Below are positions 1 through 64,000 of a stretch of DNA of 64,000 bases, piece after piece (the stretch's first letter is position 1; each line of letters begins with the position of its first letter). The notes below the pieces were generated by a model. That model worked only from the letters and a program-made list of their open reading frames with translations, was not told where the DNA came from and ran no database searches. The stretch is from Ruegeria pomeroyi. Its GTDB lineage: Bacteria > Pseudomonadota > Alphaproteobacteria > Rhodobacterales > Rhodobacteraceae. Position numbers and translations under genes: made by a program. Location of the stretch: NCBI RefSeq assembly GCF_021405525.1, contig NZ_JAGQAG010000004.1:1-64000 (forward strand), in the 5' to 3' direction.

Positions 1-1032
1 CGACATGGACGTTTCCGGGACAGCAACCTCTTCCGGCATCTGTTCGAGCAGGTGCTGGCGCGCTGCATTGCCGAGGGACTGGTCGGCGGCGAGAGCTTTG
101 GAGCAGATGCTTCGCTCATCAAGGCTGATGCCAGCCGCTATACGAAGGTGGACTTCTCAGAATGGTCTGCAGCAGACGCTGCAAACCGGGCGACGCAGGA
201 ATACCTTGATACGCTCGATGATGCGGCCTTCGGCGCTGCGACACCGGTAAAGCCGAAGGCGATCTCGCCCGCCGACCCGGCCGCGCGGTTGACTGGAGCC
301 AATGGCGACAGGCCCTTCTTTGCCTACAGCACCAACTACCTGGTCGATCTGGACCATGCGATCATCGTCGATGTCGAAGCGACTGCGCCGATACGTCAGG
401 CGGAAGTGGGTGCCGTGCGAGACATGCTGGTGAGAACCCAAGACCGTTTCGACCTGCACCCATGGCTGCTGGCCGCAGACACGGCCTATGGTGCGGCGGA
501 GATGCTTGGCTGGCTTGTGAAAGAGCAAGGTATCGAACCCCACATCCCGGTCTTCGACAAGTCCGAGCGCAAGGACGGCGCGTTTCCCGCCACCGACTTC
601 ACCTACGATCCGGACACCGATGCTTACAAATGTCCCGGCGGGAAGGAGCTGAAGCCGTACTGGCGGAACATCTCAAAGGGGCGCCCGGCGTTCGGCAAGG
701 ATGGCTTCAAGAAATACTACGCCCGGAAACAGGAATGCGCGGCGTGTCCGCTGAAGCCCCGATGCACGCCCAACCAGGCGACCCGGAAAATCGCCCGATC
801 CAGGCATGAAGACGCCCGCCAAAAAGCACGGGATATCGCGAAGACCGATGCCTATGTCGTCTCCAGCTACGCCAGAAAGAAGGTAGAGATGCTCTTCGCC
901 CACCTCAAACGCATCATCGGCCTCGACCGCCTCCGCCTTAGAGGACCAAACGGCGCCAAGGATGAGTTCCACCTCGCAGCAACAGTCCAGAACCTCCGCA
1001 AACTTGCAAAGCTCAGACCAATCTCGGCGTGA
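1..1032 (+). CDS. IS1182-family DDE transposase, 5'-truncated by window edge
   Basis: The frame is open from base 1; residues before the first internal ATG (base 52) read RHGRFRDSNLFRHLFEQ, the normal transposase lead-in, so the gene starts outside the window. About 343 residues are visible. The DDE-fold core includes LLAADTAYGAAEML (second catalytic Asp region) and a zinc-ribbon-like CPGGKE...CAACPLKPRC section. The C-terminal region SYARKKVEMLFAHLKRIIGL, typical of IS1182/IS4-like transposases, carries the catalytic Glu. No internal stop is seen, so the copy may be intact beyond the edge. Family assignment is by remembered similarity; IS1182 is more likely than IS5 because of the cysteine-rich insert. 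Confidence 0.85.
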   Translation, partial: RHGRFRDSNLFRHLFEQVLARCIAEGLVGGESFGADASLIKADASRYTKVDFSEWSAADAANRATQEYLDTLDDAAFGAATPVKPKAISPADPAARLTGANGDRPFFAYSTNYLVDLDHAIIVDVEATAPIRQAEVGAVRDMLVRTQDRFDLHPWLLAADTAYGAAEMLGWLVKEQGIEPHIPVFDKSERKDGAFPATDFTYDPDTDAYKCPGGKELKPYWRNISKGRPAFGKDGFKKYYARKQECAACPLKPRCTPNQATRKIARSRHEDARQKARDIAKTDAYVVSSYARKKVEMLFAHLKRIIGLDRLRLRGPNGAKDEFHLAATVQNLRKLAKLRPISA

Positions 1033-1100
1033 AGAGCCGAGCAGGAAGACTTCAGCCGCTATTTTCGCCGCGCTTACACATCGACTTTTTCAACAGCATC
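1..1100 (+). mobile_element. Right part of an IS1182-like insertion sequence, cut by the window edge
   Basis: The transposase reading frame is open from base 1, so the left end of the element lies outside the window. After the transposase stop (1032) the sequence is non-coding. It contains a stretch at 1081-1100 (ctttttcaacagcatc) resembling terminal inverted repeats of many insertion sequences. The exact right end and any target duplication cannot be fixed because the left end is missing. The element borders the MerR gene on its promoter side. Confidence 0.4.
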
Positions 1101-1205
1101 TCCAAGTTGCGGACATCGCCCGGATATGGCGAAACCTCCGCTGACCGGCAGAAACTGCCGATGAGGTTGACGCGGTAAAGGCTCTGAAGCCGGGCACTGG
1201 CCTTC

Positions 1206-1226
1206 AACCTACATAAAATGTAGGTT
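1206..1226 (+). promoter_or_regulatory. Perfect palindrome, probable MerR-family operator
   Basis: AACCTACAT (1206-1214) and ATGTAGGTT (1218-1226) are perfect 9-bp inverted arms around an AAA centre, 6 bases before the MerR start codon. Dyads of this size are typical MerR-family operators. MerR operators normally sit between spaced -35 and -10 boxes. The nearness to the ATG suggests either autoregulation with a very short leader or control of a divergent gene to the left, now replaced by the insertion sequence. Confidence 0.6.
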
Positions 1227-1232
1227 TCAGCC

Positions 1233-1670
1233 ATGTACACGATTGGAACCCTTGCCCGCAGAACTGGCACTAAGGTGCAGACCATCCGCTATTACGAGCA
1301 GATCGGGTTGATGCCCGAGGCCGGGCGCACGGCGGGCGGGCAGCGCCGCTATGACGAAGCCGCGCTGGACCGGCTGGCCTTTATCCGTCACGGGCGGCAG
1401 CTGGGCTTTGGCCTGGATGCGATCCGCGAGCTTCTGGCGCTGAACGACCAGCCGGGGCAAAGCTGCTCGGCCTCGGAGTCCATCGCCCGGCGGCAGTTGG
1501 CGCAGGTGCAACAGCGGCTGGCCCGGCTGCGCGCGCTGGAGACCGAATTGCAGCGGATGATCGACAGTTGCGACGGACATCGCGGCAGCGATTGCCGCGT
1601 GCTCGAAGTGTTGCGCGACCATGCCGAATGCCTGACCGATCACGGCTCGGAAGCCCCGGTTCAGTCGTAG
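1233..1670 (+). CDS. MerR-family regulator, heavy-metal-responsive type
   Basis: 145 residues, usual MerR length. The N-terminal winged helix starts YTIGTLARRTGTKVQTIRYY and is followed by GLMPEAGRTAGGQRRY, the standard MerR DNA-binding region. A dimerisation helix covers about residues 80-112. Cysteines at 78, 113, 121 and 133 match the spacing of the Cys79/Cys114 plus C-terminal cysteine loop used by ZntR/PbrR/CadR-like metal sensors, so a divalent metal is the likely inducer (inference). An AGG 8 bases before the ATG is the only ribosome-site-like sequence. No metal-transport gene is adjacent: the insertion sequence lies upstream and a convergent sulfatase gene overlaps the 3' end by 10 bases. 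MerR targets are usually divergent, so the partner may have been displaced. Confidence 0.85.
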   Translation: MYTIGTLARRTGTKVQTIRYYEQIGLMPEAGRTAGGQRRYDEAALDRLAFIRHGRQLGFGLDAIRELLALNDQPGQSCSASESIARRQLAQVQQRLARLRALETELQRMIDSCDGHRGSDCRVLEVLRDHAECLTDHGSEAPVQS

Positions 1671-3190
1671 CGGCGCCGGGTCCTGGCCCCCTCGTTGGTG
1701 ATCGCGCAGAGCGACAGCGTATGGTCCATGTTGCGCATCCGGTGGCGCAGCATCTGCCGGGACAGCCGCGCCAGATCCGCCGCATGAGCCGGATCGCCCG
1801 CCACGTTGCGGAACTCGCCCTCACCTTGATGGTCGAACAGCATCGGCGGCAGGTCGGCGGCAAATTCGACAAGGGTAAAGCGCGCATCGCGCAGGATCGC
1901 CACCGCGCCCGCGCTGGGGCCAAATCCGAATTCCTGCTGCCAGAGCGTCGGCGTCAGTGGGTCCGAGATATCCAGCTCGGAAAAGGAATACCGCCGCCAG
2001 TCGGAGGGCGCCTCGCCCGTCAGGAAGGGCCTGAGCGAGCGGCCATCGACCGAGTTCGGAACCTCCTGCCCGACCCAGTCGAGAATGGTGGGCATCAGGT
2101 CGATCGACTCGGTCGCGGCATCGACCACATGGCCCGCCTTGCAGCCCGGCGCGCGGATGATCAGCGGCGTGTGATAGGCGGCGTCATAGACCGTCATCTT
2201 GCCCCAGCTGTGGCGGTCGCCCAGCATCTCGCCATGATCGGCGGTGACCACGATGAGGGTGTTGTCATATTGCCCGGTGTCCTTCAGATGCGCGATCACC
2301 CGACCGATATGGGTGTCGACCTCGGTCGCAAGGCCCAGATAGACCGCGCGCAGGGTCTGGATGGTCTCGTCGGTGGGGTCCAGATCCGGGAAGCCCAGCA
2401 CGAAACTGGCCGGGCTGGAATAGCGGGTAGCGGGGCCGAAGAAGGGGTGTTCACCTGCCTCGTCGTCGCGTGTCGACAGCCGCGCGGGCAGCGGCAACCT
2501 GGCGGGATCGTACATCGTGTTATAGGGCGCGGGCGCCACCAGCGGCGGATGTGGCCGGATATAGGTGAGATGCGCGAACCAGCTTTGCCCGGCCCAGGCG
2601 GGCATGTTGGCAAGGAACTGATCGGTCAGAAAGGCGGTATCGCTGTCCTCGGCCCGATACATCGCGGGCCCGTTCAGGCGCGGGGTGCCGTCGGCATCGG
2701 GGCGGGGCACATAGACCTGCGCGTAATCGTCAAAGGCATAGCCGCGGTTCTTCAGATGCGATTGCCAGGGATAGGACATCTCCAGCCGCATCTCGGTGAC
2801 CTCGTGAAACCCGTTCATCGGGAACTCATAGGTCCTGAGCGCGGGGTCGTTGGCGTCATAGGCGCGCGGATCCTGCGAGGTGTCGGTATAGCCAAAGAGC
2901 AGCGGCAAGTAGCCCGCCTTGCGCATCTCGGTGGCGATGTTGGGCGTGTCGTGGCGCAGCGGGGTGCCGTTGCGGACCGAGCGGTGGTTCATCGCGTATT
3001 GCCCGGTCAGGATCGAGGCGCGCGAGGGGCCACAGGGGTTGGTTACCGAATAGTGACGGCGAAAGCTGACCGCGTCTTCGGCCAGCGCCCGCAGATGCGG
3101 CAGATCGACGTGACCCGCCAGCGCCCCCCACAGGCAATCGGCCCGCAACTGGTCGATGATGATGAAAAGAACGTTGCCCTGCCTGCTCAT
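1661..3190 (-). CDS. Sulfatase-superfamily hydrolase, phosphonate monoester hydrolase-like
   Basis: 509 residues. The alkaline-phosphatase/sulfatase fold is shown by NVLFIIIDQLRAD at the N-terminus (metal Asp13) and VTADHGEMLGDRHSWGK near residue 330. NPCGPSRASILTGQY holds Cys53 in a C-x-P-S-R motif, the formylglycine signature. The surrounding residues (MNHRSVRN..PL, GYTDTSQDPR, ANDP) resemble Rhizobium phosphonate monoester hydrolase/phosphodiesterase more than choline sulfatase. Substrates of that group include phosphodiesters, phosphonate monoesters and sulfate esters, so the natural substrate stays open. No signal peptide is visible, so it is cytoplasmic. It lies 81 bases downstream of ridA on the same strand and may be read through from the aminobenzoate operon, though its role there is unclear. 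Confidence 0.85.
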   Translation of the reverse strand: MSRQGNVLFIIIDQLRADCLWGALAGHVDLPHLRALAEDAVSFRRHYSVTNPCGPSRASILTGQYAMNHRSVRNGTPLRHDTPNIATEMRKAGYLPLLFGYTDTSQDPRAYDANDPALRTYEFPMNGFHEVTEMRLEMSYPWQSHLKNRGYAFDDYAQVYVPRPDADGTPRLNGPAMYRAEDSDTAFLTDQFLANMPAWAGQSWFAHLTYIRPHPPLVAPAPYNTMYDPARLPLPARLSTRDDEAGEHPFFGPATRYSSPASFVLGFPDLDPTDETIQTLRAVYLGLATEVDTHIGRVIAHLKDTGQYDNTLIVVTADHGEMLGDRHSWGKMTVYDAAYHTPLIIRAPGCKAGHVVDAATESIDLMPTILDWVGQEVPNSVDGRSLRPFLTGEAPSDWRRYSFSELDISDPLTPTLWQQEFGFGPSAGAVAILRDARFTLVEFAADLPPMLFDHQGEGEFRNVAGDPAHAADLARLSRQMLRHRMRNMDHTLSLCAITNEGARTRRRYD

Positions 3191-3271
3191 GATGCGACCC
3201 GCCGGTTTCCGTTGGCCAATGGGTAGCCAGTTGGCGATCCCCTGTCCAGCCGGGCCGTCTGGCGCCCCGGA

Positions 3272-3667
3272 TCAGTCTATGACGGCGGTGGCCTCGATCT
3301 CGACCAGCGCGTCATCCTCGACCAGTCCGGCGACCACCACCATCGCCATGGCCGGGAAATGACGGCCCATCACCTTGCGATAGCTGGCGCCGATCTCGGC
3401 CTGACGGGCCATGTATTCCTTCTTGTCGGTCACGTACCAGGTCAGCCGGGTGATATGCTCGGCCCGGCCGCCAGCGGCCTCGACCACATCGAGGATGTTG
3501 CGCAGCGCCTGTTCCATCTGGCCGATGAAATCATGACTTTCGAACTGCTGCTGCGCGTTCCAGCCGATCTGACCGCCGACATAGAGATGCCCGTCGCGGG
3601 TCAGCATGCCGTTGGCATAGCCCTTGGCGGGGGCCCAGCCCTCGGGTTGGATGATCTTGTGGGTCAT
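3272..3667 (-). CDS. RidA/YjgF-family enamine/imine deaminase
   Basis: 131 residues from MTHKIIQPEGW. The RidA fold is shown by LYVGGQIGWN, QMEQALRNILDVVEAAGG, HITRLTWYVTD and the C-terminal VEIEATAVID. RidA proteins hydrolyse reactive enamines/imines to ketones and ammonium. The longer open frame upstream overlaps the ligase and was rejected because the family starts at this methionine, which follows a purine-rich GGAGGC site. The gene lies 13 bases after the aminobenzoate-CoA ligase in the same operon. There the ring-reduced amino intermediate is itself an enamine, so a dedicated deaminating role is likely (inference). A general housekeeping RidA role cannot be excluded. Confidence 0.88.
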   Translation of the reverse strand: MTHKIIQPEGWAPAKGYANGMLTRDGHLYVGGQIGWNAQQQFESHDFIGQMEQALRNILDVVEAAGGRAEHITRLTWYVTDKKEYMARQAEIGASYRKVMGRHFPAMAMVVVAGLVEDDALVEIEATAVID

Positions 3668-3680
3668 GTCTGGCCTCCGT

Positions 3681-5303
3681 TTACTGAATGTCCGTGCGCA
3701 AGCGGAAGCGCTGGATCTTGCCGGTCTGAGTCTTTGGCAGCGCGTCGATGAACCGGACGCTGCGGGGGTATTTATAGGGGGCGATGGTCGCCTTGACGTG
3801 GTCCTGCAAGGTCTTGACCATGAGCGCGTCGCCGGTATGGCCCGGCGCCAGCACCACATGGGCCTCGACGATATGGCCGCGCGCCTCGTCCGGGGCGCCG
3901 ATGACGCCGCATTCGGCCACCGCCGGATGCGACAGCAGCGCCGCCTCGACCTCGGGCCCGGCGATGTTGTAGCCGGAACTGACGATCATGTCGTCGCTGC
4001 GGGCGGCGAAATGCAGATAGCCATCCGCATCCATCACGAAACTGTCGCCGGTCACGTTCCAGCCGTTCTGCACATATCCCGCCTGCCGGTCATCGGCCAG
4101 ATAGCGGCAGCCGGTCGGGCCGCGCACCGCCAGCCGCCCCACCTCGCCGCGCGGGACCTCGTTGCCTGCCTCGTCAAGGATGCGCACCTGATACCCCGTC
4201 ACCGGCTTGCCGGTGCAGGCGGGGCGGTGGTCGTCGAACCGGTTCGAGATGAAGATATGCAGCATCTCGGTGGCGCCGATCCCGTCGAGCATCGGCTTGC
4301 CGGTCTTGGCGATCCACTCGTCATAGACCGGGGCGGGCAGGGTCTCGCCCGCCGACACCGCCGCCCGCAGCGAGCTGAGATCGGCGCCCTCGTCCATCGC
4401 CTTGAGCATGAAGCGATAGGCGGTGGGCGCGGTGAAACAGACGGTGGCGCGGTATTGCTGGATGATCTCGACCATGTTGGGCGGGCTTGCCTGTTCCAGC
4501 AGGGTCGCGGCGGCGCCAAAGCGCAGCGGGAACACCGCCAGACCGCCCAGCCCAAAGGTAAAGGCCAGCGGCGGCGAGCCGATGAACACGTCGTCCGGCG
4601 TAACGCCCAGAACCTCGCGCGCATAGCCATCGGCGATGATCAGCAGGTCGCGGTGGAAATGCATCGTCGCCTTGGGGTCGCCCGTGGTGCCCGAGGTGAA
4701 CCCCAACAGCGCCACATCGTCCCGCCCGGTCGCGACCGCCTGGAACCGCACCGGTTTTTGCAGCGCCAGCCGGTCCAGCTCGGCATCGTGGTTCGAGGTG
4801 CCGTCAAAACCCACCACCGTCCGCAGGTGTTTCGAGGTCTTGGCGCAGGTGACCAGCTCCTCCATCAGCCGCGTGTCGCACAGCGCATGGGTGATCTCGG
4901 CCTTGTCGATGATCTTGGCCAGCTCGCCCGCGCGCAGCATCGGCATGGTGTTGACCACCACCGCGCCCGCCTTGGTCGCGGCCAGCCAGCAGGCCACCAT
5001 GGCCGGGTTGTTGGCCGATCGGATCAGCACCCGGTTGCCGGGTTTCACGCCCAGATCCTCGACCAGCACATGGGCCAGCCGGTTGGTCCAGTCGCTGAGT
5101 TCCTTGTAGGTGCGCCGCCGGCCATTGCCGATCAGCGCGGTATGGTCGCCAAACCCCTTGTCGACCATGGCATCGGTCAGCTCGACCCCGACATTCAGGT
5201 GCTCGGGATAGTCGAACCCGTCGAGCAGGAAATCGGGCCATTGATCCGGCGGCGGCAGGTTGTCCCGGGTGAACGTGTCGATATGTGCGCTTGGTCCCAG
5301 CAT
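3681..5303 (-). CDS. 2-aminobenzoate-CoA ligase-like AMP-forming acyl-CoA synthetase
   Basis: 540 residues, normal for benzoate-type CoA ligases. Seen motifs: FTSGTTGDPKATMH (AMP-binding P-loop, about residue 210), GIGATEMLHIF (A5-like), GWNVTGDSF (A7) and the C-terminal lysine motif KTQTGKIQRFRLR. The enzyme would make an aryl-CoA from acid, ATP and CoA. The adjacent 2-aminobenzoyl-CoA monooxygenase/reductase and the tryptophan-to-kynurenine genes point to anthranilate as substrate. Other benzoates are possible because residues in the acid pocket cannot be judged here. It starts 3 bases after the acyl-CoA dehydrogenase stop and is followed 13 bases later by ridA. Confidence 0.85.
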   Translation of the reverse strand: MLGPSAHIDTFTRDNLPPPDQWPDFLLDGFDYPEHLNVGVELTDAMVDKGFGDHTALIGNGRRRTYKELSDWTNRLAHVLVEDLGVKPGNRVLIRSANNPAMVACWLAATKAGAVVVNTMPMLRAGELAKIIDKAEITHALCDTRLMEELVTCAKTSKHLRTVVGFDGTSNHDAELDRLALQKPVRFQAVATGRDDVALLGFTSGTTGDPKATMHFHRDLLIIADGYAREVLGVTPDDVFIGSPPLAFTFGLGGLAVFPLRFGAAATLLEQASPPNMVEIIQQYRATVCFTAPTAYRFMLKAMDEGADLSSLRAAVSAGETLPAPVYDEWIAKTGKPMLDGIGATEMLHIFISNRFDDHRPACTGKPVTGYQVRILDEAGNEVPRGEVGRLAVRGPTGCRYLADDRQAGYVQNGWNVTGDSFVMDADGYLHFAARSDDMIVSSGYNIAGPEVEAALLSHPAVAECGVIGAPDEARGHIVEAHVVLAPGHTGDALMVKTLQDHVKATIAPYKYPRSVRFIDALPKTQTGKIQRFRLRTDIQ

Positions 5304-5306
5304 GGC

Positions 5307-6461
5307 TCAATGTCCTCCCTGAAATGTGCTCATCGCCTGTCTGGCGATCACCACCCGCTGCACGTCGCTGGCGCCTTCGTAGATGCGCAGGGCGCGGATA
5401 TCGCGATACAGCTCCTCGACCTTTTCGCCGCGCCGCACCCCGTCGCCGCCGAACAGCTGTACCGCCTTGTCGATCACCTGCTGGGCATGGTCGGTCGAAT
5501 AGAGCTTGGCCATCGCCGCCTCGCGGCTGACGCGCGGGGCGCCCATGTCCTTGGCCCAGGCGGCGCGATAGGTGAGCAGCGCGCTGGCATCCACATCCAG
5601 CGCCATGTCGGCGATATGGCCCTGCACCATCTGCAGATCGAACAGCGGCGCGCCCTGCACCTGCCGTGTGGTGACGCGCGCCAATGCCTCGTCCAGCGCG
5701 CGGCGGGCAAATCCCAGCGCCGCCGCCGCCACGGTCGAGCGGAACACATCGAGCACCGCCATCGCCACCTTGAACCCTTCTCCGGGGGAACCCAAGAGCG
5801 CCGATTTCGGCACCCGCACATCGGTGAAGCGCAGCCGCGCCAGCGGGTGCGGCGCCATCACTTCCAGCCGCTCGACCACCTCGAACCCCGGCAGGCCCGC
5901 GGGCAGGACAAAGGCGCTGAGCCCGCGCGCGCCGGGTGCCTCGCCGGTGCGGGCAAAGAGCGTATAGACATCGGCGATGCCGCCGTTCGAAATCCAGGTC
6001 TTTTCGCCGTTCAGCACGTAATCGTCGCCATCGACGGTGGCCGTCATGGTGGAATTGGCCACGTCCGAACCCGATTGCGGTTCGGTCAGCGCAAAGGCCG
6101 AGATCGCCTGACCGCTGCGGGTGAGCGGCAGCCATTCGGCCTGTTGCGCCGGGGTGCCAAAGAGCGAGATCGCCCCGGTGCCCAGCCCCTGCATGGCAAA
6201 GGCGAAATCGGCCAGTCCGTCATGACGCGCGAGGATCTCACGGCTCAGGCAGAGGGTCCGCACGTCCAACCGCTCGCCCGTCGTCGCACCGGTGGCCTGC
6301 AACCAGCCGCCCGAGCCGAGATCCGCCACCAGCTTGCGGCAGGCCGCGTCAATGTTGCCGTGATCCACATTCAGGCGCGCGCACCAGCCCTCCATCGCCT
6401 CGGCGCGGGCGCGGTGGGTCTCGTCGAAAAACGGCCAGGTCAGAAAGCTGCGGTCTGCCAT
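5307..6461 (-). CDS. Acyl-CoA dehydrogenase
   Basis: 384 residues starting [12 protein letters not shown]. This start has a clear GGGAGGAATGAG site; the frame is open further upstream, but that part is the intergenic repeat. Motifs: [16 protein letters not shown] and [15 protein letters not shown] in the middle domain, and [20 protein letters not shown] plus the catalytic-base motif [10 protein letters not shown] at the C-terminus. FAD-dependent oxidation of a CoA ester. In this operon it probably acts on a ring or ring-opened intermediate after 2-aminobenzoyl-CoA reduction (inference). It is separated from the crotonase by 52 bases holding a repeat tail, the only real gap inside this part of the operon. 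Confidence 0.88.
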
Positions 6462-6474
6462 CTCATTCCTCCCA

Positions 6475-6505
6475 GGGGCTTCATTCCGCCCCAAATACTC
6501 AATTG
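6475..6505 (-). repeat. Dispersed 3'-end element, tail-only copy (copy D)
   Basis: Read on the minus strand this is GAGTATTT, three variable bases, then GCGGAATGAAG. It is the same tail as the copies at 16717, 44833 and 55483. It begins 9 bases after the crotonase stop and lies in the sense orientation. The two hairpins seen in other copies are absent. It is the only copy placed between two genes that are clearly in one operon. Confidence 0.6.
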
Positions 6506-6513
6506 CGCCGACC

Positions 6514-7317
6514 TCAATCGCCCATAAAGACGGGTTTTTCCTTGGCGACAAAGGCGCGATAGGCGCGTTCGAAATCGCCGGTCTGCATGCAGATCGCCTG
6601 TGCCTGCGCCTCGGCCTCGATCGCCTGTTCGATCGACATCGACCATTCCTGCGCCAGCATCGTCTTGGTGATCATATGCCCGAAATTCGGGCCTGCCGCG
6701 ATCTGCTGGGCCAGTTTGCGGGCCTCACCCTCCAGCGCGTCCGCCGCCACCAGCCGGTTGTGAAAGCCCCAGGCGGCGCCCTCGTCGGCGCTCATCGCGC
6801 GGCCGGTATAGAGGAGTTCCGCCGCGCGGCCCTGGCCGATGATGCGGGGCAGGATGGCGCAGGCGCCCATGTCGCAGCCGGCCAGCCCGACGCGGGTGAA
6901 CAGGAACGCCACCTTGGCCTCGGGCGTGGCGATACGCAGGTCGGAGGCCATCGCGATGATCGCGCCCGCGCCGACGCAGATGCCGTCGATGGCGGCAATC
7001 ACCGGTTTGCCGCAATTGATCATCGCCTTGACCAGATCGCCGGTCATGCGGGTGAATTGCAGCAGCTCTTTCATGTTCATGCGGGTCAGCGGCCCGATGA
7101 TGTCATGCACATCGCCGCCCGAGCTGAAATTGCCGCCGTTCGAGGCAAAGACCACCGCCTTGATGTCGTCATTGTAATGCAGGTCGCGGAACCAGTCACG
7201 CAGCTCGGCATAGCTGTCAAAGGTCAGCGGGTTCTTGCGCTCGGGCCGGTCCAGCGCGATGCGGGCGATGCCGTCCTCGATGGTGCACAGGAAATGGGTG
7301 GTGTCGGCGGCGGTCAT
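6514..7317 (-). CDS. Enoyl-CoA hydratase/isomerase (crotonase) family, divergent active site
   Basis: 267 residues. The crotonase fold is shown by [25 protein letters not shown] (oxyanion-hole region), [24 protein letters not shown] and [28 protein letters not shown] in two parts of that stretch. The two glutamates used for water addition in classic enoyl-CoA hydratases are not in their usual places: the first position reads TR before VGLAG, and the second region carries Asp (CDMGA). This suggests a different crotonase reaction, such as hydrolytic ring opening of a beta-oxo cyclic CoA ester as in BadI (inference). Its start overlaps the MarR stop by 4 bases (ATGA), so the two are translationally coupled. 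Confidence 0.85.
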
Positions 7318-7781
7318 GATTTTCCCTCTGTCAGAATGCGGTCCAGCGTCGCGGTGATCGCGCGGGCCTTGTCAGCGTCGAGCGCGCCCAGCAGATCGTC
7401 GACCCAGGCCTCGTGGCGGGCGGCCTGGCGGGCGAATTCCTCTTCGCCCTTGCGGGTCAGGCGAACCCGGTTGGCGCGGCGGTCGCCCGGTACCGGCTCG
7501 CGCAGCACATGGCCGTCCTCGACCAGCCGTTCGATGATGCCGGTGACATTGCCGTTCGACACCTTCAGGAGGCCCGACAGCTCGCTCATCTTCAGCCCGC
7601 CCGCGTTGCGGGCAAGCGCGCTCATCACGTCAAACCGCGGCAGGGTCGAGGCGAATTCGGTGCGCAGGTTCTCGCGCAGGCCGGATTCCACCGTGCGCGT
7701 GGTTTTGAGCAGTTTCAGCCAGAGGCGCAGCCGCGCCTTGCTGTCCGGCCCGGCATCGGGGCGGGGGTTGGGTGCGCTCAT
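7314..7781 (-). CDS. MarR-family repressor of the aminobenzoyl-CoA operon
   Basis: 155 residues starting [13 protein letters not shown]. The winged helix includes [40 protein letters not shown] and the wing [19 protein letters not shown]. MarR proteins in CoA-dependent aromatic pathways (BadR, CouR, HcaR types) are usually released from DNA by an aryl- or cyclic acyl-CoA; that ligand class is inferred here from position. The gene is embedded in the operon, with ATGA overlaps on both sides (SDR upstream, crotonase downstream), so it would be autoregulated. The likely target is the palindrome at 10883-10916 between this operon and kynBA. Confidence 0.88.
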
Positions 7782-8536
7782 ATCTCTCCTCCCGACAGGG
7801 CAAGGGCATGGCCGTTCACCGACCGGGCCGCCTGGGAACACAGCCAGAGGACGGCGCCCGCCACCTCGTCCACCTGAATGAACCGGTCCTGCGGATTGCC
7901 CTTGCGCAGCGACTTTGCCGCAGCTTCCGCGCTCAGGCCGGTCTTGTCCACGATATTGGCGATCGAGCGGTCCAGCATCGGGGTCTCGATGAAGCCGGGG
8001 CAGATGGCGTTGGCGGTCACACCTGTGCGGCCCAGTTCCACCGCCAGTGCACGGATCAGGCCCACCACCCCGTGTTTGGCGGCGCAATAGCCCGCCACAT
8101 AAGGATAGCCCTTGAGCCCGGCGGTCGAGGCGATGGCGATCAGCCGACCCTCGCCCGCGTTTTCCATATCCGAGAGTCCGGCCTGAAAGCTGTTGAACAC
8201 GCCCTTGAGGTTCACATCCAGCATCTGCTGAAACCCTTCGGCGGTCATCTTCCTGAACGGCGTGCTGTCGGCGGCGCCCGCATTGGCGACCACCACACCC
8301 ACCGGTCCGTTCAGATCGCGCGCCTGCCGAAAGGCGGCGCGCACCGCCTGCGGATCGGTCACGTCGCAGGTCACCCAGCCGATGAACTTGTGCTGTTTGG
8401 CGACCTCGCGCAGCGGTCCCTCGCGGCGGCCCAAGACGGTGACCCTGGCACCGGCGTGGGCCAGCGCCTCGGCAATCGCCGCACCGGTGCCGGTGCCGCC
8501 GCCTGTGACCACCGCATGGGTGCCTTCCAGCATCAT
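7778..8536 (-). CDS. Short-chain dehydrogenase/reductase (SDR)
   Basis: 252 residues. Rossmann start [19 protein letters not shown] with the glycine-rich cofactor motif, [13 protein letters not shown] (NAG), catalytic Ser in [11 protein letters not shown] and the YCAAK active-site motif. It ends with [12 protein letters not shown], a usual SDR terminus. Probably oxidises or reduces a hydroxy/oxo group on the alicyclic CoA intermediate formed by the monooxygenase/reductase (inference from operon). Its start overlaps the stop of the upstream gene, and its stop overlaps the marR start, by 4 bases each. Confidence 0.87.
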
Positions 8537-10827
8537 GCGCGGATCTCCGTCTCGGCGTCACGGTCGGCCAGACGCCAGGCCTGATCCCGGCCCGCCAGAT
8601 AGGGCAGCGGCCAGTCGGCGTGACGATCACCGATGCGGGCGGCCTCGTGCAGGGTCCAGTAGGGGTCGGCCAGATGCGGGCGACCGACGCAGATCAGGTC
8701 GGCCCGGCCCGCCATCAGGATCGAGTTGGCATGGTCGGCCTCATAGATATTGCCCACCGCCATGGTGGCGATGCCGGTCTCGTTGCGGATGCGATCCGAG
8801 AACGGGGTCTGGAACATGCGGCCATAGACCGGTTTGGCCTCGATCGAGGTCTGGCCGGCCGAGACGTCGATGATATCGGCGCCCGCCGCGTGGAACATCG
8901 CGGCGATCTTGACCGCCTCCTCGGGCGTGACACCGGCCTCGTCCACCCAGTCATTGGCCGAGATCCGCACCGACATCGGCTTGTCCTCGGGCCATGCGGC
9001 CCGCATCGCGGTGAACACTTCCAGCGGGTAGCGCATGCGGTTTTCCAGCGACCCGCCGTAGTCGTCGCCGCGCGAGTTCGACATCGGCGAGATGAAGGAC
9101 GAGATCAGATAGCCGTGTGCCGCGTGCAGCTCGATCATGTCGAAGCCCGCCCGCTCGGCCATTTGCGCGGCTGCAACAAACTGGTCGCGCACGGCGTCCA
9201 TTTCCGCCCGCGTCATTTCACGCGGGGTGGCATTGTTGGCGGACCACGGGATGGGTGATGCCGAGATCAGGTCCCAGTTTTCCGCATTCAGGGGCGCGTC
9301 CATCGTCTCCCAACCCAGCTGGGTCGAGCCCTTGCGGCCCGAATGGCCGATCTGGCAGCAGATCTTCGCGCTCGTCTCGCCATGCACGAAATCGGTCAGC
9401 CGTTTCCACGCGGCCTCATGCTCGGGGGCATAGAGGCCGGGGCAACCGGGAGTGATGCGACCCGTGGGGCTGACACAGGTCATCTCGGTATAGACCAGGC
9501 CCGCACCGCCCTTGGCGCGCTCGCCGTAATGGATCAGGTGCCAGTCGGTCGGGCAGCCATCGACCGCCTTGTATTGCGCCATGGGCGAGACCACGATGCG
9601 GTTTTTCAGCTCCATGTCGCGCAGGCGGAAGGGGGCGAACATCGGCGCGCGCACGGGTTCGGCCGCAGCGCCCGCGCGGGTCTGGAACCACTGTTCGGCC
9701 GAGCGCAGCCAGTCGGCATCGCGCAGGCGCAGGTTCTCGTGGCTGATCCGCTGGCTGCGGGTCAGCAGCGAATAGTTGAACTGCACCGGGTCCATGTCCA
9801 GATACCGTTCCACCTGTTCGAACCATTCCAGCGAGTTGCGTGCCGCCGATTGCAGGCGCAGCACCTCGAGCCGGCGTTCTTCCTGATAGCGCTCGAACGC
9901 GCTTTCCATCGTCGGTTCGGAATGCAGATAGGTGGCCAGCGAAATGGCGCTGTCAAAGGCCAGGCGCGAACCCGATCCGATTGAAAAATGCGCGGTGGCC
10001 GCCGCGTCGCCCATCAACACCACATTTTCATGGTGCCATTTCTCGCACAGAACGCGGGGGAAGTTGATCCAGACCGCCGAGCCGCGCAGGTGGCTGGCAT
10101 TCGACATGAGCTTGTGGCCGCCCAGATGTGCGGCAAAGATGCGCTCGCAGGTGGCGACGCTCTCTTCCTTGGACATATGCTCGAATCCCCAGGCGTCCCA
10201 GGTCTCCTGGCTGCATTCCACGATCACGGTCGCGGTGTCCTCGTCGAACTGATAGGCATGCACCCACATCCAGCCATGTTCGGTCTTTTCAAAGATGAAG
10301 GTGAAGGCGTCGTCGAATTTCTGATGGGTGCCGAGCCAGATGAACTTGCACTGGCGGGTGTCGATATCGGGTTTGAAATGCGCCGCCAGATCGCTGCGCA
10401 CGCGAGAGTTCAGCCCGTCGCAGGCCACCACCAGATCGTATTCCGCCTGATATTCGGCGATGGGCCGCGCCTCGGTCTGGAATTGCAGATCGACGCCCAG
10501 CTCGCGGGCGCGGTCCTGAAGCAGGAGCAGCATCGCCTTGCGCCCGATCCCGGCAAAACCGTGTCCGCCCGAGACGGTGCGCACCCCGTCATGCACCACC
10601 GCGATATCGTCCCAATAGGCAAAGTTCGAGCGGATCGTCTCGGCGCTCTTGGGGTCGTTGGCGGTCAGGTTTTCCAGCGCGTCATCGCTCAGCACCACGC
10701 CCCAGCCGAACGTGTCGTCGCCCTTGTTGCGTTCGATCACCGTGACCTGATGCGAAGGGTCGCGCAGCTTCATCGAAATGGCGAAATACAGCCCCGCCGG
10801 ACCGCCACCCAGACATGCGATACGCAT
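8533..10827 (-). CDS. 2-aminobenzoyl-CoA monooxygenase/reductase (bifunctional flavoprotein)
   Basis: 764 residues starting [16 protein letters not shown] after a GAGGGAGG site; an earlier methionine 19 codons upstream lacks support. Residues 1 to about 380 form an FAD aromatic hydroxylase: N-terminal GGGPAGL nucleotide-binding loop, [14 protein letters not shown], and [18 protein letters not shown]. From about residue 395 a second Old-Yellow-Enzyme-like domain follows ([47 protein letters not shown]). This fusion is the hallmark of Azoarcus 2-aminobenzoyl-CoA monooxygenase/reductase, which hydroxylates and reduces the ring; the related salicylyl-CoA 5-hydroxylase is the main alternative. The neighbouring ligase, RidA and tryptophan genes favour anthraniloyl-CoA. 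First gene of the operon. Confidence 0.92.
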
Positions 10828-10882
10828 TGCATCCTCCCTCGCAAGATACGCTGATTGAAGATGAGGATACGGGGATTCGGAC

Positions 10883-10916
10883 ATATTTCAAGCCTAAACC
10901 TTTAAGCTTGAAATAT
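10883..10916. promoter_or_regulatory. Palindromic operator in the divergent aminobenzoyl-CoA/kyn promoter region
   Basis: ATATTTCAAGC (10883-10893) and GCTTGAAATAT (10906-10916) are perfect 11-bp inverted arms separated by 12 bases. They lie in the 133-base, AT-rich gap between the divergent monooxygenase/reductase gene and kynB. The embedded MarR-family gene is the obvious candidate to bind here, which would let one protein switch both arms of the pathway. Binding is inferred, not shown. Confidence 0.65.
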
Positions 10917-10960
10917 ATCGGAGCGACGATTACCCTGTCCGCAAGACAGGAGGATCTACG

Positions 10961-11737
10961 ATGATCGACTGGGATGATGCATTCGACAATTCCAGCTATG
11001 TGCCGGGGTCGGACGGGCTGGCCGCCGCCTGGGGCGCGGCAGCGGCGGCGTGGCGCGACAGTCGGGGCGGGACGCTTGACATCTCTTATGGTCCGGGCGC
11101 GCGCAACCGGCTCGACCTGTTCCGCCCCGAGGGCGTGGCCAAGGGTCTCGTGGTGTTCGTGCATGGCGGCTATTGGCAGAAACTTGACAAGAGCTTCTGG
11201 TCGCACTTCGCCGCCGGACCGCTCAGCCGGGGCTGGGCGCTTGCGGTGCCCTCTTACACGCTGGCACCCGAGGCGCGTCTGGGCCAGATGGTCGAGGAAG
11301 TGCGTGCATCGATCGAAGAGGCGGCGCGTCACGTCGCGGGACCGGTGCGGCTGGCGGGCCATTCCGCCGGGGGCCATCTGGTGGCCCGCATGGCCAGCGC
11401 CGACGGGCCGTTGCCCGACCGGCTGGACCGGGTGATCAGCATCAGCGGTATCCACGATCTGCGCCCGCTGCTGGGCACCCGGATGAACGAGGTTCTGCAC
11501 CTGGATGCGGCCGAGGCCGCGGCCGAAAGCCCCGCACAGCTGTCGCGGCGCGCGGGCCTGTCGGTCACCTGTTGGGTCGGCGCCAATGAGCGGCCCGAAC
11601 TGGTGCGCCAGACGCGCCTTCTCTCCGAGGCCTGGGACGTGCCCAATGTGTTCGATCCGGGCCATGACCATTTCTCTGTTGTTGCCGAACTGGGCCGGCC
11701 CGGCTCGGCCCTGCTGACCGAGCTTCTCAAGGATTGA
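10961..11737 (+). CDS. Kynurenine formamidase (arylformamidase), alpha/beta-hydrolase type
   Basis: 258 residues. Oxyanion motif HGGYWQ near residue 70, nucleophile elbow GHSAGGH, catalytic His in GHDHFSVV at the C-terminus. HGGYWQ is characteristic of the AFMID-like formamidases that turn N-formylkynurenine into kynurenine and formate. The next gene is tryptophan 2,3-dioxygenase, only 4 bases away, which makes the same product line certain enough. It differs from the metal-dependent KynB family despite doing the same reaction. The start follows an AGGAGGA-like site (acaggaggatctacg). It is the first gene of a rightward operon, divergent from the aminobenzoyl-CoA genes. Confidence 0.87.
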
Positions 11738-11741
11738 CCCG

Positions 11742-12578
11742 ATGTCCCAGGCCTATGACCCCAGCCAGGATGGCGCCAAGATGTCCTATGCCAAGGACAT
11801 GAGCTATGGCGACTATCTGCATATGGATGCGCTGCTGGCGACCCATCATCCGCAATCGGATGCCCATGACGAGATGCTGTTCATCATCCAGCACCAGACC
11901 AGCGAATTGTGGATGCGGCTGGTGCTGCACGAACTCAGGGCGGCGCGCAATCTGCTGCTGGCGGGCGGAGATTTCCGGCCTGCCTTCAAGATGCTGACGC
12001 GGGTGGCGCGCATCTTCGACCAGCTCAATTCCGCCTGGGACGTGCTGCGCACGATGACGCCCAGCGACTATACAACATTTCGCAATGCGCTTGGCAATTC
12101 CTCGGGCTTCCAGTCGCATCAGTACCGGCTGATCGAATACATGCTGGGCAATCGCAATACCGCGATGATGAAGGTGCATGAGCATCGCCCCGAGCTTCAT
12201 GCGATGCTGGCGGCGGAACTGGAGCAACCCTCGCTCTATCACGTGGCGTTGCGGGCGCTGGCGGCGAAGACGGGGGCCAGTTTCGCGCCCGAGGTCTACC
12301 GGATGGACAACCCGCATAACGCCGATGCGGCGGTGCAGGCGGCCTGGCGGCAGATCTACGAGGATCCGGCGAAATACTGGGACCTTTACGAGCTGGGCGA
12401 GAAGCTGGTCGATCTCGAGGACTATTTCCGCCGTTGGCGGTTCAACCATGTCACCACGGTGGAACGGGTGATCGGGTTCAAGCGGGGAACCGGTGGGACC
12501 TCTGGTGTTCAATACTTGCGCCGCATGCTCGAGGTTGAGCTGTTCCCTGAGCTTTGGCATCTGCGCGGCGACCTTTAG
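11742..12578 (+). CDS. kynA: Tryptophan 2,3-dioxygenase
   Basis: 278 residues, the normal bacterial length. Family signatures are clear: [26 protein letters not shown] with the active-site His, [16 protein letters not shown], and [14 protein letters not shown] near the C-terminus for substrate binding. A heme enzyme that opens the indole ring of tryptophan to N-formylkynurenine. It sits directly after the formamidase. The next expected enzyme, kynureninase, which would release anthranilate and alanine, is not in the window. A palindrome lies 12 bases after the stop. Confidence 0.95.
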
Positions 12579-12589
12579 GCCGGGCACCC

Positions 12590-12614
12590 GAAGAAAATTC
12601 GACGAATTTTCTTC
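12590..12614. repeat. AT-rich palindrome downstream of kynA
   Basis: GAAGAAAATTCG (12590-12601) and CGAATTTTCTTC (12603-12614) are perfect 12-bp inverted arms with a one-base centre. The composition contrasts with the GC-rich surroundings. It could act as a terminator-like structure for kynBA, since the right arm is T-rich, or belong to the AAAATTT-type palindromes also seen at 30214-30262 and 63043-63067. The remainder of the 185-base gap up to 12763 shows no gene. Confidence 0.55.
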
Positions 12615-12763
12615 TCGCCGGTCGCGGTGCGACCGGCGTCTCGCCTGTCCGCGACACGCAACCCCTGAAAATTTGGTCGCTCTCGTCATGGACGGGGCGG
12701 GGCGGCTGGTCTAACGTCCCCCTCGGACCCAATGGCCCGGACCAACAGCCACGAGGTAAGTTC

Positions 12764-13645
12764 ATGCAATATCACAGCCCCGAAAGCTTTGCCCAAGCCG
12801 CAAGGCTGGCCGCCGAAGCCGAGGGTGTCACCCGGTTTCTCGCCGGGGGAACCGACGTTCTGGTGCAGTTGCGCGCCGATATCGTCACCCCCGACACGCT
12901 GATCGACATCAAGAAGATCCCCGGCACCCATGACATCACCCGCAACGGGGACGGCAGCTGGACGCTGGGTGTGGCTGTTCCCGGCGCCGAGCTGGGCGAG
13001 CATGCGGGGCTGGTCGCCGACTGGCCCGGTGTGGTCGAGGCGATGAACCTGGTGGGCTCCACCCAGGTACAGGGCCGCGCGACGCTGACCGGCAATCTGT
13101 GCAACGGTTCGCCGGCCGCCGACTCCGTACCCGCCATGGTCGCGGCCTCCATGACCGCGACCGTGACCGGCCCCGATGGCGAACGCGTCGTCGCGGTCGA
13201 GGATATTCCGACCGGTCCGGGCCGCACCTCGCTGGCCAGGGGCGAAGTGATCTCGGCCCTGCATATCCCGGCACGCGGCGAAAACGCGGGCGATGCCTAT
13301 CTGCGCTTCATCCCGCGCAGCGAGATGGATATCGCCGTGGTGGGCTGTGCCGTCAACCTGCGCCTGGACGGGGACACCATCACCGAGGCGCGCGTCTCGC
13401 TGGGTGCCGTGGCGCCGACCGTTCTGCTGGTCGGGGACGCTGCTGCCGCGATCATTGGCTCCACGCTGGATGACGCCGCGCTGGATCGTCTGGCGGCCGC
13501 CGCCTCGGCCGCCTGCAAGCCGATCGACGACAAGCGCGGCACCATCGCGTTCCGCACCGAAGTCGCGGGCGTGCTGGCCAAGCGTGTCGCGCGCATCGCC
13601 TATGCCCGGGCCAAGGGCGAAATCATCAAGGGGCACCACGGATGA
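12764..13645 (+). CDS. Molybdenum hydroxylase FAD subunit (CoxM/CutM-like)
   Basis: 293 residues from MQYHSPESFAQAA, preceded by CACGAGGTAAG. FAD-binding domain of the vanillyl-alcohol-oxidase type: RFLAGGTDVLVQL and GSTQVQGRATLTGNLCNGSP are the two classical flavin motifs of medium subunits. The longer open frame starting at 12554 covers the intergenic palindrome and was rejected. It passes electrons between FAD and the iron-sulfur subunit encoded next, whose start overlaps this stop by 4 bases. The substrate of the complex is not evident; proximity to the tryptophan/kynurenine genes makes an N-heterocycle or aldehyde conceivable (weak inference). Confidence 0.88.
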   Translation: MQYHSPESFAQAARLAAEAEGVTRFLAGGTDVLVQLRADIVTPDTLIDIKKIPGTHDITRNGDGSWTLGVAVPGAELGEHAGLVADWPGVVEAMNLVGSTQVQGRATLTGNLCNGSPAADSVPAMVAASMTATVTGPDGERVVAVEDIPTGPGRTSLARGEVISALHIPARGENAGDAYLRFIPRSEMDIAVVGCAVNLRLDGDTITEARVSLGAVAPTVLLVGDAAAAIIGSTLDDAALDRLAAAASAACKPIDDKRGTIAFRTEVAGVLAKRVARIAYARAKGEIIKGHHG

Positions 13646-14121
13646 GCAAGATCCACGTATCCACCACCGTCAACGGCGATGCGGTCGAATATCTCTGCGA
13701 CCCGCGCGAAACCCTGCTCGACTGCCTGCGCGACAAGCTCAGCCTGACCGGCGCCAAGGAAGGCTGCGGCACGGGCGATTGCGGCGCCTGTTCGGTGACG
13801 CTTGACGGGCGGCTGGTCTGCTCCTGCCTGGTGCTGGGGGTCGAGGCCGAGGGCAAGGAAATCGGCACGGTCGAAGGCATCGCCGAGGGCGATGTGCTGC
13901 ATCCGCTGCAACAGAAGTTCATCGACTATGCCGCGCTGCAATGCGGCATCTGCACCCCCGGCATCCTGGTCGCGGCCAAGGCGCTGCTGGAGCAGAACCC
14001 CGACCCGACCGAGGAAGAGGTGCGGTTCTGGCTGGCCGGCAACCTGTGCCGCTGCACCGGCTATGACAAGATCATCCGCGCCGTGATGGACACGGCCCGC
14101 GACATGAGGGAGACGGCATAA
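13642..14121 (+). CDS. Molybdenum hydroxylase 2Fe-2S subunit (CoxS/CutS-like)
   Basis: 159 residues. The N-terminal plant-type ferredoxin cluster is read as [12 protein letters not shown] followed by the fourth Cys in the CSCLVLG region. The C-terminal four-helix domain has the second cluster cysteines in [11 protein letters not shown] and [12 protein letters not shown]. Both [2Fe-2S] sites are complete. It relays electrons from the molybdenum subunit to FAD. The gene sits between the FAD and molybdenum subunit genes with 4-base and 1-base overlaps, a tightly coupled M-S-L order as in carbon monoxide dehydrogenase-like operons. Confidence 0.93.
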
Positions 14122-16382
14122 TGGCGCTCGACGATCGTAAATCCGACGGTTTCACCTTTGTCGGCACCCGTCCGAACCGGCCCGACGGGCTGGACAAGGT
14201 CACCGGCCGCGCCCGGTTCGGCGCCGATGCGTCGGCCCCCGGCATGCTGCATGGCGCCATCCTGCGCAGCCCGCACGCCCATGCCCGCATCCTGCGCATC
14301 GACACGTCCAAGGCAGAGGCGCTGAAGGATGTGAAGGCCGTGGTCACCCGTGCCGATTTCTCGGACAAGGTGGAGTTTGCGCCGGGGCTGGAGGGTGATT
14401 TCTGGAACATCCTCGAAAACGTCATGGCAGGCGACAAGGCGCTCTATGACGGGCATGCGGTGGCCGCGGTTGCGGCGACTTCGGCGCTGGCTGCCCGCGA
14501 TGCGCTCAAGCTGATCGAGGTGGAATACGAGGTCCTGCCCCATGTGACGGATGTGGACAAGGCGATGCTGATGGACGCCCCGGTGATCCGTCAGGGGGCC
14601 GCGGACTATTCCGTGCCTGAGGGGATGCATCCCAACGTGGTGCGCAAACATGAAAGCGGCCATGGCGATGTCGAGGCGGGCTTTGCCGAGGCCGATCTGG
14701 TGATCGAGGATCACTTTACCACCGAGGCGACCCACCAGGGCTATATCGAACCGCATGCCTGCCTGGCCACGCTGGGGGCCGATGGCAAGGGCGAGCTGTG
14801 GTGCTGCACCCAGGGTCACTGGATCGTGCAGAAAACCTGTGCCGCGCTTCTGGGGATCGAGACCGCCAACCTGCGTGTGACCGCCTCGGAAATCGGGGGC
14901 GGCTTTGGCGGCAAGACCACCGTGTTCATCGAGCCGGTGGCGCTGGCACTGTCGCGCAAGGCCAACAAGCCGGTGAAACTGGTGATGAGCCGGTCCGAGG
15001 TGTTCCGCGCCACCGGACCGACCGCCTCGGCCTCGATGGATATCAAGATCGGCATGAAGAAGGACGGCACGCTGACCGCGGCCCAGGGCACGTTCCGCCT
15101 GCAGGGCGGCGCCTTTCCCGGTGGTCCGGCGGACTTCACCGCCATGTGCGCCTTTGCCCCCTATAACCTGCCGCATGTGCGCCAGGTGGGCTATGACGTG
15201 ATGACCAACCGGCCCAAACAGGCGGCCTATCGCGCGCCCGGCTCGCCCATGGCGGCCTTTGCGGTGGAATCGGTGATCGACGAGCTGTGCAATCAACTGG
15301 GACTCGACCCGATCGAGGTGCGGCTCAAGAATGCTTCGCGCGAGGGGACCAAGGCGAGCTATGGGCCCAGGTTCCAGCGCATCGGCCTGGTCGAAACGCT
15401 GGAGGCGGCCAAGGCGCATCCCCATTACACCGCGCCGCTGAAACCGGGGCAGGGGCGGGGGATTTCCTGCGGGTTCTGGTTCAACCATGGTGGCGAGACC
15501 TCGGTCTCTCTGGCGCTCAGCGAAGATGGCTCGGCCCAGGTCATGGTGGGCACGCCGGATATCGGCGGCAGCCGCGCCTCGATGGCGCTGATGGCGGCCG
15601 AGGTGCTGGGCATCCCCTACGAGAACATCCGGGTGACCATCGCAGACACCGCCACGCTGGGCTATAACGACGTGAGCCATGGCAGCCGGGTGACCTATGC
15701 CAGCGGGCTGGCCACCATCAAGGCGGCGCGCCACGCGGTCGAGAAACTGTGTGAGCGGGCGGCGAAGAAATGGGGCATCCCGGTGGATGCGGTGAAATGG
15801 GAAAACGGCTGTGCGGTACCTTCGGGGCCGAATGCGGGCGAATTCGACCCGCTGCCGCTGGCCGATATCACCGCCGATATGGGGCGCACGGGTGGGCCGA
15901 TCTCGGGCCATTTCGAGGCGACACCCGAAGGCGCGGGCGTCAGCTTTGCCACCCATATCGTGGATGCCGAGGTGGACCCCGAGACCGGCAAGACCAAGGT
16001 CGTGCGCTATACGGTGGTGCAGGATGCCGGCAAGGCGATCCATCCCACCTATGTGGAGGGGCAGTTTCAGGGTGGTGCGGCGCAGGGTATCGGCTGGGCG
16101 CTGAACGAGGAATATATCTATGGCGCCGATGGGCGGCTGCAGAACAGCGTCTTCCTCGACTATCGCATTCCGGTGGCCAGCGACCTGCCGATGATCGACA
16201 CGGTGATCGTCGAGGTGCCCAATCCGGGCCATCCGTTCGGCGTACGCGGGGTGGGCGAAACCTCGATCTGTCCGCCGCTGGCGGCCATTGCCAACGCGGT
16301 CTCGGCCGCCGCCGGCGCGCGGATGCGGCAATTGCCGATGTCGCCGCCGCGTATCCTGGCGGCGCTCAAGGCGGATGGTTGA
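14121..16382 (+). CDS. Molybdenum hydroxylase catalytic (molybdopterin-binding) subunit
   Basis: 753 residues, typical of large subunits. Early VTGRARFGADA, then EIGGGFGGKTTVFIEP (molybdopterin motif), AYRAPGSPMAAFAVES, and near the C-terminus GVRGVGETSICPPLA with the catalytic Glu that activates the Mo-bound water. The VAYRCSFR loop specific to true CO dehydrogenases is not seen, so this is a hydroxylase/dehydrogenase of unknown substrate rather than CO oxidation. The start shares one base with the previous stop. The last codons overlap the MoaD-like gene by 8 bases. Confidence 0.9.
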   Translation: MALDDRKSDGFTFVGTRPNRPDGLDKVTGRARFGADASAPGMLHGAILRSPHAHARILRIDTSKAEALKDVKAVVTRADFSDKVEFAPGLEGDFWNILENVMAGDKALYDGHAVAAVAATSALAARDALKLIEVEYEVLPHVTDVDKAMLMDAPVIRQGAADYSVPEGMHPNVVRKHESGHGDVEAGFAEADLVIEDHFTTEATHQGYIEPHACLATLGADGKGELWCCTQGHWIVQKTCAALLGIETANLRVTASEIGGGFGGKTTVFIEPVALALSRKANKPVKLVMSRSEVFRATGPTASASMDIKIGMKKDGTLTAAQGTFRLQGGAFPGGPADFTAMCAFAPYNLPHVRQVGYDVMTNRPKQAAYRAPGSPMAAFAVESVIDELCNQLGLDPIEVRLKNASREGTKASYGPRFQRIGLVETLEAAKAHPHYTAPLKPGQGRGISCGFWFNHGGETSVSLALSEDGSAQVMVGTPDIGGSRASMALMAAEVLGIPYENIRVTIADTATLGYNDVSHGSRVTYASGLATIKAARHAVEKLCERAAKKWGIPVDAVKWENGCAVPSGPNAGEFDPLPLADITADMGRTGGPISGHFEATPEGAGVSFATHIVDAEVDPETGKTKVVRYTVVQDAGKAIHPTYVEGQFQGGAAQGIGWALNEEYIYGADGRLQNSVFLDYRIPVASDLPMIDTVIVEVPNPGHPFGVRGVGETSICPPLAAIANAVSAAAGARMRQLPMSPPRILAALKADG

Positions 16383-16620
16383 GGTCCATCTCTGGTCCGG
16401 CCTGCGGTCGCTGGCCGGGGGCTGCGAGGTTGTCTCGGTCGAGGCCCGCGATACCGGCGAGATGCTGCGCGCCCTGGTGCGCGCGCATCCCGAATTGCAG
16501 GCGCCCATCGACGCGGGCGTCTCGGTTGCCATCGACGGGCGGGTGATCGCCTCGGGCCTGACCGAACCGATCCCGGACGGGGCCGAGGTCTATCTGATGC
16601 AGCGCTTGCGGGGCGGGTAG
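16375..16620 (+). CDS. MoaD/ThiS-like small sulfur-carrier protein
   Basis: 81 residues starting MVEVHLWSGLRSLAGG. Beta-grasp pattern with a run of short strands and the C-terminal end QRLRGG; the terminal Gly-Gly is what MoaE/MoeB-type enzymes adenylate and thiocarboxylate. The start lies inside the last codons of the large subunit (8-base overlap), so the two are coupled. A dedicated carrier in a molybdenum hydroxylase operon suggests it supplies molybdopterin dithiolene sulfur or assists maturation of this enzyme (inference). A general MoaD would normally sit with moaE. Confidence 0.75.
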   Translation: MVEVHLWSGLRSLAGGCEVVSVEARDTGEMLRALVRAHPELQAPIDAGVSVAIDGRVIASGLTEPIPDGAEVYLMQRLRGG

Positions 16621-16696
16621 GCTCCCGCCCCCCTCGGCGCCCCTTGCGGGACGCCTGCGGGCGTTGGGCCGGGCGCCGCTGCGCGGCGGATCTTTT

Positions 16697-16744
16697 GCGA
16701 GGCGCTGCCTCGCGCTCCGGAGTATTTGCGGCGGAATGAAGGAG
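16697..16744 (+). repeat. Dispersed 3'-end element, copy A (after moaD-like gene)
   Basis: A perfect 7-bp hairpin GCGAGGC-GCT-GCCTCGC (16697-16713) is followed by CCGGAGTATTT, three variable bases and GCGGAATGAAG. The tail matches copies at 44833 and 55483. It lies 76 bases after the MoaD-like stop, in the sense orientation. A second copy of opposite strand (16771-16816) serves the convergent racemase gene, so the 205-base convergent gap is almost filled by the two elements. Confidence 0.65.
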
Positions 16745-16770
16745 TGGGCGCCTGCTCTTTCCTCTTGCTG

Positions 16771-16816
16771 AAAATATCCCGGGGGAGTCACCGAAGGTGA
16801 CGGGGGCAGCGCCCCC
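16771..16816 (-). repeat. Dispersed 3'-end element, copy E (after racemase gene)
   Basis: On the minus strand: hairpin GGGGGC-GCT-GCCCCC, immediately a second hairpin GTCACC-TTC-GGTGAC, then TCCCCCGGGATATTTT. The first hairpin is identical to that of the 44.8 and 55.5 kb copies. The second keeps a 6-bp stem with a completely different sequence. The far tail differs (CAGCAAGAGG instead of GCGGAATGAAG). It begins 9 bases after the racemase stop. Confidence 0.65.
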
Positions 16817-16825
16817 AGCTACGGG

Positions 16826-17566
16826 TCAACCGCGCGGGTCGTCGATATCCTGGGCGAACCGGCGCGGCATCAGGCCGGATTGGAACCATGTGACCATCGA
16901 GTAGATGGAATAGACCGGCAGACCTGTGCGCCTTCGCAGATCGGCGGCATAGGGCACCATATTGGTGCATTCGAGAACGATGGCGCCCGCATCGGGTTGC
17001 TGCGCCAGGATCTGATCGGCCGCATCCAGCATGTCCTGACGGCAGGCGGCGAAGTCGATCTGAGGTGCGTCACCCAGGATGTCGCGGGTAAAGGCACGCC
17101 CGCCATCCGTGCCGAAGACCGGCGTATCCGCAGGCACGCCGGCGGCGGACAGATGGGCGGGGCTCAGGGTCGCTTTGGAGATGGTCAGGATCACCGCTTT
17201 TCTGCCCGGCGGCAGAAGGGCCTGTACCATCGGCACCTGCATCAGCGAGGAGGTTGCCACCGGCACGCCGAGGGCCGCGCGCAACTCGTCCTGAACCAGC
17301 GCGAGAAAGCCGCAATTGGTGGTGATCCCGTCCGCGCCGGTGGCCACCAGATCGCGACCCGCCTCGACAAAGGCGTCGAGCAGTACGCGGGGATCGCCTC
17401 GCACCACCTTGTCGGGCGAGGCGCCGCGCACCACCCTGTACTGCACCGGAAAGGGCCAGGTCAGCGCATTGCCCATATCGCCGGGAATGCGGGGAAAGCG
17501 GGTTTCCAGCATCAGGATGCCGACCGTGGCACCAAAGACCGTCTTGCCGCCGGATTGTAGGGACAT
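16826..17566 (-). CDS. Aspartate/glutamate/hydantoin racemase-family protein
   Basis: 246 residues starting MSLQSGGKTVFGATVGILM. Two conserved cysteine sites: ITTNCGFLALVQ (about residue 86) and VLECTNMVPYA (about residue 193), the acid/base pair of cofactor-independent Asp/Glu racemases. The reaction could also be a maleate isomerase or arylmalonate decarboxylase-like step, both in this fold. It follows the GntR gene by 7 bases on the same strand, so the regulator is its likely controller. The divergent ThDP enzyme gene may share this regulon. Real substrate unknown. Confidence 0.75.
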   Translation of the reverse strand: MSLQSGGKTVFGATVGILMLETRFPRIPGDMGNALTWPFPVQYRVVRGASPDKVVRGDPRVLLDAFVEAGRDLVATGADGITTNCGFLALVQDELRAALGVPVATSSLMQVPMVQALLPPGRKAVILTISKATLSPAHLSAAGVPADTPVFGTDGGRAFTRDILGDAPQIDFAACRQDMLDAADQILAQQPDAGAIVLECTNMVPYAADLRRRTGLPVYSIYSMVTWFQSGLMPRRFAQDIDDPRG

Positions 17567-17573
17567 GTTTGCC

Positions 17574-18263
17574 TCAGAGTTCGGGAACATAGAGTTGGGC
17601 ATAGGCATCGCGCACCGCCTGGGTCGCCCCTTCGCGGCGGCGTTCGATATGGGCGCGCATCTCGGCCATGGCGCCCTCGGCATCATGGCGGGCCACCGCG
17701 TCGAGGATGCGCTGATGCGCCGAAACCATGGTCTGGCCCTGCGGCCCCAGCGATTGCAGGCGGCGCAGGTCGATCAGGCGCAGATAGCGGATGCGGTCGT
17801 TGAGATTGTCGAGCATGCGCGCCAGCTCTCCATTGCCCGACAGCGCGCAAAGCCGTGTGTGAAACCATTCATCCATGCTGAGCAGCGTTTCGGTATCGGC
17901 GCGCGCGGTATAGTCGGGCGCGATATCCTCGAGGTCCTGCATCAGGATGGCGATCTCGCGCTCATCTCCGCGCAGGGCGGCGAGCCGCGCTGCCTCGACC
18001 TCGACCGCGACGCGGGCCTCGTAGAGATCCATCACCAGTCCCGGCGAAAGCGAGCGGCAGAAGAAACCGCGCCCCGAACGGAAGGTCAGGAAACCTTCGG
18101 CCACCAGCCGGTTCAGCGCCTCGCGGATCGGGGTGCGCGAGGCGTCGAGCTGGGTTGCCAGCGCGCTTTCGTTGATGCGGGCGTCGGGCTTGAAGGCGAA
18201 ATCCGCCGCCATGCGGCGGAGCGCCTCGTAAAGCCGGTCAACATTGCTTTCTGATTTGGTCAT
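17574..18263 (-). CDS. GntR-family (FadR/FCD subfamily) transcription regulator
   Basis: 229 residues from MTKSESNVDRLYEAL. Helix-turn-helix INESALATQLDASRTPIREA and the following NRLVAEGFL are classic GntR. The C-terminal all-helical FCD domain contains scattered metal-ligand His residues (DEWFHTRL, SAHQRIL, MRAHIERR). FCD regulators usually sense a small carboxylic acid. It is divergent from the ThDP enzyme gene across 107 bases and is followed by the racemase gene, so it probably controls both. The open frame extends 29 codons upstream, but this methionine begins the usual family lead-in. Confidence 0.87.
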   Translation of the reverse strand: MTKSESNVDRLYEALRRMAADFAFKPDARINESALATQLDASRTPIREALNRLVAEGFLTFRSGRGFFCRSLSPGLVMDLYEARVAVEVEAARLAALRGDEREIAILMQDLEDIAPDYTARADTETLLSMDEWFHTRLCALSGNGELARMLDNLNDRIRYLRLIDLRRLQSLGPQGQTMVSAHQRILDAVARHDAEGAMAEMRAHIERRREGATQAVRDAYAQLYVPEL

Positions 18264-18370
18264 TCGGCGCCTCGATTTCGGGGGAACAATATCGCGGGGT
18301 TGACTTGTGCGCAAGATGTGATGCAGAGCTGTATACAATTCTGAACGCAAATTCTGTGAGGGCGAGTCGC

Positions 18371-20062
18371 ATGGACAACCGGATGAATGGCGCCGAGGCG
18401 ATGGTGCGCATGCTCGAGGCGCAGGGGGTGCGGCATATCTTTGGCCTGTGTGGCGATACCACCTTGCCGTTTTATGATGCGATGCTGCGACTCGATCATC
18501 AGATCACCCATGTGCTGACCCGTGACGAGCGCTGTGCCACCTATATGGCCGATGGCTATTCCCGCGTGACGGGGCGCGTCGGTGTGGCCGAGGGGCCGTC
18601 GGGCGGCGGTGCCACCTATATCCTGCCGGGGCTGATCGAGGCCTCGGAAAGCTCATATGCGGTGTTGGGGATCACCACCGATATCTCGGTCGCCTCTTAC
18701 GGAAAATACCCGCTGACCGAGGTGGATCAAAAGGCGCTGATGGCGCCCCTGACCAAGTGGAACACGGTGATCAGCCGCGCCGATCACATCCCTCGCATGG
18801 TGCGGGCAGCGTTTCGCGCGATGACCACCGGGCGCTCGGGCGCGGCGCATATCGGCCTGCCCTATGATGTGCAATACGACCCGGTCGATGCCGCCGATAT
18901 CTGGGCCGATCCGGCGACCGCCAGCTATCCGGCCTATCCGCAGGCACCCGCGCCCGGAGCGGCCGAGGCGGCGGTCGAGGCGATCCTGTCGGCGAAAAGC
19001 CCGCTTATCGTTTGTGGCGGCGGTGTGGTGATCGCGCAAGCCTGGGAGGAGCTGGACCGGCTTGCCACCCGGCTGGATATCCCGGTGGCGACCTCGATTT
19101 CGGGACAGGGGTCGCTGGCCGAGACCCATCCCAACTGTCTGGGCGTGGTGGGCTCGAACGGTGGCACCGACGAGACATGGGAGATGATGGAGGCAGCCGA
19201 TCTGGTGGTGTTCATGGGCTGTCGGGCCGGGTCGACCACCACTGCGCGGTGGGAGGCACCGAAACCCGGCACCCGGATCGTGCATTTCGACAATGACCCG
19301 ATGGTGATGAACGCCAATTACCGGACCGAGGTCGCGGTGGTGGGCGATCTGCGGCTGGCACTGGCAGAGGTGAACGCGGTGCTGGACGCCCGGGCGCAGG
19401 GTGCCGATACCTTTGGCGGCGCGGAGGCGATTGCCGAAAAGAAACGCCGCAAGTTCGAGGCATTCGAGGTGCTGGCGCGGTCGGAACAGGCGCCGATCCG
19501 GCCAGAGCGGGTGATCCGCGCGCTGATGAACACGCTGCCCGAGGATGCGACTGTGGTGTCCGATCCCGGCACCAGCTGCCCCTATTTCTCGGCCTATTAC
19601 CAATTGCCGCGTCCGGGGCGGCATTTCATCACCAACCGCGCGCATGGGGCACTGGGGTATTCGCTGTCGGCCTCTTTGGGTGCCTGGTACGGGCGGCCCG
19701 CGTCCAAGACCGTGGCGCTGATGGGTGACGGGTCTTTCGGGTTCACGGTGGGTGAGCTGGAGACCGTCTGCCGGTCGCGGGCGCCGATCACCTATGTGGT
19801 GTTCTCGAACGCGACATACGGCTGGATCAAGGCCAGCCAATACGCCGACAAGGATGCGCGCTATTACAACGTCGACTTCAACCGCACCGACAATGCGGCC
19901 ATCGCGGCGGCCTATGGGGTGAAATCCTGGCGGGTCGAGGACCCGGCCGATCTGGAGCGGGTGCTGGGTGAGGCGATTGCCCATGACGGGCCGACGCTGG
20001 TTGACGTGATCACCCAGCCGCTGGAGGAAAGCAATGCCCCCGTCCGCCGCTGGATGGGGTAA
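18371..20062 (+). CDS. Thiamine diphosphate-dependent enzyme, acetolactate synthase-like fold
   Basis: 563 residues from MDNRMNGAEAMVRML. N-terminal Pyr domain with FGLCGDTTLPFYDAM and the activating Glu in LTRDERCATYMADGY. Central domain with IVCGGGVVIAQAWEEL. C-terminal PP domain with the ThDP-Mg motif ALMGDGSFGFTVGELET and the Asn partner in VFSNATYGWIK. Family members include acetolactate synthase, benzoylformate decarboxylase and sulfoacetaldehyde acetyltransferase. I cannot assign the substrate. The next gene on this strand is far away, and a GntR/racemase pair lies divergent upstream, so decarboxylation or lyase action on an oxo acid tied to that pair is plausible. Confidence 0.82.
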   Translation: MDNRMNGAEAMVRMLEAQGVRHIFGLCGDTTLPFYDAMLRLDHQITHVLTRDERCATYMADGYSRVTGRVGVAEGPSGGGATYILPGLIEASESSYAVLGITTDISVASYGKYPLTEVDQKALMAPLTKWNTVISRADHIPRMVRAAFRAMTTGRSGAAHIGLPYDVQYDPVDAADIWADPATASYPAYPQAPAPGAAEAAVEAILSAKSPLIVCGGGVVIAQAWEELDRLATRLDIPVATSISGQGSLAETHPNCLGVVGSNGGTDETWEMMEAADLVVFMGCRAGSTTTARWEAPKPGTRIVHFDNDPMVMNANYRTEVAVVGDLRLALAEVNAVLDARAQGADTFGGAEAIAEKKRRKFEAFEVLARSEQAPIRPERVIRALMNTLPEDATVVSDPGTSCPYFSAYYQLPRPGRHFITNRAHGALGYSLSASLGAWYGRPASKTVALMGDGSFGFTVGELETVCRSRAPITYVVFSNATYGWIKASQYADKDARYYNVDFNRTDNAAIAAAYGVKSWRVEDPADLERVLGEAIAHDGPTLVDVITQPLEESNAPVRRWMG

Positions 20063-20109
20063 GGCGGACGAGGGCAGGGCAGGCGGTTCGGGAGGGCCGC
20101 CTGTAGCGG

Positions 20110-20135
20110 GCCGCGTGCTTGGGCGGTCACGCGGC
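20110..20135. terminator. Hairpin in convergent gap, possible terminator
   Basis: GCCGCGTG and CACGCGGC pair perfectly (8 bp, 10-base loop) in the 102-base gap between the convergent ThDP-enzyme and phzF-like genes. There is no T run on either side, so it is a weak terminator candidate that could serve both strands. Confidence 0.35.
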
Positions 20136-20164
20136 GCGCTCTGGTCTGGTGCGCGTGTCGGTCT

Positions 20165-21001
20165 CTACCCGATCTGGCGGGCGCTGCCCGAGACGCGGAC
20201 GCCTTGGCCGGGGGTGTCGCCGATCTCGACCCTGAGCAGCGAGCGGGCGCCCATATCCTCGCCCTGCACGATGTCGATCGTGCCGCCATGCGGCCAGCCG
20301 ATATCGCGCAGATACCCCGCCAGCGCGGCGGCGGCGGCACCGGTTGCCGGATCCTCCAGCACACCGCCGATGGCAAAGGCGTTGCGGCTGTGGAACCGCT
20401 GCGGGGTTTCGACCCAGAGCAGATTTATTGTGGTGAACCCGTTCAGCCGCATATAGGCGGCGCCCCGGTTCAGATCGTATTCCATCGTTGCCAGCCGGGC
20501 GCGGTCGCGCAGCGCCAGCACAAGGTGGTCGTTGCCCGCATTGGCCACGGCAGCGGGCAGGGTCGGGTCCAGATCGCTTTCGTCGAGACCAAAGAGCGCC
20601 AAGGCGGCCTCCAGCACCTCGAGGTCCACCGCACCGCTGCGGGTAGGGGGCGAGATCAGCGCCGCATGGACACGGTCGCCATGACGCTGCCCCTCGACCG
20701 AGATGCCGGCATCGTTGAGCTGCAGGGCATAGGTGCCCGCGCCAAACCGACCGGCGAGCGTCGCCCCCAATGCGATGGTGGCATGGCCGCAGAATGCGAC
20801 CTCGCCCACCGGTGCGAAGTAGCGCACCCGCCAGCCCGCGCCCTCTGGTGCGGCAAAGGCGGTCTCGGAATAGCCGACCTCGGCCGCGATGCGCTGCATC
20901 TCTTCCTCGGCGGGCATCTGGTCGGCGATCACCACGCCGGCGGGGTTGCCGCCCAGGGCACCGTCGGAAAAGGCGGCGATCCGGTCCACATGTGCTGTCA
21001 T
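20165..21001 (-). CDS. PhzF-family isomerase
   Basis: 278 residues. PhzF signatures: DRIAAFSDGALGGNPAGVV at the N-terminus, the catalytic Glu in GYSETAFAAP (about residue 45), FCGHATIALGATL, and the second-half repeat EDPATGAAAAALAGYL. The fold resembles diaminopimelate epimerase. Members isomerise small metabolites, but most, like this one away from any phenazine genes, have unknown substrates. It lies on the minus strand 49 bases after the alpha/beta-hydrolase stop, with a hairpin between, so it is probably separate from that operon. Confidence 0.85.
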   Translation of the reverse strand: MTAHVDRIAAFSDGALGGNPAGVVIADQMPAEEEMQRIAAEVGYSETAFAAPEGAGWRVRYFAPVGEVAFCGHATIALGATLAGRFGAGTYALQLNDAGISVEGQRHGDRVHAALISPPTRSGAVDLEVLEAALALFGLDESDLDPTLPAAVANAGNDHLVLALRDRARLATMEYDLNRGAAYMRLNGFTTINLLWVETPQRFHSRNAFAIGGVLEDPATGAAAAALAGYLRDIGWPHGGTIDIVQGEDMGARSLLRVEIGDTPGQGVRVSGSARQIG

Positions 21002-21021
21002 GTCAAATCCTCCTGTGGGAG

Positions 21022-21045
21022 AGGGTCCCGCCAGAGCGGGACCCT
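21022..21045 (-). terminator. Strong hairpin after the exported alpha/beta hydrolase gene
   Basis: AGGGTCCCGC (21022-21031) and GCGGGACCCT (21036-21045) pair perfectly over 10 bp with a 4-base loop, 5 bases past the hydrolase stop on the minus strand. No T run follows on the minus strand, so termination may be inefficient or need Rho. Confidence 0.5.
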
Positions 21046-21050
21046 GGTCC

Positions 21051-22025
21051 TTAGTTAATGCGTGCCAGAAAGTCTTTCATCTCGGCGGCGATTTCGGTCC
21101 CGTATTCCTCAAGCGCGAAATGCCCGGTATCGAGGATGTGGAACTCCAGATCGGTCAGATCGTCCTTGTAGGGATGCGCGCCCGCCTCGGGAAAGATCAC
21201 GTCGTTCTTGCCCCACATCAGCAGCGCGGGCGGCTGATGTTCGCGAAACAGCGCCTGCCATTTCGGGTATTCGGCGAGGTTGGTGCCGTAATCGAGGAAC
21301 ATCTCCAACTGCACCTCCTGATTGCCCGGACGGTCGAGCAGGTATTGCACGTGCCAGAAATTGTCCGGGCTGATCGCGTCGGGGTTCTGGGTGCCGTGGG
21401 TGAACTGCCACTTGGTGGCATCCAGCGTCAGAAAGGCGCGCAGCGCATCGCCATTGGCGACCGAGGGGTCGGCCCAATAGGCTTTCATCGGGTCCCAGAA
21501 CTCGCGCAGGCCCTCTTCATAGGCATTGCCGTTCTGGATGATGAAACCGGTGACCCGCTCGGGGTTTTCGGCGAACATGCGATAGCCCACCGGTGCGCCG
21601 TAATCCATCAGATAGACGGCATAGTCATCTACGCCCTTGGCATCCAGGAGCTGGATCATCAGTTGCGCGGTGCCGGCAAAGCTGTAGTCATATTCCGCCG
21701 CATCCGGCATCTCCGAGGCGCCGAAACCGGGATAATCGGGCGCGATCACGTGATAATCGGCGGCCAGTTCCGGGATCAGGTTGCGGAACATATGCGACGA
21801 GGTCGGGAACCCGTGCAAAAGCAGCACGGTTGGATTGGCCGGGTCGCCCGCCTCGCGATACGCGATCTTGAGCCCCTCCAGCGTCTCGGTACGGAACTGG
21901 GTTTGCGCAGGCTCGGCGGCAAGCAGGCTGGAGGGCAGGATGTAGAATCCCAGCGTCATGACACCGGCGGAAAACACCGATCCGGCGGTGATGGTGGCTG
22001 CGGTATTGAGCAATGTGCGAAGCAT
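21051..22025 (-). CDS. Exported alpha/beta hydrolase, epoxide-hydrolase/dehalogenase-like
   Basis: 324 residues. An N-terminal hydrophobic stretch (about residues 7-37, ending SLLAAEP) looks like a signal peptide. The hydrolase core has LLLHGFPTSSHMFRNL (oxyanion region), APDYPGFGASE and the elbow YLMDYGAPVGYR, where the nucleophile is Asp, as in epoxide hydrolases and haloalkane dehalogenases, not Ser. C-terminal His in LDTGHFALEEYG completes the triad. It would act in the periplasm on a halide or epoxide, or be a lipase-like relative. It follows the flavin and NTF2-like genes on the same strand downstream of a TetR-type control region. Confidence 0.82.
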   Translation of the reverse strand: MLRTLLNTAATITAGSVFSAGVMTLGFYILPSSLLAAEPAQTQFRTETLEGLKIAYREAGDPANPTVLLLHGFPTSSHMFRNLIPELAADYHVIAPDYPGFGASEMPDAAEYDYSFAGTAQLMIQLLDAKGVDDYAVYLMDYGAPVGYRMFAENPERVTGFIIQNGNAYEEGLREFWDPMKAYWADPSVANGDALRAFLTLDATKWQFTHGTQNPDAISPDNFWHVQYLLDRPGNQEVQLEMFLDYGTNLAEYPKWQALFREHQPPALLMWGKNDVIFPEAGAHPYKDDLTDLEFHILDTGHFALEEYGTEIAAEMKDFLARIN

Positions 22026-22098
22026 GTCGAAAGCTCCCTCTGATAATGAGTTGGGGTTTGGTCTTGGGACTTGAAGAGGTGGGGCCGGTCTGTCCGGC

Positions 22099-22719
22099 CT
22101 AATCCTGCTCGGACAGCTGTTGTTTCAGCCGTTCGTTTTCCGCCCTGAGCTGCGCCAGCTCGGCACCAAGCGCATTCAGATGCGGGGCCAGTTCGGCCTC
22201 GGTATAGCGGGGGGTGATGTGCTGGGGGCAGTTCCAGTCCAGCCCCTCGACCGAGATGATGGCGGCGCGTTCAGCCGGGTGGGTCTGCCCGTCGGGCAGC
22301 AGGCTGGCGGCGGCCTCGGGCCCTTCGGTGAATTTCATCCGGCCGAGGATCTTCAGACGCCGTTGGTTGGCGTAATCCATCAGGATCAGCGCCACCCGGC
22401 TGTTGCCGTCCAGATTGCCGCGCGAGATATACTGCCGGTTGCCCGACAGGTCCGCATAGCCGATCGTGCGCGGCCCCAGCACCCGCAGGAACCCGGCAGG
22501 CCCGCCGCGATACTGCACATAGGGCCAGCCGATTTCCGACACCGTGGCCTGATAGAACCCGTCCCGCGCCTCGATGAAGGCCTGTTCGGCAGGCCCGATC
22601 TCATGCCCCTGCTGCGGGCCGCCCTCGATGAATTTGGCATAGCTGCGGGCGGAGCCGAGCCGTTCCTGATGGGCACGCACGGCGGGGGTGAAGGTCAGCT
22701 GGGAAAAGGCGCGGGGCAT
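22099..22719 (-). CDS. Pyridoxamine 5'-phosphate oxidase-family flavin protein
   Basis: 206 residues. Split-barrel FMN-binding pattern: FYQATVSEIGWPYVQYRGGP, GNRQYISRGNLDGN, RVALILMDYANQRRLKILG. The last 25 residues (LGAELAQLRAENERLKQQL) form a short coiled coil, suggesting dimerisation. Related proteins are general flavin oxidoreductases often induced with electrophile-stress genes; the true substrate is unknown. The gene sits 14 bases after the NTF2-like gene in a group regulated by TetR-type operators upstream. Confidence 0.8.
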   Translation of the reverse strand: MPRAFSQLTFTPAVRAHQERLGSARSYAKFIEGGPQQGHEIGPAEQAFIEARDGFYQATVSEIGWPYVQYRGGPAGFLRVLGPRTIGYADLSGNRQYISRGNLDGNSRVALILMDYANQRRLKILGRMKFTEGPEAAASLLPDGQTHPAERAAIISVEGLDWNCPQHITPRYTEAELAPHLNALGAELAQLRAENERLKQQLSEQD

Positions 22720-22733
22720 CGTTCTATCTCCGT

Positions 22734-23198
22734 TCAGAGGCCAAGTTCGGTCAGGCCGGGATGGTCGTCGGGGCGGGGCCCGAGAGGCCAGTGAAACAGA
22801 CGCTCATCCTCGGTGATGGGCAGGTCGTTCAGCGAGGTGTGGCGGGCCGACATGCGGCCATCCTCGTCGAATTCCCAGTTCTCGTTTCCGTAGGATCGGA
22901 ACCAGTTGCCGCTGTCGTCGTGCCATTCATAGGCATAGCGCACCGCGATGCGGTTGCCGGACCAGGCCCACAGCTCCTTGATCAGGCGATAGTCCAGCTC
23001 CTTGTCCCATTTGCGGGTCAGAAAGGCGTGGATGTCGTCATGTCCGGTGACGAATTCGGCCCGGTTGCGCCAGCGGCTGTCGTCGGAATAGGCGGGCGTC
23101 ACCACGTCGGCGCTGCGGCTGTTCCAGCCGTTTTCGGCCAGGCGCACTTTTTCAGCGGCGGTTTCGGCGGTGAAGGGGGGCAGTGGGGGGCGTGTCAT
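22734..23198 (-). CDS. Nuclear transport factor 2-like protein (DUF1348)
   Basis: 154 residues. The SnoaL/NTF2-like DUF1348 family is recognised from [51 protein letters not shown] and [21 protein letters not shown]. Molecular function of the family is not established. It precedes the flavin protein and the exported hydrolase on the minus strand. The short peptide gene and the operator repeats lie just upstream. Confidence 0.82.
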
Positions 23199-23213
23199 TG
23201 GGGGTATCCCGTG

Positions 23214-23297
23214 TCAGGCGATGGAAGCGGCCAGAATTGCCAGCGTCAGAAGCAGGGGAACATGTCTTGTCGGGAAAAGGGCATAGCGGCGTCGCAT
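23214..23297 (-). CDS. Possible small membrane peptide (27 residues)
   Basis: ATG at 23297 on the minus strand is preceded by AAGGA at good spacing. The product is MRRRYALFPTR then VPLLLTLAILAASIA: a basic start and one hydrophobic segment, resembling a single-pass small membrane protein. It is the first reading frame downstream of two TetR-type operator copies and ends 15 bases before the DUF1348 start. Its size makes a chance frame possible; the ribosome site and hydrophobicity are the only support. Confidence 0.4.
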   Translation of the reverse strand: MRRRYALFPTRHVPLLLTLAILAASIA

Positions 23298-23313
23298 GGC
23301 GTTAATCCTTAGG

Positions 23314-23359
23314 TGTACCGATCTGTTAACTTGCTCTCAAGGTGTACTGATCGGTAAAC
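23314..23359. promoter_or_regulatory. Two copies of a TetR-type operator (leftward promoter side)
   Basis: TGTACCGATCTGTTAAC (23314-23330) and TGTACTGATCGGTAAAC (23343-23359) repeat with 29 bases between starts. Each is an imperfect palindrome around GATC. They sit just upstream of the small peptide gene and the DUF1348/flavin/hydrolase genes. The third copy is next to the divergent tetR, so the same repressor probably covers both promoters. Confidence 0.75.
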
Positions 23360-23472
23360 TTTTGCAAGTCCTTTTGTGCAGATTTTTTCGTGGCAGGAGG
23401 CGTGGCGGAAAAACTTCATTTCGTGACAAATGGTTACCCCCGATGATTTGCACATCGCGACCGGCGCGTTTA

Positions 23473-23488
23473 TGTACCGATCAGTAAC
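23473..23488. promoter_or_regulatory. Third TetR-type operator copy, in front of tetR
   Basis: TGTACCGATCAGTAAC matches the two copies at 23314 and 23343 and ends 13 bases before the tetR start codon. That position overlaps the leader and ribosome site (AAGGACG) and implies autorepression. Confidence 0.75.
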
Positions 23489-23501
23489 CTAAGGACGAAT
23501 C

Positions 23502-24068
23502 ATGCGGCCGAACAAGAAAGACGAACTGGTGCGAAAGGCGTTGACGGTGTTCTACCGGGACGGGTTTCACGCCACAGGCATGGACAAGCTGGTGGCCGAG
23601 ACCGGGGTGTCGAAGACCTCGATCTATAAACACTTCCGCACCAAGGAAGAGTTGATCGTCGCGGTGCTGAAACTGCGCGACGAGAACTTTCGGGCCTGGT
23701 TCGAGGCCCGGGTGGACGAGTTGGCCGATACGCCCGCCGACAAGTTCCTGGCCGCTTTCGACGCGTTGGGAGAGTGGTTCGAGGAAGACAGCTATCGCGG
23801 CTGCATGTTCATCAATGCGGGCGCCGAGTATCAGTGCAAGGACGACCCGATCCGGATGGAGGCCGCGCATCACAAGCAGGTTCTGCTGGATTACTTCACC
23901 GATCTGGCCCGGCAGGCCGGGGCCCGAGACCCCGAGGCGCTGGGATGCCAGATCCTGCTGCTGAAAGAGGGCGCGATCGTCATGTCCTCGCTGATGGGCA
24001 CGACCAAACCGGCCTGCGATGCCAAGGACACGGCGCGCATCCTGCTGGACCACGCGCTGAAAGGTTAG
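23502..24068 (+). CDS. TetR/AcrR-family repressor
   Basis: 188 residues. N-terminal helix-turn-helix: VRKALTVFYRDGFHATGMDK, VSKTSIYKHFRTKEELIVAV. The C-terminal ligand domain contains cysteines (RGCMFINAG, YQCKDD, GCQILLL) that could sense electrophiles, but this is speculative. It is divergent from the small peptide, DUF1348, flavin-protein and exported-hydrolase genes. Three operator copies in the shared 204-base region make it the likely repressor of that group and of itself. The start has an AAGGACG ribosome site. Confidence 0.88.
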   Translation: MRPNKKDELVRKALTVFYRDGFHATGMDKLVAETGVSKTSIYKHFRTKEELIVAVLKLRDENFRAWFEARVDELADTPADKFLAAFDALGEWFEEDSYRGCMFINAGAEYQCKDDPIRMEAAHHKQVLLDYFTDLARQAGARDPEALGCQILLLKEGAIVMSSLMGTTKPACDAKDTARILLDHALKG

Positions 24069-24095
24069 GGCGCGGGCAAGCCGCGCCCCAGGGTG

Positions 24096-26240
24096 TCAGG
24101 CGAGGGCGCGACCCTCGGCCACATGTTTCCTGAGGATCTCGGGCGGGGCGAACCGGTTTCCGTATTTGCCGGCCAGTTCCTCGCACCGGGCCAGGAACCG
24201 GGCCGGGCCATAGGTGTTGACGTATTGGATATAGCCGCCGGTATGAACCGGCGCGCCGATCCCCAGGATCGAGCCGATATTGCCATCCTCGACCGTGCGC
24301 AGCACGCCCTCCTCCAGACAGCGCAGGCTTTCCAGCACGGCGCGGAACAGGATGCGGTCCTTGATATCGGCGTCGGGGATATCGGCCCCCTCCTTGCGCC
24401 AGGCGGCCAGCCCCGGCCAGATCGTCTTGCCCTGACTGTCATAGTCATAAAACCCCTTGCCGGTGGCGCGGCCATGGCGGCCGTGCTGGCTGATCATCTC
24501 GGCCAGCATGGCGCGGGCGGCGGGGTTCTGTTCCTTGTCAGGGTCCAAGAGGCCCATTTCCACCTGGGTGTTGTAGATATCGGTCACCAGCTTGATCTGC
24601 ACCTCGTCGAGCAGCGACAACATGCCGGTGGGCATGCCGGTGAGGCGCGACAGGTTGTCGACGCGCACCGGATCATGCCCCTCGGCCACCAGTTCCACCG
24701 CCTCGATGATCTTGGTGCCGATGGTGCGCGAGGTATAGAACCCGGTGCTGTCACCCACGATGATCGGGGTCTTGCGGATCTGGCGGGCAAAGTCGAAGGC
24801 GCGCGCCAGCGTCTCGTCCGAGGTCTTCTCTCCCGCGATGATCTCCAAGAGCGGCATCTTGTCGACGGGTGAAAAGAAATGCAGGCCGACGAAATTCGCA
24901 GGATTCGCGGCGCCCGTGGCCAGCCGGGTGATCGGCAGGGTCGAGGTGTTGGAGCCCCAGATACCGTTCTCAGCGAGCAGCGCCTCATGCTCTGCCAGAA
25001 CCGCATCCTTGATGTCGATCTTTTCGAACACCGCCTCGATGATCAGGTCGCAACCTTTCAGGTCGTCGGCCTTGTCGGTCGGGGTGATCAGCGCCAGCAC
25101 CGCCTCGCGCTCCTCGGCGCTCATCCGGCCCTGTTTGACGCGTTTGTCCAACAGACCGGCCGTATAGGCCTTGCCGCGCTCAGCGGCCTCCATCGTCTGG
25201 TCCTTGAGCACCACGGGCAGCCCCGCCGTGGCGGCGGAATAGGCGATGCCCTGACCCATCATGCCCGCGCCCAGGATGCCGAGGCGCTGCACCTTGGAGG
25301 GCGGCACGCCCTTGGGCCGACTGGCGCCGCCGTTGACCTTGTTCATGCCGAAAAACAGCGTCTCGATCATGTTCTTGGTGCTGGCCAGCGGGGTCAGCGA
25401 CACGAAACGGCGGCTTTCATAGCGGGTGGCGGTGTCGAAATCGACCTTGCCCGCCGCCTCGGTCATGATGTCGAGAATGCGCGCGGGCGCGGGCATCAGC
25501 CCGCGCGTCTTCTTGTAGAGCATTGCGGCAGCGCCCGCGATGCGGGTCATGTTATGCGGCGCGGTCGATGGCCCGCCGGGGATCTTGTAGCCCTTGGTGT
25601 CCCAAGGCTGGGTCACCGCCGCCGCATCGCCCTGCACCGACAGGATGTATTCCTTGGCGCGGGTCAGGAGTTGGTCGGCGGGCACCACCTGATGGATCAG
25701 CCCGGCCTTCAGCGCCTTGTCGGGCGAGATCTGCCGCCCTTCGAGCAGAAAGGGCATCGCGCCTTCCAGCCCCAGCATCCAGGTCAGGCGCACGACGCCA
25801 CCACCGCCGGGCAACAGGCCCAGCGTGACCTCGGGCAGGCCGATCTTTGTTTTCGGATTGTCGGCGGCGATGCGGTGGTTGCAGGCCAGGCAGATCTCGA
25901 ACCCGCCACCCAGTGCCGCGCCATTGATCGCGGCGACATGCGGCACGGGCTGTTTCTCCATCCGGCGCATCACGGCCTTGGTCGCCTCGACCGATTGAAA
26001 CAGCGCCTCGACCCCGTCAGGCTCGATGCTTTTCAGCATCTTCAGATCGCCCCCGGCAAAGAACGTGTCCTTGGCCGAGGTCCAGATCACGCCTTTCAGC
26101 TCCGGTTCCGCTTCAAGCCTGTCCATGGTCGCGGCAAAGAGCGGCCAGAACTCGGCATTCATCGCATTGACCGGCCCGTCCATGTCCATGGTCACGGTGA
26201 CGATGCCGTCGGCATCCTTTGCATAGTGAAAATCACCCAT
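24096..26240 (-). CDS. Fatty-acid oxidation multifunctional enzyme (enoyl-CoA hydratase / 3-hydroxyacyl-CoA dehydrogenase)
   Basis: 714 residues, FadB/FadJ-like. N-terminal crotonase domain (about 1-190): FFAGGDLKML, INGAALGGGFEICLACNHRIA, LPEVTLGLLPGGGGVVRL, with both catalytic Glu in place. Rossmann dehydrogenase domain from about residue 310: LGILGAGMMGQGIAYS, LIIEAVFEKIDIK, IWGSNTSTLPI, GLHFFSPVDKMPLLEI, and the C-terminal helical domains. It hydrates trans-2-enoyl-CoA and oxidises the 3-hydroxyacyl-CoA with NAD. The thiolase gene lies 12 bases upstream on the same strand. Besides fatty acids it could serve ring-cleavage products of the aromatic pathways in this window. Confidence 0.92.
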   Translation of the reverse strand: MGDFHYAKDADGIVTVTMDMDGPVNAMNAEFWPLFAATMDRLEAEPELKGVIWTSAKDTFFAGGDLKMLKSIEPDGVEALFQSVEATKAVMRRMEKQPVPHVAAINGAALGGGFEICLACNHRIAADNPKTKIGLPEVTLGLLPGGGGVVRLTWMLGLEGAMPFLLEGRQISPDKALKAGLIHQVVPADQLLTRAKEYILSVQGDAAAVTQPWDTKGYKIPGGPSTAPHNMTRIAGAAAMLYKKTRGLMPAPARILDIMTEAAGKVDFDTATRYESRRFVSLTPLASTKNMIETLFFGMNKVNGGASRPKGVPPSKVQRLGILGAGMMGQGIAYSAATAGLPVVLKDQTMEAAERGKAYTAGLLDKRVKQGRMSAEEREAVLALITPTDKADDLKGCDLIIEAVFEKIDIKDAVLAEHEALLAENGIWGSNTSTLPITRLATGAANPANFVGLHFFSPVDKMPLLEIIAGEKTSDETLARAFDFARQIRKTPIIVGDSTGFYTSRTIGTKIIEAVELVAEGHDPVRVDNLSRLTGMPTGMLSLLDEVQIKLVTDIYNTQVEMGLLDPDKEQNPAARAMLAEMISQHGRHGRATGKGFYDYDSQGKTIWPGLAAWRKEGADIPDADIKDRILFRAVLESLRCLEEGVLRTVEDGNIGSILGIGAPVHTGGYIQYVNTYGPARFLARCEELAGKYGNRFAPPEILRKHVAEGRALA

Positions 26241-26252
26241 TCTGCCGCTCCC

Positions 26253-27461
<1,209 letters not shown>

Positions 27462-27549
27462 GACCGTTCCTCCTGAAGGTTTGGCGACAGCCTAGGGGCG
27501 GGGGTGGTGCGAAAACAATGATCTGGCCGTGCGGAAAAATAGGCATTAA

Positions 27550-28554
27550 GTGACAAATATGGCGGTCACGATCCCGGCGACGATTGTTGCCAACATTCTC
27601 GAAGGCGCGGTGGCGCGTGGTGCCGATCCGGCAGCCATTCTCGCGCGGGCGGGGCTGCCGGGGATTGTCGGCGCGCTGGAGGCGCCGGATTTCGTGCGTC
27701 TGGTGCGTGCGGTGACACTGGCACTGGATGATGAACTGGCCGGATTGCAGGACCGGGCTCAGCGGGTGGGGACGCATGCGATCATGGCTGCCCATGTCAG
27801 CCATGCGGATACTCTGGGTGCGGCTTATGGCCGGGCGACCGGGTTCATGGACCTTATGGACAATTCCTTTCGTTTCTCACTGCGTGAGAGTGGTGCCAGC
27901 CTGCTTTTCGAGATGACGCGCATCCCCGGGCGCACGGTGCTGAACACGACAGCGGTTGAAATGGTGCTGGTTCTGGTCGGGCGCATGCTGGCCTGGATGG
28001 TGGGCAATCGCGGCGCGTTGAACGGGGCCTGGTTCGAACATGCCGCGCCCGGACATGCCAGCGCCTATCGCGCCATGTTCCAGCGGGCGCCGATGCAATT
28101 CGGCCAAAGCTCTTCGGGGCTGGCAATCCCGCGGGCGCTGATACGGCTGCCGGTGCTGCGTAGCGAGGAGCAAGCAACGGCCTATGCCCGGCGCACGCCG
28201 CTTGACGCATTCCTGCCTCAGGACGCATCTGCCGGTCTGCCGCTTGAGGTGGCGGTGGCGGTGGAAACCTGCCTGTCGGTCGAGGGGCGGCTGCCCGACA
28301 TGGTCCACGTCGCCGCCACCCTGCAAATGGCGCCGCATACGCTGCGGCGGCGGCTCAAGGCAGACGGGGTGGATTATTCCGATATCCGCAAACAGGTGCG
28401 CCGCGACATGGCGGTGCGCCTGTTGGCCACCACCGGGGACAGCGTCGAAGCCATCGCCGCCCAGACCGGGTTTTCCGAGGCAAGCGCCTTTATCCGCGCC
28501 TTTCGAAGCTGGACGGGCCTGACCCCGCGTGCCTATCGGAAATCGGAATTGTAA
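27550..28554 (+). CDS. AraC-family regulator with arabinose-binding-type N-terminal domain
   Basis: 334 residues counted from GTG at 27550, which has AGG at fair spacing; ATG at 27559 is an equal alternative and loses 3 residues. The N-terminal 200 residues match the OruR/ArgR-like arabinose_bd domain (LARAGLPGIVGALEAPDFVRL, ETCLSVEG). Two helix-turn-helix motifs close the protein: LQMAPHTLRRRLKADGVDYS and GFSEASAFIRAFRSWTG with TPRAYR. Divergent from the thiolase gene, so probably an activator of beta-oxidation genes (inference). Confidence 0.85.
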   Translation: MTNMAVTIPATIVANILEGAVARGADPAAILARAGLPGIVGALEAPDFVRLVRAVTLALDDELAGLQDRAQRVGTHAIMAAHVSHADTLGAAYGRATGFMDLMDNSFRFSLRESGASLLFEMTRIPGRTVLNTTAVEMVLVLVGRMLAWMVGNRGALNGAWFEHAAPGHASAYRAMFQRAPMQFGQSSSGLAIPRALIRLPVLRSEEQATAYARRTPLDAFLPQDASAGLPLEVAVAVETCLSVEGRLPDMVHVAATLQMAPHTLRRRLKADGVDYSDIRKQVRRDMAVRLLATTGDSVEAIAAQTGFSEASAFIRAFRSWTGLTPRAYRKSEL

Positions 28555-28566
28555 AGTGGCGGGTGA

Positions 28567-28899
28567 TCAGTCGTTGCCGCAGAACAGGGAATAGAGCAAC
28601 CCGATCACCTGTTCCGTATTGCTGTCGGACAGAGAATAGAAAACGGTCTTGCCTTCGCGCCGGGTGCTGACCAGCCCCTCTTCGCGCAGCCGGGCCAGCA
28701 TTTGGCTGACCGCGGCCTGTCGGATCTCAAGGAGGTGCTCCAGTTGCCCGACCGATTTTTCACCCGCCCCCAGATGGCACAGGATCATCAAGCGCCCCTC
28801 ATGCGCAAGCGTCTTGAGATAGCCCGCCGCGCGGGCGGCGTTGCTCGCCATATCATCGGGTGTATCTGGCGACAAAGGGGGGGCGTCTTGCACGGTCAC
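28567..28899 (-). CDS. ArsR-family repressor, SqrR/BigR persulfide-sensor type
   Basis: 110 residues with GTG start (28899), preceded by GAGGACAGGA. Winged helix: YLKTLAHEGRLMILCHLG, QLEHLLEIRQAAVSQMLARL, GLVSTRREGKTVFYSL. Cys41 and Cys107 are at the exact positions of the reactive pair in Rhodobacter capsulatus SqrR, which forms a tetrasulfide bridge with reactive sulfur species; the related BigR shares them. ArsR metal-binding motifs such as CVC are absent. The gene follows the enolase-superfamily dehydratase gene at 61 bases on the same strand. No sulfide:quinone reductase or sulfur-transport gene is near, so its targets lie elsewhere or are the upstream operon. Confidence 0.85.
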   Translation of the reverse strand: MTVQDAPPLSPDTPDDMASNAARAAGYLKTLAHEGRLMILCHLGAGEKSVGQLEHLLEIRQAAVSQMLARLREEGLVSTRREGKTVFYSLSDSNTEQVIGLLYSLFCGND

Positions 28900-28960
28900 T
28901 GTGGCGTCCTGTCCTCGTAAATGGCGTCAATATGCCTCAAGGACAGGCCGGATGTCACCC

Positions 28961-30187
28961 CTAGATCGCAGGCGCACCGCCCTGAAACGCATTGCCGCTG
29001 GCATAGTCGCAGGGGGCTTCCTGCATGTTCAGATGCAGGTCATGCCCGGTGAAGGGATGGGCGCGCGCCAGGTCCTCGTCCACTTCGATCCCCAGGCCAG
29101 GGACGTCGGGCGGAATCACAAATCCGTTATCGACCCGGATCGAACCCTTGATCAGCGCATCGTGGAACGGGGTTTCGATGCTTTCGAGCAGAAGGATGTT
29201 CGGGATCGAGGCCGCAAGCTGGATATTGGCGGCCCATTCGATCGGCCCCGCATAGAGATGCGGCGCCATCTGGGCGTTGAACAGCTCGGCAATGGCGGCG
29301 ACCTTCTTCATCTCCCAGATGCCGCCCGCGCGCCCCAGTGCCGGTTGCAGGATCTCGGCCGCGCCCGCGCGCAGAACCGCGCCAAACTCGGCCTTGGTGG
29401 TCATGCGTTCGCCGGTGGCTACCGGGATGCGCACGTTGTGGGCGACACGGGCCATGTCCTCGATATTGTCGGGCGGGGTCGGCTCCTCGAACCAAAGCGG
29501 CGAGTAGGGCTCCAGCGCCTGTCCCAGCCGGATGGCTCCAGCCGTGTTGAACTGGCCGTGGGTGCCAAAGAGCAGGTCCGCCTTGTCGCCCACCGCCTCG
29601 CGGATCGCCTTGCAAAAGGCGACCGAAAGCGAGATGTCGGTCATCGCAGGCATGTGGCCGCCCCGGATGGTATAGGGACCGGCCGGATCGAATTTCACTG
29701 CCGTATAGCCCCGGCGTACCATTTCGGCAGCGCATTCGGCGGCCTGGTCGGGCGAGGTCCAGAACGGCCCAATCTCGTGATGCGGCAACGGGTAGAGATA
29801 GGTATAGGCGCGGATACGCTCGTTCATCCGACCACCGATCAGGGCATGCACCGGGCGACCCCGGTCTTTGCCCAGAATGTCCCAGCAGGCGATCTCGAGG
29901 CCCGAGAAAGCGCCCATCACGGTCAGATCGGGACGCTGGGTAAAGCCGCTGGAATAGGCGCGGCGAAACATCAGTTCGATATTCTCGGGATTTTCGCCGG
30001 CCATGTGCCGGTCGAACACGTCTCGGATCACATGGGTCATCGCCTCTGGCCCGACCGAGGAGGCATAGCATTCGCCCCAGCCGGTGATACCGGAATCGGT
30101 GGTCACCTTGACCAGGATCCAATAGCGCCCGCCCCAGCCGGGAGCAGGTGGCGCCGTGACGATGATATCGAGGTCTTTCAGCTTCAT
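28961..30187 (-). CDS. Enolase-superfamily sugar-acid dehydratase (mandelate racemase/MLE family)
   Basis: 408 residues from MKLKDLDIIVTAP, with GGAGTA upstream; MEYP 4 codons earlier is a second possible start. Enolase signatures: GLEIACWDILGKDRGRPVHALIGG, YTAVKFDPAGPYT, LWFEEPTPPDN (metal Glu), ATGERMTTKAEF (metal Glu), and MAPHLYAGPI with the catalytic His. GTHGQFN replaces the usual lysine-aspartate region. The pattern is that of dehydratases for aldonic or uronic acids; the precise substrate cannot be read. It follows the zinc alcohol dehydrogenase, with two AT-rich palindromes between them. Confidence 0.8.
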   Translation of the reverse strand: MKLKDLDIIVTAPPAPGWGGRYWILVKVTTDSGITGWGECYASSVGPEAMTHVIRDVFDRHMAGENPENIELMFRRAYSSGFTQRPDLTVMGAFSGLEIACWDILGKDRGRPVHALIGGRMNERIRAYTYLYPLPHHEIGPFWTSPDQAAECAAEMVRRGYTAVKFDPAGPYTIRGGHMPAMTDISLSVAFCKAIREAVGDKADLLFGTHGQFNTAGAIRLGQALEPYSPLWFEEPTPPDNIEDMARVAHNVRIPVATGERMTTKAEFGAVLRAGAAEILQPALGRAGGIWEMKKVAAIAELFNAQMAPHLYAGPIEWAANIQLAASIPNILLLESIETPFHDALIKGSIRVDNGFVIPPDVPGLGIEVDEDLARAHPFTGHDLHLNMQEAPCDYASGNAFQGGAPAI

Positions 30188-30213
30188 CGGGTACTCCATC
30201 GAGGGGCGCGGAG

Positions 30214-30262
30214 GCAAAAAATTTCAAATTTTTTGCTGGCAAATTTTCGGGGAAAATTTGCC
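30214..30262. repeat. Two tandem AT-rich palindromes
   Basis: GCAAAAAATTT/AAATTTTTTGC (30214-30236, one-base centre) is directly followed by GGCAAATTTTC/GAAAATTTGCC (30238-30262, three-base centre). Both are perfect 11-bp dyads in an otherwise GC-rich region, in the gap between the alcohol dehydrogenase stop and the dehydratase start. They resemble the palindromes at 12590-12614 and 63043-63067 in their AAATTT/AAAATTT core. Confidence 0.6.
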
Positions 30263-30276
30263 GACAGTCTCCGGCG

Positions 30277-31368
30277 TCAGTTGAACAGGATTACGTTGCG
30301 TTTGGCGCTTCCGGTGCGGGTGTCGGCAATGGCTTCGTTGATCTGTTCCAGCGACCAGCGGCCAGAAATCAGTTCGTCGAGTTTCAAGCGGCCTTGCTGG
30401 TAGAGGTCGATCATCCACGGGATATCGCGCTGGATCACCACGTCGCCCATTTTCGAGCCGATCAGCCCGTGTCCCTGGAACGAGGCGCTCATCGGTTCGT
30501 ATTGCGCCATGGCACCGGCATGGGGCATGCCGATCATCACTGCCCTGCCGCCCCAGCCCAGGTATTTGGGCGCCTCGTCATAGGCGCGCACCGCACCGAC
30601 CGTGACCAGCACCGCATCGGCGCCGCGCCCGCCAAGCGCCTTGTAGGCCGCGCGCCAGGGTTTCGGGCTGGTGGCGAGCACGCCATGGGTGGCGCCGAAC
30701 TCACGGGCGATGTTCAGTTTCTCTTCGGTCATGTCCACCGCGACGATGCGACGGGCGCCGGCGATCCGGGCGCCCTGGATGGCGTTCAGCCCGACGCCGC
30801 CGGCGCCGATCACCACCACGTCCTGCCCGGCGCGCAGCCGGGCGGCGTTGACCGCCGCCCCGACCCCGGTGATCACCCCGCAGGAGAGCAGACAGGCCAC
30901 GTCGCGGCCCATATCATCGGGGATCCTGACGATCTGGCGCTGGCTGACCACCACTTTTTCGGCAAAGGCGCCACAGGCCATGGCCTGTAGCAGCGGACCT
31001 TCGTCCGCGGTGCGCAGCGGCCCCTGTTTCACCCCGTCATAAGGTGTGTCGCAGATGGTGGGCTGACCGCCTGCGCAATTGGCACAGCTGCCACAGGCGC
31101 GGATCAGAGTGACCACCACCGGATCGCCGGGCGCAAAGCCCTGTACGCCCGGACCCACGGCCGACACGGTGCCTGCCGCCTCGTGCCCATAGACCGCCGG
31201 CAGATGCCCGCCCCAGGCGCCATCGGCATAGGAGATGTCGGAATGGCAGATCGCGACCGCGTCCAGCGTCACCTCGACCTCGCCGGTACCGGGCGGGGCA
31301 AGCAACACCTCTTCGATCACCAGCGGTGCGTTGAACTCATGGCAAACGGCGGCGCGGATTTTCTGCAT
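30277..31368 (-). CDS. Zinc-dependent medium-chain alcohol dehydrogenase
   Basis: 363 residues from MQKIRAAVCHEF, with a GAGGAGAG ribosome site. Catalytic-zinc ligands: AICHSDISY (Cys), VYGHEAAGTV (His-Glu) and the later MACG-region Cys/SCGVITGVG. Structural-zinc cysteines: CGSCANCAGGQPTIC, complete. NAD site: DVVVIGAGGVGLNAIQGA. Class III/Zn-ADH-like (formaldehyde- or benzyl-alcohol-type) fold; substrate unknown. It is upstream of the dehydratase and ArsR genes on the same strand, so the three may be one transcript. The MFS gene lies 86 bases further upstream. Confidence 0.87.
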   Translation of the reverse strand: MQKIRAAVCHEFNAPLVIEEVLLAPPGTGEVEVTLDAVAICHSDISYADGAWGGHLPAVYGHEAAGTVSAVGPGVQGFAPGDPVVVTLIRACGSCANCAGGQPTICDTPYDGVKQGPLRTADEGPLLQAMACGAFAEKVVVSQRQIVRIPDDMGRDVACLLSCGVITGVGAAVNAARLRAGQDVVVIGAGGVGLNAIQGARIAGARRIVAVDMTEEKLNIAREFGATHGVLATSPKPWRAAYKALGGRGADAVLVTVGAVRAYDEAPKYLGWGGRAVMIGMPHAGAMAQYEPMSASFQGHGLIGSKMGDVVIQRDIPWMIDLYQQGRLKLDELISGRWSLEQINEAIADTRTGSAKRNVILFN

Positions 31369-31454
31369 CCCGGCTCTCCTCGGCATTTCTTTACCCTACG
31401 GTGGACCGCGGCGCTCGGTGCGGCAAGGTGGAAACCGGCAAAGATACGTCGCTA

Positions 31455-32654
31455 TTACGTCACGGCAGTCCGCGTGCGCAAAAAGATTACCAACCCTGCC
31501 GCCATCAATGCCAGCGCGACGAGGAAAGGCGCACCAGGCAGATAGACCGGTGCCTGTGGTCCGGTAAAGCGGGCGAATACGCTGGCCATCAACAGGGGCG
31601 AAACGATCATCGACAGGGCATGTACGGCGGACATCACCCCTTGCAGCGCGCCCTGCTGGTCATCGGCGACGCTGCGCGACATGATCGCCTGCAAGGCGGG
31701 CGGGACCACCGCACCCATCGCGGTGATCGGGATCAGGATCAGCGCAAGCGTGCCGCTGGCGATGAAGGCGAGCAGGCCGAAACCCACGAAGTCGAACAGC
31801 TGACCCCAGATCACCGTGCGGCGCTCGCCAATGCGGCGGGTGATATGCGGTAACAGCCCACCCTGTACCACCGCCATCAGGAAGCCGAAGATACCCAGCG
31901 ACAGGCCGATCATCTTAGGCGACCAGCCGAACCGCTCCTGCGAGAAATAGGACCAGATCGCCGGGTAGACATAGATCGCCACGGAATAGAGGAAATAGGC
32001 CCAGAGCAGCCCCTTGAGCCCGGGCACCTGGCCCAGCATGCGAAAGGCGCCCAACGGGTTGGCGCTGGCCCAGGAGAAAGCGCGGCGGGTGGCCGTCGTC
32101 ACCGTTTCGTTCATCACGAAAAGGCCGAGGACAAAGTTCAGCCCGGCCAGAACCGCCGCCGCCCAGAATGGCGCGCGGGTGCCGAACTCGCCCAGCACCC
32201 CGCCCATCAGCGGCCCCAGCACAAAGCCGACACCAAAGGCCGCGCCCAGCATGCCGAAACGGGCGGCCTTCTGCTCGGGGCGCGAAACATCGGCCATATA
32301 GGCCGAGGCGGTGGCATGGGTTGCGGCGGTGATGCCGCCCACGATGCGCCCGGCCAACAGCAGCCAGATACTGCCCGCCACTGCCATCACCACATAGTCC
32401 AACGCCATGACAAAGAGCGAGACCAGCAGAACGGGGCGCCGTCCGAAGGCATCGGACAGGCTGCCGATGATCGGGCCGAACAGGAACTGCATCGCGGCAA
32501 AGGCGGTGCTGAGCACGCCGCCCCACAGCGCCGCGTCGGCCAGGGTGCCGCCTTTCACCTCGACGATCAGGTCGGGCATGATCGGCATGATCAGGCCGAT
32601 TCCCATGGCGTCGATCATCACCGTCGCTAGGATGAAGAGAAAGGGCAGGCGCAT
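31455..32654 (-). CDS. MFS efflux transporter, TetA-like
   Basis: 399 residues with about 12 hydrophobic segments. MFS motif A after TM2: [29 protein letters not shown] in TM1 and [21 protein letters not shown] in TM4/5 are typical of the TetA (tetracycline-resistance) group of drug:H+ antiporters. In a catabolic neighbourhood it may export or import an aromatic acid rather than a drug (inference). It lies 60 bases after the pcaB stop, same strand, and may be read as the last gene of that operon. Confidence 0.87.
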
Positions 32655-32714
32655 TCTGAACCGTCCGGTTTAGTTTGCCAGACCCTAGCCGCGCCGGTCG
32701 GGCTTGAAAAGCCG

Positions 32715-34052
32715 CTAAGTGACCGCTTGCGACCGGACCCGGGCGGCAAAGGCGCGGGCCTCGTCCGGGGCGGCACCCAGCTGTCGGGCCGGGTCGGTCA
32801 GGGCCGCCGCGTCGAGCTGCGGCCAGTCGCGCGCGATCAGGTCGCGCAGCGGCACCCGGCTTTCCATCGACTCGGCGCAGAGCGCCTTTACGGCGGCCTG
32901 CGCCTCGGGGCGAGGCAGGTTCGCGGCCAGCGCAAAGCTGACCGCCTCGGCATGGATGGTACCAAAACCCATGTCGAGCGTGGCGGCCATGGTGTCGGGG
33001 CAGGGGGCCAGTCCGGGCAGCAGGCGCTGGGTGATCTGCACCGAGGACGCCGCGCCCAGCACGATCTGCGGCAGGCACATCCATTCGGTGAACCAGGCGG
33101 CACCATCGCGCTGATAGCGGTGCACGCCCGCGCCATGCAGCACCGCCAAAAGGCCCGGCACCTGCCGGGACAGCGCCACCAGCGCCGAGGGGCCGACCGG
33201 GTTCTGTTTCTGCGGCATGGTCGAGGACGCGCCGCCGCCACCCAGCGTGATTTCGGCAATGCCGGTCTGGGTCAGTTCGATGGCATCCTCGCCCAGCTTG
33301 CCAAGCGCCAGCGCGATGCGGGTGCACCAGTCGGCAAGCCGCAGCACCGGTGTCCGATCGGTGTGCCAGCTGCGCCCGGGATCGGCGAGGTTCAGAAGCT
33401 GGGCCAGATCGGCGCGCAGCCGCGCCGCCTCGGGGCCCAAAGCGGCGGCGGTGCCCGCGGCGCCGGACAATGACACCAGTAGGCAATCGCGCCTGAGACC
33501 CGGCAATTCGCGCAACAGATCAAGCAGCGGCGCACCCCAGGCCGCCACCACCGCGCCAAAGCTGGTGGGGGTGGCATGCTGGCCATAGCTGCGGCCCGCC
33601 ATGGGCAGTTCGGCATGGGTTTCGGCCAGCCCCGCCAGGATTTCCAAGATCGCACCCAGATCCCGCTCCAGCACCGAGACCGCCTGCCGCAATCGCAGCA
33701 TCAGGCCGGTGTCGATGATATCCTGCGAAGTGGCGCCCCAATGCACGTATTGCGCATGTTCGGGCGCCTGCATCTCGGTGCGAAAGGCGGCGACCAATGC
33801 CGGAACGCTGACCCCGTTTGAACCCGTCGCCTCGGCCAGGGCGCCGGGGTCGAGATGGATTTCCATCGCCGCGCGGTGAATGGCGCCAGCGCTCTCTGCC
33901 GGGATCAGCCCCAGCGCGCCTTGCGCCTTGGCCAGCATCCCTTCGACCAGCAGCATCGCGCGCAACTCGGCCCCGTCGGTGAACAGTCGACCGGCATCGC
34001 CCGCAGGAAAAAGGCGCGCCAGATGCGCGCTGTCAAACACTGATGCGGCCAT
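32715..34052 (-). CDS. pcaB: 3-carboxy-cis,cis-muconate cycloisomerase
   Basis: 445 residues. Fumarase/aspartase superfamily: VHWGATSQDIIDTGLMLRL, GRSYGQHATPTSFGA, and the signature GGGGASSTMPQKQNPVGPS with the catalytic serine loop. AAWFTEWMCLPQIV is a usual PcaB stretch. It converts 3-carboxy-cis,cis-muconate to 4-carboxymuconolactone in the protocatechuate branch of the beta-ketoadipate pathway. The first base of its start is shared with the upstream hydrolase stop. The other branch member here is pcaD; pcaC and pcaGH are not in the window. Confidence 0.85.
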   Translation of the reverse strand: MAASVFDSAHLARLFPAGDAGRLFTDGAELRAMLLVEGMLAKAQGALGLIPAESAGAIHRAAMEIHLDPGALAEATGSNGVSVPALVAAFRTEMQAPEHAQYVHWGATSQDIIDTGLMLRLRQAVSVLERDLGAILEILAGLAETHAELPMAGRSYGQHATPTSFGAVVAAWGAPLLDLLRELPGLRRDCLLVSLSGAAGTAAALGPEAARLRADLAQLLNLADPGRSWHTDRTPVLRLADWCTRIALALGKLGEDAIELTQTGIAEITLGGGGASSTMPQKQNPVGPSALVALSRQVPGLLAVLHGAGVHRYQRDGAAWFTEWMCLPQIVLGAASSVQITQRLLPGLAPCPDTMAATLDMGFGTIHAEAVSFALAANLPRPEAQAAVKALCAESMESRVPLRDLIARDWPQLDAAALTDPARQLGAAPDEARAFAARVRSQAVT

Positions 34053-34765
34053 CAGAACTGTCCTTCGATCCGTGTCAGCAGCCGCGCCAGCCCCTGCGGG
34101 TCGGCAAAGAACGGCGAATGAGAGCTGTTCATGACATGGACCCGGTCGGATGGCCAGTCCGCCGTCATCTCCTCCTGGTATTCGGGCGGAATCGTCCGAT
34201 CCTCGGCGCAGCGGATATAGGCCTTGGGCACGCTCGCAAACCGGTCGGACAGGGTCAGCGGCGTTTCTTGCGGGGCAATCGCCTGCGGGCAGAGGCGGGG
34301 CTGGGCGTAATGCACCCGCTCGGGTCGGCAGTCGTGATAAAAGAGATCGGCGACCTTCTCGGGATCGACGGTATAGGACAAGCCGTCCTCGGATTTCACC
34401 ACCGCCTCGGTCAGGGTCTGGCGTGGCGCGCGTTTGCGCATCTCGACCATCGACAGACCCGAGCGGGGCACATAGGCGCAGAGATAGATCAACCCGCGCA
34501 TCGCGTCAGGGTTTCGTTCAGCAGCGGCGCTGATCGGATAACCGGCCCAGCTGTGGCCCAGGATCAGGGTGTCGGCTGTACTGGCGTCCAGCACCGCGTC
34601 GCGACAGCTGTCCAGTGTAACCTCGTTGATCGGAGTCACGTCCGACCCATGGCTGGGCATGTTGATGGCGCGCGCCGTGTGGCCACGCTCCTCCAGCGCC
34701 GGGATCAGGTCGCGCCAGCACCACGCCCCGTGGCAGGATCCGTGAACCAGAAGAAAATCGGCCAT
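34052..34765 (-). CDS. Alpha/beta hydrolase, plant-esterase-like (EstC/MES/HNL type)
   Basis: 237 residues. LLVHGSCHGAWCWRDLIPAL with the oxyanion site at the very N-terminus, nucleophile elbow LILGHSWAGYPIS, YIRCAEDRTIP and final His in MNSSHSPFFADP. This compact layout is that of methyl-esterase/hydroxynitrile-lyase-like enzymes. Between pcaD and pcaB it may be an esterase feeding an aromatic acid into the branch (inference). The start is 12 bases after the pcaD stop; it shares one base with pcaB. Confidence 0.8.
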   Translation of the reverse strand: MADFLLVHGSCHGAWCWRDLIPALEERGHTARAINMPSHGSDVTPINEVTLDSCRDAVLDASTADTLILGHSWAGYPISAAAERNPDAMRGLIYLCAYVPRSGLSMVEMRKRAPRQTLTEAVVKSEDGLSYTVDPEKVADLFYHDCRPERVHYAQPRLCPQAIAPQETPLTLSDRFASVPKAYIRCAEDRTIPPEYQEEMTADWPSDRVHVMNSSHSPFFADPQGLARLLTRIEGQF

Positions 34766-34777
34766 GGCCGTGCCCTC

Positions 34778-35566
34778 TCAGATATGGCCCACCTCGCGCA
34801 GGAACTGCACGAGGCGTTCGGCATAGGCGGCAGGGTGTTCCACACAAGGCAAGTGCCCGGCCTTGCGGATCAGGTGGAATTGCGAACCGGGGATCAGATC
34901 GACGGTTTCCCGCACCAGATCCGGCGGGGTCGAGCCGTCCTCGTCCCCGGCGATGCCCAGTGTCGGCAGCCTTAGGCCGCTTGTGGGGGTATAGAAATCG
35001 GTGCCCGCGATGGCGGCGCTGCACCCGGCATAGCCCTGCACCGGTTGCCGGACCAGCATGTTGCGCCAAAGGGTCAGCTCGACCGTGGTGCGGAACCCGC
35101 GCGAGAACCAGCGTTCCATCACGGCATCCGCCAGTGCCTCGATCCCGCCTGCGGTGACGGCGGTGATACGATCCTGCCACATCTCCTTGGTGCCGATCTT
35201 GGCGGCGGTGTTCGACAGAACCAGCGCGCGCACCTGGTCCAGCCGCTTGACCGCCAGCCCCTGCGCGATCATGCCGCCGATCGACAGGCCCACCACGGCC
35301 GCCTCGCGGATATCGAGCAGGTCCAGGAGCCGTTCGGCATCGCGGACAAGCGTGCCCATCGCATAAGGTCCGTCCGGCGCATCGCTCAGGCCATGGCCGC
35401 GCTTGTCATAGCGGATCAGTCTTAGCCCCGCGGGCAGATGAGGCAGGATCGGATCCCACAGGCGCAGATCGGTTCCCAACGAGTTAATGAACAGCACAGG
35501 TGCGCCTTCGGGGTCGCCGTCGACCCGGTAATGCAGCCTGATATCCCCCAGATCCGCGATCCGCAT
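34778..35566 (-). CDS. pcaD: 3-oxoadipate enol-lactonase
   Basis: 262 residues from MRIADLGDIRLHYRVDG. Catalytic pattern VLFINSLGTDLRLWDPIL, RYDKRGHGLSDAPDGPY, nucleophile in VVGLSIGGMIAQGLA, Asp in GDEDGSTPP, His in KAGHLPCVEHP. These are classic PcaD features; the enzyme opens 3-oxoadipate enol-lactone to 3-oxoadipate. A longer open frame starts 29 codons earlier without a good ribosome site; this methionine has GGGGAG upstream. First gene of the pcaD-hydrolase-pcaB group. Confidence 0.88.
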   Translation of the reverse strand: MRIADLGDIRLHYRVDGDPEGAPVLFINSLGTDLRLWDPILPHLPAGLRLIRYDKRGHGLSDAPDGPYAMGTLVRDAERLLDLLDIREAAVVGLSIGGMIAQGLAVKRLDQVRALVLSNTAAKIGTKEMWQDRITAVTAGGIEALADAVMERWFSRGFRTTVELTLWRNMLVRQPVQGYAGCSAAIAGTDFYTPTSGLRLPTLGIAGDEDGSTPPDLVRETVDLIPGSQFHLIRKAGHLPCVEHPAAYAERLVQFLREVGHI

Positions 35567-35673
35567 GTGGCAGCGACTCCCCTTTCCAGTGTGGAACCAG
35601 ACTAGAGCCTTACGTAGGGGAAGGTAAAGCTCCCTGACGCCGCATGGCGTCATTTTTCCTGTGGATGGCCCGT

Positions 35674-36648
35674 TCAGGCAAAACGCTCCAGCGCCATGCG
35701 GAACATTGCCGCGTCGACATTGCCGCCCGAGGCCACGGCGATCACGCTATCTCCTTCGACCTGATCGGCGCGGAACAGGGCCGCGGCAAGCGAGACCGCG
35801 CCACCCGGTTCCAGCACGATCTTGAGCCGCAGAAAGGCCAGCGCCATGGCGCGCAGGGCATCGTCCTCACTCACCGCCAGGCCGGGGCCGCAGAGCCGGC
35901 TGAGAATCGGAAAGGTGATCTTGCCCGGTTCCGGCGTCAGGATCGCGTCGCAGATATTGCCGGTTTCCGAATTGTTGCGGCTGACGGTTCCGCTGGCGAG
36001 CGAGCGTTTCACATCGTCAAACCCCTTGGGCTCGACCGGGCGCGCGCGCAGCCCTGGTGCGCGGGCCTCCAGCGCCAGTGCCACGCCCGAGGTCAACCCG
36101 CCACCGCCGCAGCAGACCAGCACGTCGGCGCTGTCGACCCCGAGTTCTCCCGCCTGTTCGGCCAGTTCGAGCCCCACACTGGCCTGACCGGCGATCACCT
36201 GCGGTTCGTCATAGGGCCGGATCAGCGTCAATCCGCGTTCGGCGGCCAGCGCGGTGCCGATCTCTTCGCGGCTTTCGCGGCCCCGGTCATACAGCACCAC
36301 CTCGGCCCCCAGCGCCCTTGTGTTGTCGATCTTGAGTCGGGGCGCATCCGAGGGCATCACGATCACCGAGGCGATGCCATGCAACGTGGCCGCATGGGCG
36401 ACCCCCTGCGCGTGATTGCCCGAGGAATAGGCGATGACCCCGCGGGCGCGCCTCTCGGGGTCCAGTGCCGAAATGGCCGACCAGGCGCCGCGAAACTTGA
36501 AGCTGCCGGTATGTTGCAGGCATTCGGGTTTCACCAGCACCCGGCGCCCGGCGATCTCGTCCAGAAAGGGCGAGGAGAGCAGCGGCGTGCGGCGGACATG
36601 GCCCATCAGCCGTGTGGCTGCGGCCTCGATCAGGTCTATGGTGCTCAT
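35674..36648 (-). CDS. PLP-dependent threonine/serine dehydratase-like enzyme
   Basis: 324 residues. Fold type II PLP enzyme: lysine motif HTGSFKFRGAWSA, IAYSSGNHAQGVAHAA, phosphate loop CCGGGGLTSGVAL, ending VIAVASGGNVD. Without the C-terminal regulatory domain of biosynthetic IlvA, it matches catabolic threonine dehydratase, threo-3-hydroxyaspartate lyase or hydroxyectoine-type EutB. The exact amino acid is not assigned. Start and the upstream hydrolase stop overlap as ATGA. Confidence 0.8.
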   Translation of the reverse strand: MSTIDLIEAAATRLMGHVRRTPLLSSPFLDEIAGRRVLVKPECLQHTGSFKFRGAWSAISALDPERRARGVIAYSSGNHAQGVAHAATLHGIASVIVMPSDAPRLKIDNTRALGAEVVLYDRGRESREEIGTALAAERGLTLIRPYDEPQVIAGQASVGLELAEQAGELGVDSADVLVCCGGGGLTSGVALALEARAPGLRARPVEPKGFDDVKRSLASGTVSRNNSETGNICDAILTPEPGKITFPILSRLCGPGLAVSEDDALRAMALAFLRLKIVLEPGGAVSLAAALFRADQVEGDSVIAVASGGNVDAAMFRMALERFA

Positions 36649-37472
36649 GCGGCCTCCAGAATGCGGCGGATCAGGTCCAGTGATTGCGGTTCGTCGAGAA
36701 AGGGAACATGGCCCCGGTCCGGCACTTCGGCCGAGATCAGACCGGGATAGCGGCGATGCATCTCGGCCACGGTGCCCGCGCCCAGAATATCGGAATTCGC
36801 CCCCCGCAACACGGCGGTGGGAATGCCGCGCAGCGCCTCGAAGAACAGCCACAGATCGGGGATCGCCCCGGTGGCAGCCTGATCCAGCAGCGCCTTGTGC
36901 AACCCGTCGTCATAGCGCAGCGCCAGCCCCTGGTCGGTGGCGGCATATTGGATCTCGGCCTGTTTGCGCCAGACCGAGAGCGGCACGCCGGGAAACTGAG
37001 GCTCCATCGCCTGTTTCAGCGCCAGCGCGGCCTGGTCATGGGTTTTCGAGACCGGTTTCTTGCCGACATAGTCCATGATCCGGGCGATGCCCGCCGGCTC
37101 GATCACCGGGCCGACATCGTTCAGGATCACCCCCGCCAGCCGGTCCGGGTGGCTGGCCGCCAGTGCCATGGCGATCATGCCCCCGCGCGAGGTGCCCAGC
37201 ACCGACACCCTGTCCAGCGCCAGATGGTCGAGCAGTTCGATGGCGTCATGGGCTTCGCGCAGGACGTTGTAATTGCGGTAATCGGGATCATAGTCGGACT
37301 GCCCCCGCCCGCGATAGTCGAGGCGGATCAGCCTCAGATCGGTCACATGCGGGCGCAGGAATTCGAAATCGCGGCTGCACCGGGTCAGCCCGGCAAGGCA
37401 GAGAAGCGGTTGGCCGGTCCCCTCGTCCTCGTAGAACAGGCGCAGACCGTCGCTGCTGGTGAAGCTGGCCAT
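36645..37472 (-). CDS. Alpha/beta hydrolase
   Basis: 275 residues. LLCLAGLTRCSRDFEFL, RLDYRGRGQSDYDPDY, nucleophile in VLGTSRGGMIAMALA, His in DRGHVPFLDEP. General ester or lactone hydrolase; no substrate feature is visible. Its start adjoins the dehalogenase stop with no space, and it overlaps the dehydratase by 4 bases, so these three genes form one unit. Confidence 0.8.
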   Translation of the reverse strand: MASFTSSDGLRLFYEDEGTGQPLLCLAGLTRCSRDFEFLRPHVTDLRLIRLDYRGRGQSDYDPDYRNYNVLREAHDAIELLDHLALDRVSVLGTSRGGMIAMALAASHPDRLAGVILNDVGPVIEPAGIARIMDYVGKKPVSKTHDQAALALKQAMEPQFPGVPLSVWRKQAEIQYAATDQGLALRYDDGLHKALLDQAATGAIPDLWLFFEALRGIPTAVLRGANSDILGAGTVAEMHRRYPGLISAEVPDRGHVPFLDEPQSLDLIRRILEAA

Positions 37473-38159
37473 TCAGACCCTCGCCAGTTCAGGAATGCCG
37501 GTCAGATCCGACAAGATATGGTCAGGGGTCCAGGGCAGCCGGTCCACCGGCTCGCCCGCGCGGTTGACCCAGGCGGTGCGGAACCCGTAACCCGCCGCCG
37601 CCGCCGCATCCCAGCCGTTGGAGGACACGAACAGCACCGCCTCGGGCGGGCAGCCGAACCGCTGACCCACCAGGTCATAGACCCGGCGGTCGGGTTTGAA
37701 GATACCGACGCTTTCCACGGAAAGCACGTCGTCGAGCACATCGCCCAAGCCAGCCGAGCGCACCGCGCCATCCAGCATGTCGGGAGAGCCATTGGACAGG
37801 ATCGCGGTCTCCAGCCCGGCGGCCTTGAGTGCGCGCAGCATCGCGGGCACCTCGGGATAGGCCTGCAATTGCCAGTAAAGGTCCAGCAACCGCTGGCGCA
37901 GCGCCGGATCACCGGTCAGCCCGACCACCTCGAGCGCCCAGTCGAGCCCGTCACCGGTCACCTGCCAGAAATCGGTATGAGCGCCGGTGATCGCGCGCAG
38001 CCAGCTGTATTGCAGCTGCTTCAGCCGCCAATGGCTAGCCAGCGCCTGCCAATGCGGGCGCAGGGCGGTGTTTTCGGGTTCATCCGCCGCCTGCCGGGCT
38101 GCGGCGGAGACGTCGAAAAGTGTGCCATATGCGTCGAACACGCAAGTGGTGATGGGCAT
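37473..38159 (-). CDS. Haloacid dehalogenase type II (HAD superfamily)
   Basis: 228 residues. HAD motifs in order: VFDAYGTLFD (nucleophile Asp8), AILSNGSPDML, SVGIFKPDRRVYDL (Lys) and SSNGWDAAAAAGYGF (acidic motif region). The SSNGWD site and overall length match L-2-haloacid dehalogenases, which release halide from 2-haloalkanoic acids. First gene of the three-gene unit; a small dyad upstream may be its operator. Confidence 0.87.
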   Translation of the reverse strand: MPITTCVFDAYGTLFDVSAAARQAADEPENTALRPHWQALASHWRLKQLQYSWLRAITGAHTDFWQVTGDGLDWALEVVGLTGDPALRQRLLDLYWQLQAYPEVPAMLRALKAAGLETAILSNGSPDMLDGAVRSAGLGDVLDDVLSVESVGIFKPDRRVYDLVGQRFGCPPEAVLFVSSNGWDAAAAAGYGFRTAWVNRAGEPVDRLPWTPDHILSDLTGIPELARV

Positions 38160-38183
38160 CGGGTCCTCCTTACCGTGAGCAGG

Positions 38184-38208
38184 TTCTCATATGTTCGTAT
38201 TGTGAGAA
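38184..38208. promoter_or_regulatory. Small dyad in the dehalogenase/FKBP divergent promoter
   Basis: TTCTCA (38184-38189) and TGAGAA (38203-38208) form 6-bp inverted arms across 13 AT-rich bases, just upstream of the leftward dehalogenase operon. Size and spacing fit an operator, but no regulator gene is adjacent; the repeat is short enough to occur by chance. Confidence 0.3.
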
Positions 38209-38280
38209 AGTGCCGGGGTTTACTTTGTTGTGACAAGGCTTAGTCTGCGCGACTGAAGGTTATTTTTATTGGGAGAGGAT

Positions 38281-38709
38281 ATGTCTGAGGTTAAGAATGG
38301 CGATAAAGTGCGGTTCCACTACACCGGAACTTTTACCGATGGGACAGTCTTTGACAGTTCACAGAATCGAGAACCGCTGGAGATCGTCGTAGGCTCGGGC
38401 CAGATCATCGGTGGTCTCGACAACGCCCTTCCGGGTTTGAAGGTAGGAGAGACCAAGCGGGTCGAGGTACCGTTTCAAGAGGCATATGGCCCTATGGATC
38501 CAAGCCAGCGCCGCGATGTTGCACGCGATCGGATGCCAGAAGGGCTGGAGCTGGAGCCGGGGTTGAAGCTTGAGATGCGGCAACCCAATGGACCTGCTGT
38601 CGACGTCACGGTTGTAGAGGTCGGTGAGACGATGGTGACTCTGGATGCCAATCACCCATTGGCGGGCAAAGATCTGGTGTTCGAGGTGGAAATCGTTTCG
38701 ATCAACTGA
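38281..38709 (+). CDS. FKBP-type peptidyl-prolyl isomerase, SlyD-like
   Basis: 142 residues from MSEVKNGDKVRFHYTG, with GGGAGAGG as ribosome site; a TTG 12 bases earlier is not needed. FKBP core: FTDGTVFDSSQNREPLEIVVG, GGLDNALPGLKVGETKRVEVP, AYGP, then the insert-in-flap chaperone region and NHPLAGKDLVFEVEIV. SlyD-type two-domain foldase/chaperone, but without the His-rich metal tail. Monocistronic with its own terminator. Confidence 0.9.
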   Translation: MSEVKNGDKVRFHYTGTFTDGTVFDSSQNREPLEIVVGSGQIIGGLDNALPGLKVGETKRVEVPFQEAYGPMDPSQRRDVARDRMPEGLELEPGLKLEMRQPNGPAVDVTVVEVGETMVTLDANHPLAGKDLVFEVEIVSIN

Positions 38710-38715
38710 AAGAAG

Positions 38716-38747
38716 ACGACCAACCCTTGCCGGGGTTGGTCGTTTTC
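38716..38747 (+). terminator. Intrinsic terminator after the FKBP gene
   Basis: CGACCAACCC (38717-38726) and GGGTTGGTCG (38733-38742) pair perfectly (10 bp, extendable by one A-T), followed by TTTT. It lies 7 bases after the stop. It also lies 52 bases before the end of fabI on the opposite strand and could work for that direction less well. Confidence 0.85.
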
Positions 38748-38799
38748 AAAAGCGCGGGTGCCACCGCAGGCCAGGGTCTGTTGGCGTGTCCAGCGTGCT

Positions 38800-39591
38800 C
38801 TACATCGAGTCGGGTTGAGGCATACCCAGAACGTGGAAGCCGCCATCGACGCGGATGATCTCGCCCGTGGTGCAGGCGCCTGCGTCCGAAGCCAGATAGA
38901 CCGCAGTACCGCCCACCGCCTCGAGCGTTGCGTTCGAGCGCAGTGGCGCGTTCTGGTCGCAGAACTTGAAGGTCTTGCGCGCACCGCCGATGGCGGCGCC
39001 GGCCAGGGTCTTCATCGGGCCGGGCGAGATCGCATTCACGCGGATCCCGTCGGGGCCCAGGTCATTGGCCAGATAACGGGTCGCCGATTCCAGCGCCGCC
39101 TTGGCAACGCCCATGACGTTGTAGTTCGGCACCACCCGGTTCGAACCCTGATAGGTCAGCGTCAGCACGGTGCCGCCATTTTCCTTCATCATCGGATAGG
39201 CGCGCCGCGCCACCTCGATCAGGGAATAGGCCGAAATATCCATCGAATGTTTGAAATTCGCCCGCGTTGTGTTCAGGAACCGGCCTGTCAGTTCGGACTT
39301 GTCCGAATAGGCGATCGCATGCACCAGGAAATCCATGGTCGGCCAGCGCGCGGCCAGTTGTTCGAAGGCGGCATCCAGCGACGCATCGTCGGTGACATCC
39401 GCATCGACCATGAAATCGCTGCCGACACTGGCGGCCAGCGGTTCCAGCCGCTTGCCAAAGGCCTCGCCCTGGTAGGTAAAGGCCAGTTCCGCCCCCGCTT
39501 CGTGCATCGCCTTGGCGATGCCCCAAGCGATGGACCGGTCGTTCGCGACCCCCATGATCAGGCCGCGTTTGCCCTGCAAAAGTCCCGACAT
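38800..39591 (-). CDS. fabI: Enoyl-ACP reductase
   Basis: 263 residues. FabI features: GLIMGVANDRSIAWGIAKAM (NAD motif), VHAIAYSDKSELTGRF, LTLTYQGSNRVVPNYNVMG with the Tyr-x6-Lys active site (YNVMGVAK), and the SPGPMKTLA loop with the C-terminal RVDGGFHVLGM. It reduces the double bond in the last step of each fatty-acid elongation round. It follows fabB by 6 bases on the same strand. Confidence 0.94.
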   Translation of the reverse strand: MSGLLQGKRGLIMGVANDRSIAWGIAKAMHEAGAELAFTYQGEAFGKRLEPLAASVGSDFMVDADVTDDASLDAAFEQLAARWPTMDFLVHAIAYSDKSELTGRFLNTTRANFKHSMDISAYSLIEVARRAYPMMKENGGTVLTLTYQGSNRVVPNYNVMGVAKAALESATRYLANDLGPDGIRVNAISPGPMKTLAGAAIGGARKTFKFCDQNAPLRSNATLEAVGGTAVYLASDAGACTTGEIIRVDGGFHVLGMPQPDSM

Positions 39592-39597
39592 CTGCCC

Positions 39598-40827
39598 TTA
39601 CCCCCTGAACTTGCTCAGCACCATCGATCCGTTGGTGCCGCCAAAGCCGAAGCTATTGGTCATCACCGAATCGAGGCCGGCGTTTTCCACATATTGCGTT
39701 GCGACCTCGCCGGGCTGGATGCCTTCGGCCAGGGTCTCGACATTGATCGAGGGCGTGATGAAGTCATGTTTCAGCATCAGCAAGCAGAAGATCGCCTCGA
39801 GCGCGCCCGCAGCCCCCTGCGCGTGGCCGGTCATTGACTTGGTCGAGCTGATCGGAGGCACGCGACCCTCGCCGAACACGCGGCGCACTGCCTCGACCTC
39901 GCCCACGTCGCCGACCGGGGTCGAGGTGCCATGCGCGTTGATATAGCTGACCTTGCGGTCCTCGGGCAGGGTGGACACCGCCAGCCGCATCGCCCGTTCG
40001 CCGCCCTCGCCCGAGGGTGCCACCATGTCATGCCCGTCCGAGGTTGCGGCATACCCGGTCACCTCGGCATAGATCTTGGCACCCCGCGCCAGGGCATGCT
40101 CCAATTCTTCCAGCACCACGATGCCGCCGCCGCCCGAGATCACGAACCCGTCGCGATCTTGGTCGAACGCGCGCGAGGCCTTCTCGGGCGTGTCGTTGTA
40201 TTTCGACGACATTGCGCCCATCGCGTCGAACAGGCAGCTGAGTGTCCAGTCCAGTTCCTCGCCACCACCGGCGAACATCACGTCCTGCTTGCCCATCATG
40301 ATCTGCTCGGCGGCATTGCCGATGCAATGCAGCGAGGTCGAGCAGGCCGAGGTAATGGAATAATTCAGGCCCTTGATCTTGAACGCGGTGGCCAGGTTGG
40401 CCGAGATGGTCGAGCACATGCATTTGGGCACCGCGAAGGGCCCGATCCGCTTGGTCGCGCCGGTCTTGAGCACGGTCTGATGCGCGCTCAGCATGGCACT
40501 GGTCGAGGGGCCGCCCGATCCGGCCACCAGACCGGTGCGCGGGTTGACGATCTGATCCTCGGTCAGGCCGGCGTCGGCGATGGCCTGTTGCATGGCGATA
40601 TGGGCATAGGCCGCACCCGGCCCCATGAAGCGCAGCGCGCGCTTGTCCACATGCTCGGCGACGTCGATCTTGAGCGTACCAGCGATGCGGCTGCGGAACC
40701 CGTGTTCGGCCATTTCCTCGCTGGCGACGATGCCAGACCGGCCCGCCCTGAGCGAGGCGGTGACCTCTTCGGCATTGTTCCCGATGGACGAAACGATGCC
40801 CAATCCGGTGACGACGACACGGCGCAT
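39598..40827 (-). CDS. fabB: 3-oxoacyl-ACP synthase I
   Basis: 409 residues. Catalytic Cys in [20 protein letters not shown], His in [13 protein letters not shown], second His in [18 protein letters not shown], and the C-terminal [17 protein letters not shown] with the usual start [15 protein letters not shown]. Works with FabA to make unsaturated fatty acids. Normally adjacent to fabA; here a hypothetical gene and a terminator stand between, so fabBI must be expressed from a promoter inside or downstream of that insertion. Confidence 0.94.
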
Positions 40828-40903
40828 ACGTGTACTCCCTTCGTTGCTTACGCCTTAGTAGGCTTTGAGGGATGGAGGTGCAAGATGGGGCATGATGCGA
40901 GAT

Positions 40904-41710
40904 TTAGCGCTCGGCAAGCTCGCGCGTTCGTTGCCGTTGCCGTTTGATGTATGGCCCATCAACCATGTCCTCTGGGGGCAGATCGAGCAGGCAGTTTATG
41001 AACGCGGCCCAAGTGTCATCCTTCAGGTGGAAATCGCGCGGCATTAACGGTGATGCTGAACGCGCCTCCTCTCTGACGCGCTCGAAAAGAGCGCGGCAGA
41101 AATCAGCTTTGGAACTTCTGCTGCTCGCCAAGGCCGCAGCCGTTATGCAGTTGTTTATCTCGATCTCCGCGTTTTGCGCATCGACCGCGATCTCGCCCAC
41201 AATTTCGGAAAGGTCCGGCCAGTACTTCAAGTCGAACCTTGAAGTAAGAGCGTTCAGTTCCGGTTCGACATTCCATTTGAACGAATAGTTTCCCCGAGCC
41301 GCCCTGATGACCACATCTACAACGTGATGGTGTGTGTTGCTGCCAAAGGAATGGGAATTCTCTAGATCAGAACGTTCCTGCAAGAAATTACTCAGCCCGT
41401 TGGCTAGATCCGCGATCTTCTGGTTCACCTCAGCCAGCCGCGCTTTTGCTTCGCGCATTTCTTGAGTGCTGGTCGGGTCCCAGACGCAGACGGTGCAAAG
41501 CAAGGCGTCAACAAAAACGTCTGCGGCGCGATGGTCTCCCTTCAGGGCACAGGCCAGATCATCATAGGCGTCGAGCAACTCGGGGCGACGCTCTATCAAC
41601 GTGTCCGCTATCCCCGGCCATCGAGGATAGATGTTCTTTTCCAGACAGTAATCTTTCTGCCTTTGGATTGCCGCTTCGCAAAACGCGGCGCTGTTCTTGG
41701 GTATGGACAT
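40904..41710 (-). CDS. Hypothetical protein inserted between fabA and fabB
   Basis: 268 residues from MSIPKNSAAFCEAAI with GAGG before the ATG. No family recognised. Mostly helical, with amphipathic heptad-like stretches (MREAKARLAEVNQKIADLANG) and a central Trp/Tyr-rich part; no signal peptide and no membrane segment. Codon use is less GC-rich at third positions than in neighbours, hinting at acquisition by transfer. The 1066-base stretch between fabB and fabA holds only this gene and a terminator. Confidence 0.65.
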   Translation of the reverse strand: MSIPKNSAAFCEAAIQRQKDYCLEKNIYPRWPGIADTLIERRPELLDAYDDLACALKGDHRAADVFVDALLCTVCVWDPTSTQEMREAKARLAEVNQKIADLANGLSNFLQERSDLENSHSFGSNTHHHVVDVVIRAARGNYSFKWNVEPELNALTSRFDLKYWPDLSEIVGEIAVDAQNAEIEINNCITAAALASSRSSKADFCRALFERVREEARSASPLMPRDFHLKDDTWAAFINCLLDLPPEDMVDGPYIKRQRQRTRELAER

Positions 41711-41780
41711 GATTTGCCTCGATGTTTGTCGTAGCCTGGATACTACGCCAACACGAGGCAGAGGTCGGTACCCGTTCACG

Positions 41781-41827
41781 AAAAAGAAACGCGCCTTTCG
41801 GGTACTCAATCCGTGAAAGGCGTGTTT
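41781..41827 (-). terminator. Intrinsic terminator after fabA
   Basis: On the minus strand AAACACGCCTTTC (41827-41815) pairs with GAAAGGCGCGTTT (41799-41787), 13 bp with one G-T pair and a 15-base loop, followed by TTTCTTTTT. It sits 66 bases past the fabA stop. This would end fabA transcription before the hypothetical gene and fabB. Confidence 0.8.
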
Positions 41828-41893
41828 GTTGTGTCGCGGGTTCGGGTTGCCTTGTCAGGTAGGCATATTGGGTTCTGAAAGAAATGCGGTTTC

Positions 41894-42403
41894 TCAGCTT
41901 TCGCTGAGCGCGACCTTCATGTCCTTGACCTGATAGATCACCTCGCCATCGGCCTCGACGATGCCGTCGGCAACGCCCATGGTCAGGCGGCGGGTCTGGA
42001 TCGCCTTGGTGAAATCCACCTTGTAGGTCAGCATCTTGCGGTCGGGCCGCACCATGCCGGTCAGTTTGACCTCGCCCACACCCAGCGCATAGCCGCGCCC
42101 TTGCCAGCCGCGCCAGCCAAGGTTGAAGCCGGTCAGCTGCCACAGTCCGTCCAGGCCAAGGCAGCCGGGCATGATCGGGTTGCCAGGGAAATGGCAGTCA
42201 AAGAACCACAGGTCGGGAGTGATGTCGAACTCGGCCCGAATGTGACCTTTGCCATGGGCGCCGCCATCGGCGGACACCTCGGTGATCCGGTCCATCATCA
42301 GCATCGGCGGCGCCGGCAGCTGTGCATTGCCGGGACCAAACAGCTCGCCACGAGCGCATTTCAGCAGTTCGTCCTTGTCAAAGCTGCTCGGGTATTGGGC
42401 CAT
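41894..42403 (-). CDS. fabA: 3-hydroxydecanoyl-ACP dehydratase/isomerase
   Basis: 169 residues from [15 protein letters not shown], with AGGAGAGA upstream. Active-site His in [13 protein letters not shown] and Asp in [13 protein letters not shown], the hot-dog-fold FabA signature. It makes the cis-3 double bond that starts unsaturated fatty acids. Divergent from irr across 189 bases, as in several alphaproteobacteria. Confidence 0.94.
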
Positions 42404-42592
42404 CTGCCTGTCTCTCCTGCCTGTGGGTCTGTCTAGCATAGCTGGACTCCTCTAGCATCGCCAAAGCTTGTCCCGCAAGGGCGGCAAAGGGATCTGTGGT
42501 CGCAGGTCCACAGCCAGATGCGAATGAATTTCATTTGAGTTTTACGCTGCGCGCACTTTATATATACCGTTAGCCGCAACGGAACGGGACCG

Positions 42593-43012
42593 ATGACGCC
42601 AAATTCTCAGGAAATCGCCACCGACTGGCTGGTAGATGCCGGGCTGCGCCCGACCCGTCAGCGCGTGGCGCTGGCCGAGCTGTTGGTGGGCGATGGCCGC
42701 CACCGCCATGTGACCGCCGAAAGCCTGTTCGATGCCGCCCGGACCAAGGGCGCCGCCGTGTCGCTGGCAACCGTCTACAACACGCTGCGCGCCTTTTGCG
42801 AGGCCGGTGTGTTGCAGGAGATCACGGTGGATGGCTCGAAAAGCTATTTCGACACCAATACCCACGATCACCCGCATTTCTTCTGGGAGGACGAGGGGCG
42901 GCTGTCGGACGCGCCCTCGGACCAGCTGGTGATCCAGCGCCTGCCCGAAGCGCCCGAAGGGGTCGAGATCGCCTCGGTCGATGTGGTGATCCGGCTGCGC
43001 CGCAAGGGCTGA
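42593..43012 (+). CDS. irr: Iron response regulator Irr (Fur family)
   Basis: 139 residues. Fur winged helix: LRPTRQRVALAELLV, HVTAESLFDAA, VSLATVYNTLRAFCEAGVLQEI. The metal site HDHPHFFWEDEGRL is the Irr-type histidine cluster, and the C-terminal cysteines of Fur are absent. Irr responds to heme/iron status by regulated stability and represses or activates iron genes. Divergent from fabA; its stop is directly next to the LysR gene stop. A 13-base palindrome (42523-42535) upstream could be a binding site but does not match the usual ICE motif well. Confidence 0.88.
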   Translation: MTPNSQEIATDWLVDAGLRPTRQRVALAELLVGDGRHRHVTAESLFDAARTKGAAVSLATVYNTLRAFCEAGVLQEITVDGSKSYFDTNTHDHPHFFWEDEGRLSDAPSDQLVIQRLPEAPEGVEIASVDVVIRLRRKG

Positions 43013-43909
43013 TCAACCCGCGCCGAACAAATCCGTCAAGACCTGTGCCGCCCGCGCGGTGGTTGCGTCCGCCGCGCCGGTGCCGTGCCGGACAAGGATC
43101 ACGGATTCCGTCAAATCCGTCCCGACGATCGGGCGACTGAGCAGTGGCCTGCCGTCATAACTGGTGGCGTATGAGGGCGCGGCATAGCTGATCCCGACGC
43201 CTTCGCCATGGGCGGCGAGGCTGCGCAACAGCTCCAGCGTGGCGGCCCGGTGCGCCACCAGCGGCGACAATCCATGCCGTCGAAAGAGACCCAGCATGTG
43301 CTGCGCCGAAAGGCCTTCGTCCGACAGGATCAGCGGATGCCCGGTCAGCGCCTTCAGGTCGGGATCGGCGCCCAGGGCCAGCGGATGGTCGGGAGACATC
43401 AGGGCCTGCGGGTGGCTGCGATAGAGCGGTTGGCGGTGAAACCCGGCATCCAGCCCCAGATCATAGGTCAGCGCCAGGTCGATCTGGCCCTTGAGCAGCG
43501 CCGATATCAGCGCCTCGAACCCGTCGGCGCGGGTGCTGACCGTCACATCCGGCAGCGCCCGGCGCAGCGCGTGCAGGGCAGGGGCCAGCAGGAAGGGCGC
43601 CAGATCGGTGAAACAGCCCAGATGCAGCTGTCGTTTGGCCGGGCGGGGATGGGCCGGATCCTCGATCCGGGCCGCGTCGGACAAAAGCGCCTCGGCGGCG
43701 GCGATGAAATCGCGCCCTGCCGGGGTCACCGCCATGGCCGAGCCTCGCCTGCGGATGAAGAGGGGCTGGCCCAGATGCGTCTCGATCTTGGCCAGTGCGG
43801 CAGACAGTGCCGGCTGGGATACGTTCAACGCGGCGGCGGCGGCCGACAGGCTGCCATGACGGCCCACGGCACAGACATATTCGTATTGGCGCAGGGTAAG
43901 ATATAACAT
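43013..43909 (-). CDS. LysR-family regulator
   Basis: 298 residues from MLYLTLRQYEYVCAVGRHGS. HTH: SLSAAAAALNVSQPALSAALAKIE; the substrate domain runs from about residue 90 with LHLGCFTDLAPFL, GFEALISALLKGQIDLAL and GEGVGISYAAPSYA. It is divergent from the phytanoyl-CoA-type dioxygenase gene across a 91-base AT-rich gap, so it most likely controls that gene. The open frame runs 37 codons further upstream, but the family starts here. Confidence 0.87.
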   Translation of the reverse strand: MLYLTLRQYEYVCAVGRHGSLSAAAAALNVSQPALSAALAKIETHLGQPLFIRRRGSAMAVTPAGRDFIAAAEALLSDAARIEDPAHPRPAKRQLHLGCFTDLAPFLLAPALHALRRALPDVTVSTRADGFEALISALLKGQIDLALTYDLGLDAGFHRQPLYRSHPQALMSPDHPLALGADPDLKALTGHPLILSDEGLSAQHMLGLFRRHGLSPLVAHRAATLELLRSLAAHGEGVGISYAAPSYATSYDGRPLLSRPIVGTDLTESVILVRHGTGAADATTARAAQVLTDLFGAG

Positions 43910-44000
43910 CAATCTATTTATTAATTCGAAAGATATGATTTGAACAGAAGTTCCCGTCATGCGCAGAAAGAGGCAGGACATCAGCCCCGGAGAGATCGCC

Positions 44001-44798
44001 ATGCCGCACCCGCTTGTCACGCCCGAGATGATCGAGACCTTTCAGCGCGACGGTGTCGTGCTGGTCCGGGGCCTGTTCGCCGATCATGTGGAGGCCCTGC
44101 GCGCCGGGATTGCCGCCAACATGGCGGCACCTGGTCCCTATGCCTCGGAAAACCGCAAGGAGGGGCATACGGGCCTGTTCTTTGACGATTATTGCAACTG
44201 GGAACGTATCCCAGAGTTTCGCGAGGTGATCGAGACCTCGCCCGCCGCCGAGGTGGCCGCCGACCTGATGCGGTCGCAAACCGTGCAGATGTTCCACGAC
44301 CACGTGCTGGTCAAGGAGCCGGGCACCTCGATGGCGACGCCCTGGCACCAGGACGGGCCCTATTACTTTGTCGAGGGGCGGCAGACCGTCAGTTTCTGGT
44401 CGCCGCTGGACCCGGTGACCGAGGCGACGCTGCGCTGTGTGGCCGGGTCGCATCTCTGGGAGAAGGAGGTTCTGCCGACCCGCTGGGTGTCCGAAGAGGG
44501 GTTCTTTGCCGATGAAGGCCAGTACATGCCGGTGCCCGACCCCGAGGCCGAGGGGATGCGGATCGTCGAGTTTGAAATGGCGCCGGGCGATGCGGTGGCG
44601 TTTGACTATCGCACCCTGCACGGCGCGCGCGGGAATACCAGCAATTCGCGGCGTCGCGCCTTCTCGCTCCGGCTGGTTGGGGATGACGCGCGCTATGTGG
44701 AGCGTCCCGGCCGTACCTCGCCGCCCTATCCGGGGCATGACATGGTGCCCGGTCAGCGCCTGCGCGAGGATTGGTTCCCGGTGCTGCTGCGACGCTAG
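44001..44798 (+). CDS. Phytanoyl-CoA dioxygenase-family 2-oxoglutarate/Fe(II) oxygenase
   Basis: 265 residues from MPHPLVTPEMIETFQRDG, chosen over a start 14 codons upstream because GGAGAGA lies 7 bases before it. PhyH fold: iron triad from TPWHQDGPYYF (His, Asp) and TLHGARGN (distal His), and the double-stranded beta-helix between. It hydroxylates an unknown substrate. Monocistronic; LysR divergent upstream, and repeat copy B starts 1 base after the stop. Confidence 0.82.
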   Translation: MPHPLVTPEMIETFQRDGVVLVRGLFADHVEALRAGIAANMAAPGPYASENRKEGHTGLFFDDYCNWERIPEFREVIETSPAAEVAADLMRSQTVQMFHDHVLVKEPGTSMATPWHQDGPYYFVEGRQTVSFWSPLDPVTEATLRCVAGSHLWEKEVLPTRWVSEEGFFADEGQYMPVPDPEAEGMRIVEFEMAPGDAVAFDYRTLHGARGNTSNSRRRAFSLRLVGDDARYVERPGRTSPPYPGHDMVPGQRLREDWFPVLLRR

Positions 44799-44799
44799 A

Positions 44800-44860
44800 G
44801 GGGGCGCTGCCCCCGGCGCTGGCGCGCCTCCCCCGGAGTATTTATGGCGAAATGAAGGGA
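44800..44860 (+). repeat. Dispersed 3'-end element, copy B (after the phytanoyl-type dioxygenase gene)
   Basis: Hairpin 1 GGGGGC-GCT-GCCCCC (44800-44814) is identical to copies C and E. Hairpin 2 GGCGC/GCGCC (44815-44828) keeps pairing with other bases. The tail is TCCCCCGGAGTATTT then ATG and GCGAAATGAAGG. It starts one base after the stop in sense orientation. The opposite gene (minus strand) ends at 44871. Confidence 0.7.
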
Positions 44861-44870
44861 CAGGCCGGAA

Positions 44871-45737
44871 TCAGAACCACTGTCCCGGTTCCATCAGCCC
44901 CAGATCGAGCAGCTGGCGGGAATGCCATTCGAAGGGGGTGGAGTTGTGCCAGCGGAAGCTGTGGATCTCGAAGGTTGATCCGGGGTTCTTCTTCAGCGCC
45001 TTGGCGGTGCGGAAGGAACAGATCGCCGCCGTCAGGTTGTGATGCCAGGGACAGGCATAGGTGTTGTATTCCTGGTCGTCGAAAGTGTGATCGGGACGCA
45101 GATGCAGGCCGGGCGCCGATTTGAACAGCGAAATGCGGTCGATCTTGCGGCTGTCCTTGGGGATATGTTCCTCGTAGCGCCAGCGCACGCCGCCGAAGAA
45201 ATCGAGCTGCCGTTCGCGCGGATGACCGGTTTCCGGGTCCTTGCGGGCCTGGGCGTAATAGCCGGATCTGTCCAGAAAGGCGCGGTCGAGCGAGACCCCG
45301 ATGGGAAAGGCGCTGAGGTCGTCGGCATAGAGGTCGATGACATAGGTCAGCATGGCATCGCGCCGCTCTTCGCCGTGAAAGGCCAGCATCTCGCCGATGC
45401 TGCGCGTCTCGCAGAACGGATAGAACAGGTATTCGGCGTTGAAGCAGTAATACATCCAGATGCCCGGCGCCGCGGCGATGATGCGGTTGATCGCGTTGGT
45501 CACCGCCAGGCGCGGGCCGCAATCGAAGGGGATGCGATGGACCCGGTTTTCCACGTCGGGGGGCAGGGTAAAGGCATCGGGTATCAGCGCCAGCACCGAT
45601 TTGAACCCGCATTGGATATGGTGGCGCATGGTGGTGGCCAGTTCGACATCGTCCTCGACGAAGATCATCGCCACCGGGCCCTTGGCCAGGGCCTCGGCCC
45701 CGGTTTTCAGGAAATGATCGAGTGAGGCGTATTCCAT
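44871..45737 (-). CDS. Putative glycosyltransferase family 2-like protein
   Basis: 288 residues from MEYASLDHFLKTGAEALAK. No sharp catalytic motif is visible; VAMIFVEDDVELATTM, NAINRIIAAAPGIWMYYCFNAEYLFYPF and DLYADDLSAFPIGVSLDRAF recall short Rhodobacterales proteins annotated as glycosyltransferase family 2. An in-frame methionine 13 codons earlier (45776) is an alternative start. Both starts lack a strong ribosome site. Divergent from miaB across 134 bases. Function uncertain. Confidence 0.5.
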   Translation of the reverse strand: MEYASLDHFLKTGAEALAKGPVAMIFVEDDVELATTMRHHIQCGFKSVLALIPDAFTLPPDVENRVHRIPFDCGPRLAVTNAINRIIAAAPGIWMYYCFNAEYLFYPFCETRSIGEMLAFHGEERRDAMLTYVIDLYADDLSAFPIGVSLDRAFLDRSGYYAQARKDPETGHPRERQLDFFGGVRWRYEEHIPKDSRKIDRISLFKSAPGLHLRPDHTFDDQEYNTYACPWHHNLTAAICSFRTAKALKKNPGSTFEIHSFRWHNSTPFEWHSRQLLDLGLMEPGQWF

Positions 45738-45871
45738 GCCTGTCCAGCCTGCCTTGCCTATCTGCCTGTCTGGCATTCTGGGCCAACTTCGGTTAATTGC
45801 GCGTGCATTGCAAGCGGCGCCCGAACCCTGTAGACGCCGCCGCTGATCCCGCGAAAACAAAGGTCCGTCCG

Positions 45872-47191
45872 ATGTCCGACCCCAAGAAGCTGTTTATCAA
45901 GACCTATGGTTGCCAGATGAACGTCTATGACAGCGAGCGCATGGCCGAGGCGCTTGGCGGGCAGGGCTATGTCGAGACGCAGAGCGTCGAAGACGCCGAC
46001 ATGATCCTGCTCAATACCTGCCATATCCGGGAAAAGGCGGCGGAAAAGGTCTATTCCGAACTGGGCCGGTTCAAGGGGCTGAAGGCCGCGAAGCCCGATC
46101 TAAAGATCGGGGTTGCGGGCTGCGTCGCCCAGGCCGAGGGCGAGGAGATCATGCGCCGCCAGCCGTTGGTCGATCTGGTGGTCGGGCCGCAAAGCTATCA
46201 CCGCCTGCCGGAACTGGAAGCCAAGGCGCGCGCAGGGGAAAAGGCGCTGGACACCGATTTCCCCGAGGAAGACAAGTTCGAAAAACTCACGAGCCGCCCC
46301 AAGGCGAAGCGCGGCCCGACCGCGTTCCTGACGGTGCAGGAGGGCTGCGACAAGTTCTGTGCCTTCTGCGTGGTGCCCTATACCCGCGGGGCCGAGGTCA
46401 GTCGCCCCGCCGACCGCATCTTGCGCGAGGCCAACGAACTGGTCGAACGCGGGGTGCGCGAGATCACGCTGCTGGGTCAGAACGTCAACGCCTATCACGG
46501 CGCGGGGCCGAACGGCGACATGACACTGGCCGGGCTGATCTGGGAGCTGGACAAGATCGACGGGCTCGAGCGCATCCGCTTTACCACCAGCCACCCCAAT
46601 GACATGAGCGACGACCTGATCGAGGCGCATGGCACCTGCGCCAAGCTGATGCCCTATCTGCACCTGCCGGTGCAGGCGGGGTCGGACAAGATCCTGAAGC
46701 GGATGAACCGCAGCCATACCGCCGAAAGCTATCTGCGGCTGGTCGAGCGTATCCGCGCCGCCCGCCCCGATATCGTGATGTCGGGCGATTTCATCGTGGG
46801 CTTCCCCGAAGAGACCGAGGCCGATTTCCAGGCTACGCTCGATCTGGTGGAAGAGGTGCGGTACGGCTATGCCTATTCCTTCAAATATTCGACCCGCCCC
46901 GGCACCCCGGCGGCCGAGCGCGCGCAGGTCGACCCGGCCGAGGCCGACGATCGCCTGCAACGGTTGCAGGCGGTGATCACCCGCCACCAGCGCGAGATCC
47001 AGGACAGCATGGTCGGACGCGAGGTCAGTGTCCTGTTCGAAAAGCCCGGTCGCCTGCCCGGCCAGATGGTCGGCAAGAGCGAATACCTTCATGCGGTTCA
47101 CGTGCAGGATTCCGGGCTTGAAGCCGGGCAGATCACCCGCGTTCGGATCGTCGCGTCGGGTGCCAACTCACTGGCGGGCGAGCGCGTATAA
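45872..47191 (+). CDS. miaB: tRNA-2-methylthio-N6-dimethylallyladenosine synthase
   Basis: 439 residues from [18 protein letters not shown]-terminal methylthiotransferase domain with Cys in [15 protein letters not shown] and AGCVAQ (auxiliary [4Fe-4S]); radical-SAM cluster [17 protein letters not shown] (C-x3-C-x2-C); C-terminal TRAM domain ([11 protein letters not shown]..). It adds the 2-methylthio group at A37 of tRNAs. The longer open frame upstream overlaps no gene but is not supported. Confidence 0.95.
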
Positions 47192-47583
47192 GCGCGTGTA
47201 AAGGGTAGCTCGCGCGACCCTGTCTCGCTGCAGCCATCTGTTGATTGCTGCTGAATTGATGACGATAGCAGCGCAAGCCTTGATCTGTTTTCAATTTGGA
47301 AACAATTTTTTGGAGATCAGCTTTGTGGAATGTGCCGAGCACACCAATGTGAATCGGCGAGGCATGAGTAAACAAACGCAGAGAACTTGCCAGTCCAGAG
47401 TTAACGATTTTGGTCCAATCGACTTGGTGCGATAGAGACTGTAAGCAAAATGGATTCAATGGCTCGTGGATTTCTCTTCACAAAAATCTCGAATATTCTT
47501 AACCTTGCAGCAGTTTCGCGTCCGGCGGTCTAAGTCGATACAGCTGGCTGTTGGTAGTGGGGGAACCAGGTGAGGAATTTTCG
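47192..47583 (+). other. 392-base non-coding, AT-richer gap before the OmpA-like gene
   Basis: No coding sequence or tRNA was found here. The base composition is clearly lower in GC than around it, with runs such as TTTTCAATTTGGAAAC and AATTTTTTGG. It could hold a long 5' leader, promoter or a small RNA for the OmpA/lipoprotein pair, but no clear hairpin-plus-T-run was seen. Confidence 0.4.
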
Positions 47584-48165
47584 GTGACAGATTTCAAATA
47601 CAGAAGCGTGGCTGCCGCGCTTGCAACCGTGCTTGCACTGACTGGGGCGGTAACCGCTCCGGCGCTTGCCCAATCCAGCAGCGAGGGCACCAGTCGGACC
47701 GTGATCGGTGAACGCTATGTGCCGACCATCTGGGTTGATCCGGATGGCTGCGAGCACTGGGTGATGGATGACGGCGCCGAGGGCTTCATGACACCACATG
47801 TCCGCCGCGACGGAACCCCGGTCTGTCGCCGGGGTGCGCTGTGCGGCACGATGCCGACGGATCAGTTTTTTGCGACCGACAGCTATCGCATATCATCTGA
47901 AGGGCAAGCCCGGCTGCGCCAGTTCTTTCAGGAAACCGGCGCCAACGGCTATATCATCACCGGCCATACCGACAGCCGGGCTTCGGACGCCTATAACTTG
48001 CGGCTTTCGGTCAACCGGGCCAATTCGGTCGCGCGGGTGGGACGCGCCTCGGGCGCCCGCATTGTTGATGTACGTGGTTACGGCGAACGCGATCCGCGCG
48101 TACCCAATACCAGCGCCGCCAACATGGCGCAGAACCGCCGCGTCGAAATCATCTGTGTGAACTGA
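47584..48165 (+). CDS. OmpA-family outer-membrane/peptidoglycan-binding protein
   Basis: 193 residues with GTG start at 47584, chosen because GAGGAA stands 8 bases before and the signal peptide then starts properly (SVAAALATVLALTGAVTAPALAQ). Residues after the signal hold IWVDPDGCEHWVMDDG..., a Cys motif also found in the next gene. C-terminal OmpA peptidoglycan domain: YIITGHTDSRASDAYNLRLS, NRANSV, GYGERDP, NRRVEI. Likely links the outer layer to peptidoglycan. Followed 10 bases later by the lipoprotein gene. Confidence 0.85.
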   Translation: MTDFKYRSVAAALATVLALTGAVTAPALAQSSSEGTSRTVIGERYVPTIWVDPDGCEHWVMDDGAEGFMTPHVRRDGTPVCRRGALCGTMPTDQFFATDSYRISSEGQARLRQFFQETGANGYIITGHTDSRASDAYNLRLSVNRANSVARVGRASGARIVDVRGYGERDPRVPNTSAANMAQNRRVEIICVN

Positions 48166-48175
48166 GGAGAGCGAC

Positions 48176-48469
48176 ATGAAACTGTTCAAGGGAATCGCCC
48201 TTCTCGCGGCTCTGGGCGGGCTTGCCGCCTGTGAAGCGACCGACAAGACCCGCGACCGAGGCATCGACGCAAAGGATCTATCGCAGCTCAAGGCAGGCAT
48301 CTGGGTTGATCCGACCGGTTGCCAGCATTGGATTATCGACGACGGTCTCGAAGGCTATCTGTCTCAGCGGATGGATCGTAACGGCAAGCCGGTCTGCGAC
48401 GACTCGCTGCCCAAGGGTGTGGCCACCGGCCCGTTCAAGGAAGGCTCGAACATCGTCGACGCGATCTGA
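48176..48469 (+). CDS. Small lipoprotein sharing the WVDPxGCxHW motif with its OmpA-like neighbour
   Basis: 97 residues. Signal MKLFKGIALLAALGGLAAC with a lipobox (LAAC, Cys19). After a charged linker comes IWVDPTGCQHWIIDDGLEGY and GKPVC, matching the OmpA neighbour's WVDPDGCEHW, DDGAEG and GTPVC at the same spacing. The two cysteines might pair. Probable outer-membrane lipoprotein partner of the OmpA-like protein (inference). A strong terminator follows. Confidence 0.75.
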   Translation: MKLFKGIALLAALGGLAACEATDKTRDRGIDAKDLSQLKAGIWVDPTGCQHWIIDDGLEGYLSQRMDRNGKPVCDDSLPKGVATGPFKEGSNIVDAI

Positions 48470-48488
48470 GTGCCTGACATGACATCAG

Positions 48489-48515
48489 GGCCGCCCCATG
48501 GGGCGGCCTTTTTTT
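48489..48515 (+). terminator. Intrinsic terminator after the OmpA/lipoprotein pair
   Basis: GGCCGCCCC and GGGGCGGCC pair perfectly (9 bp, two-base centre) followed by seven T. It ends transcription 20 bases after the lipoprotein stop and precedes phoH. Confidence 0.9.
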
Positions 48516-48607
48516 GTTTCAAACAGGTGAAAACATTGCGGTCCCGCTTGCACCGACCGCAATATCTTGGCTACGCTTGTCCCAGGACTGCGACTACAGG
48601 AGAGCGG

Positions 48608-49618
48608 ATGGCCATCAGTGCCCTCACACCACCGCAAGACAGCAGCGCCCCCGAGGAGCTGCAACTGGAATTCCCCGACAACCGGCTGTTGATAGATTTG
48701 TGCGGCGAGCATGACCGCCACCTGGTGCTGATAGAGCAGGTGCTGGGAGTGCAGATCGTGCGGCGTGGCAATCTGCTGTCGGTTCTTGGCGAGGTCGGCG
48801 CGCGCGACCGCGCCGCCGAGGTGCTGGAGGCGCTGTACGAGCGCCTGCAATCGGGCCGCCCGGTCGAGGGCGCCGATGTGGACCGCGAATTGCGCATGGG
48901 ACGCGGCGAAGAGGCCAAGGATACTCCGGCGGAGGACCAGCTGGAGATGTTTCTAGGCGGCCGGATCGAGATCAAGACCCGCAAGAAGCCGGTCGAACCG
49001 CGCACCGACGCGCAAAAGGCCTATGTCAAATCACTGTTCGAGAACGAACTGGCCTTTGGCATTGGTCCGGCGGGCACCGGCAAGACCTATCTGGCGGTCG
49101 CGGTGGGCGTGTCGATGTTCATCAACGGTCTGGTCGACCGTATCATCCTCAGCCGTCCGGCGGTCGAGGCGGGCGAGAAGCTGGGCTATCTGCCGGGCGA
49201 CATGAAGGACAAGGTCGACCCCTACATGCAGCCGCTTTATGACGCGCTGAACGATTTCCTGCCGGGCAAGCAGGTGGCCAAGCTGATCGAGGAAAAGAAG
49301 ATCGAGATCGCGCCGCTGGCCTTCATGCGGGGGCGCACGTTGGCCAATGCCTTTGTGGTGCTGGACGAGGCGCAGAACGCCACCACCATGCAGATGAAGA
49401 TGTTTCTGACCCGCCTGGGCGAGGGCAGCCGCATGGTGATCACCGGCGACCGCAGCCAGGTCGATCTGCCGCGCGGGGTGACCTCGGGTCTGGCCGATGC
49501 CGAACGGCTGTTGAAGCCGGTGCCGGGCATCAGCTTCAATTATTTCACCTCCAAGGATGTGGTGCGACACCCGCTTGTCGCCGCCATCATCGAGGCGTAT
49601 GAGGCTGACACGGGCTGA
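48608..49618 (+). CDS. phoH: PhoH-family ATPase
   Basis: 336 residues from [15 protein letters not shown], with AGGAGAG upstream. N-terminal KH-like region, then the P-loop [38 protein letters not shown], Walker [11 protein letters not shown] and [12 protein letters not shown]. Linked in many bacteria with ybeY in RNA maturation; here ybeY is 58 bases later, then corC and lnt, the widely conserved order. Confidence 0.93.
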
Positions 49619-49676
49619 ACGGAGTTGGGTTTGTGAGTAGGATCGCTGGGTATTTGGCGGCGCGGAGCGAGGAAGC

Positions 49677-50174
49677 ATGACGCTGGATCTGACGCTGGAG
49701 GATTCGCGCTGGACCATCCTGCCGCCACTGGCTGACCGGGCGATTTCGGCGACGCTGGCGCAGATGGGGCTGGACCCAGAAATTTGCGAAATCAGCTTGC
49801 TTGGCTGCGACGACGATCGCATCGCAGCGCTGAATGCCGAATTCCGAGACAAGCCCGCCCCCACCAATGTCCTGAGCTGGCCCGCCGAGGATCTGGCTGC
49901 CGAAGAACCGGGCGGAGAACCCTTCGCGCCCGAGGCCGACTTCACCGGCGCCATTCCGCTGGGCGACATAGCCATTGCCTTTGACACCTGCCAGCGTGAG
50001 GCCGTGGCCGCGGGCAAACCTATGGATGACCATGTGACTCATCTGATTGTTCACGGCCTGTTACATCTGCTGGGCTATGATCACATCCGTGACGAAGACG
50101 CCACGCTGATGGAGGGATTGGAAAGTCAGATACTTGGCAACCTGGGGCTTGATGACCCATATACTATGGAGTGA
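49677..50174 (+). CDS. ybeY: Endoribonuclease YbeY (rRNA maturation)
   Basis: 165 residues. The zinc motif [11 protein letters not shown] with three His is complete, and [16 protein letters not shown] is typical. Single-strand-specific RNase in 16S rRNA maturation and ribosome quality control. Precedes corC. Confidence 0.95.
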
Positions 50175-50207
50175 GGGGCCAAGGGGCCTCGATTTGGAAC
50201 AGGATTG

Positions 50208-51095
50208 ATGGGCGACATAGAAGGCAGTTCTAGCGCAGCGCAGAGCGCGCAGCCGGAGGGAACCGGCGAAACGAACGCAGACAAGACAGGGTTTTTCACC
50301 CGTATCATGGATGCATTTTCATCCGGTGAAAGCCATCAGGAACAGGCCCCGAACGGGGCCACGACGGCACCCACGCCGGTGCCGGGAATTCTAAACCTTC
50401 GTCGGATGCGGGTCGAGGATGTGGCGATCCCCACGGCCGAGATCGTGTCGGTGCCATTGTCGATCTCCAAGGAGGAGCTGGTCCAGATCTTCCGCGACAG
50501 CGGCATGACCCGGATACCCGTCTATGAGAATACGCTCGATACGCCGCTGGGCTTCGTACATCTCAAGGATTTCGCGCTGACCCATGGTTTCAACGGCAAC
50601 TCGACACAGTTCGACCTGCGCTCGATGCTGCGCCCCTTGCTTTTTGTGCCCCCCTCGATGCCGATCGGGGTGCTGCTGACCAAGATGCAGACCGAACGGC
50701 GTCACATGGCGCTGGTGATCGACGAATATGGCGGGGTCGATGGATTGCTGACCATCGAGGATCTGATCGAACAAGTGGTCGGCGAGATCGAGGACGAGCA
50801 CGATACCGACGAGGCGCAGACCTGGGTCAAGGAACGGGCAGGCTGCTATATCGCGCAGGCGCGCACGCCGCTTGACGAGTTCGAGACCGAGATCGGCCGC
50901 TCGCTGACCAGTCACGAGGATGTTGACGAGGAAGAAATCGACACCCTGGGCGGGCTTGTCTTCATGCTGTCGGGCCGGGTGCCCGCGCGCGGCGAAGTCG
51001 TGCCGCATCCCGACGGGGTCGAGTTCGAAGTCATGGATGCTGACCCGCGCCGGATCAAGCGGCTCCGGGTGATGATTCCCGACACCGCCGAATGA
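50208..51095 (+). CDS. CorC/HlyC-family CBS-domain protein
   Basis: 295 residues from MGDIEGSSSAAQ. Two CBS domains: RVEDVAIPTAEIVSVPLSIS and MLRPLLFVPPSMPIGVLLTK, and the CorC_HlyC C-terminal domain (DTLGGLVFMLSGRVPARGEV). No transmembrane DUF21 part, so the soluble short type that usually follows ybeY. Presumed role in magnesium/cobalt efflux control or membrane maintenance. The stop overlaps the lnt start by 4 bases. Confidence 0.9.
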   Translation: MGDIEGSSSAAQSAQPEGTGETNADKTGFFTRIMDAFSSGESHQEQAPNGATTAPTPVPGILNLRRMRVEDVAIPTAEIVSVPLSISKEELVQIFRDSGMTRIPVYENTLDTPLGFVHLKDFALTHGFNGNSTQFDLRSMLRPLLFVPPSMPIGVLLTKMQTERRHMALVIDEYGGVDGLLTIEDLIEQVVGEIEDEHDTDEAQTWVKERAGCYIAQARTPLDEFETEIGRSLTSHEDVDEEEIDTLGGLVFMLSGRVPARGEVVPHPDGVEFEVMDADPRRIKRLRVMIPDTAE

Positions 51096-52609
51096 GCATT
51101 CTTTCAGGCTGGCAACTGTGGCAGCGCATGATGCTGGCCGCGGCGCTGGGGGCTGTGGCCGCGCTTGGCCTGGCGCCGATGTCGTTATGGGTTGCCACGA
51201 TCGGCGGCCTGATGGCGGTGCCTGCCTTGTTGCTCGCCGCTTCGGGCCGGCGCGAGGCGGCCTGGACCGGGTGGGCCTTTGCCACCGGCTATTTCGGCCA
51301 TGCGCTGACCTGGATCGTCGAGCCGTTTATGGTGGACGCTGCGCGCCACGGATGGATGGCCCCCTTTGCCTTGCTGCTGATGTCAGGCGGTTTGGCCTTG
51401 TTCTGGGCGGCTGCCTTTGCTCTTGCGGCGATGCCTTGGCGTGGGCCTGAGCGGCGCGTGCTACTGCTCGTGCTGACGCTGGGCCTGGCGGAAATGGCGC
51501 GTGGGTATGTGTTCACCGGCTTTCCCTGGGCCGGTCTGGCTCAAATCTGGGTCGATACCGATGTTGCGCTGCTTTTGGCCTGGACAGGTCCTAATGGACT
51601 CGGCTTCGCGACCCTCGCTGCGGCCTTGATCCCCGGTGTCGGGCTGGCGCAGGGGCTCGGTGGACGCGCGTTGCTCTTGCGCTGTCTCCCGCCGCTGGCG
51701 CTGGGGCTGGCGGCGCTGGCCGCAGACGCGGCGCGTCTCTCGGTCGAAAGCTCGGGCAAGGTGGTGCGCTTGGTGCAACCCAACGCGCCGCAGCATCAGA
51801 AATGGGACCCAGACTGGTATCCGGTTTTTCAGGAGCGACAGATCCGCTCGACTGCAGCCGGAACGCCGCCGGATTTGGTGGTTTGGCCGGAATCGGCGCT
51901 ACCCTATTGGCTCGACGAGGCCCGACCGGTGCTGGAACGTATCGCCGCCGCCGCGCGTGGCGCGCCGGTGCTCTTGGGCGCGAACCGGGCCGATGGCCCC
52001 CGTGTCTACAACTCACTTGCAATGATTGGCGCGGGCGGGCAGGTCGAGGTCACCTATGACAAGCATCATCTGGTCCCGTTCGGTGAATATGTGCCGATGG
52101 GTGATGTGCTGGAGCGGTTCGGTATCTCGGGGTTCGCCGCTCGCAGCGGGGGGGGCTTCAGCGCAGGGCCGGGCCCAGAGGTCTTGCCGATCCCGGGCAT
52201 CGGTGCTGCGCTGCCACTGATCTGCTACGAGGCGGTGTTTCCGCGATATGCCCGCAGCCCCGCCGGGCGGCCGCGTCTGCTGGTGCAGGTCACCAACGAC
52301 GCCTGGTTCGGAACCTGGGCTGGTCCTTATCAGCATCTGGCACAGGCGCGGATGCGGGCCATCGAACAAGGATTGCCAATGGTTCGGGTGGCCAATACCG
52401 GCATTTCGGCAATGATCGACCCGCATGGGCGCATCACAGCCGCGTTGCCTTTGGGACATGACGGATACCTGGACGTCGAATTGCCGCAAACGCTGCCGCA
52501 AACGGTTTACGGCCGGACCGGCGATGTGCCGTTGCTGCTGGCGATGCTGGTTCTGCTCGCTGGTGCCGCGCGGATACAAGGCCGATGCATGTCGCCAAAT
52601 AGCGATTGA
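51092..52609 (+). CDS. lnt: Apolipoprotein N-acyltransferase
   Basis: 505 residues. N-terminal membrane helices (about residues 10-200), then the nitrilase domain with the E-K-C triad in [25 protein letters not shown] and [11 protein letters not shown]. It puts the third acyl chain on lipoproteins in the inner membrane. Normal length. The stop lies 88 bases before metK, and the riboswitch fills that gap. Confidence 0.94.
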
Positions 52610-52640
52610 CCTTGCCATTGGCCCCGCGTATCCCGGCTTG

Positions 52641-52700
52641 GACCTGCCACAACGGCTTCCTGGCGTGGCGAGGGAAACCTTTAATGGAGCACTTTTCATG
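52641..52700 (+). promoter_or_regulatory. SAM/SAH riboswitch controlling metK
   Basis: GCCAC (52646-52650) and GTGGC (52665-52669) form the stem; the loop AACGGCTTCCTG carries GGCTTCC that can pair with GGAGC (52686-52690), the metK ribosome site, as a pseudoknot. The pattern CCACAACGGCTTCCTGGCGTGG, seen here in two parts, and the metK position match the SAM/SAH riboswitch known from Rhodobacterales. Ligand binding would hide the ribosome site and shut metK translation. Confidence 0.85.
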
Positions 52701-53879
52701 TCCCGACAGAACTACATCTTCACTTCGGAATCCGTCTCCGAAGGGCACCCGGACAAGGTGTGCGACCGCATTTCCGATGCGGTGCTCGACGCCTTTTTGA
52801 CCGAGGAGCCCGAGGCGCGCGTCGCCTGTGAAACCTTTGCCACCACCAATCGCGTCGTGATCGGCGGCGAAGTCGGCCTGTCCGATCAGGCCAAGCTGCG
52901 CGAATACATGGGTCGGATCGACCAGATCGCCCGGGACTGCATCAAGGATATCGGCTACGAGCAGGACAAGTTCCACCACGAGACGGTGGAGATCACCAAC
53001 CTGCTGCACGAACAGTCGGCCCATATTGCCCAGGGCGTCGATGCCTCGGGCAACAAGGATGAGGGCGCCGGCGATCAGGGCATCATGTTCGGCTATGCCA
53101 CCACCGAGACGCCCGCACTGATGCCGGCCCCGATCCAGTACAGCCATGCCATCCTGCGCCGTCTGGCCGAGGTGCGCAAGAACGGCACCGAGCCCGCGCT
53201 TGGCCCGGACGCTAAATCGCAGCTGTCGGTGATCTACCGTAACGGCAAGCCGGTGGGTGTATCCTCGATCGTGCTGTCGACCCAGCATCTGGATGAGGCG
53301 CTGACCAGCGCCGACATCCGCGCCATCGTCGAGCCCTATATTCGCGAGGTCCTGCCTGAGGGGTGGATCGGCGCCGATACCGTCTGGCACGTCAATCCGA
53401 CCGGCAAGTTCGTGATCGGCGGACCCGATGGCGATGCCGGCTTGACCGGGCGCAAGATCATCGTCGACACCTATGGCGGTGCCGCGCCACATGGCGGCGG
53501 CGCCTTCTCGGGAAAGGATCCGACCAAGGTGGACCGCTCGGCCGCCTATGCCGCGCGCTATCTGGCCAAGAACGTGGTCGCCGCCGGCATGGCCGAGAAA
53601 TGCACCATCCAGCTGAGCTATGCCATCGGCGTGTCGGCGCCGCTGTCGATCTATGCCGATACCCATGGCACTGGCACGGTCGCCGATGCCGAGATCGAGG
53701 CGGCAATCCCCAAGGTCATGAACCTGACCCCGCGCGGCATCCGCACCCATCTGGGTCTGAACAAGCCGATTTACGAGCGCACCGCCGCCTATGGTCATTT
53801 CGGTCGCGAGCCCGAGGCCGATGGCGGCTTCAGCTGGGAGCGCACCGATCTGGCCGAGGCGCTGAAAAAGGCGGTCTGA
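52698..53879 (+). CDS. metK: S-adenosylmethionine synthase
   Basis: 393 residues from [20 protein letters not shown]. Signatures: [43 protein letters not shown] split over the C-terminal half. Makes SAM from methionine and ATP. Feedback by the upstream SAM/SAH riboswitch fits. Followed by a strong terminator. Confidence 0.96.
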
Positions 53880-53903
53880 ACCGACGCATCGTGATCGACA
53901 AGA

Positions 53904-53928
53904 GGGCGGCCAGTGGGCCGCCCTTTTT
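53904..53928 (+). terminator. Intrinsic terminator after metK
   Basis: GGGCGGCC (53904-53911) and GGCCGCCC (53916-53923) pair perfectly with a 4-base loop, followed by TTTTT. Starts 24 bases after the stop. Confidence 0.88.
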
Positions 53929-54004
53929 CTTGAGCTGCCGCGATTGGGCTTGACCCGCGCGGTGCGGTTTTTCACCCTTGCCCGGACTTACCGGGAGACT
54001 TTGC

Positions 54005-54670
54005 ATGCACCCTCTTGCCAGGCTGACGCTTATCGCCGCGCTGACACTAAGCTCTGCGCAGGGGGCACATGCCGAAGAAGACGACCCGGTGTTCCGTGTC
54101 GAGGGCGAGACCTTGGTCTATGACACCACGCGCGGTGACGAGTCGGGCGGCACCGACGATATAGAGGTGTCTCATATCGACCGGTTGCTGGCGTTGCTGC
54201 GGCAGAACCCCGAGATCCGGGTGCTGGACCTCAACAGCACCGGTGGCAGCCTGTATGCCGGGCGCGAGATGGCGCGGATCGTGCTGGATTTCGACCTCGA
54301 TACCCTGGTTTCGGGCGAATGTTTCAGCTCTTGCGTGCGTATCTTTCTGGCCGGTGCCGGGCGGCGGATGCTGCTGGGCGCCAAGATCGGCTTTCATCAG
54401 ACCACCTGGTCACCCCGTTCGGTCGAGGAGTATTACACCGCAAATCGCGAGGCCGATGGCTGGGAGACGCCGTTCGATTTCGTCTCGTGGGTCTATGAGG
54501 ATACCCAGAGCGAGGTACATGACGATCTGGTCTATATGATCGACCGGGGTGTGGATGCGGGGTTTGCGGTGCGAACCAAGGGCGTGCGCGCGGATGACAG
54601 CTGGTACCCTTCGCGGCTGGAACTGACCCGCGCCGGGGTGCTGCGTGAACGCGCCCGCGCCGCCGAATGA
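54005..54670 (+). CDS. Exported ClpP-like/SppA-like serine protease-fold protein
   Basis: 221 residues from MHPLARLTLIAALTLSSAQG with a signal peptide ending AHA-EED. Core: IRVLDLNSTGGSLYAGREMA, then GECFSSCVRIFLAGAGRRML with a Ser in the ClpP-like nucleophile place, and AKIGFHQTTW with a His. ClpP/crotonase-fold, so perhaps a periplasmic peptidase; no membrane tail. Between metK and trmB, apparently on its own promoter. Substrate unknown. Confidence 0.7.
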   Translation: MHPLARLTLIAALTLSSAQGAHAEEDDPVFRVEGETLVYDTTRGDESGGTDDIEVSHIDRLLALLRQNPEIRVLDLNSTGGSLYAGREMARIVLDFDLDTLVSGECFSSCVRIFLAGAGRRMLLGAKIGFHQTTWSPRSVEEYYTANREADGWETPFDFVSWVYEDTQSEVHDDLVYMIDRGVDAGFAVRTKGVRADDSWYPSRLELTRAGVLRERARAAE

Positions 54671-54730
54671 GGCACCGGGCCGCGCGGCAGACCCTTGCAC
54701 CGGGCGCGCGGGCGCAGTAACCCCGCGGCC

Positions 54731-55444
54731 ATGAGCAAGACGACACCCGACCGCCCGCGCCGCAACTTCTATGGCCGCATCAAGGGCAAGACCCTGAAAC
54801 CGAACCAGCGGACCTATCTGGACGAGGACCTGACGCCCCTGTCGCCGGGTCCGGTGAGCTGGCAGGACAATCCCAGCCGCCAGCCGCTGGATCTGGACGC
54901 GCTGTTCGGCGGGCGCGAGACCTGGCTGGAGATCGGGTTCGGCGGTGGTGAGCACCTTGTGCATCAGGCGGCCTCGAATCCCGGCATCGGCATCATCGGC
55001 GCCGAACCCTATATCAACGGGGTGGCGATGCTGTTGGGCAAGATCCGGGCGGCAGGCGCTGACAATGTGCGGGTGCATCCGGGCGATGTGCGCGACCTGT
55101 TCGACGTGCTGCCGGCGCAGAGCATCGCACGCGCTTTCCTGCTCTATCCCGATCCCTGGCCCAAGAAACGGCATCACCGCCGCCGTTTCGTGACGCCCGA
55201 GCATCTGGAACCGCTGGCGCGGGTGCTGAAACCGGGTGCCATCTTTCGCGTGGCCACCGACATCCCCGACTATGTCCGCCAGACGCTGGAAGAAGTGCCG
55301 CGCGCCGGGTTCGAATGGCTGGCCGAGGCGCCCACCGACTGGCGTTTGCCCTGGGGGGACTGGATCTCGACCCGGTATGAGCAGAAGGCGCTGCGCGAAG
55401 GCCGGGTGCCGCATTACCTGACCTTCCGCCGGGTGGAGGGCTGA
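54731..55444 (+). CDS. trmB: tRNA (guanine-N7-)-methyltransferase
   Basis: 237 residues from MSKTTPDRPRRNFYGR. SAM motif LEIGFGGGEHLVHQA, FLLYPDPWPKKRHHRRR (tRNA-binding TrmB signature) and IFRVATDIPDYV. Modifies G46 in the variable loop. The stop is followed 4 bases later by repeat copy C. Confidence 0.93.
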   Translation: MSKTTPDRPRRNFYGRIKGKTLKPNQRTYLDEDLTPLSPGPVSWQDNPSRQPLDLDALFGGRETWLEIGFGGGEHLVHQAASNPGIGIIGAEPYINGVAMLLGKIRAAGADNVRVHPGDVRDLFDVLPAQSIARAFLLYPDPWPKKRHHRRRFVTPEHLEPLARVLKPGAIFRVATDIPDYVRQTLEEVPRAGFEWLAEAPTDWRLPWGDWISTRYEQKALREGRVPHYLTFRRVEG

Positions 55445-55448
55445 GGCA

Positions 55449-55510
55449 GGGGGCGCTGCCCCCCGCGCCTGCGGCGCGTCCCCCGGAGTATTTTCCGCGG
55501 AATGAAGAGG
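55449..55510 (+). repeat. Dispersed 3'-end element, copy C (after trmB)
   Basis: Hairpin 1 GGGGGC-GCT-GCCCCC (55449-55463), hairpin 2 CGCGCC-TGC-GGCGCG (55464-55478), tail TCCCCCGGAGTATTTT then GCGGAATGAAGAGG. Same order and spacing as copy B, with hairpin 2 changed on both sides so that pairing is kept. Begins 4 bases after the trmB stop, sense orientation. Confidence 0.72.
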
Positions 55511-55589
55511 GCGGTCGCGCGCCGGTTCCCGCTGGACCCTGACGGGGCAATTGGGTAATCGCGGGGGGAGTTTTTGCGAAGGAGCGCGC

Positions 55590-56936
55590 ATGTCCGGACA
55601 CGGCACCCCCATCCCGATGACCTCGCATCCCTGTGGCCCGCTGAGCGGCGTGGCCGAGGTGCCGGGCGACAAGTCGATCTCGCACCGGGCGCTGATCCTT
55701 GGCGCGATGGCGGTGGGCGAGACCCGTATCACCGGCCTGCTCGAAGGCGAGGACGTGCTGGACACCGCCAAGGCGATGCGCGCCTTTGGCGCCGAAGTGA
55801 CCCGGCATGCCGATGGGTCGTGGTCGGTGCACGGGGTCGGCGTGGGTGGCTTTGCCGAGCCGGATCAGGTGATCGATTGCGGCAATTCCGGCACAGGTGT
55901 GAGGCTGATCATGGGGGCGATGGCGACCTCGCCCATCACGGCGACCTTTACGGGCGATGCCAGCCTGAACAAGCGGCCGATGGCGCGGGTCACCGATCCG
56001 CTGGCGTTGTTTGGGGCACAGGCGGTGGGTCGCGAGGGTGGCCGGCTGCCGATGACCATCGTGGGCGCCGCCGATCCGGTACCGGTGCGTTACGAGGTGC
56101 CGGTGCCGTCGGCTCAGGTGAAATCGGCCGTGCTGCTGGCCGGGCTCAACGCACCGGGTCAGACCGTGGTGATCGAGAAGGAGGCCACCCGCGACCATTC
56201 CGAGCGGATGCTGGCGGGGTTTGGCGCCGAGGTCACGGTCGAGGATACCGACGAAGGCCGGGTCATCACCCTGACCGGGCGGCCCGAGTTGCAACCGCAG
56301 GTGATCGCGGTGCCGCGCGACCCGTCGAGCGCCGCCTTTCCGGTCTGCGCTGCGCTGATCACCCCCGGCTCGGACGTGCTGGTGCCCGGCATCGGGCTGA
56401 ACCCGACGCGCGCGGGCCTGTTTACCACGCTGCGCGAGATGGGTGCCGATCTGACCTATGAGAACGAGCGTACCGAGGGCGGCGAGCCGGTGGCCGACCT
56501 GCGCGCGCGCTATTCGCCCGACATGAAGGGCATCACCGTGCCGCCCGAACGCGCGGCCAGCATGATCGACGAATACCCGGTTCTGTCGGTGGTGGCCGCC
56601 AATGCCCAGGGCGTGACCATGATGGGTGGCGTCAAGGAGCTGCGCGTCAAGGAAAGCGACCGGATCGACGCCATGGCGCGCGGGCTGCGCGCCAATGGCG
56701 TGACCGTGGAAGAGGGCGCCGACTGGTGGGCGGTGCATGGTCTGGGCATCGGTAAGGTGCCGGGTGGCGGCACCTGCGAGAGCTTTCTGGATCACCGCAT
56801 CGCCATGTCCTTCATGGTGATGGGCATGGGAGCCATGGCGCCGGTTTCGGTTGACGATGGCAGCCCGATCGCCACCTCTTTCCCGATCTTTGAGCCGCTG
56901 ATGGGCGGTCTGGGCGCAAAGCTGGAGCGGACATGA
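55590..56936 (+). CDS. aroA: 3-phosphoshikimate 1-carboxyvinyltransferase (EPSP synthase)
   Basis: 448 residues from [18 protein letters not shown] with GAAGGAG upstream; the open frame before it is not supported. EPSPS patterns: [77 protein letters not shown]. The [10 protein letters not shown] section resembles class II enzymes. Penultimate shikimate-pathway step. Stop overlaps cmk by 4 bases. Confidence 0.95.
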
Positions 56937-57550
56937 CGTTTACGGTTGCAATCGACGGACCCGCCGCAGCGGGCAAGGGCACGATTTCGAAAGCTGTCGC
57001 AGCGCATTTCGGGTTCGCCCATCTCGACACCGGCCTGCTCTATCGCGCGGTGGGTCGCCGCACGCTGAAGGGTGAGGCGGCCGAGGCCGCCGCGCGCGAC
57101 CTGCGGCCCGAGGATCTGGAGCGTGATGACCTGCGTACGGCCGAAGTGGCACAGGCCGCCAGCAAGGTGGCGGTGATCCCCGAGGTGCGCGCGGCGCTGG
57201 TCGATTTCCAGCGCGCCTTTGCCCGCCGGGCAGGCGGCGCGGTGCTGGACGGGCGCGATATCGGAACGGTGATCTGCCCCGAGGCCGAGGTGAAGCTGTT
57301 CGTTACCGCCAGCGCCGAGATACGCGCCGAACGCCGCTATCTGGAACTGGTTGGCAAGGGCCACGACACCACGCGCGAGGCGGTTCTGGCTGATGTGCGC
57401 GAACGTGACGCCCGCGATGCGGATCGCGCCACCGCGCCGATGAAACCGGCCAAGGATGCGGTGTTGTTGGATACCAGCACAATGGACATTCCCACCGCGC
57501 TGTCCGCCGCGATTGCCGAGATCGAGCGGAAGATGCCCGCGAAGGGTTAA
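56933..57550 (+). CDS. cmk: Cytidylate kinase
   Basis: 205 residues. P-loop [51 protein letters not shown] and the LID region [12 protein letters not shown]. Phosphorylates CMP/dCMP. Coupled to aroA by an ATGA overlap, a common alphaproteobacterial pair. A stop-spanning hairpin follows. Confidence 0.95.
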
Positions 57551-57563
57551 TTCCTTCGCGGGC
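57535..57563 (+). terminator. Perfect hairpin spanning the cmk stop codon
   Basis: GCCCGCGAAGG (57535-57545) pairs with CCTTCGCGGGC (57553-57563) over 11 bp, with the TAA stop in the 7-base loop. There is no T run, so it may be an RNA-stabilising or Rho-assisted end rather than a classic terminator. A second GC hairpin (GGGGCGC/GCGCCCC) lies about 10 bases later. Confidence 0.5.
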
Positions 57564-57601
57564 GGGTCGGGGCGCCGGGAAGCGCGCCCCTGAGGCCGGG
57601 A

Positions 57602-58081
57602 TCAGAGGTCGCCCACCGCGACATGCTTGATCTTGGCCCAGTTGCCATCGGCGGTGGCGGTGGTGCCGGTCACGTCCTCAAGGAACTTGTCGCGGGTCGC
57701 GGTGTTCAGGAACAGGAACAGTTTGCCATCCGCCAGAACGTACTTGTCCGGGTCGCCGTCGAACTTCTTGCCCACGGCCACGCCGTACGAGCAGAAACCG
57801 CCGTGCTGGGGCAGGTAGCGGGCCGGTTCCGATTGGAATTCCTTGAGGTTCTCTTCGGAGGTGAAATAGTAGGATGCCCCGTCGATGGTTGCCGAGTAGT
57901 TGGCAAAGCCCTCGACCGGGTTGCCGTCGCGCACCAGGGTCACCAGGTCGACGCCATGCACGGCCAGCGGCGCGCCGCCAGCCGAGATGCCGTTCGAGAC
58001 GTTGACTTCGTCCGCGGCAAAGGCGGGTGCGGCCAGCATCGGCAGCGCAGCAATCAGGGCAGTGAGTGTGAAAGTCTTCAT
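57602..58081 (-). CDS. Exported YHS-domain protein
   Basis: 159 residues from MKTFTLTALIAALPMLAAPAFA, a signal peptide with AFA-ADE cut site; AAGGA ribosome site. The rest is a YHS-like domain: LAVHGVDLVTLVRDGNPVEGF, YYFTSEENLKEFQSEPARYLPQHGGFCSYGVAVG with the YHS-type Cys. Such periplasmic proteins are thought to bind metals; role unknown. Convergent with cmk. The 151-base gap before the DUF819 gene shows no other feature. Confidence 0.82.
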   Translation of the reverse strand: MKTFTLTALIAALPMLAAPAFAADEVNVSNGISAGGAPLAVHGVDLVTLVRDGNPVEGFANYSATIDGASYYFTSEENLKEFQSEPARYLPQHGGFCSYGVAVGKKFDGDPDKYVLADGKLFLFLNTATRDKFLEDVTGTTATADGNWAKIKHVAVGDL

Positions 58082-58232
58082 GTTGAGATCCTTCCAGTGT
58101 GGTTTCAACCGGGCGGATCGGCCCGGTGACCAACAGATAGAGGCCGCAACGTGAACCTGTTATGGCAGATGGTCCCGAAAGATTTGCAGATCGTACAGAG
58201 ATTAGAATGATCGGTATGATGCGAGGGTAAGT

Positions 58233-59378
58233 CTACATAGCCGCCGCCAGGCCTGCCACAGCAACGCCCAGATAGTTGCCCACCGCATAGCCCAGGATCG
58301 CAATGGCGATGCCAGGCACAAGCAGCGCCCGGTTGCGCAGCGCGCCGCAGATCACCGGGATGAAGGGCACCGACATGATCGCGGCGCCCGAGGCGACCAG
58401 ATAGGTGTCGCGGTCGATCCCGAACAGGCGGCAGAGCAGCGCGTGCAGTGCCATCGCCCCCAGCAGGATCAAGGCGAAGTAACCGCCAAGGGCCCAGTTC
58501 ATCCCGGTCAGCACCGACAGATCCAGGAGGGTGGCCGAGCTGAGGCAGAAAATCAGGATCAGGTACATGCCAAGGTGAAAGCTGGTCGGGCTGGCATGCA
58601 ACCGGGGAACAAAGGCGCCCAGCAGGCCGAATGTTGTGATCAGAAGGATGGTCGCGGTGCCGGACCACGCCGCGGGCAGCAGGCCGGCCAGCGCCACGGC
58701 CACCCCGACGCACAGCCCCGCCACGCCAAGGGCCATGGCAGAGCCTGCCAGCCCCGACCGCTCGATCAGCCGTGCATAACCGCGCGCGCTGTCATCGGCG
58801 ATATGGGAGGTGTTGGCCGCATGAGCGCCTTGGGAGTGGGGCACAAAGGGCGGCAGGATCAACCCGGCCAGCCGCTGGCCCACAAGTACGATGACCAGCA
58901 TGTAGCCGATGGAAAACACGATGTCATAGGTCACCATGGTCAGGAACAGCGCATCGCTGGCCCCGGTCGCGGATTTGATCGCGCCCATGTTGACGCCGCT
59001 GCCGGTATAGGCGCCCACCGCCATGCCCGCGACCTGCGGCAGGTCCGCGACCCGGCCCTGAAACAGTAGCACCCCCAGCAGGCTGGCGATACAGACCGAG
59101 ACCAGCGACAGCGCCATGGCCAGCCCTGCACCGCGCGCCTCGCTAAGGGCGCGGCGCAGGTTGGCGGCAAACAGGATGAGCGGCAGGGCCAGCGCCACGC
59201 TCACCTCTTGCAGCGTGGTCTGCATATCGGCAAAGGCGCTCAGGTCGAGGCTCAGCGCCAGGGCAAAACCGGTGGCAAAGGTCAGCGGCACCACGCCGAT
59301 CCGGTCCAGCGCCGGTATCCGCGCCGCCAGCCAGATGATCAGCGCAGGGAGTATCAGCAGGATCAGGGCAAACAGCAT
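58233..59378 (-). CDS. DUF819-family membrane protein
   Basis: 381 residues with about 10 hydrophobic helices, e.g. LFALILLILPALIIWLA, SLVSVCIASLLGVLLFQG and the conserved GMAVGAYTGSGVNMGAIKSA. DUF819 proteins are uncharacterised inner-membrane transporters of the sodium/keto-acid type by fold. Here it is the last gene of the lactone oxidase operon, 9 bases after the D-amino-acid enzyme. Confidence 0.82.
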   Translation of the reverse strand: MLFALILLILPALIIWLAARIPALDRIGVVPLTFATGFALALSLDLSAFADMQTTLQEVSVALALPLILFAANLRRALSEARGAGLAMALSLVSVCIASLLGVLLFQGRVADLPQVAGMAVGAYTGSGVNMGAIKSATGASDALFLTMVTYDIVFSIGYMLVIVLVGQRLAGLILPPFVPHSQGAHAANTSHIADDSARGYARLIERSGLAGSAMALGVAGLCVGVAVALAGLLPAAWSGTATILLITTFGLLGAFVPRLHASPTSFHLGMYLILIFCLSSATLLDLSVLTGMNWALGGYFALILLGAMALHALLCRLFGIDRDTYLVASGAAIMSVPFIPVICGALRNRALLVPGIAIAILGYAVGNYLGVAVAGLAAAM

Positions 59379-59387
59379 CGGCGCCTC

Positions 59388-60560
59388 CTAATGTGTCTCG
59401 TGCCAGACCGGCCACCATTCGGTGATCGCGGTGCCGTCGAACACGGCGATATCGCCGAATTGCAGGAACAGCGCCTCGCTCTGGCGCGGGCGGAAAAACA
59501 GGAAATCACCGGGTTTCAGGGTGCTGCTTGCAGGCAGATCATACATTTCCTGATTGCTGGAATGTCCGAACAGGGGTGATCGTCGCGCGCCTGCCGGGTG
59601 ACAGGGATCGGCCAGCCAGTTGCCGCCATAGATGAAACAGGCCTTTTGCGGTGACCGGCCCAAGAGGCGCAACACCCGGCTCAGCCCCGGCGCCATCGGA
59701 ATGTCGGGCCGTTCCACGGTTTTCAGCACCGGCGCGGCGATAAAGGCGGCCGGTTGCAGCGCCTCCAGCGCGGGCAGGTCGAAATCGGTCGGTTTGACCA
59801 GGGCCGAGGCCAGCGCCACCTCGGTTTCCGGCCCGCTCCCGTCATAGAGCATGAAGGTCGTGCTGCCACCGGTGTTAATGATCAGCTTGGCGGCGGCCTC
59901 TGGCCCCAGCGTCTGGACCGCCAGCGCATGAAACCGGGCATAGGCCGCCCGCGCCTCGTCCAACGCGCGCGCCCGGCTGGCGATCAGGCGGGGCAGGCGG
60001 GCGATATGCGGCTCGTATCCCATCAGCCCGGTCAGGTGCAGGTTGGGATCGTCGCGCAGGCGGGTCAGGGCGGCGGTGAACTCCCCGGCCCGCTCCAGCG
60101 AGAATCCGCCCCGATGCAACCCGATATCGACCTCCAGACAGATGCGCAGGCGGCGGCCCGACTGTGCCGCAAGCGCGGCATATTCCGTCAGTCGTTCCGG
60201 GCTGTCGATCAGCCAATGCACTTGGGCGTCCAGAGCGGGCGATATGCCTGCCACGGCACCCACCGGCATCGGCTTGCCGAGCAGGATATCGGCCTCGGGA
60301 AACGCCACCGCCGTCTGCTGGACAAAGGGCAGGTGAAAGCTCATCAGCCTGTTGGTCTCCAGCCCGTCCATCACCAGCCGCAGCAGGTCCGGCGCGGGCA
60401 GCGATTTTTCGACCACGCGCAGCGCCAGACCGGGCGCCGTCAACCGACGCACCGCCGCCATATTGGCGGCCAGCCGTTCGCTATCCACCACCAGCGTCGG
60501 CAGGTGTCGCCCTGCCGCGACCAGTGCCGCCTGCAACTTCTGAAAATAGGCCTCAGACAT
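59388..60560 (-). CDS. DSD1-family PLP enzyme (D-threonine aldolase/D-serine dehydratase-like)
   Basis: 390 residues from MSEAYFQKLQAALVAAG. Alanine-racemase-type barrel: LPTLVVDSERLAANM, catalytic-lysine section LRVVEKSLPAPDLL, ICLEVDIGLHRGGF, and the C-terminal DSD1 domain with GHSSNQEMYDLPASS and FLFFRPRQSEALF. Acts on a D-3-hydroxy amino acid. Start overlaps the lactone oxidase stop by 8 bases. Confidence 0.83.
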   Translation of the reverse strand: MSEAYFQKLQAALVAAGRHLPTLVVDSERLAANMAAVRRLTAPGLALRVVEKSLPAPDLLRLVMDGLETNRLMSFHLPFVQQTAVAFPEADILLGKPMPVGAVAGISPALDAQVHWLIDSPERLTEYAALAAQSGRRLRICLEVDIGLHRGGFSLERAGEFTAALTRLRDDPNLHLTGLMGYEPHIARLPRLIASRARALDEARAAYARFHALAVQTLGPEAAAKLIINTGGSTTFMLYDGSGPETEVALASALVKPTDFDLPALEALQPAAFIAAPVLKTVERPDIPMAPGLSRVLRLLGRSPQKACFIYGGNWLADPCHPAGARRSPLFGHSSNQEMYDLPASSTLKPGDFLFFRPRQSEALFLQFGDIAVFDGTAITEWWPVWHETH

Positions 60561-61986
60561 CCCCGGCCCCAAACAGCGCGGCGGTATGGGGGTTGAGGAA
60601 CTTGCCCGCCGGATCAAGCCGCGCGCGCAGCGCGGCGAACCGCTCGAAATCGGGATAGAGCGCTGTCAGATCGGGGGCGGTCAGCGCATGCAGCTTGCCC
60701 CAATGGGGCCGCCCGCCATGTTCGCGCAGGATCGGTTCAATCGTGTCAAACAGCATGTCCAGCGGTTCCGAGGCCAACTTGTGCACCGCGACCGAGACCC
60801 GCGTGCCGTCGTTGAAGGGCGACAGCCACGCGTCGTCCTGTCCGGTGAACCGCACCTCCATCGGGAAGAAGCTCTCCTTGCGCGACTCCAGCGCCGACAC
60901 CACCGCGCGCACCGCCTCTTGTGCGCGGTCCTCAGGCAGGTGGTATTCCATCTCGTTCATCCGGGTGGCACGGGCGGTTGAGAGCAGCTTCCAGTATTCG
61001 TCGGTCGTATCCTCCAGCACCCCGTCGGCGGGCACCTCCAGAGCTACATAGGCGCCAAACGCGCGGCGCCGCAGCCAGGGCCACCAGCCCAGGATATCGC
61101 GCAGATCCTTGAGCGTGGCGATCCAGTCCTCGTCCTCGCTGGGCACACGCCCGGCGATCTCTCCCTGATACAGGTCATGGGTGATCACCGCCGCATAGCC
61201 CAGATTGGGCAGCACGTAGAATTCGAAATTGCGATGGGCGGCGGCCAGATCGTGCATGCGCGCGATCGCCTCATTGGTGGGCAGGATGAAGAGCTTGCGG
61301 TTCAGCGCATAGCTGGGAACCAGTTTCAGCGTATAGCGGGTGATCACCCCCAGCGTGCCCAGCGACACCCGGCCCGCGTCGAAGAGATCCGGGTCGCTGT
61401 TGCGGGTCACGTCGCGGATGGTGCCATCGGCGGTGATCAGGCGGAACCCTGTGATACAGCCATGCAAGGCCTGCAATCCGCGCCCGGTGCCATGGGTGGC
61501 GGTGCTGAACGACCCGGCCAGGGTCTGCACGTCGATATCGGGCAGGTTGGCAAAGCCCAGACCGTGTTCAGCGGCCAGCATTGCCGCCTGCCGCAGCCGG
61601 GTCCCGGCGCCAAAGGTCGCCATCCCCGCCGCCGCATCGACCGAGATCAGGCCCGACAGCCGCCCGGTATCGAGGATCATGTCCTCGCAAGGCACAAGCG
61701 CGGAAAAGGAATGGCCCGACCCCACCGGGCGAATGCGCCCCGGCCATGCGGCGATGCGCGCGGCCAGTTCCTCTTCTGAGGCGGCGGAGTAAATCTGCTC
61801 CGGTGTGGCCACCTGATATCCCGACCAGTTGCGCCAAAGCTGGCGGCCCGGTGGGGCAGGGGGGATGTCGGGACTATAGCCGGGCTGGGTGAAATCGCGG
61901 CTCAGCCAATGGGCCTGCATCGCCGCTGGCACCGCCAGCCCAGCCAGCGCGCCATAGCCCAGCAGTTTGCGCCGTGTCAGTGTCAT
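60553..61986 (-). CDS. Tat-exported FAD-linked lactone oxidase/dehydrogenase (D-arabinono-1,4-lactone oxidase family)
   Basis: 477 residues from MTLTRRKLLGYGALAGLAV, a twin-arginine signal (TRRKLLG). FAD domain with IRPVGSGHSFSALV, whose His can hold FAD covalently, and ATHGTGRGLQALHGCI. ALO C-terminal domain with GGRPHWGKLHAL, the HWGK motif of aldonolactone oxidases. It would oxidise a sugar lactone or polyol in the periplasm. The overlapping cytochrome c gene upstream suggests cytochrome, not oxygen, as acceptor (inference). The open frame runs 51 codons further up without support. Confidence 0.87.
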   Translation of the reverse strand: MTLTRRKLLGYGALAGLAVPAAMQAHWLSRDFTQPGYSPDIPPAPPGRQLWRNWSGYQVATPEQIYSAASEEELAARIAAWPGRIRPVGSGHSFSALVPCEDMILDTGRLSGLISVDAAAGMATFGAGTRLRQAAMLAAEHGLGFANLPDIDVQTLAGSFSTATHGTGRGLQALHGCITGFRLITADGTIRDVTRNSDPDLFDAGRVSLGTLGVITRYTLKLVPSYALNRKLFILPTNEAIARMHDLAAAHRNFEFYVLPNLGYAAVITHDLYQGEIAGRVPSEDEDWIATLKDLRDILGWWPWLRRRAFGAYVALEVPADGVLEDTTDEYWKLLSTARATRMNEMEYHLPEDRAQEAVRAVVSALESRKESFFPMEVRFTGQDDAWLSPFNDGTRVSVAVHKLASEPLDMLFDTIEPILREHGGRPHWGKLHALTAPDLTALYPDFERFAALRARLDPAGKFLNPHTAALFGAGDV

Positions 61987-62360
61987 TGCCGCCCCTCCCC
62001 GGACATGAAGATGATCAGCGCAGTCAGTTGATCGTCCGAACAATCGAGGCAGAGGCCCATCGCGGGCATGTTCCCGAATCCGTTGCGCGCCGATAGCAAC
62101 AGGCCATGTTCCCCGCGCTCTTTTTCCCGCGCAGCCCACGCCGGGGCAAAGCCTGTCAAAGGCGCCTGCGCCTCGACCAGCGCATGACAGGCCATGCAGG
62201 ACCGTTCATAGATCGTCGCCAACTCCGGGTCGGTCGGGCGCAGGGTCTCGGCCCTGGCTATATCACCCGCCTCGGGTTCCGGAGGTGCCCCGTCACCGGA
62301 GAGCCACCACCAGAGCGCCGCCAAAACAAGTACCGAGACCAACAGGATCAACGCGCGCAT
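61983..62360 (-). CDS. Membrane-anchored c-type cytochrome
   Basis: 125 residues. N-terminal anchor ALILLVSVLVLAALWWWLS, then YERSCMACHALVEAQ with the CxxCH heme motif and NMPAMGLCLDCSDDQL with a Met ligand. Single-heme, class I-like. Overlaps the oxidase gene by ATGA and TetR by one base; likely electron acceptor for the Tat-exported flavoprotein. Confidence 0.87.
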   Translation of the reverse strand: MRALILLVSVLVLAALWWWLSGDGAPPEPEAGDIARAETLRPTDPELATIYERSCMACHALVEAQAPLTGFAPAWAAREKERGEHGLLLSARNGFGNMPAMGLCLDCSDDQLTALIIFMSGEGRQ

Positions 62361-63016
62361 CAGCTCTCCTCCGCAGGAGAGCGCCGCAGGTAGAGCGACA
62401 GATAGGCATCCAGCGCGCGCACCATTTCTTCGTGATACTGTGCCTCCAGCGCGGGCGTGGCCTGTCGCGCCATCCGGTCCTCCAACGTCAGGGCGATCTG
62501 CACGGCGGTGGTCGCCACCACCTGCGGATCGCCGCCGGTAAACCCGTCCAGCCCCCGCGCCCAGCGGTCGACCAGAAAGCCCACCAGTTCCGCATTGTCG
62601 TCATCCTCGACGCTCTGCACCCCGCGCAGCGAGGCCAGCAACAGCAGGAGGCCCCGGTAATAGGGATGCTCGGCCATGAACACGCGGATCCCCTCCAGCG
62701 TGCGGCGGATGCGCAACACCAGATCGGGCTCGCTCTCGGTGGCGGCAATCGTTTCCATGAAATGGTGGCGCAGGTCGCCCGCGGCGCGGGCCGACAGCTC
62801 GTCGAGCAGGTCGCGCAGGGTGGGAAAGTAGCGATAGATCGAGCTGACGGGCACGCCGGCCCGCTCGGCAATCAGCGAGGTGTTCAGATCGCCCGGCGGC
62901 CGCTCGGCCAACAGCGCGGCGGCGGCATCCAGGATATCGGCAACCCGCTGGCGCGCGCGGGCCTGTTTCGGCGTCGCGCGGGTATGCATCGGGGTGTCGG
63001 TTTCAGATGAACCCAT
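62360..63016 (-). CDS. TetR-family regulator heading the lactone oxidase operon
   Basis: 218 residues from MGSSETDTPMHTRATP; MHTRATP 9 codons later is possible too. HTH: DILDAAAALLAERPPGDLN, SLIAERAGVPVSSIYRYFPTLRDLL. The C-terminal domain has no recognised ligand motif. First gene of a five-gene string with overlaps or very short gaps (TetR, cytochrome, oxidase, DSD1, DUF819), so it would regulate itself and them. Confidence 0.87.
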   Translation of the reverse strand: MGSSETDTPMHTRATPKQARARQRVADILDAAAALLAERPPGDLNTSLIAERAGVPVSSIYRYFPTLRDLLDELSARAAGDLRHHFMETIAATESEPDLVLRIRRTLEGIRVFMAEHPYYRGLLLLLASLRGVQSVEDDDNAELVGFLVDRWARGLDGFTGGDPQVVATTAVQIALTLEDRMARQATPALEAQYHEEMVRALDAYLSLYLRRSPAEES

Positions 63017-63042
63017 GGCTCCGCTCTCCTCTCGTCAGAAAG

Positions 63043-63067
63043 CGGAAACTTTTTCCGAAAAATTTTC
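63043..63067. repeat. Short tandem AT-rich palindromes before the TetR gene
   Basis: CGGAAA/TTTCCG (63043-63057, three-base centre) and GAAAA/TTTTC (63057-63067, one-base centre) follow each other in the gap between hpaH and tetR. They resemble the longer palindromes at 12590 and 30214. They could be an operator for the TetR protein or a repeat. Confidence 0.4.
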
Positions 63068-63103
63068 AACTTCTTTCGCGCCTGACGTGGCCGCAGCCGC
63101 GCG

Positions 63104-63904
63104 TCAGGCGAAATGGACCGAGACCGCGCCGAAGGGGCCGAAATCGGCCTCGATCCGGGCGCCGGGCGGGCATTCGACCGGGCGGATGAAGCTGCCCGAC
63201 AACACGATATGCCCCGGTTCGATGCTTTGCCCGTATTGCGCCATGCGACGGGCCAGCCAGACCACGCTTTCGACCGGGTCGTTCAGAACGCCGGCGCCCA
63301 GCCCGGTCTCCTCGATCTCACCGTTGCGAAAGGTCAGCGCCCCGACCCAGCGCAGGTCGAAGGCATCGGGCGCATGGCGCTGCACCCCCAGCACCACGCC
63401 CGCATTGGCCGCATTGTCGCTGATCGTGTCGCAGACATTGCGCGCGCGCCCCGTGTCGGGATCGACCCGCAGGATGCGGGTGTCGAGGATTTCCAGCGAC
63501 GGGGCGACATAGTCGGTGGCCGCCAGCACATCGTCGCGCGTCACCTCTGCCCCGCCCAGCGGCGCCTTCATCACAAAGGCGATCTCGGCCTCGACACGGG
63601 GTTGGATGAACCGCCCCTTGGGCACCGTGGCGCCATCGTCAAACGCCATGTCGTCAAACAGGATGCCGCTGTCGGGAATGTCGATGTTGAGCGCATATTG
63701 CATCGCTTTCGAGGTCAGCCCGATCTTCCACCCGATCACGTGGCGCCCGGCGGTCTGCTTATGTGCCGCCAACGCCTGTTGGATGGCATAGGCATCGTCC
63801 ATGTCCATGCCCGGATAGGCCAGCGACAACAGCCCGATCTGGCGGCCGGTTTCCTCGGCCTCGATCAGCCGCGCGGCGGCATCGGCGTGCTGTTCGGGCG
63901 TCAT
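63104..63904 (-). CDS. hpaH: 2-oxo-hept-4-ene-1,7-dioate hydratase (HpaH-like)
   Basis: 266 residues. Family of 2-keto-4-pentenoate hydratases: HVIGWKIGLTSKAMQYALNI, IQPRVEAEIAFVMK (metal Glu), YVAPSLEILDTRI and LNDPVESVVWLARRM. The ATGA overlap with a fumarylacetoacetate hydrolase-type upstream gene and the sequence type favour HpaH of the homoprotocatechuate (4-hydroxyphenylacetate) pathway over the MhpD branch. The start is at the overlap. Confidence 0.85.
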   Translation of the reverse strand: MTPEQHADAAARLIEAEETGRQIGLLSLAYPGMDMDDAYAIQQALAAHKQTAGRHVIGWKIGLTSKAMQYALNIDIPDSGILFDDMAFDDGATVPKGRFIQPRVEAEIAFVMKAPLGGAEVTRDDVLAATDYVAPSLEILDTRILRVDPDTGRARNVCDTISDNAANAGVVLGVQRHAPDAFDLRWVGALTFRNGEIEETGLGAGVLNDPVESVVWLARRMAQYGQSIEPGHIVLSGSFIRPVECPPGARIEADFGPFGAVSVHFA

Positions 63905-64000
63905 GCCTCGTCCTCCACCCCGTTGACCAGCGTGCCGACGCCCGTCACCTCGACCTCGACCACGTCGCCGGGTTTCAGGTAGCGCGGCGGGTCGAACCGC
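63901..64000 (-). CDS. C-terminal end of a fumarylacetoacetate hydrolase-family enzyme (HpaG-like), cut by window edge
   Basis: The last 32 codons are visible: RFDPPRYLKPGDVVEVEVTG, then VGTLVNGVEDEA. LKPGDVVEVEVTGVGTLVN is the C-terminal signature of the FAH family. With hpaH directly overlapping downstream (ATGA), it is probably the HpaG/HpcE decarboxylase-isomerase. The rest lies outside the window. Confidence 0.75.
   Translation of the reverse strand, partial: RFDPPRYLKPGDVVEVEVTGVGTLVNGVEDEA

Follow-up and report, generated by a model that had tools for sequence, protein, structure and literature searches.

The genome of Ruegeria pomeroyi (GCF_021405525.1, 4.51 Mb; the own genome, G000) carries, within the 64,000-nt stretch of contig NZ_JAGQAG010000004.1 analyzed here (C4:1-64000; the window), five copies of a dispersed element of hairpins and a conserved tail placed behind stop codons. 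The question raised by this locus is what such an element does at the ends of genes and whether it does so as RNA or as DNA. An earlier note, made from the letters of the window, had taken covariation in one of the stems as a sign of a selected RNA structure and had guessed at a terminator or processing element or a REP-like mobile repeat. We followed the element through its own genome, through congeners (G001, G003, and G004 among them) and through the wider class, and tentatively read it as an undescribed REP/BIME-like mosaic at gene 3' ends that serves as a bidirectional barrier at transcript 3' ends.

The Element in the Window

All five places read as they had been described, copies B, C, and E with two hairpins, A with one and D with a tail only (table 1). 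B, C, and E have a common hairpin 1 (GGGGGC-GCT-GCCCCC) and differing second hairpins, followed by TCCCCCGG-RRTATTT-NNN-GC-tail, and A and E are joined tail to tail in a composite found also in G004 and G001. The claim that the copies lie from 1 to about 90 bases past a stop codon agrees with the gene calls made here with a purpose-written dicodon gene caller, in which the distances run from 1 to 76 nt. The core CGGRRTATTTNNNGC occurs four times in the window against a mean of 0.03 in shuffles, and the longer tail RRTATTTNNNGCRRAATGAAG four times against 0.01 (one mismatch permitted, none needed), with D among the four. Under model R1, a covariance model of 47 members that include B, C, and E, copy A scores 40.4 bits and copy D just 17.4 bits (E 0.011).

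Table 1. Copies of the element in the window, with their parts and neighboring genes
Feature	Position	Strand	Sequence	Context
Copy B, full span	44800-44857	+		
Copy B, hairpin 1	44800..44814	+	GGGGGC-GCT-GCCCCC	1 nt past stop of gene 44001-44798 (PhyH family)
Copy B, hairpin 2	44815..44828	+	GGCGC/GCGCC	
Copy B, tail	44829..44857	+	TCCCCCGG-AGTATTT-ATG-GCGAAATGAAG	convergent gene 44871-45737 ends 13 nt further
Copy C, full span	55449-55507	+		
Copy C, hairpin 1	55449..55463	+	GGGGGC-GCT-GCCCCC	4 nt past stop of gene 54731-55444 (Methyltransf_4 family)
Copy C, hairpin 2	55464..55478	+	CGCGCC/GGCGCG	
Copy C, tail	55479..55507	+	TCCCCCGG-AGTATTT-TCC-GCGGAATGAAG	next codirectional called gene at 55590 (EPSP synthase)
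Copy E, full span	16757-16816	-		
Copy E, hairpin 1	16802..16816	-	GGGGGC-GCT-GCCCCC	9 nt past stop of gene 16826-17590 (-)
Copy E, hairpin 2	16787..16801	-	GTCACC/GGTGAC	
Copy E, tail	16757..16786	-	TCCCCCGG-GATATTT-TCA-GCAAGAGGAAAG	second tail dialect
Copy A, full span	16697-16741	+		
Copy A, sole hairpin	16697..16713	+	GCGAGGC-GCT-GCCTCGC	single-hairpin class; 76 nt from stop codon
Copy A, tail	16714..16741	+	GCTC-CGGAGTATTT-GCG-GCGGAATGAAG	
Copy D, tail without hairpins	6479..6499	-		between genes 6514-7317 (-) and 5307-6461 (-); 14 nt from stop

Minimum free energy alone did not separate the copies from shuffles of their own GC-rich letters: the sense strands gave z between -0.15 and -1.06 (B, C, E, and A), and the opposite strands of B and C gave -1.16 and -1.98, respectively. 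The structural evidence rests on covariation and not on energy.

A Mosaic of Hairpin and Tail Modules

Across the own genome the core is matched 96 times, each match inspected by eye in its context, against two matches for a reversed control pattern. By regular expression, 63 of the 96 are two-hairpin copies, 14 have the single hairpin GCGAGGC-GCT-GCCTCGC-GCTC, and another 14 have one hairpin of the G-run/C-run type and a short linker. Five have no hairpin class; L069, which is intragenic, is apparently a chance match, and the other four are apparently truncated or altered. On the 3' side of the hairpins most copies continue with YYCCCCGG-RRTATTT-NNN-GC, with GCTCCGG in the GCGAGGC class. The tail comes in dialects, AG mostly with GAAATGAAG, GGAATGAAG, or AAAGTGAAG, and GA with AAGAGGAAAG; in the reverse halves of composites ACCAGAAAGAAG occurs as well. 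Tail columns that the search pattern does not fix are conserved both among 95 sequences of the own genome and among 131 of other genomes, columns 32-34 (G-A-A) reaching 100/100/99% in the former and 86/95/82% in the latter. By regular expression, 20 of the 96 copies are apparent tail-to-tail composites, most copies being single.

Among the second hairpins, a 21-bp palindrome, ACAAAATTCGNNGAATTTTGT, was matched 17 times forward and 18 times in reverse across the own genome when one mismatch was permitted, most palindromic places scoring on both strands; the control gave no match. With its variants it lies as hairpin 2 between hairpin 1 and TATTT at 17 of 19 own-genome places. The near letter-for-letter recurrence of this module exceeds a requirement for any hairpin.

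A third hairpin, ACTCC-CCC-GGAGT, was also considered; it suits some copies but not the GA dialect and was rejected by eye. Pairing of the NNN spacers within composites was likewise rejected, the spacers being identical in one of five pairs checked by eye. Upstream of single-hairpin copies, for example at window 16600-16696, L003, and L037, stands a common extra module in which GCGTTGGGCCGGGC is followed by a stretch rich in GC and by either CTTTT or CTTG; the mosaic thus extends beyond the element as delimited here. Two neighboring AT-rich palindromes, ACAAAATTCGCAGAATTTTGT and AGAAAATTCTGCGAATTTTCT, lie outside the element at L293 (own C1:1145332-1146352) and are similar in G004 (L304); these are apparently orthologous places and perhaps a regulator's double site.

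Distribution in the Rhodobacteraceae

The covariance-model search of related genomes that the earlier note had proposed found many further copies. At E 0.001, model R1 has 127 matches in the own genome and 114, 109, 121, and 108 in four congeners (150 candidates scored in each), and it matches 32 of 41 sampled genomes of the family, with 1 to 131 matches each (131 candidates scored), the other nine having none. Copy number varies, strict-core copies from 21 to 96 among congeners and model matches from 0 to 131 among genera. The element is nearly absent outside the Rhodobacteraceae: six of 240 genomes of the class match (22 candidates scored in each, with stricter filters), three belonging to the family and the three others having one weak match each. 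A pattern scan of genome contigs returned at least 117 stretches; among the matches listed, 109 of 117 are titled as Rhodobacterales taxa, and the remaining eight are metagenome assemblies with broader labels, one Sphingomonadales.

Other genera have core dialects of their own, present in some number, often CGGGATATTTNNGGC in G013 and CGGAATATTTNNNGC in G018, and G018 gave no match to model R1. Conservation at gene ends across genera is modest (element at 14/26 versus 20/70, p = 0.03, with the 14 drawn from only 12 loci, of which two are Ruegeria). The gene before window copy C also bears the element in Roseovarius salinarum (L196).

Position and Orientation Relative to Genes

The 96 own-genome copies comprise 44 in convergent gaps, 23 codirectional in sense, 17 codirectional in antisense, five in divergent gaps, and seven inside called genes, against 9.0, 56.4, and 23.7 expected from intergenic length for convergent, codirectional, and divergent gaps (89 copies). 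These counts may suffer from errors in calling gene starts and small genes, and each composite enters them twice. Subject to the same limits and with the gene caller retrained on those genomes, the 119 copies (117 loci) of other genomes comprise 53 convergent, 30 sense, 22 antisense, four divergent, six inside genes, and four not assigned, against 18.6, 52.1, and 38.3 expected. Relative to intergenic length, convergent gaps are strongly preferred and divergent gaps shunned.

Every copy had been thought to lie in the sense direction. In the wider sample this proved wrong, 39 of the 92 codirectional copies being antisense. Equal sense and antisense placement had been named as a refutation; sense copies are in excess (53 versus 39 with codirectional gaps pooled), but not significantly so (p = 0.17). 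All five window copies are sense, but A, B, and E sit between convergent genes and would be sense to one of them whichever way they pointed, so that C and D alone are informative for orientation. Among codirectional copies of the other genomes, sense ones have the stop codon at a median of 15.5 nt from their hairpin side and antisense ones at a median of 22.5 nt from their tail side. The antisense copy L068 lies between two genes that both run opposite to it, and the element with its flanks aligns in both G004 and G001 (L245 and L255). Of 66 copies that follow a gene in the sense direction, 8 have a canonical-terminator-like site between the stop codon and the hairpin, and there the element would rarely be transcribed; at L001 such a site before the hairpin is visible by eye and was missed by the script.

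Pairing in the Second Hairpin

Covariation, claimed from the copies of the window, is present in a larger alignment of 47 two-hairpin copies (A1). Helix 1 is nearly invariant, and helix 2 has two-sided changes at all six pairs, amounting to 38 cells against 9.2 (sd 2.4) when shuffled and 5-21 with slid partners. Two of five covariation measures were unremarkable, with doubly changed pairs reached by 94 of 500 shuffles and pair types by 50 of 500; paired cells make up 80% of helix 2, partly owing to unequal stem lengths.

Over a larger set of 185 elements, the stem score of hairpin 2 averages 11.9 against 6.2 (sd 2.1) with shuffled letters, and its 1,127 pairs include no G-T and four A-C. Canonical terminators of the same genomes under nearly the same scoring (n = 81; a stem score of 10 and a stem end at a T-run were required) have 24 G-T and seven A-C in 684 pairs (Fisher p 5.5e-11 for the G-T difference, with pairs treated as independent). 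A G-U pair would do no damage to a sense RNA, yet it disrupts the stem formed by the opposite strand. The absence of such pairs suggests a two-strand device, a DNA palindrome, or copying that restores perfect palindromes, and Watson-Crick-perfect stems suit the first two better than a sense-only RNA. Of the proposal that covariation marks a selected RNA structure, the covariation of hairpin 2 stands, but a sense RNA is not implied. More generally, two-sided covariation without G-U pairs is no proof of sense RNA.

Stable Sites and Exchanged Modules

Among the copies followed from congeners to the own genome, which were the best-scoring ones among the matches listed, a choice biased toward conserved copies, all 17 in G004 have an own-genome counterpart: 15 are aligned in place, as is L240, and L234 is placed by its upstream flank alone, with a different hairpin 2 and a different downstream neighbor. 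Three further G004 places from BLAST hits (L250-L252) also align to own-genome copies. Of 20 stretches from G001, L253 was set aside; 15 of the 19 usable copies have a counterpart (13 aligned, two more occupied), with L259, L260, L261, and L272 assigned neither a counterpart nor an empty site. A flank is poor or missing in the alignments of L257, L262, and L267. Among the 32 resolved, best-scoring copies of the two genomes there was no clean empty site.

At stable sites whole modules sometimes differ between species. Hairpin 2 of L050 site 4 is GTCGCC/GGCGAC in the own genome, GTCGCGCG/CGCGCGAC in G003 and G001, and the palindrome ACAAAATTCG without a TATTT tail in G004, and hairpin 2 is likewise replaced in place at L040 in G004 and, with poorer flanks, at L035 and L059 in G001. 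At L012 there is a clean change from C-G to T-A on both arms in G004. The tail dialect switches at the site of copy A, from GGAATGAAG in the own genome to ACCAGAAAGAAG or ACCAAAAAGAAG in G004 and G001, and the NNN spacer is often unlike between orthologues. Losses occur too: at L050 site 1 G001 has just one half of the composite, and hairpin 1 is missing from the own L005. Elsewhere in L050 (~4718-4816) the own genome has 16-96 nt between conserved blocks against about 470-510 nt in G004, G003, and G001, reflecting either a deletion in the own genome or an insertion in its relatives.

Relation to Known Repeats and Terminators

REPs prefer gene 3' ends and act as a barrier to 3'-to-5' exonucleases. 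The element resembles REPs and BIMEs in consisting of short extragenic palindromes with more than 100 copies per genome and apparent inverted composites; the own genome has 96 strict-core copies, seven of them inside called genes, and 127 model matches. It differs from REPs in its perfect stems, in positions that are stable between species, in often having two hairpins, the second of free sequence, with a long conserved tail, and in lacking both a GTAG tag and, in the own genome, a RAYT gene. The RAYT/Y1_Tnp profile (PF01797) has no match in the own genome and control matches in 5 of 14 genomes; of 90 hairpins, 2 have GTAG in the 10 nt on their 5' side, a flank that is not strongly conserved. 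The accessible text of earlier studies describes REPs as short extragenic palindromes of high copy number (PMC2817692, PMC3733652) and those of E. coli as having imperfect stems and GTAG (PMC8266576).

Like a canonical intrinsic terminator, the element has a GC-rich hairpin directly after the stop codon, but it has no U-tract at the hairpin foot, occurs in both orientations, and at times stands behind canonical terminators; a terminator scan of 44000-56000 gave four sites, none at B or C. U-shaped and I-shaped terminators are tandem or lone hairpins without a U-tract that are defined by position and energy alone. The element shares with them tandem hairpins after genes and the absence of a U-tract, and differs in its conserved sequence tail and indifferent orientation. 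Uptake sequences, reportedly arranged as terminator hairpins (Kingsford, in 2007, is said to have described this), are likewise short repeats located at gene ends and frequently paired in inverted orientation. They have many hundreds of copies and occur in genes, whereas the element has ~100 copies, 7 of 96 inside called genes.

Searched at the gathering threshold over the whole window, Rfam matched only at 52641-52691 (+), and a search of 44700-44960 up to E 10 gave no match. The single match is a SAM/SAH riboswitch (RF01727, 58.7 bits) directly 5' of the S-adenosylmethionine synthetase gene 52698-53879, a position that is ordinary for this bacterial group. A description of the element was not found in the literature searched by sequence and topic, a coverage with subscription papers mostly outside it. 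The Rhodobacterales names asked for (Ruegeria, Silicibacter, Rhodobacter, Paracoccus, and Roseobacter, not all for each paper) are absent from the accessible text of PMC12306157, PMC3733652, and PMC2267715. The corresponding text of a paper on R. pomeroyi sRNAs (PMC4809877) has no mention of terminator, motif, convergent, or UTR, with "repeat" in protein names alone, and that of PMC5107571 does not mention repeats or palindromes. The earlier note knew of no named family for the element, and none was found in Rfam or in the literature searched.

Possible Functions

What the copies have in common is one or two strong hairpins close to a stop codon that can be read on either strand, and this suits a barrier to 3'-to-5' exonucleases, the likeliest of the mechanisms considered, at slightly less than even odds. 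RNA from either strand would fold hairpins 1 and 2 shortly past the stop codon; once transcription had terminated or the transcript had been cleaved further downstream, the hairpins would block PNPase and similar exonucleases, and the block would fix the mRNA 3' end and separate convergent transcripts. Both the setting of RNA 3' ends by the hairpins and the exonuclease step are inferred. PNPase has a wide effect on 3' ends in R. sphaeroides, where a PNPase mutant is enriched for 82% of 1,072 differential 3' ends (PMC7866481). The accessible text of that paper reports no shift toward lower folding energy ahead of the 3' ends enriched in the wild type, just fewer unstructured sequences, and its support for structure as an exonuclease stop is weak. 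RNase E cleavage at RRUAUUU was also considered as a common function; it is possible, but unlikely because 39 copies are antisense. As far as its accessible text goes, PMC6238624 gives R. sphaeroides RNase E an AU preference, with only about 2% of sites in 3' UTRs.

A sense-direction intrinsic terminator of a non-canonical kind, in which two tandem hairpins are followed by CGGRRTATTT, would account for hairpins close behind the stop codon and for the weakly T-rich TATTT after them. We consider this quite unlikely: the 39 antisense copies do not fit it, TATTT in B, C, and E begins 10 nt past the foot of hairpin 2 and has four T, the scan calls neither B nor C, 8 of 66 copies stand behind a canonical-terminator-like site, and the stems are without the G-T pairs found in terminators here. 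Spread by a transposase, with tolerance at 3' flanks only, would fit the high and variable copy number and the inverted composites (20/96 by regular expression), but we regard a mobile REP-like element as unlikely, given the missing PF01797 match in the own genome, GTAG in 2/90, and the counterparts of 17/17 copies in G004 and 15/19 in G001, without an empty site among these best-scoring copies. Of the original guess, the canonical terminator thus falls away, the mobile REP is weakened by stable sites and the lack of a RAYT, and a processing or 3'-barrier element remains. Perfect palindromes can also come from template switching without selection, and quasi-palindrome template switching or gene conversion between copies would explain why both arms change jointly with almost no G-T intermediates and why whole hairpin 2 and tail modules are replaced at stable sites. 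As the source of stem perfection in place of selection, such a mutational process seems to us very unlikely, since mutation alone would explain neither why positions beside stop codons are stable nor why some hairpin is kept in nearly all orthologues examined.

The conserved tail is superfluous for a barrier, and its strict sequence and indifferent orientation point to a role at the DNA level. The 8 of 66 copies behind a terminator-like site and a tail outside the barrier account leave room for such a role, which could be that of a protein-binding or chromosome-structure site, as proposed for BIMEs, with RNA hairpins incidental. A putative protein at gene ends would bind the tail CCGGRRTATTT-NNN-GC-RARANGAAR and the palindromes, in keeping with conserved tail positions outside the search pattern in own and other genomes, with indifferent orientation and absent G-T pairs, and with the near-identical ACAAAATTCGNNGAATTTTGT palindrome as hairpin 2 at 17 of 19 places. 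Hairpin 2 is otherwise free in sequence, however, the NNN spacer often differs between orthologues, and the strong 3'-flank preference would need a separate reason; we consider a protein site somewhat unlikely. A further possibility, to which we give about as little weight, is a stable-site cassette system, in which the conserved tail at gene ends of the Rhodobacteraceae would be recognized by a putative DNA-binding factor. Hairpin cassettes, the 21-bp palindrome ACAAAATTCG among them, would then be copied from site to site by conversion.

Implications

Stable sites with module swaps make conversion between short dispersed repeats directly testable in this lineage. If true, the cassette system would be a lineage-wide two-way gene-end insulator, unlike RAYT-spread REPs. 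The element, nameless in the sources searched, would be a standard gene-end part in a major marine and soil group, and it bears on how convergent genes stay separated.
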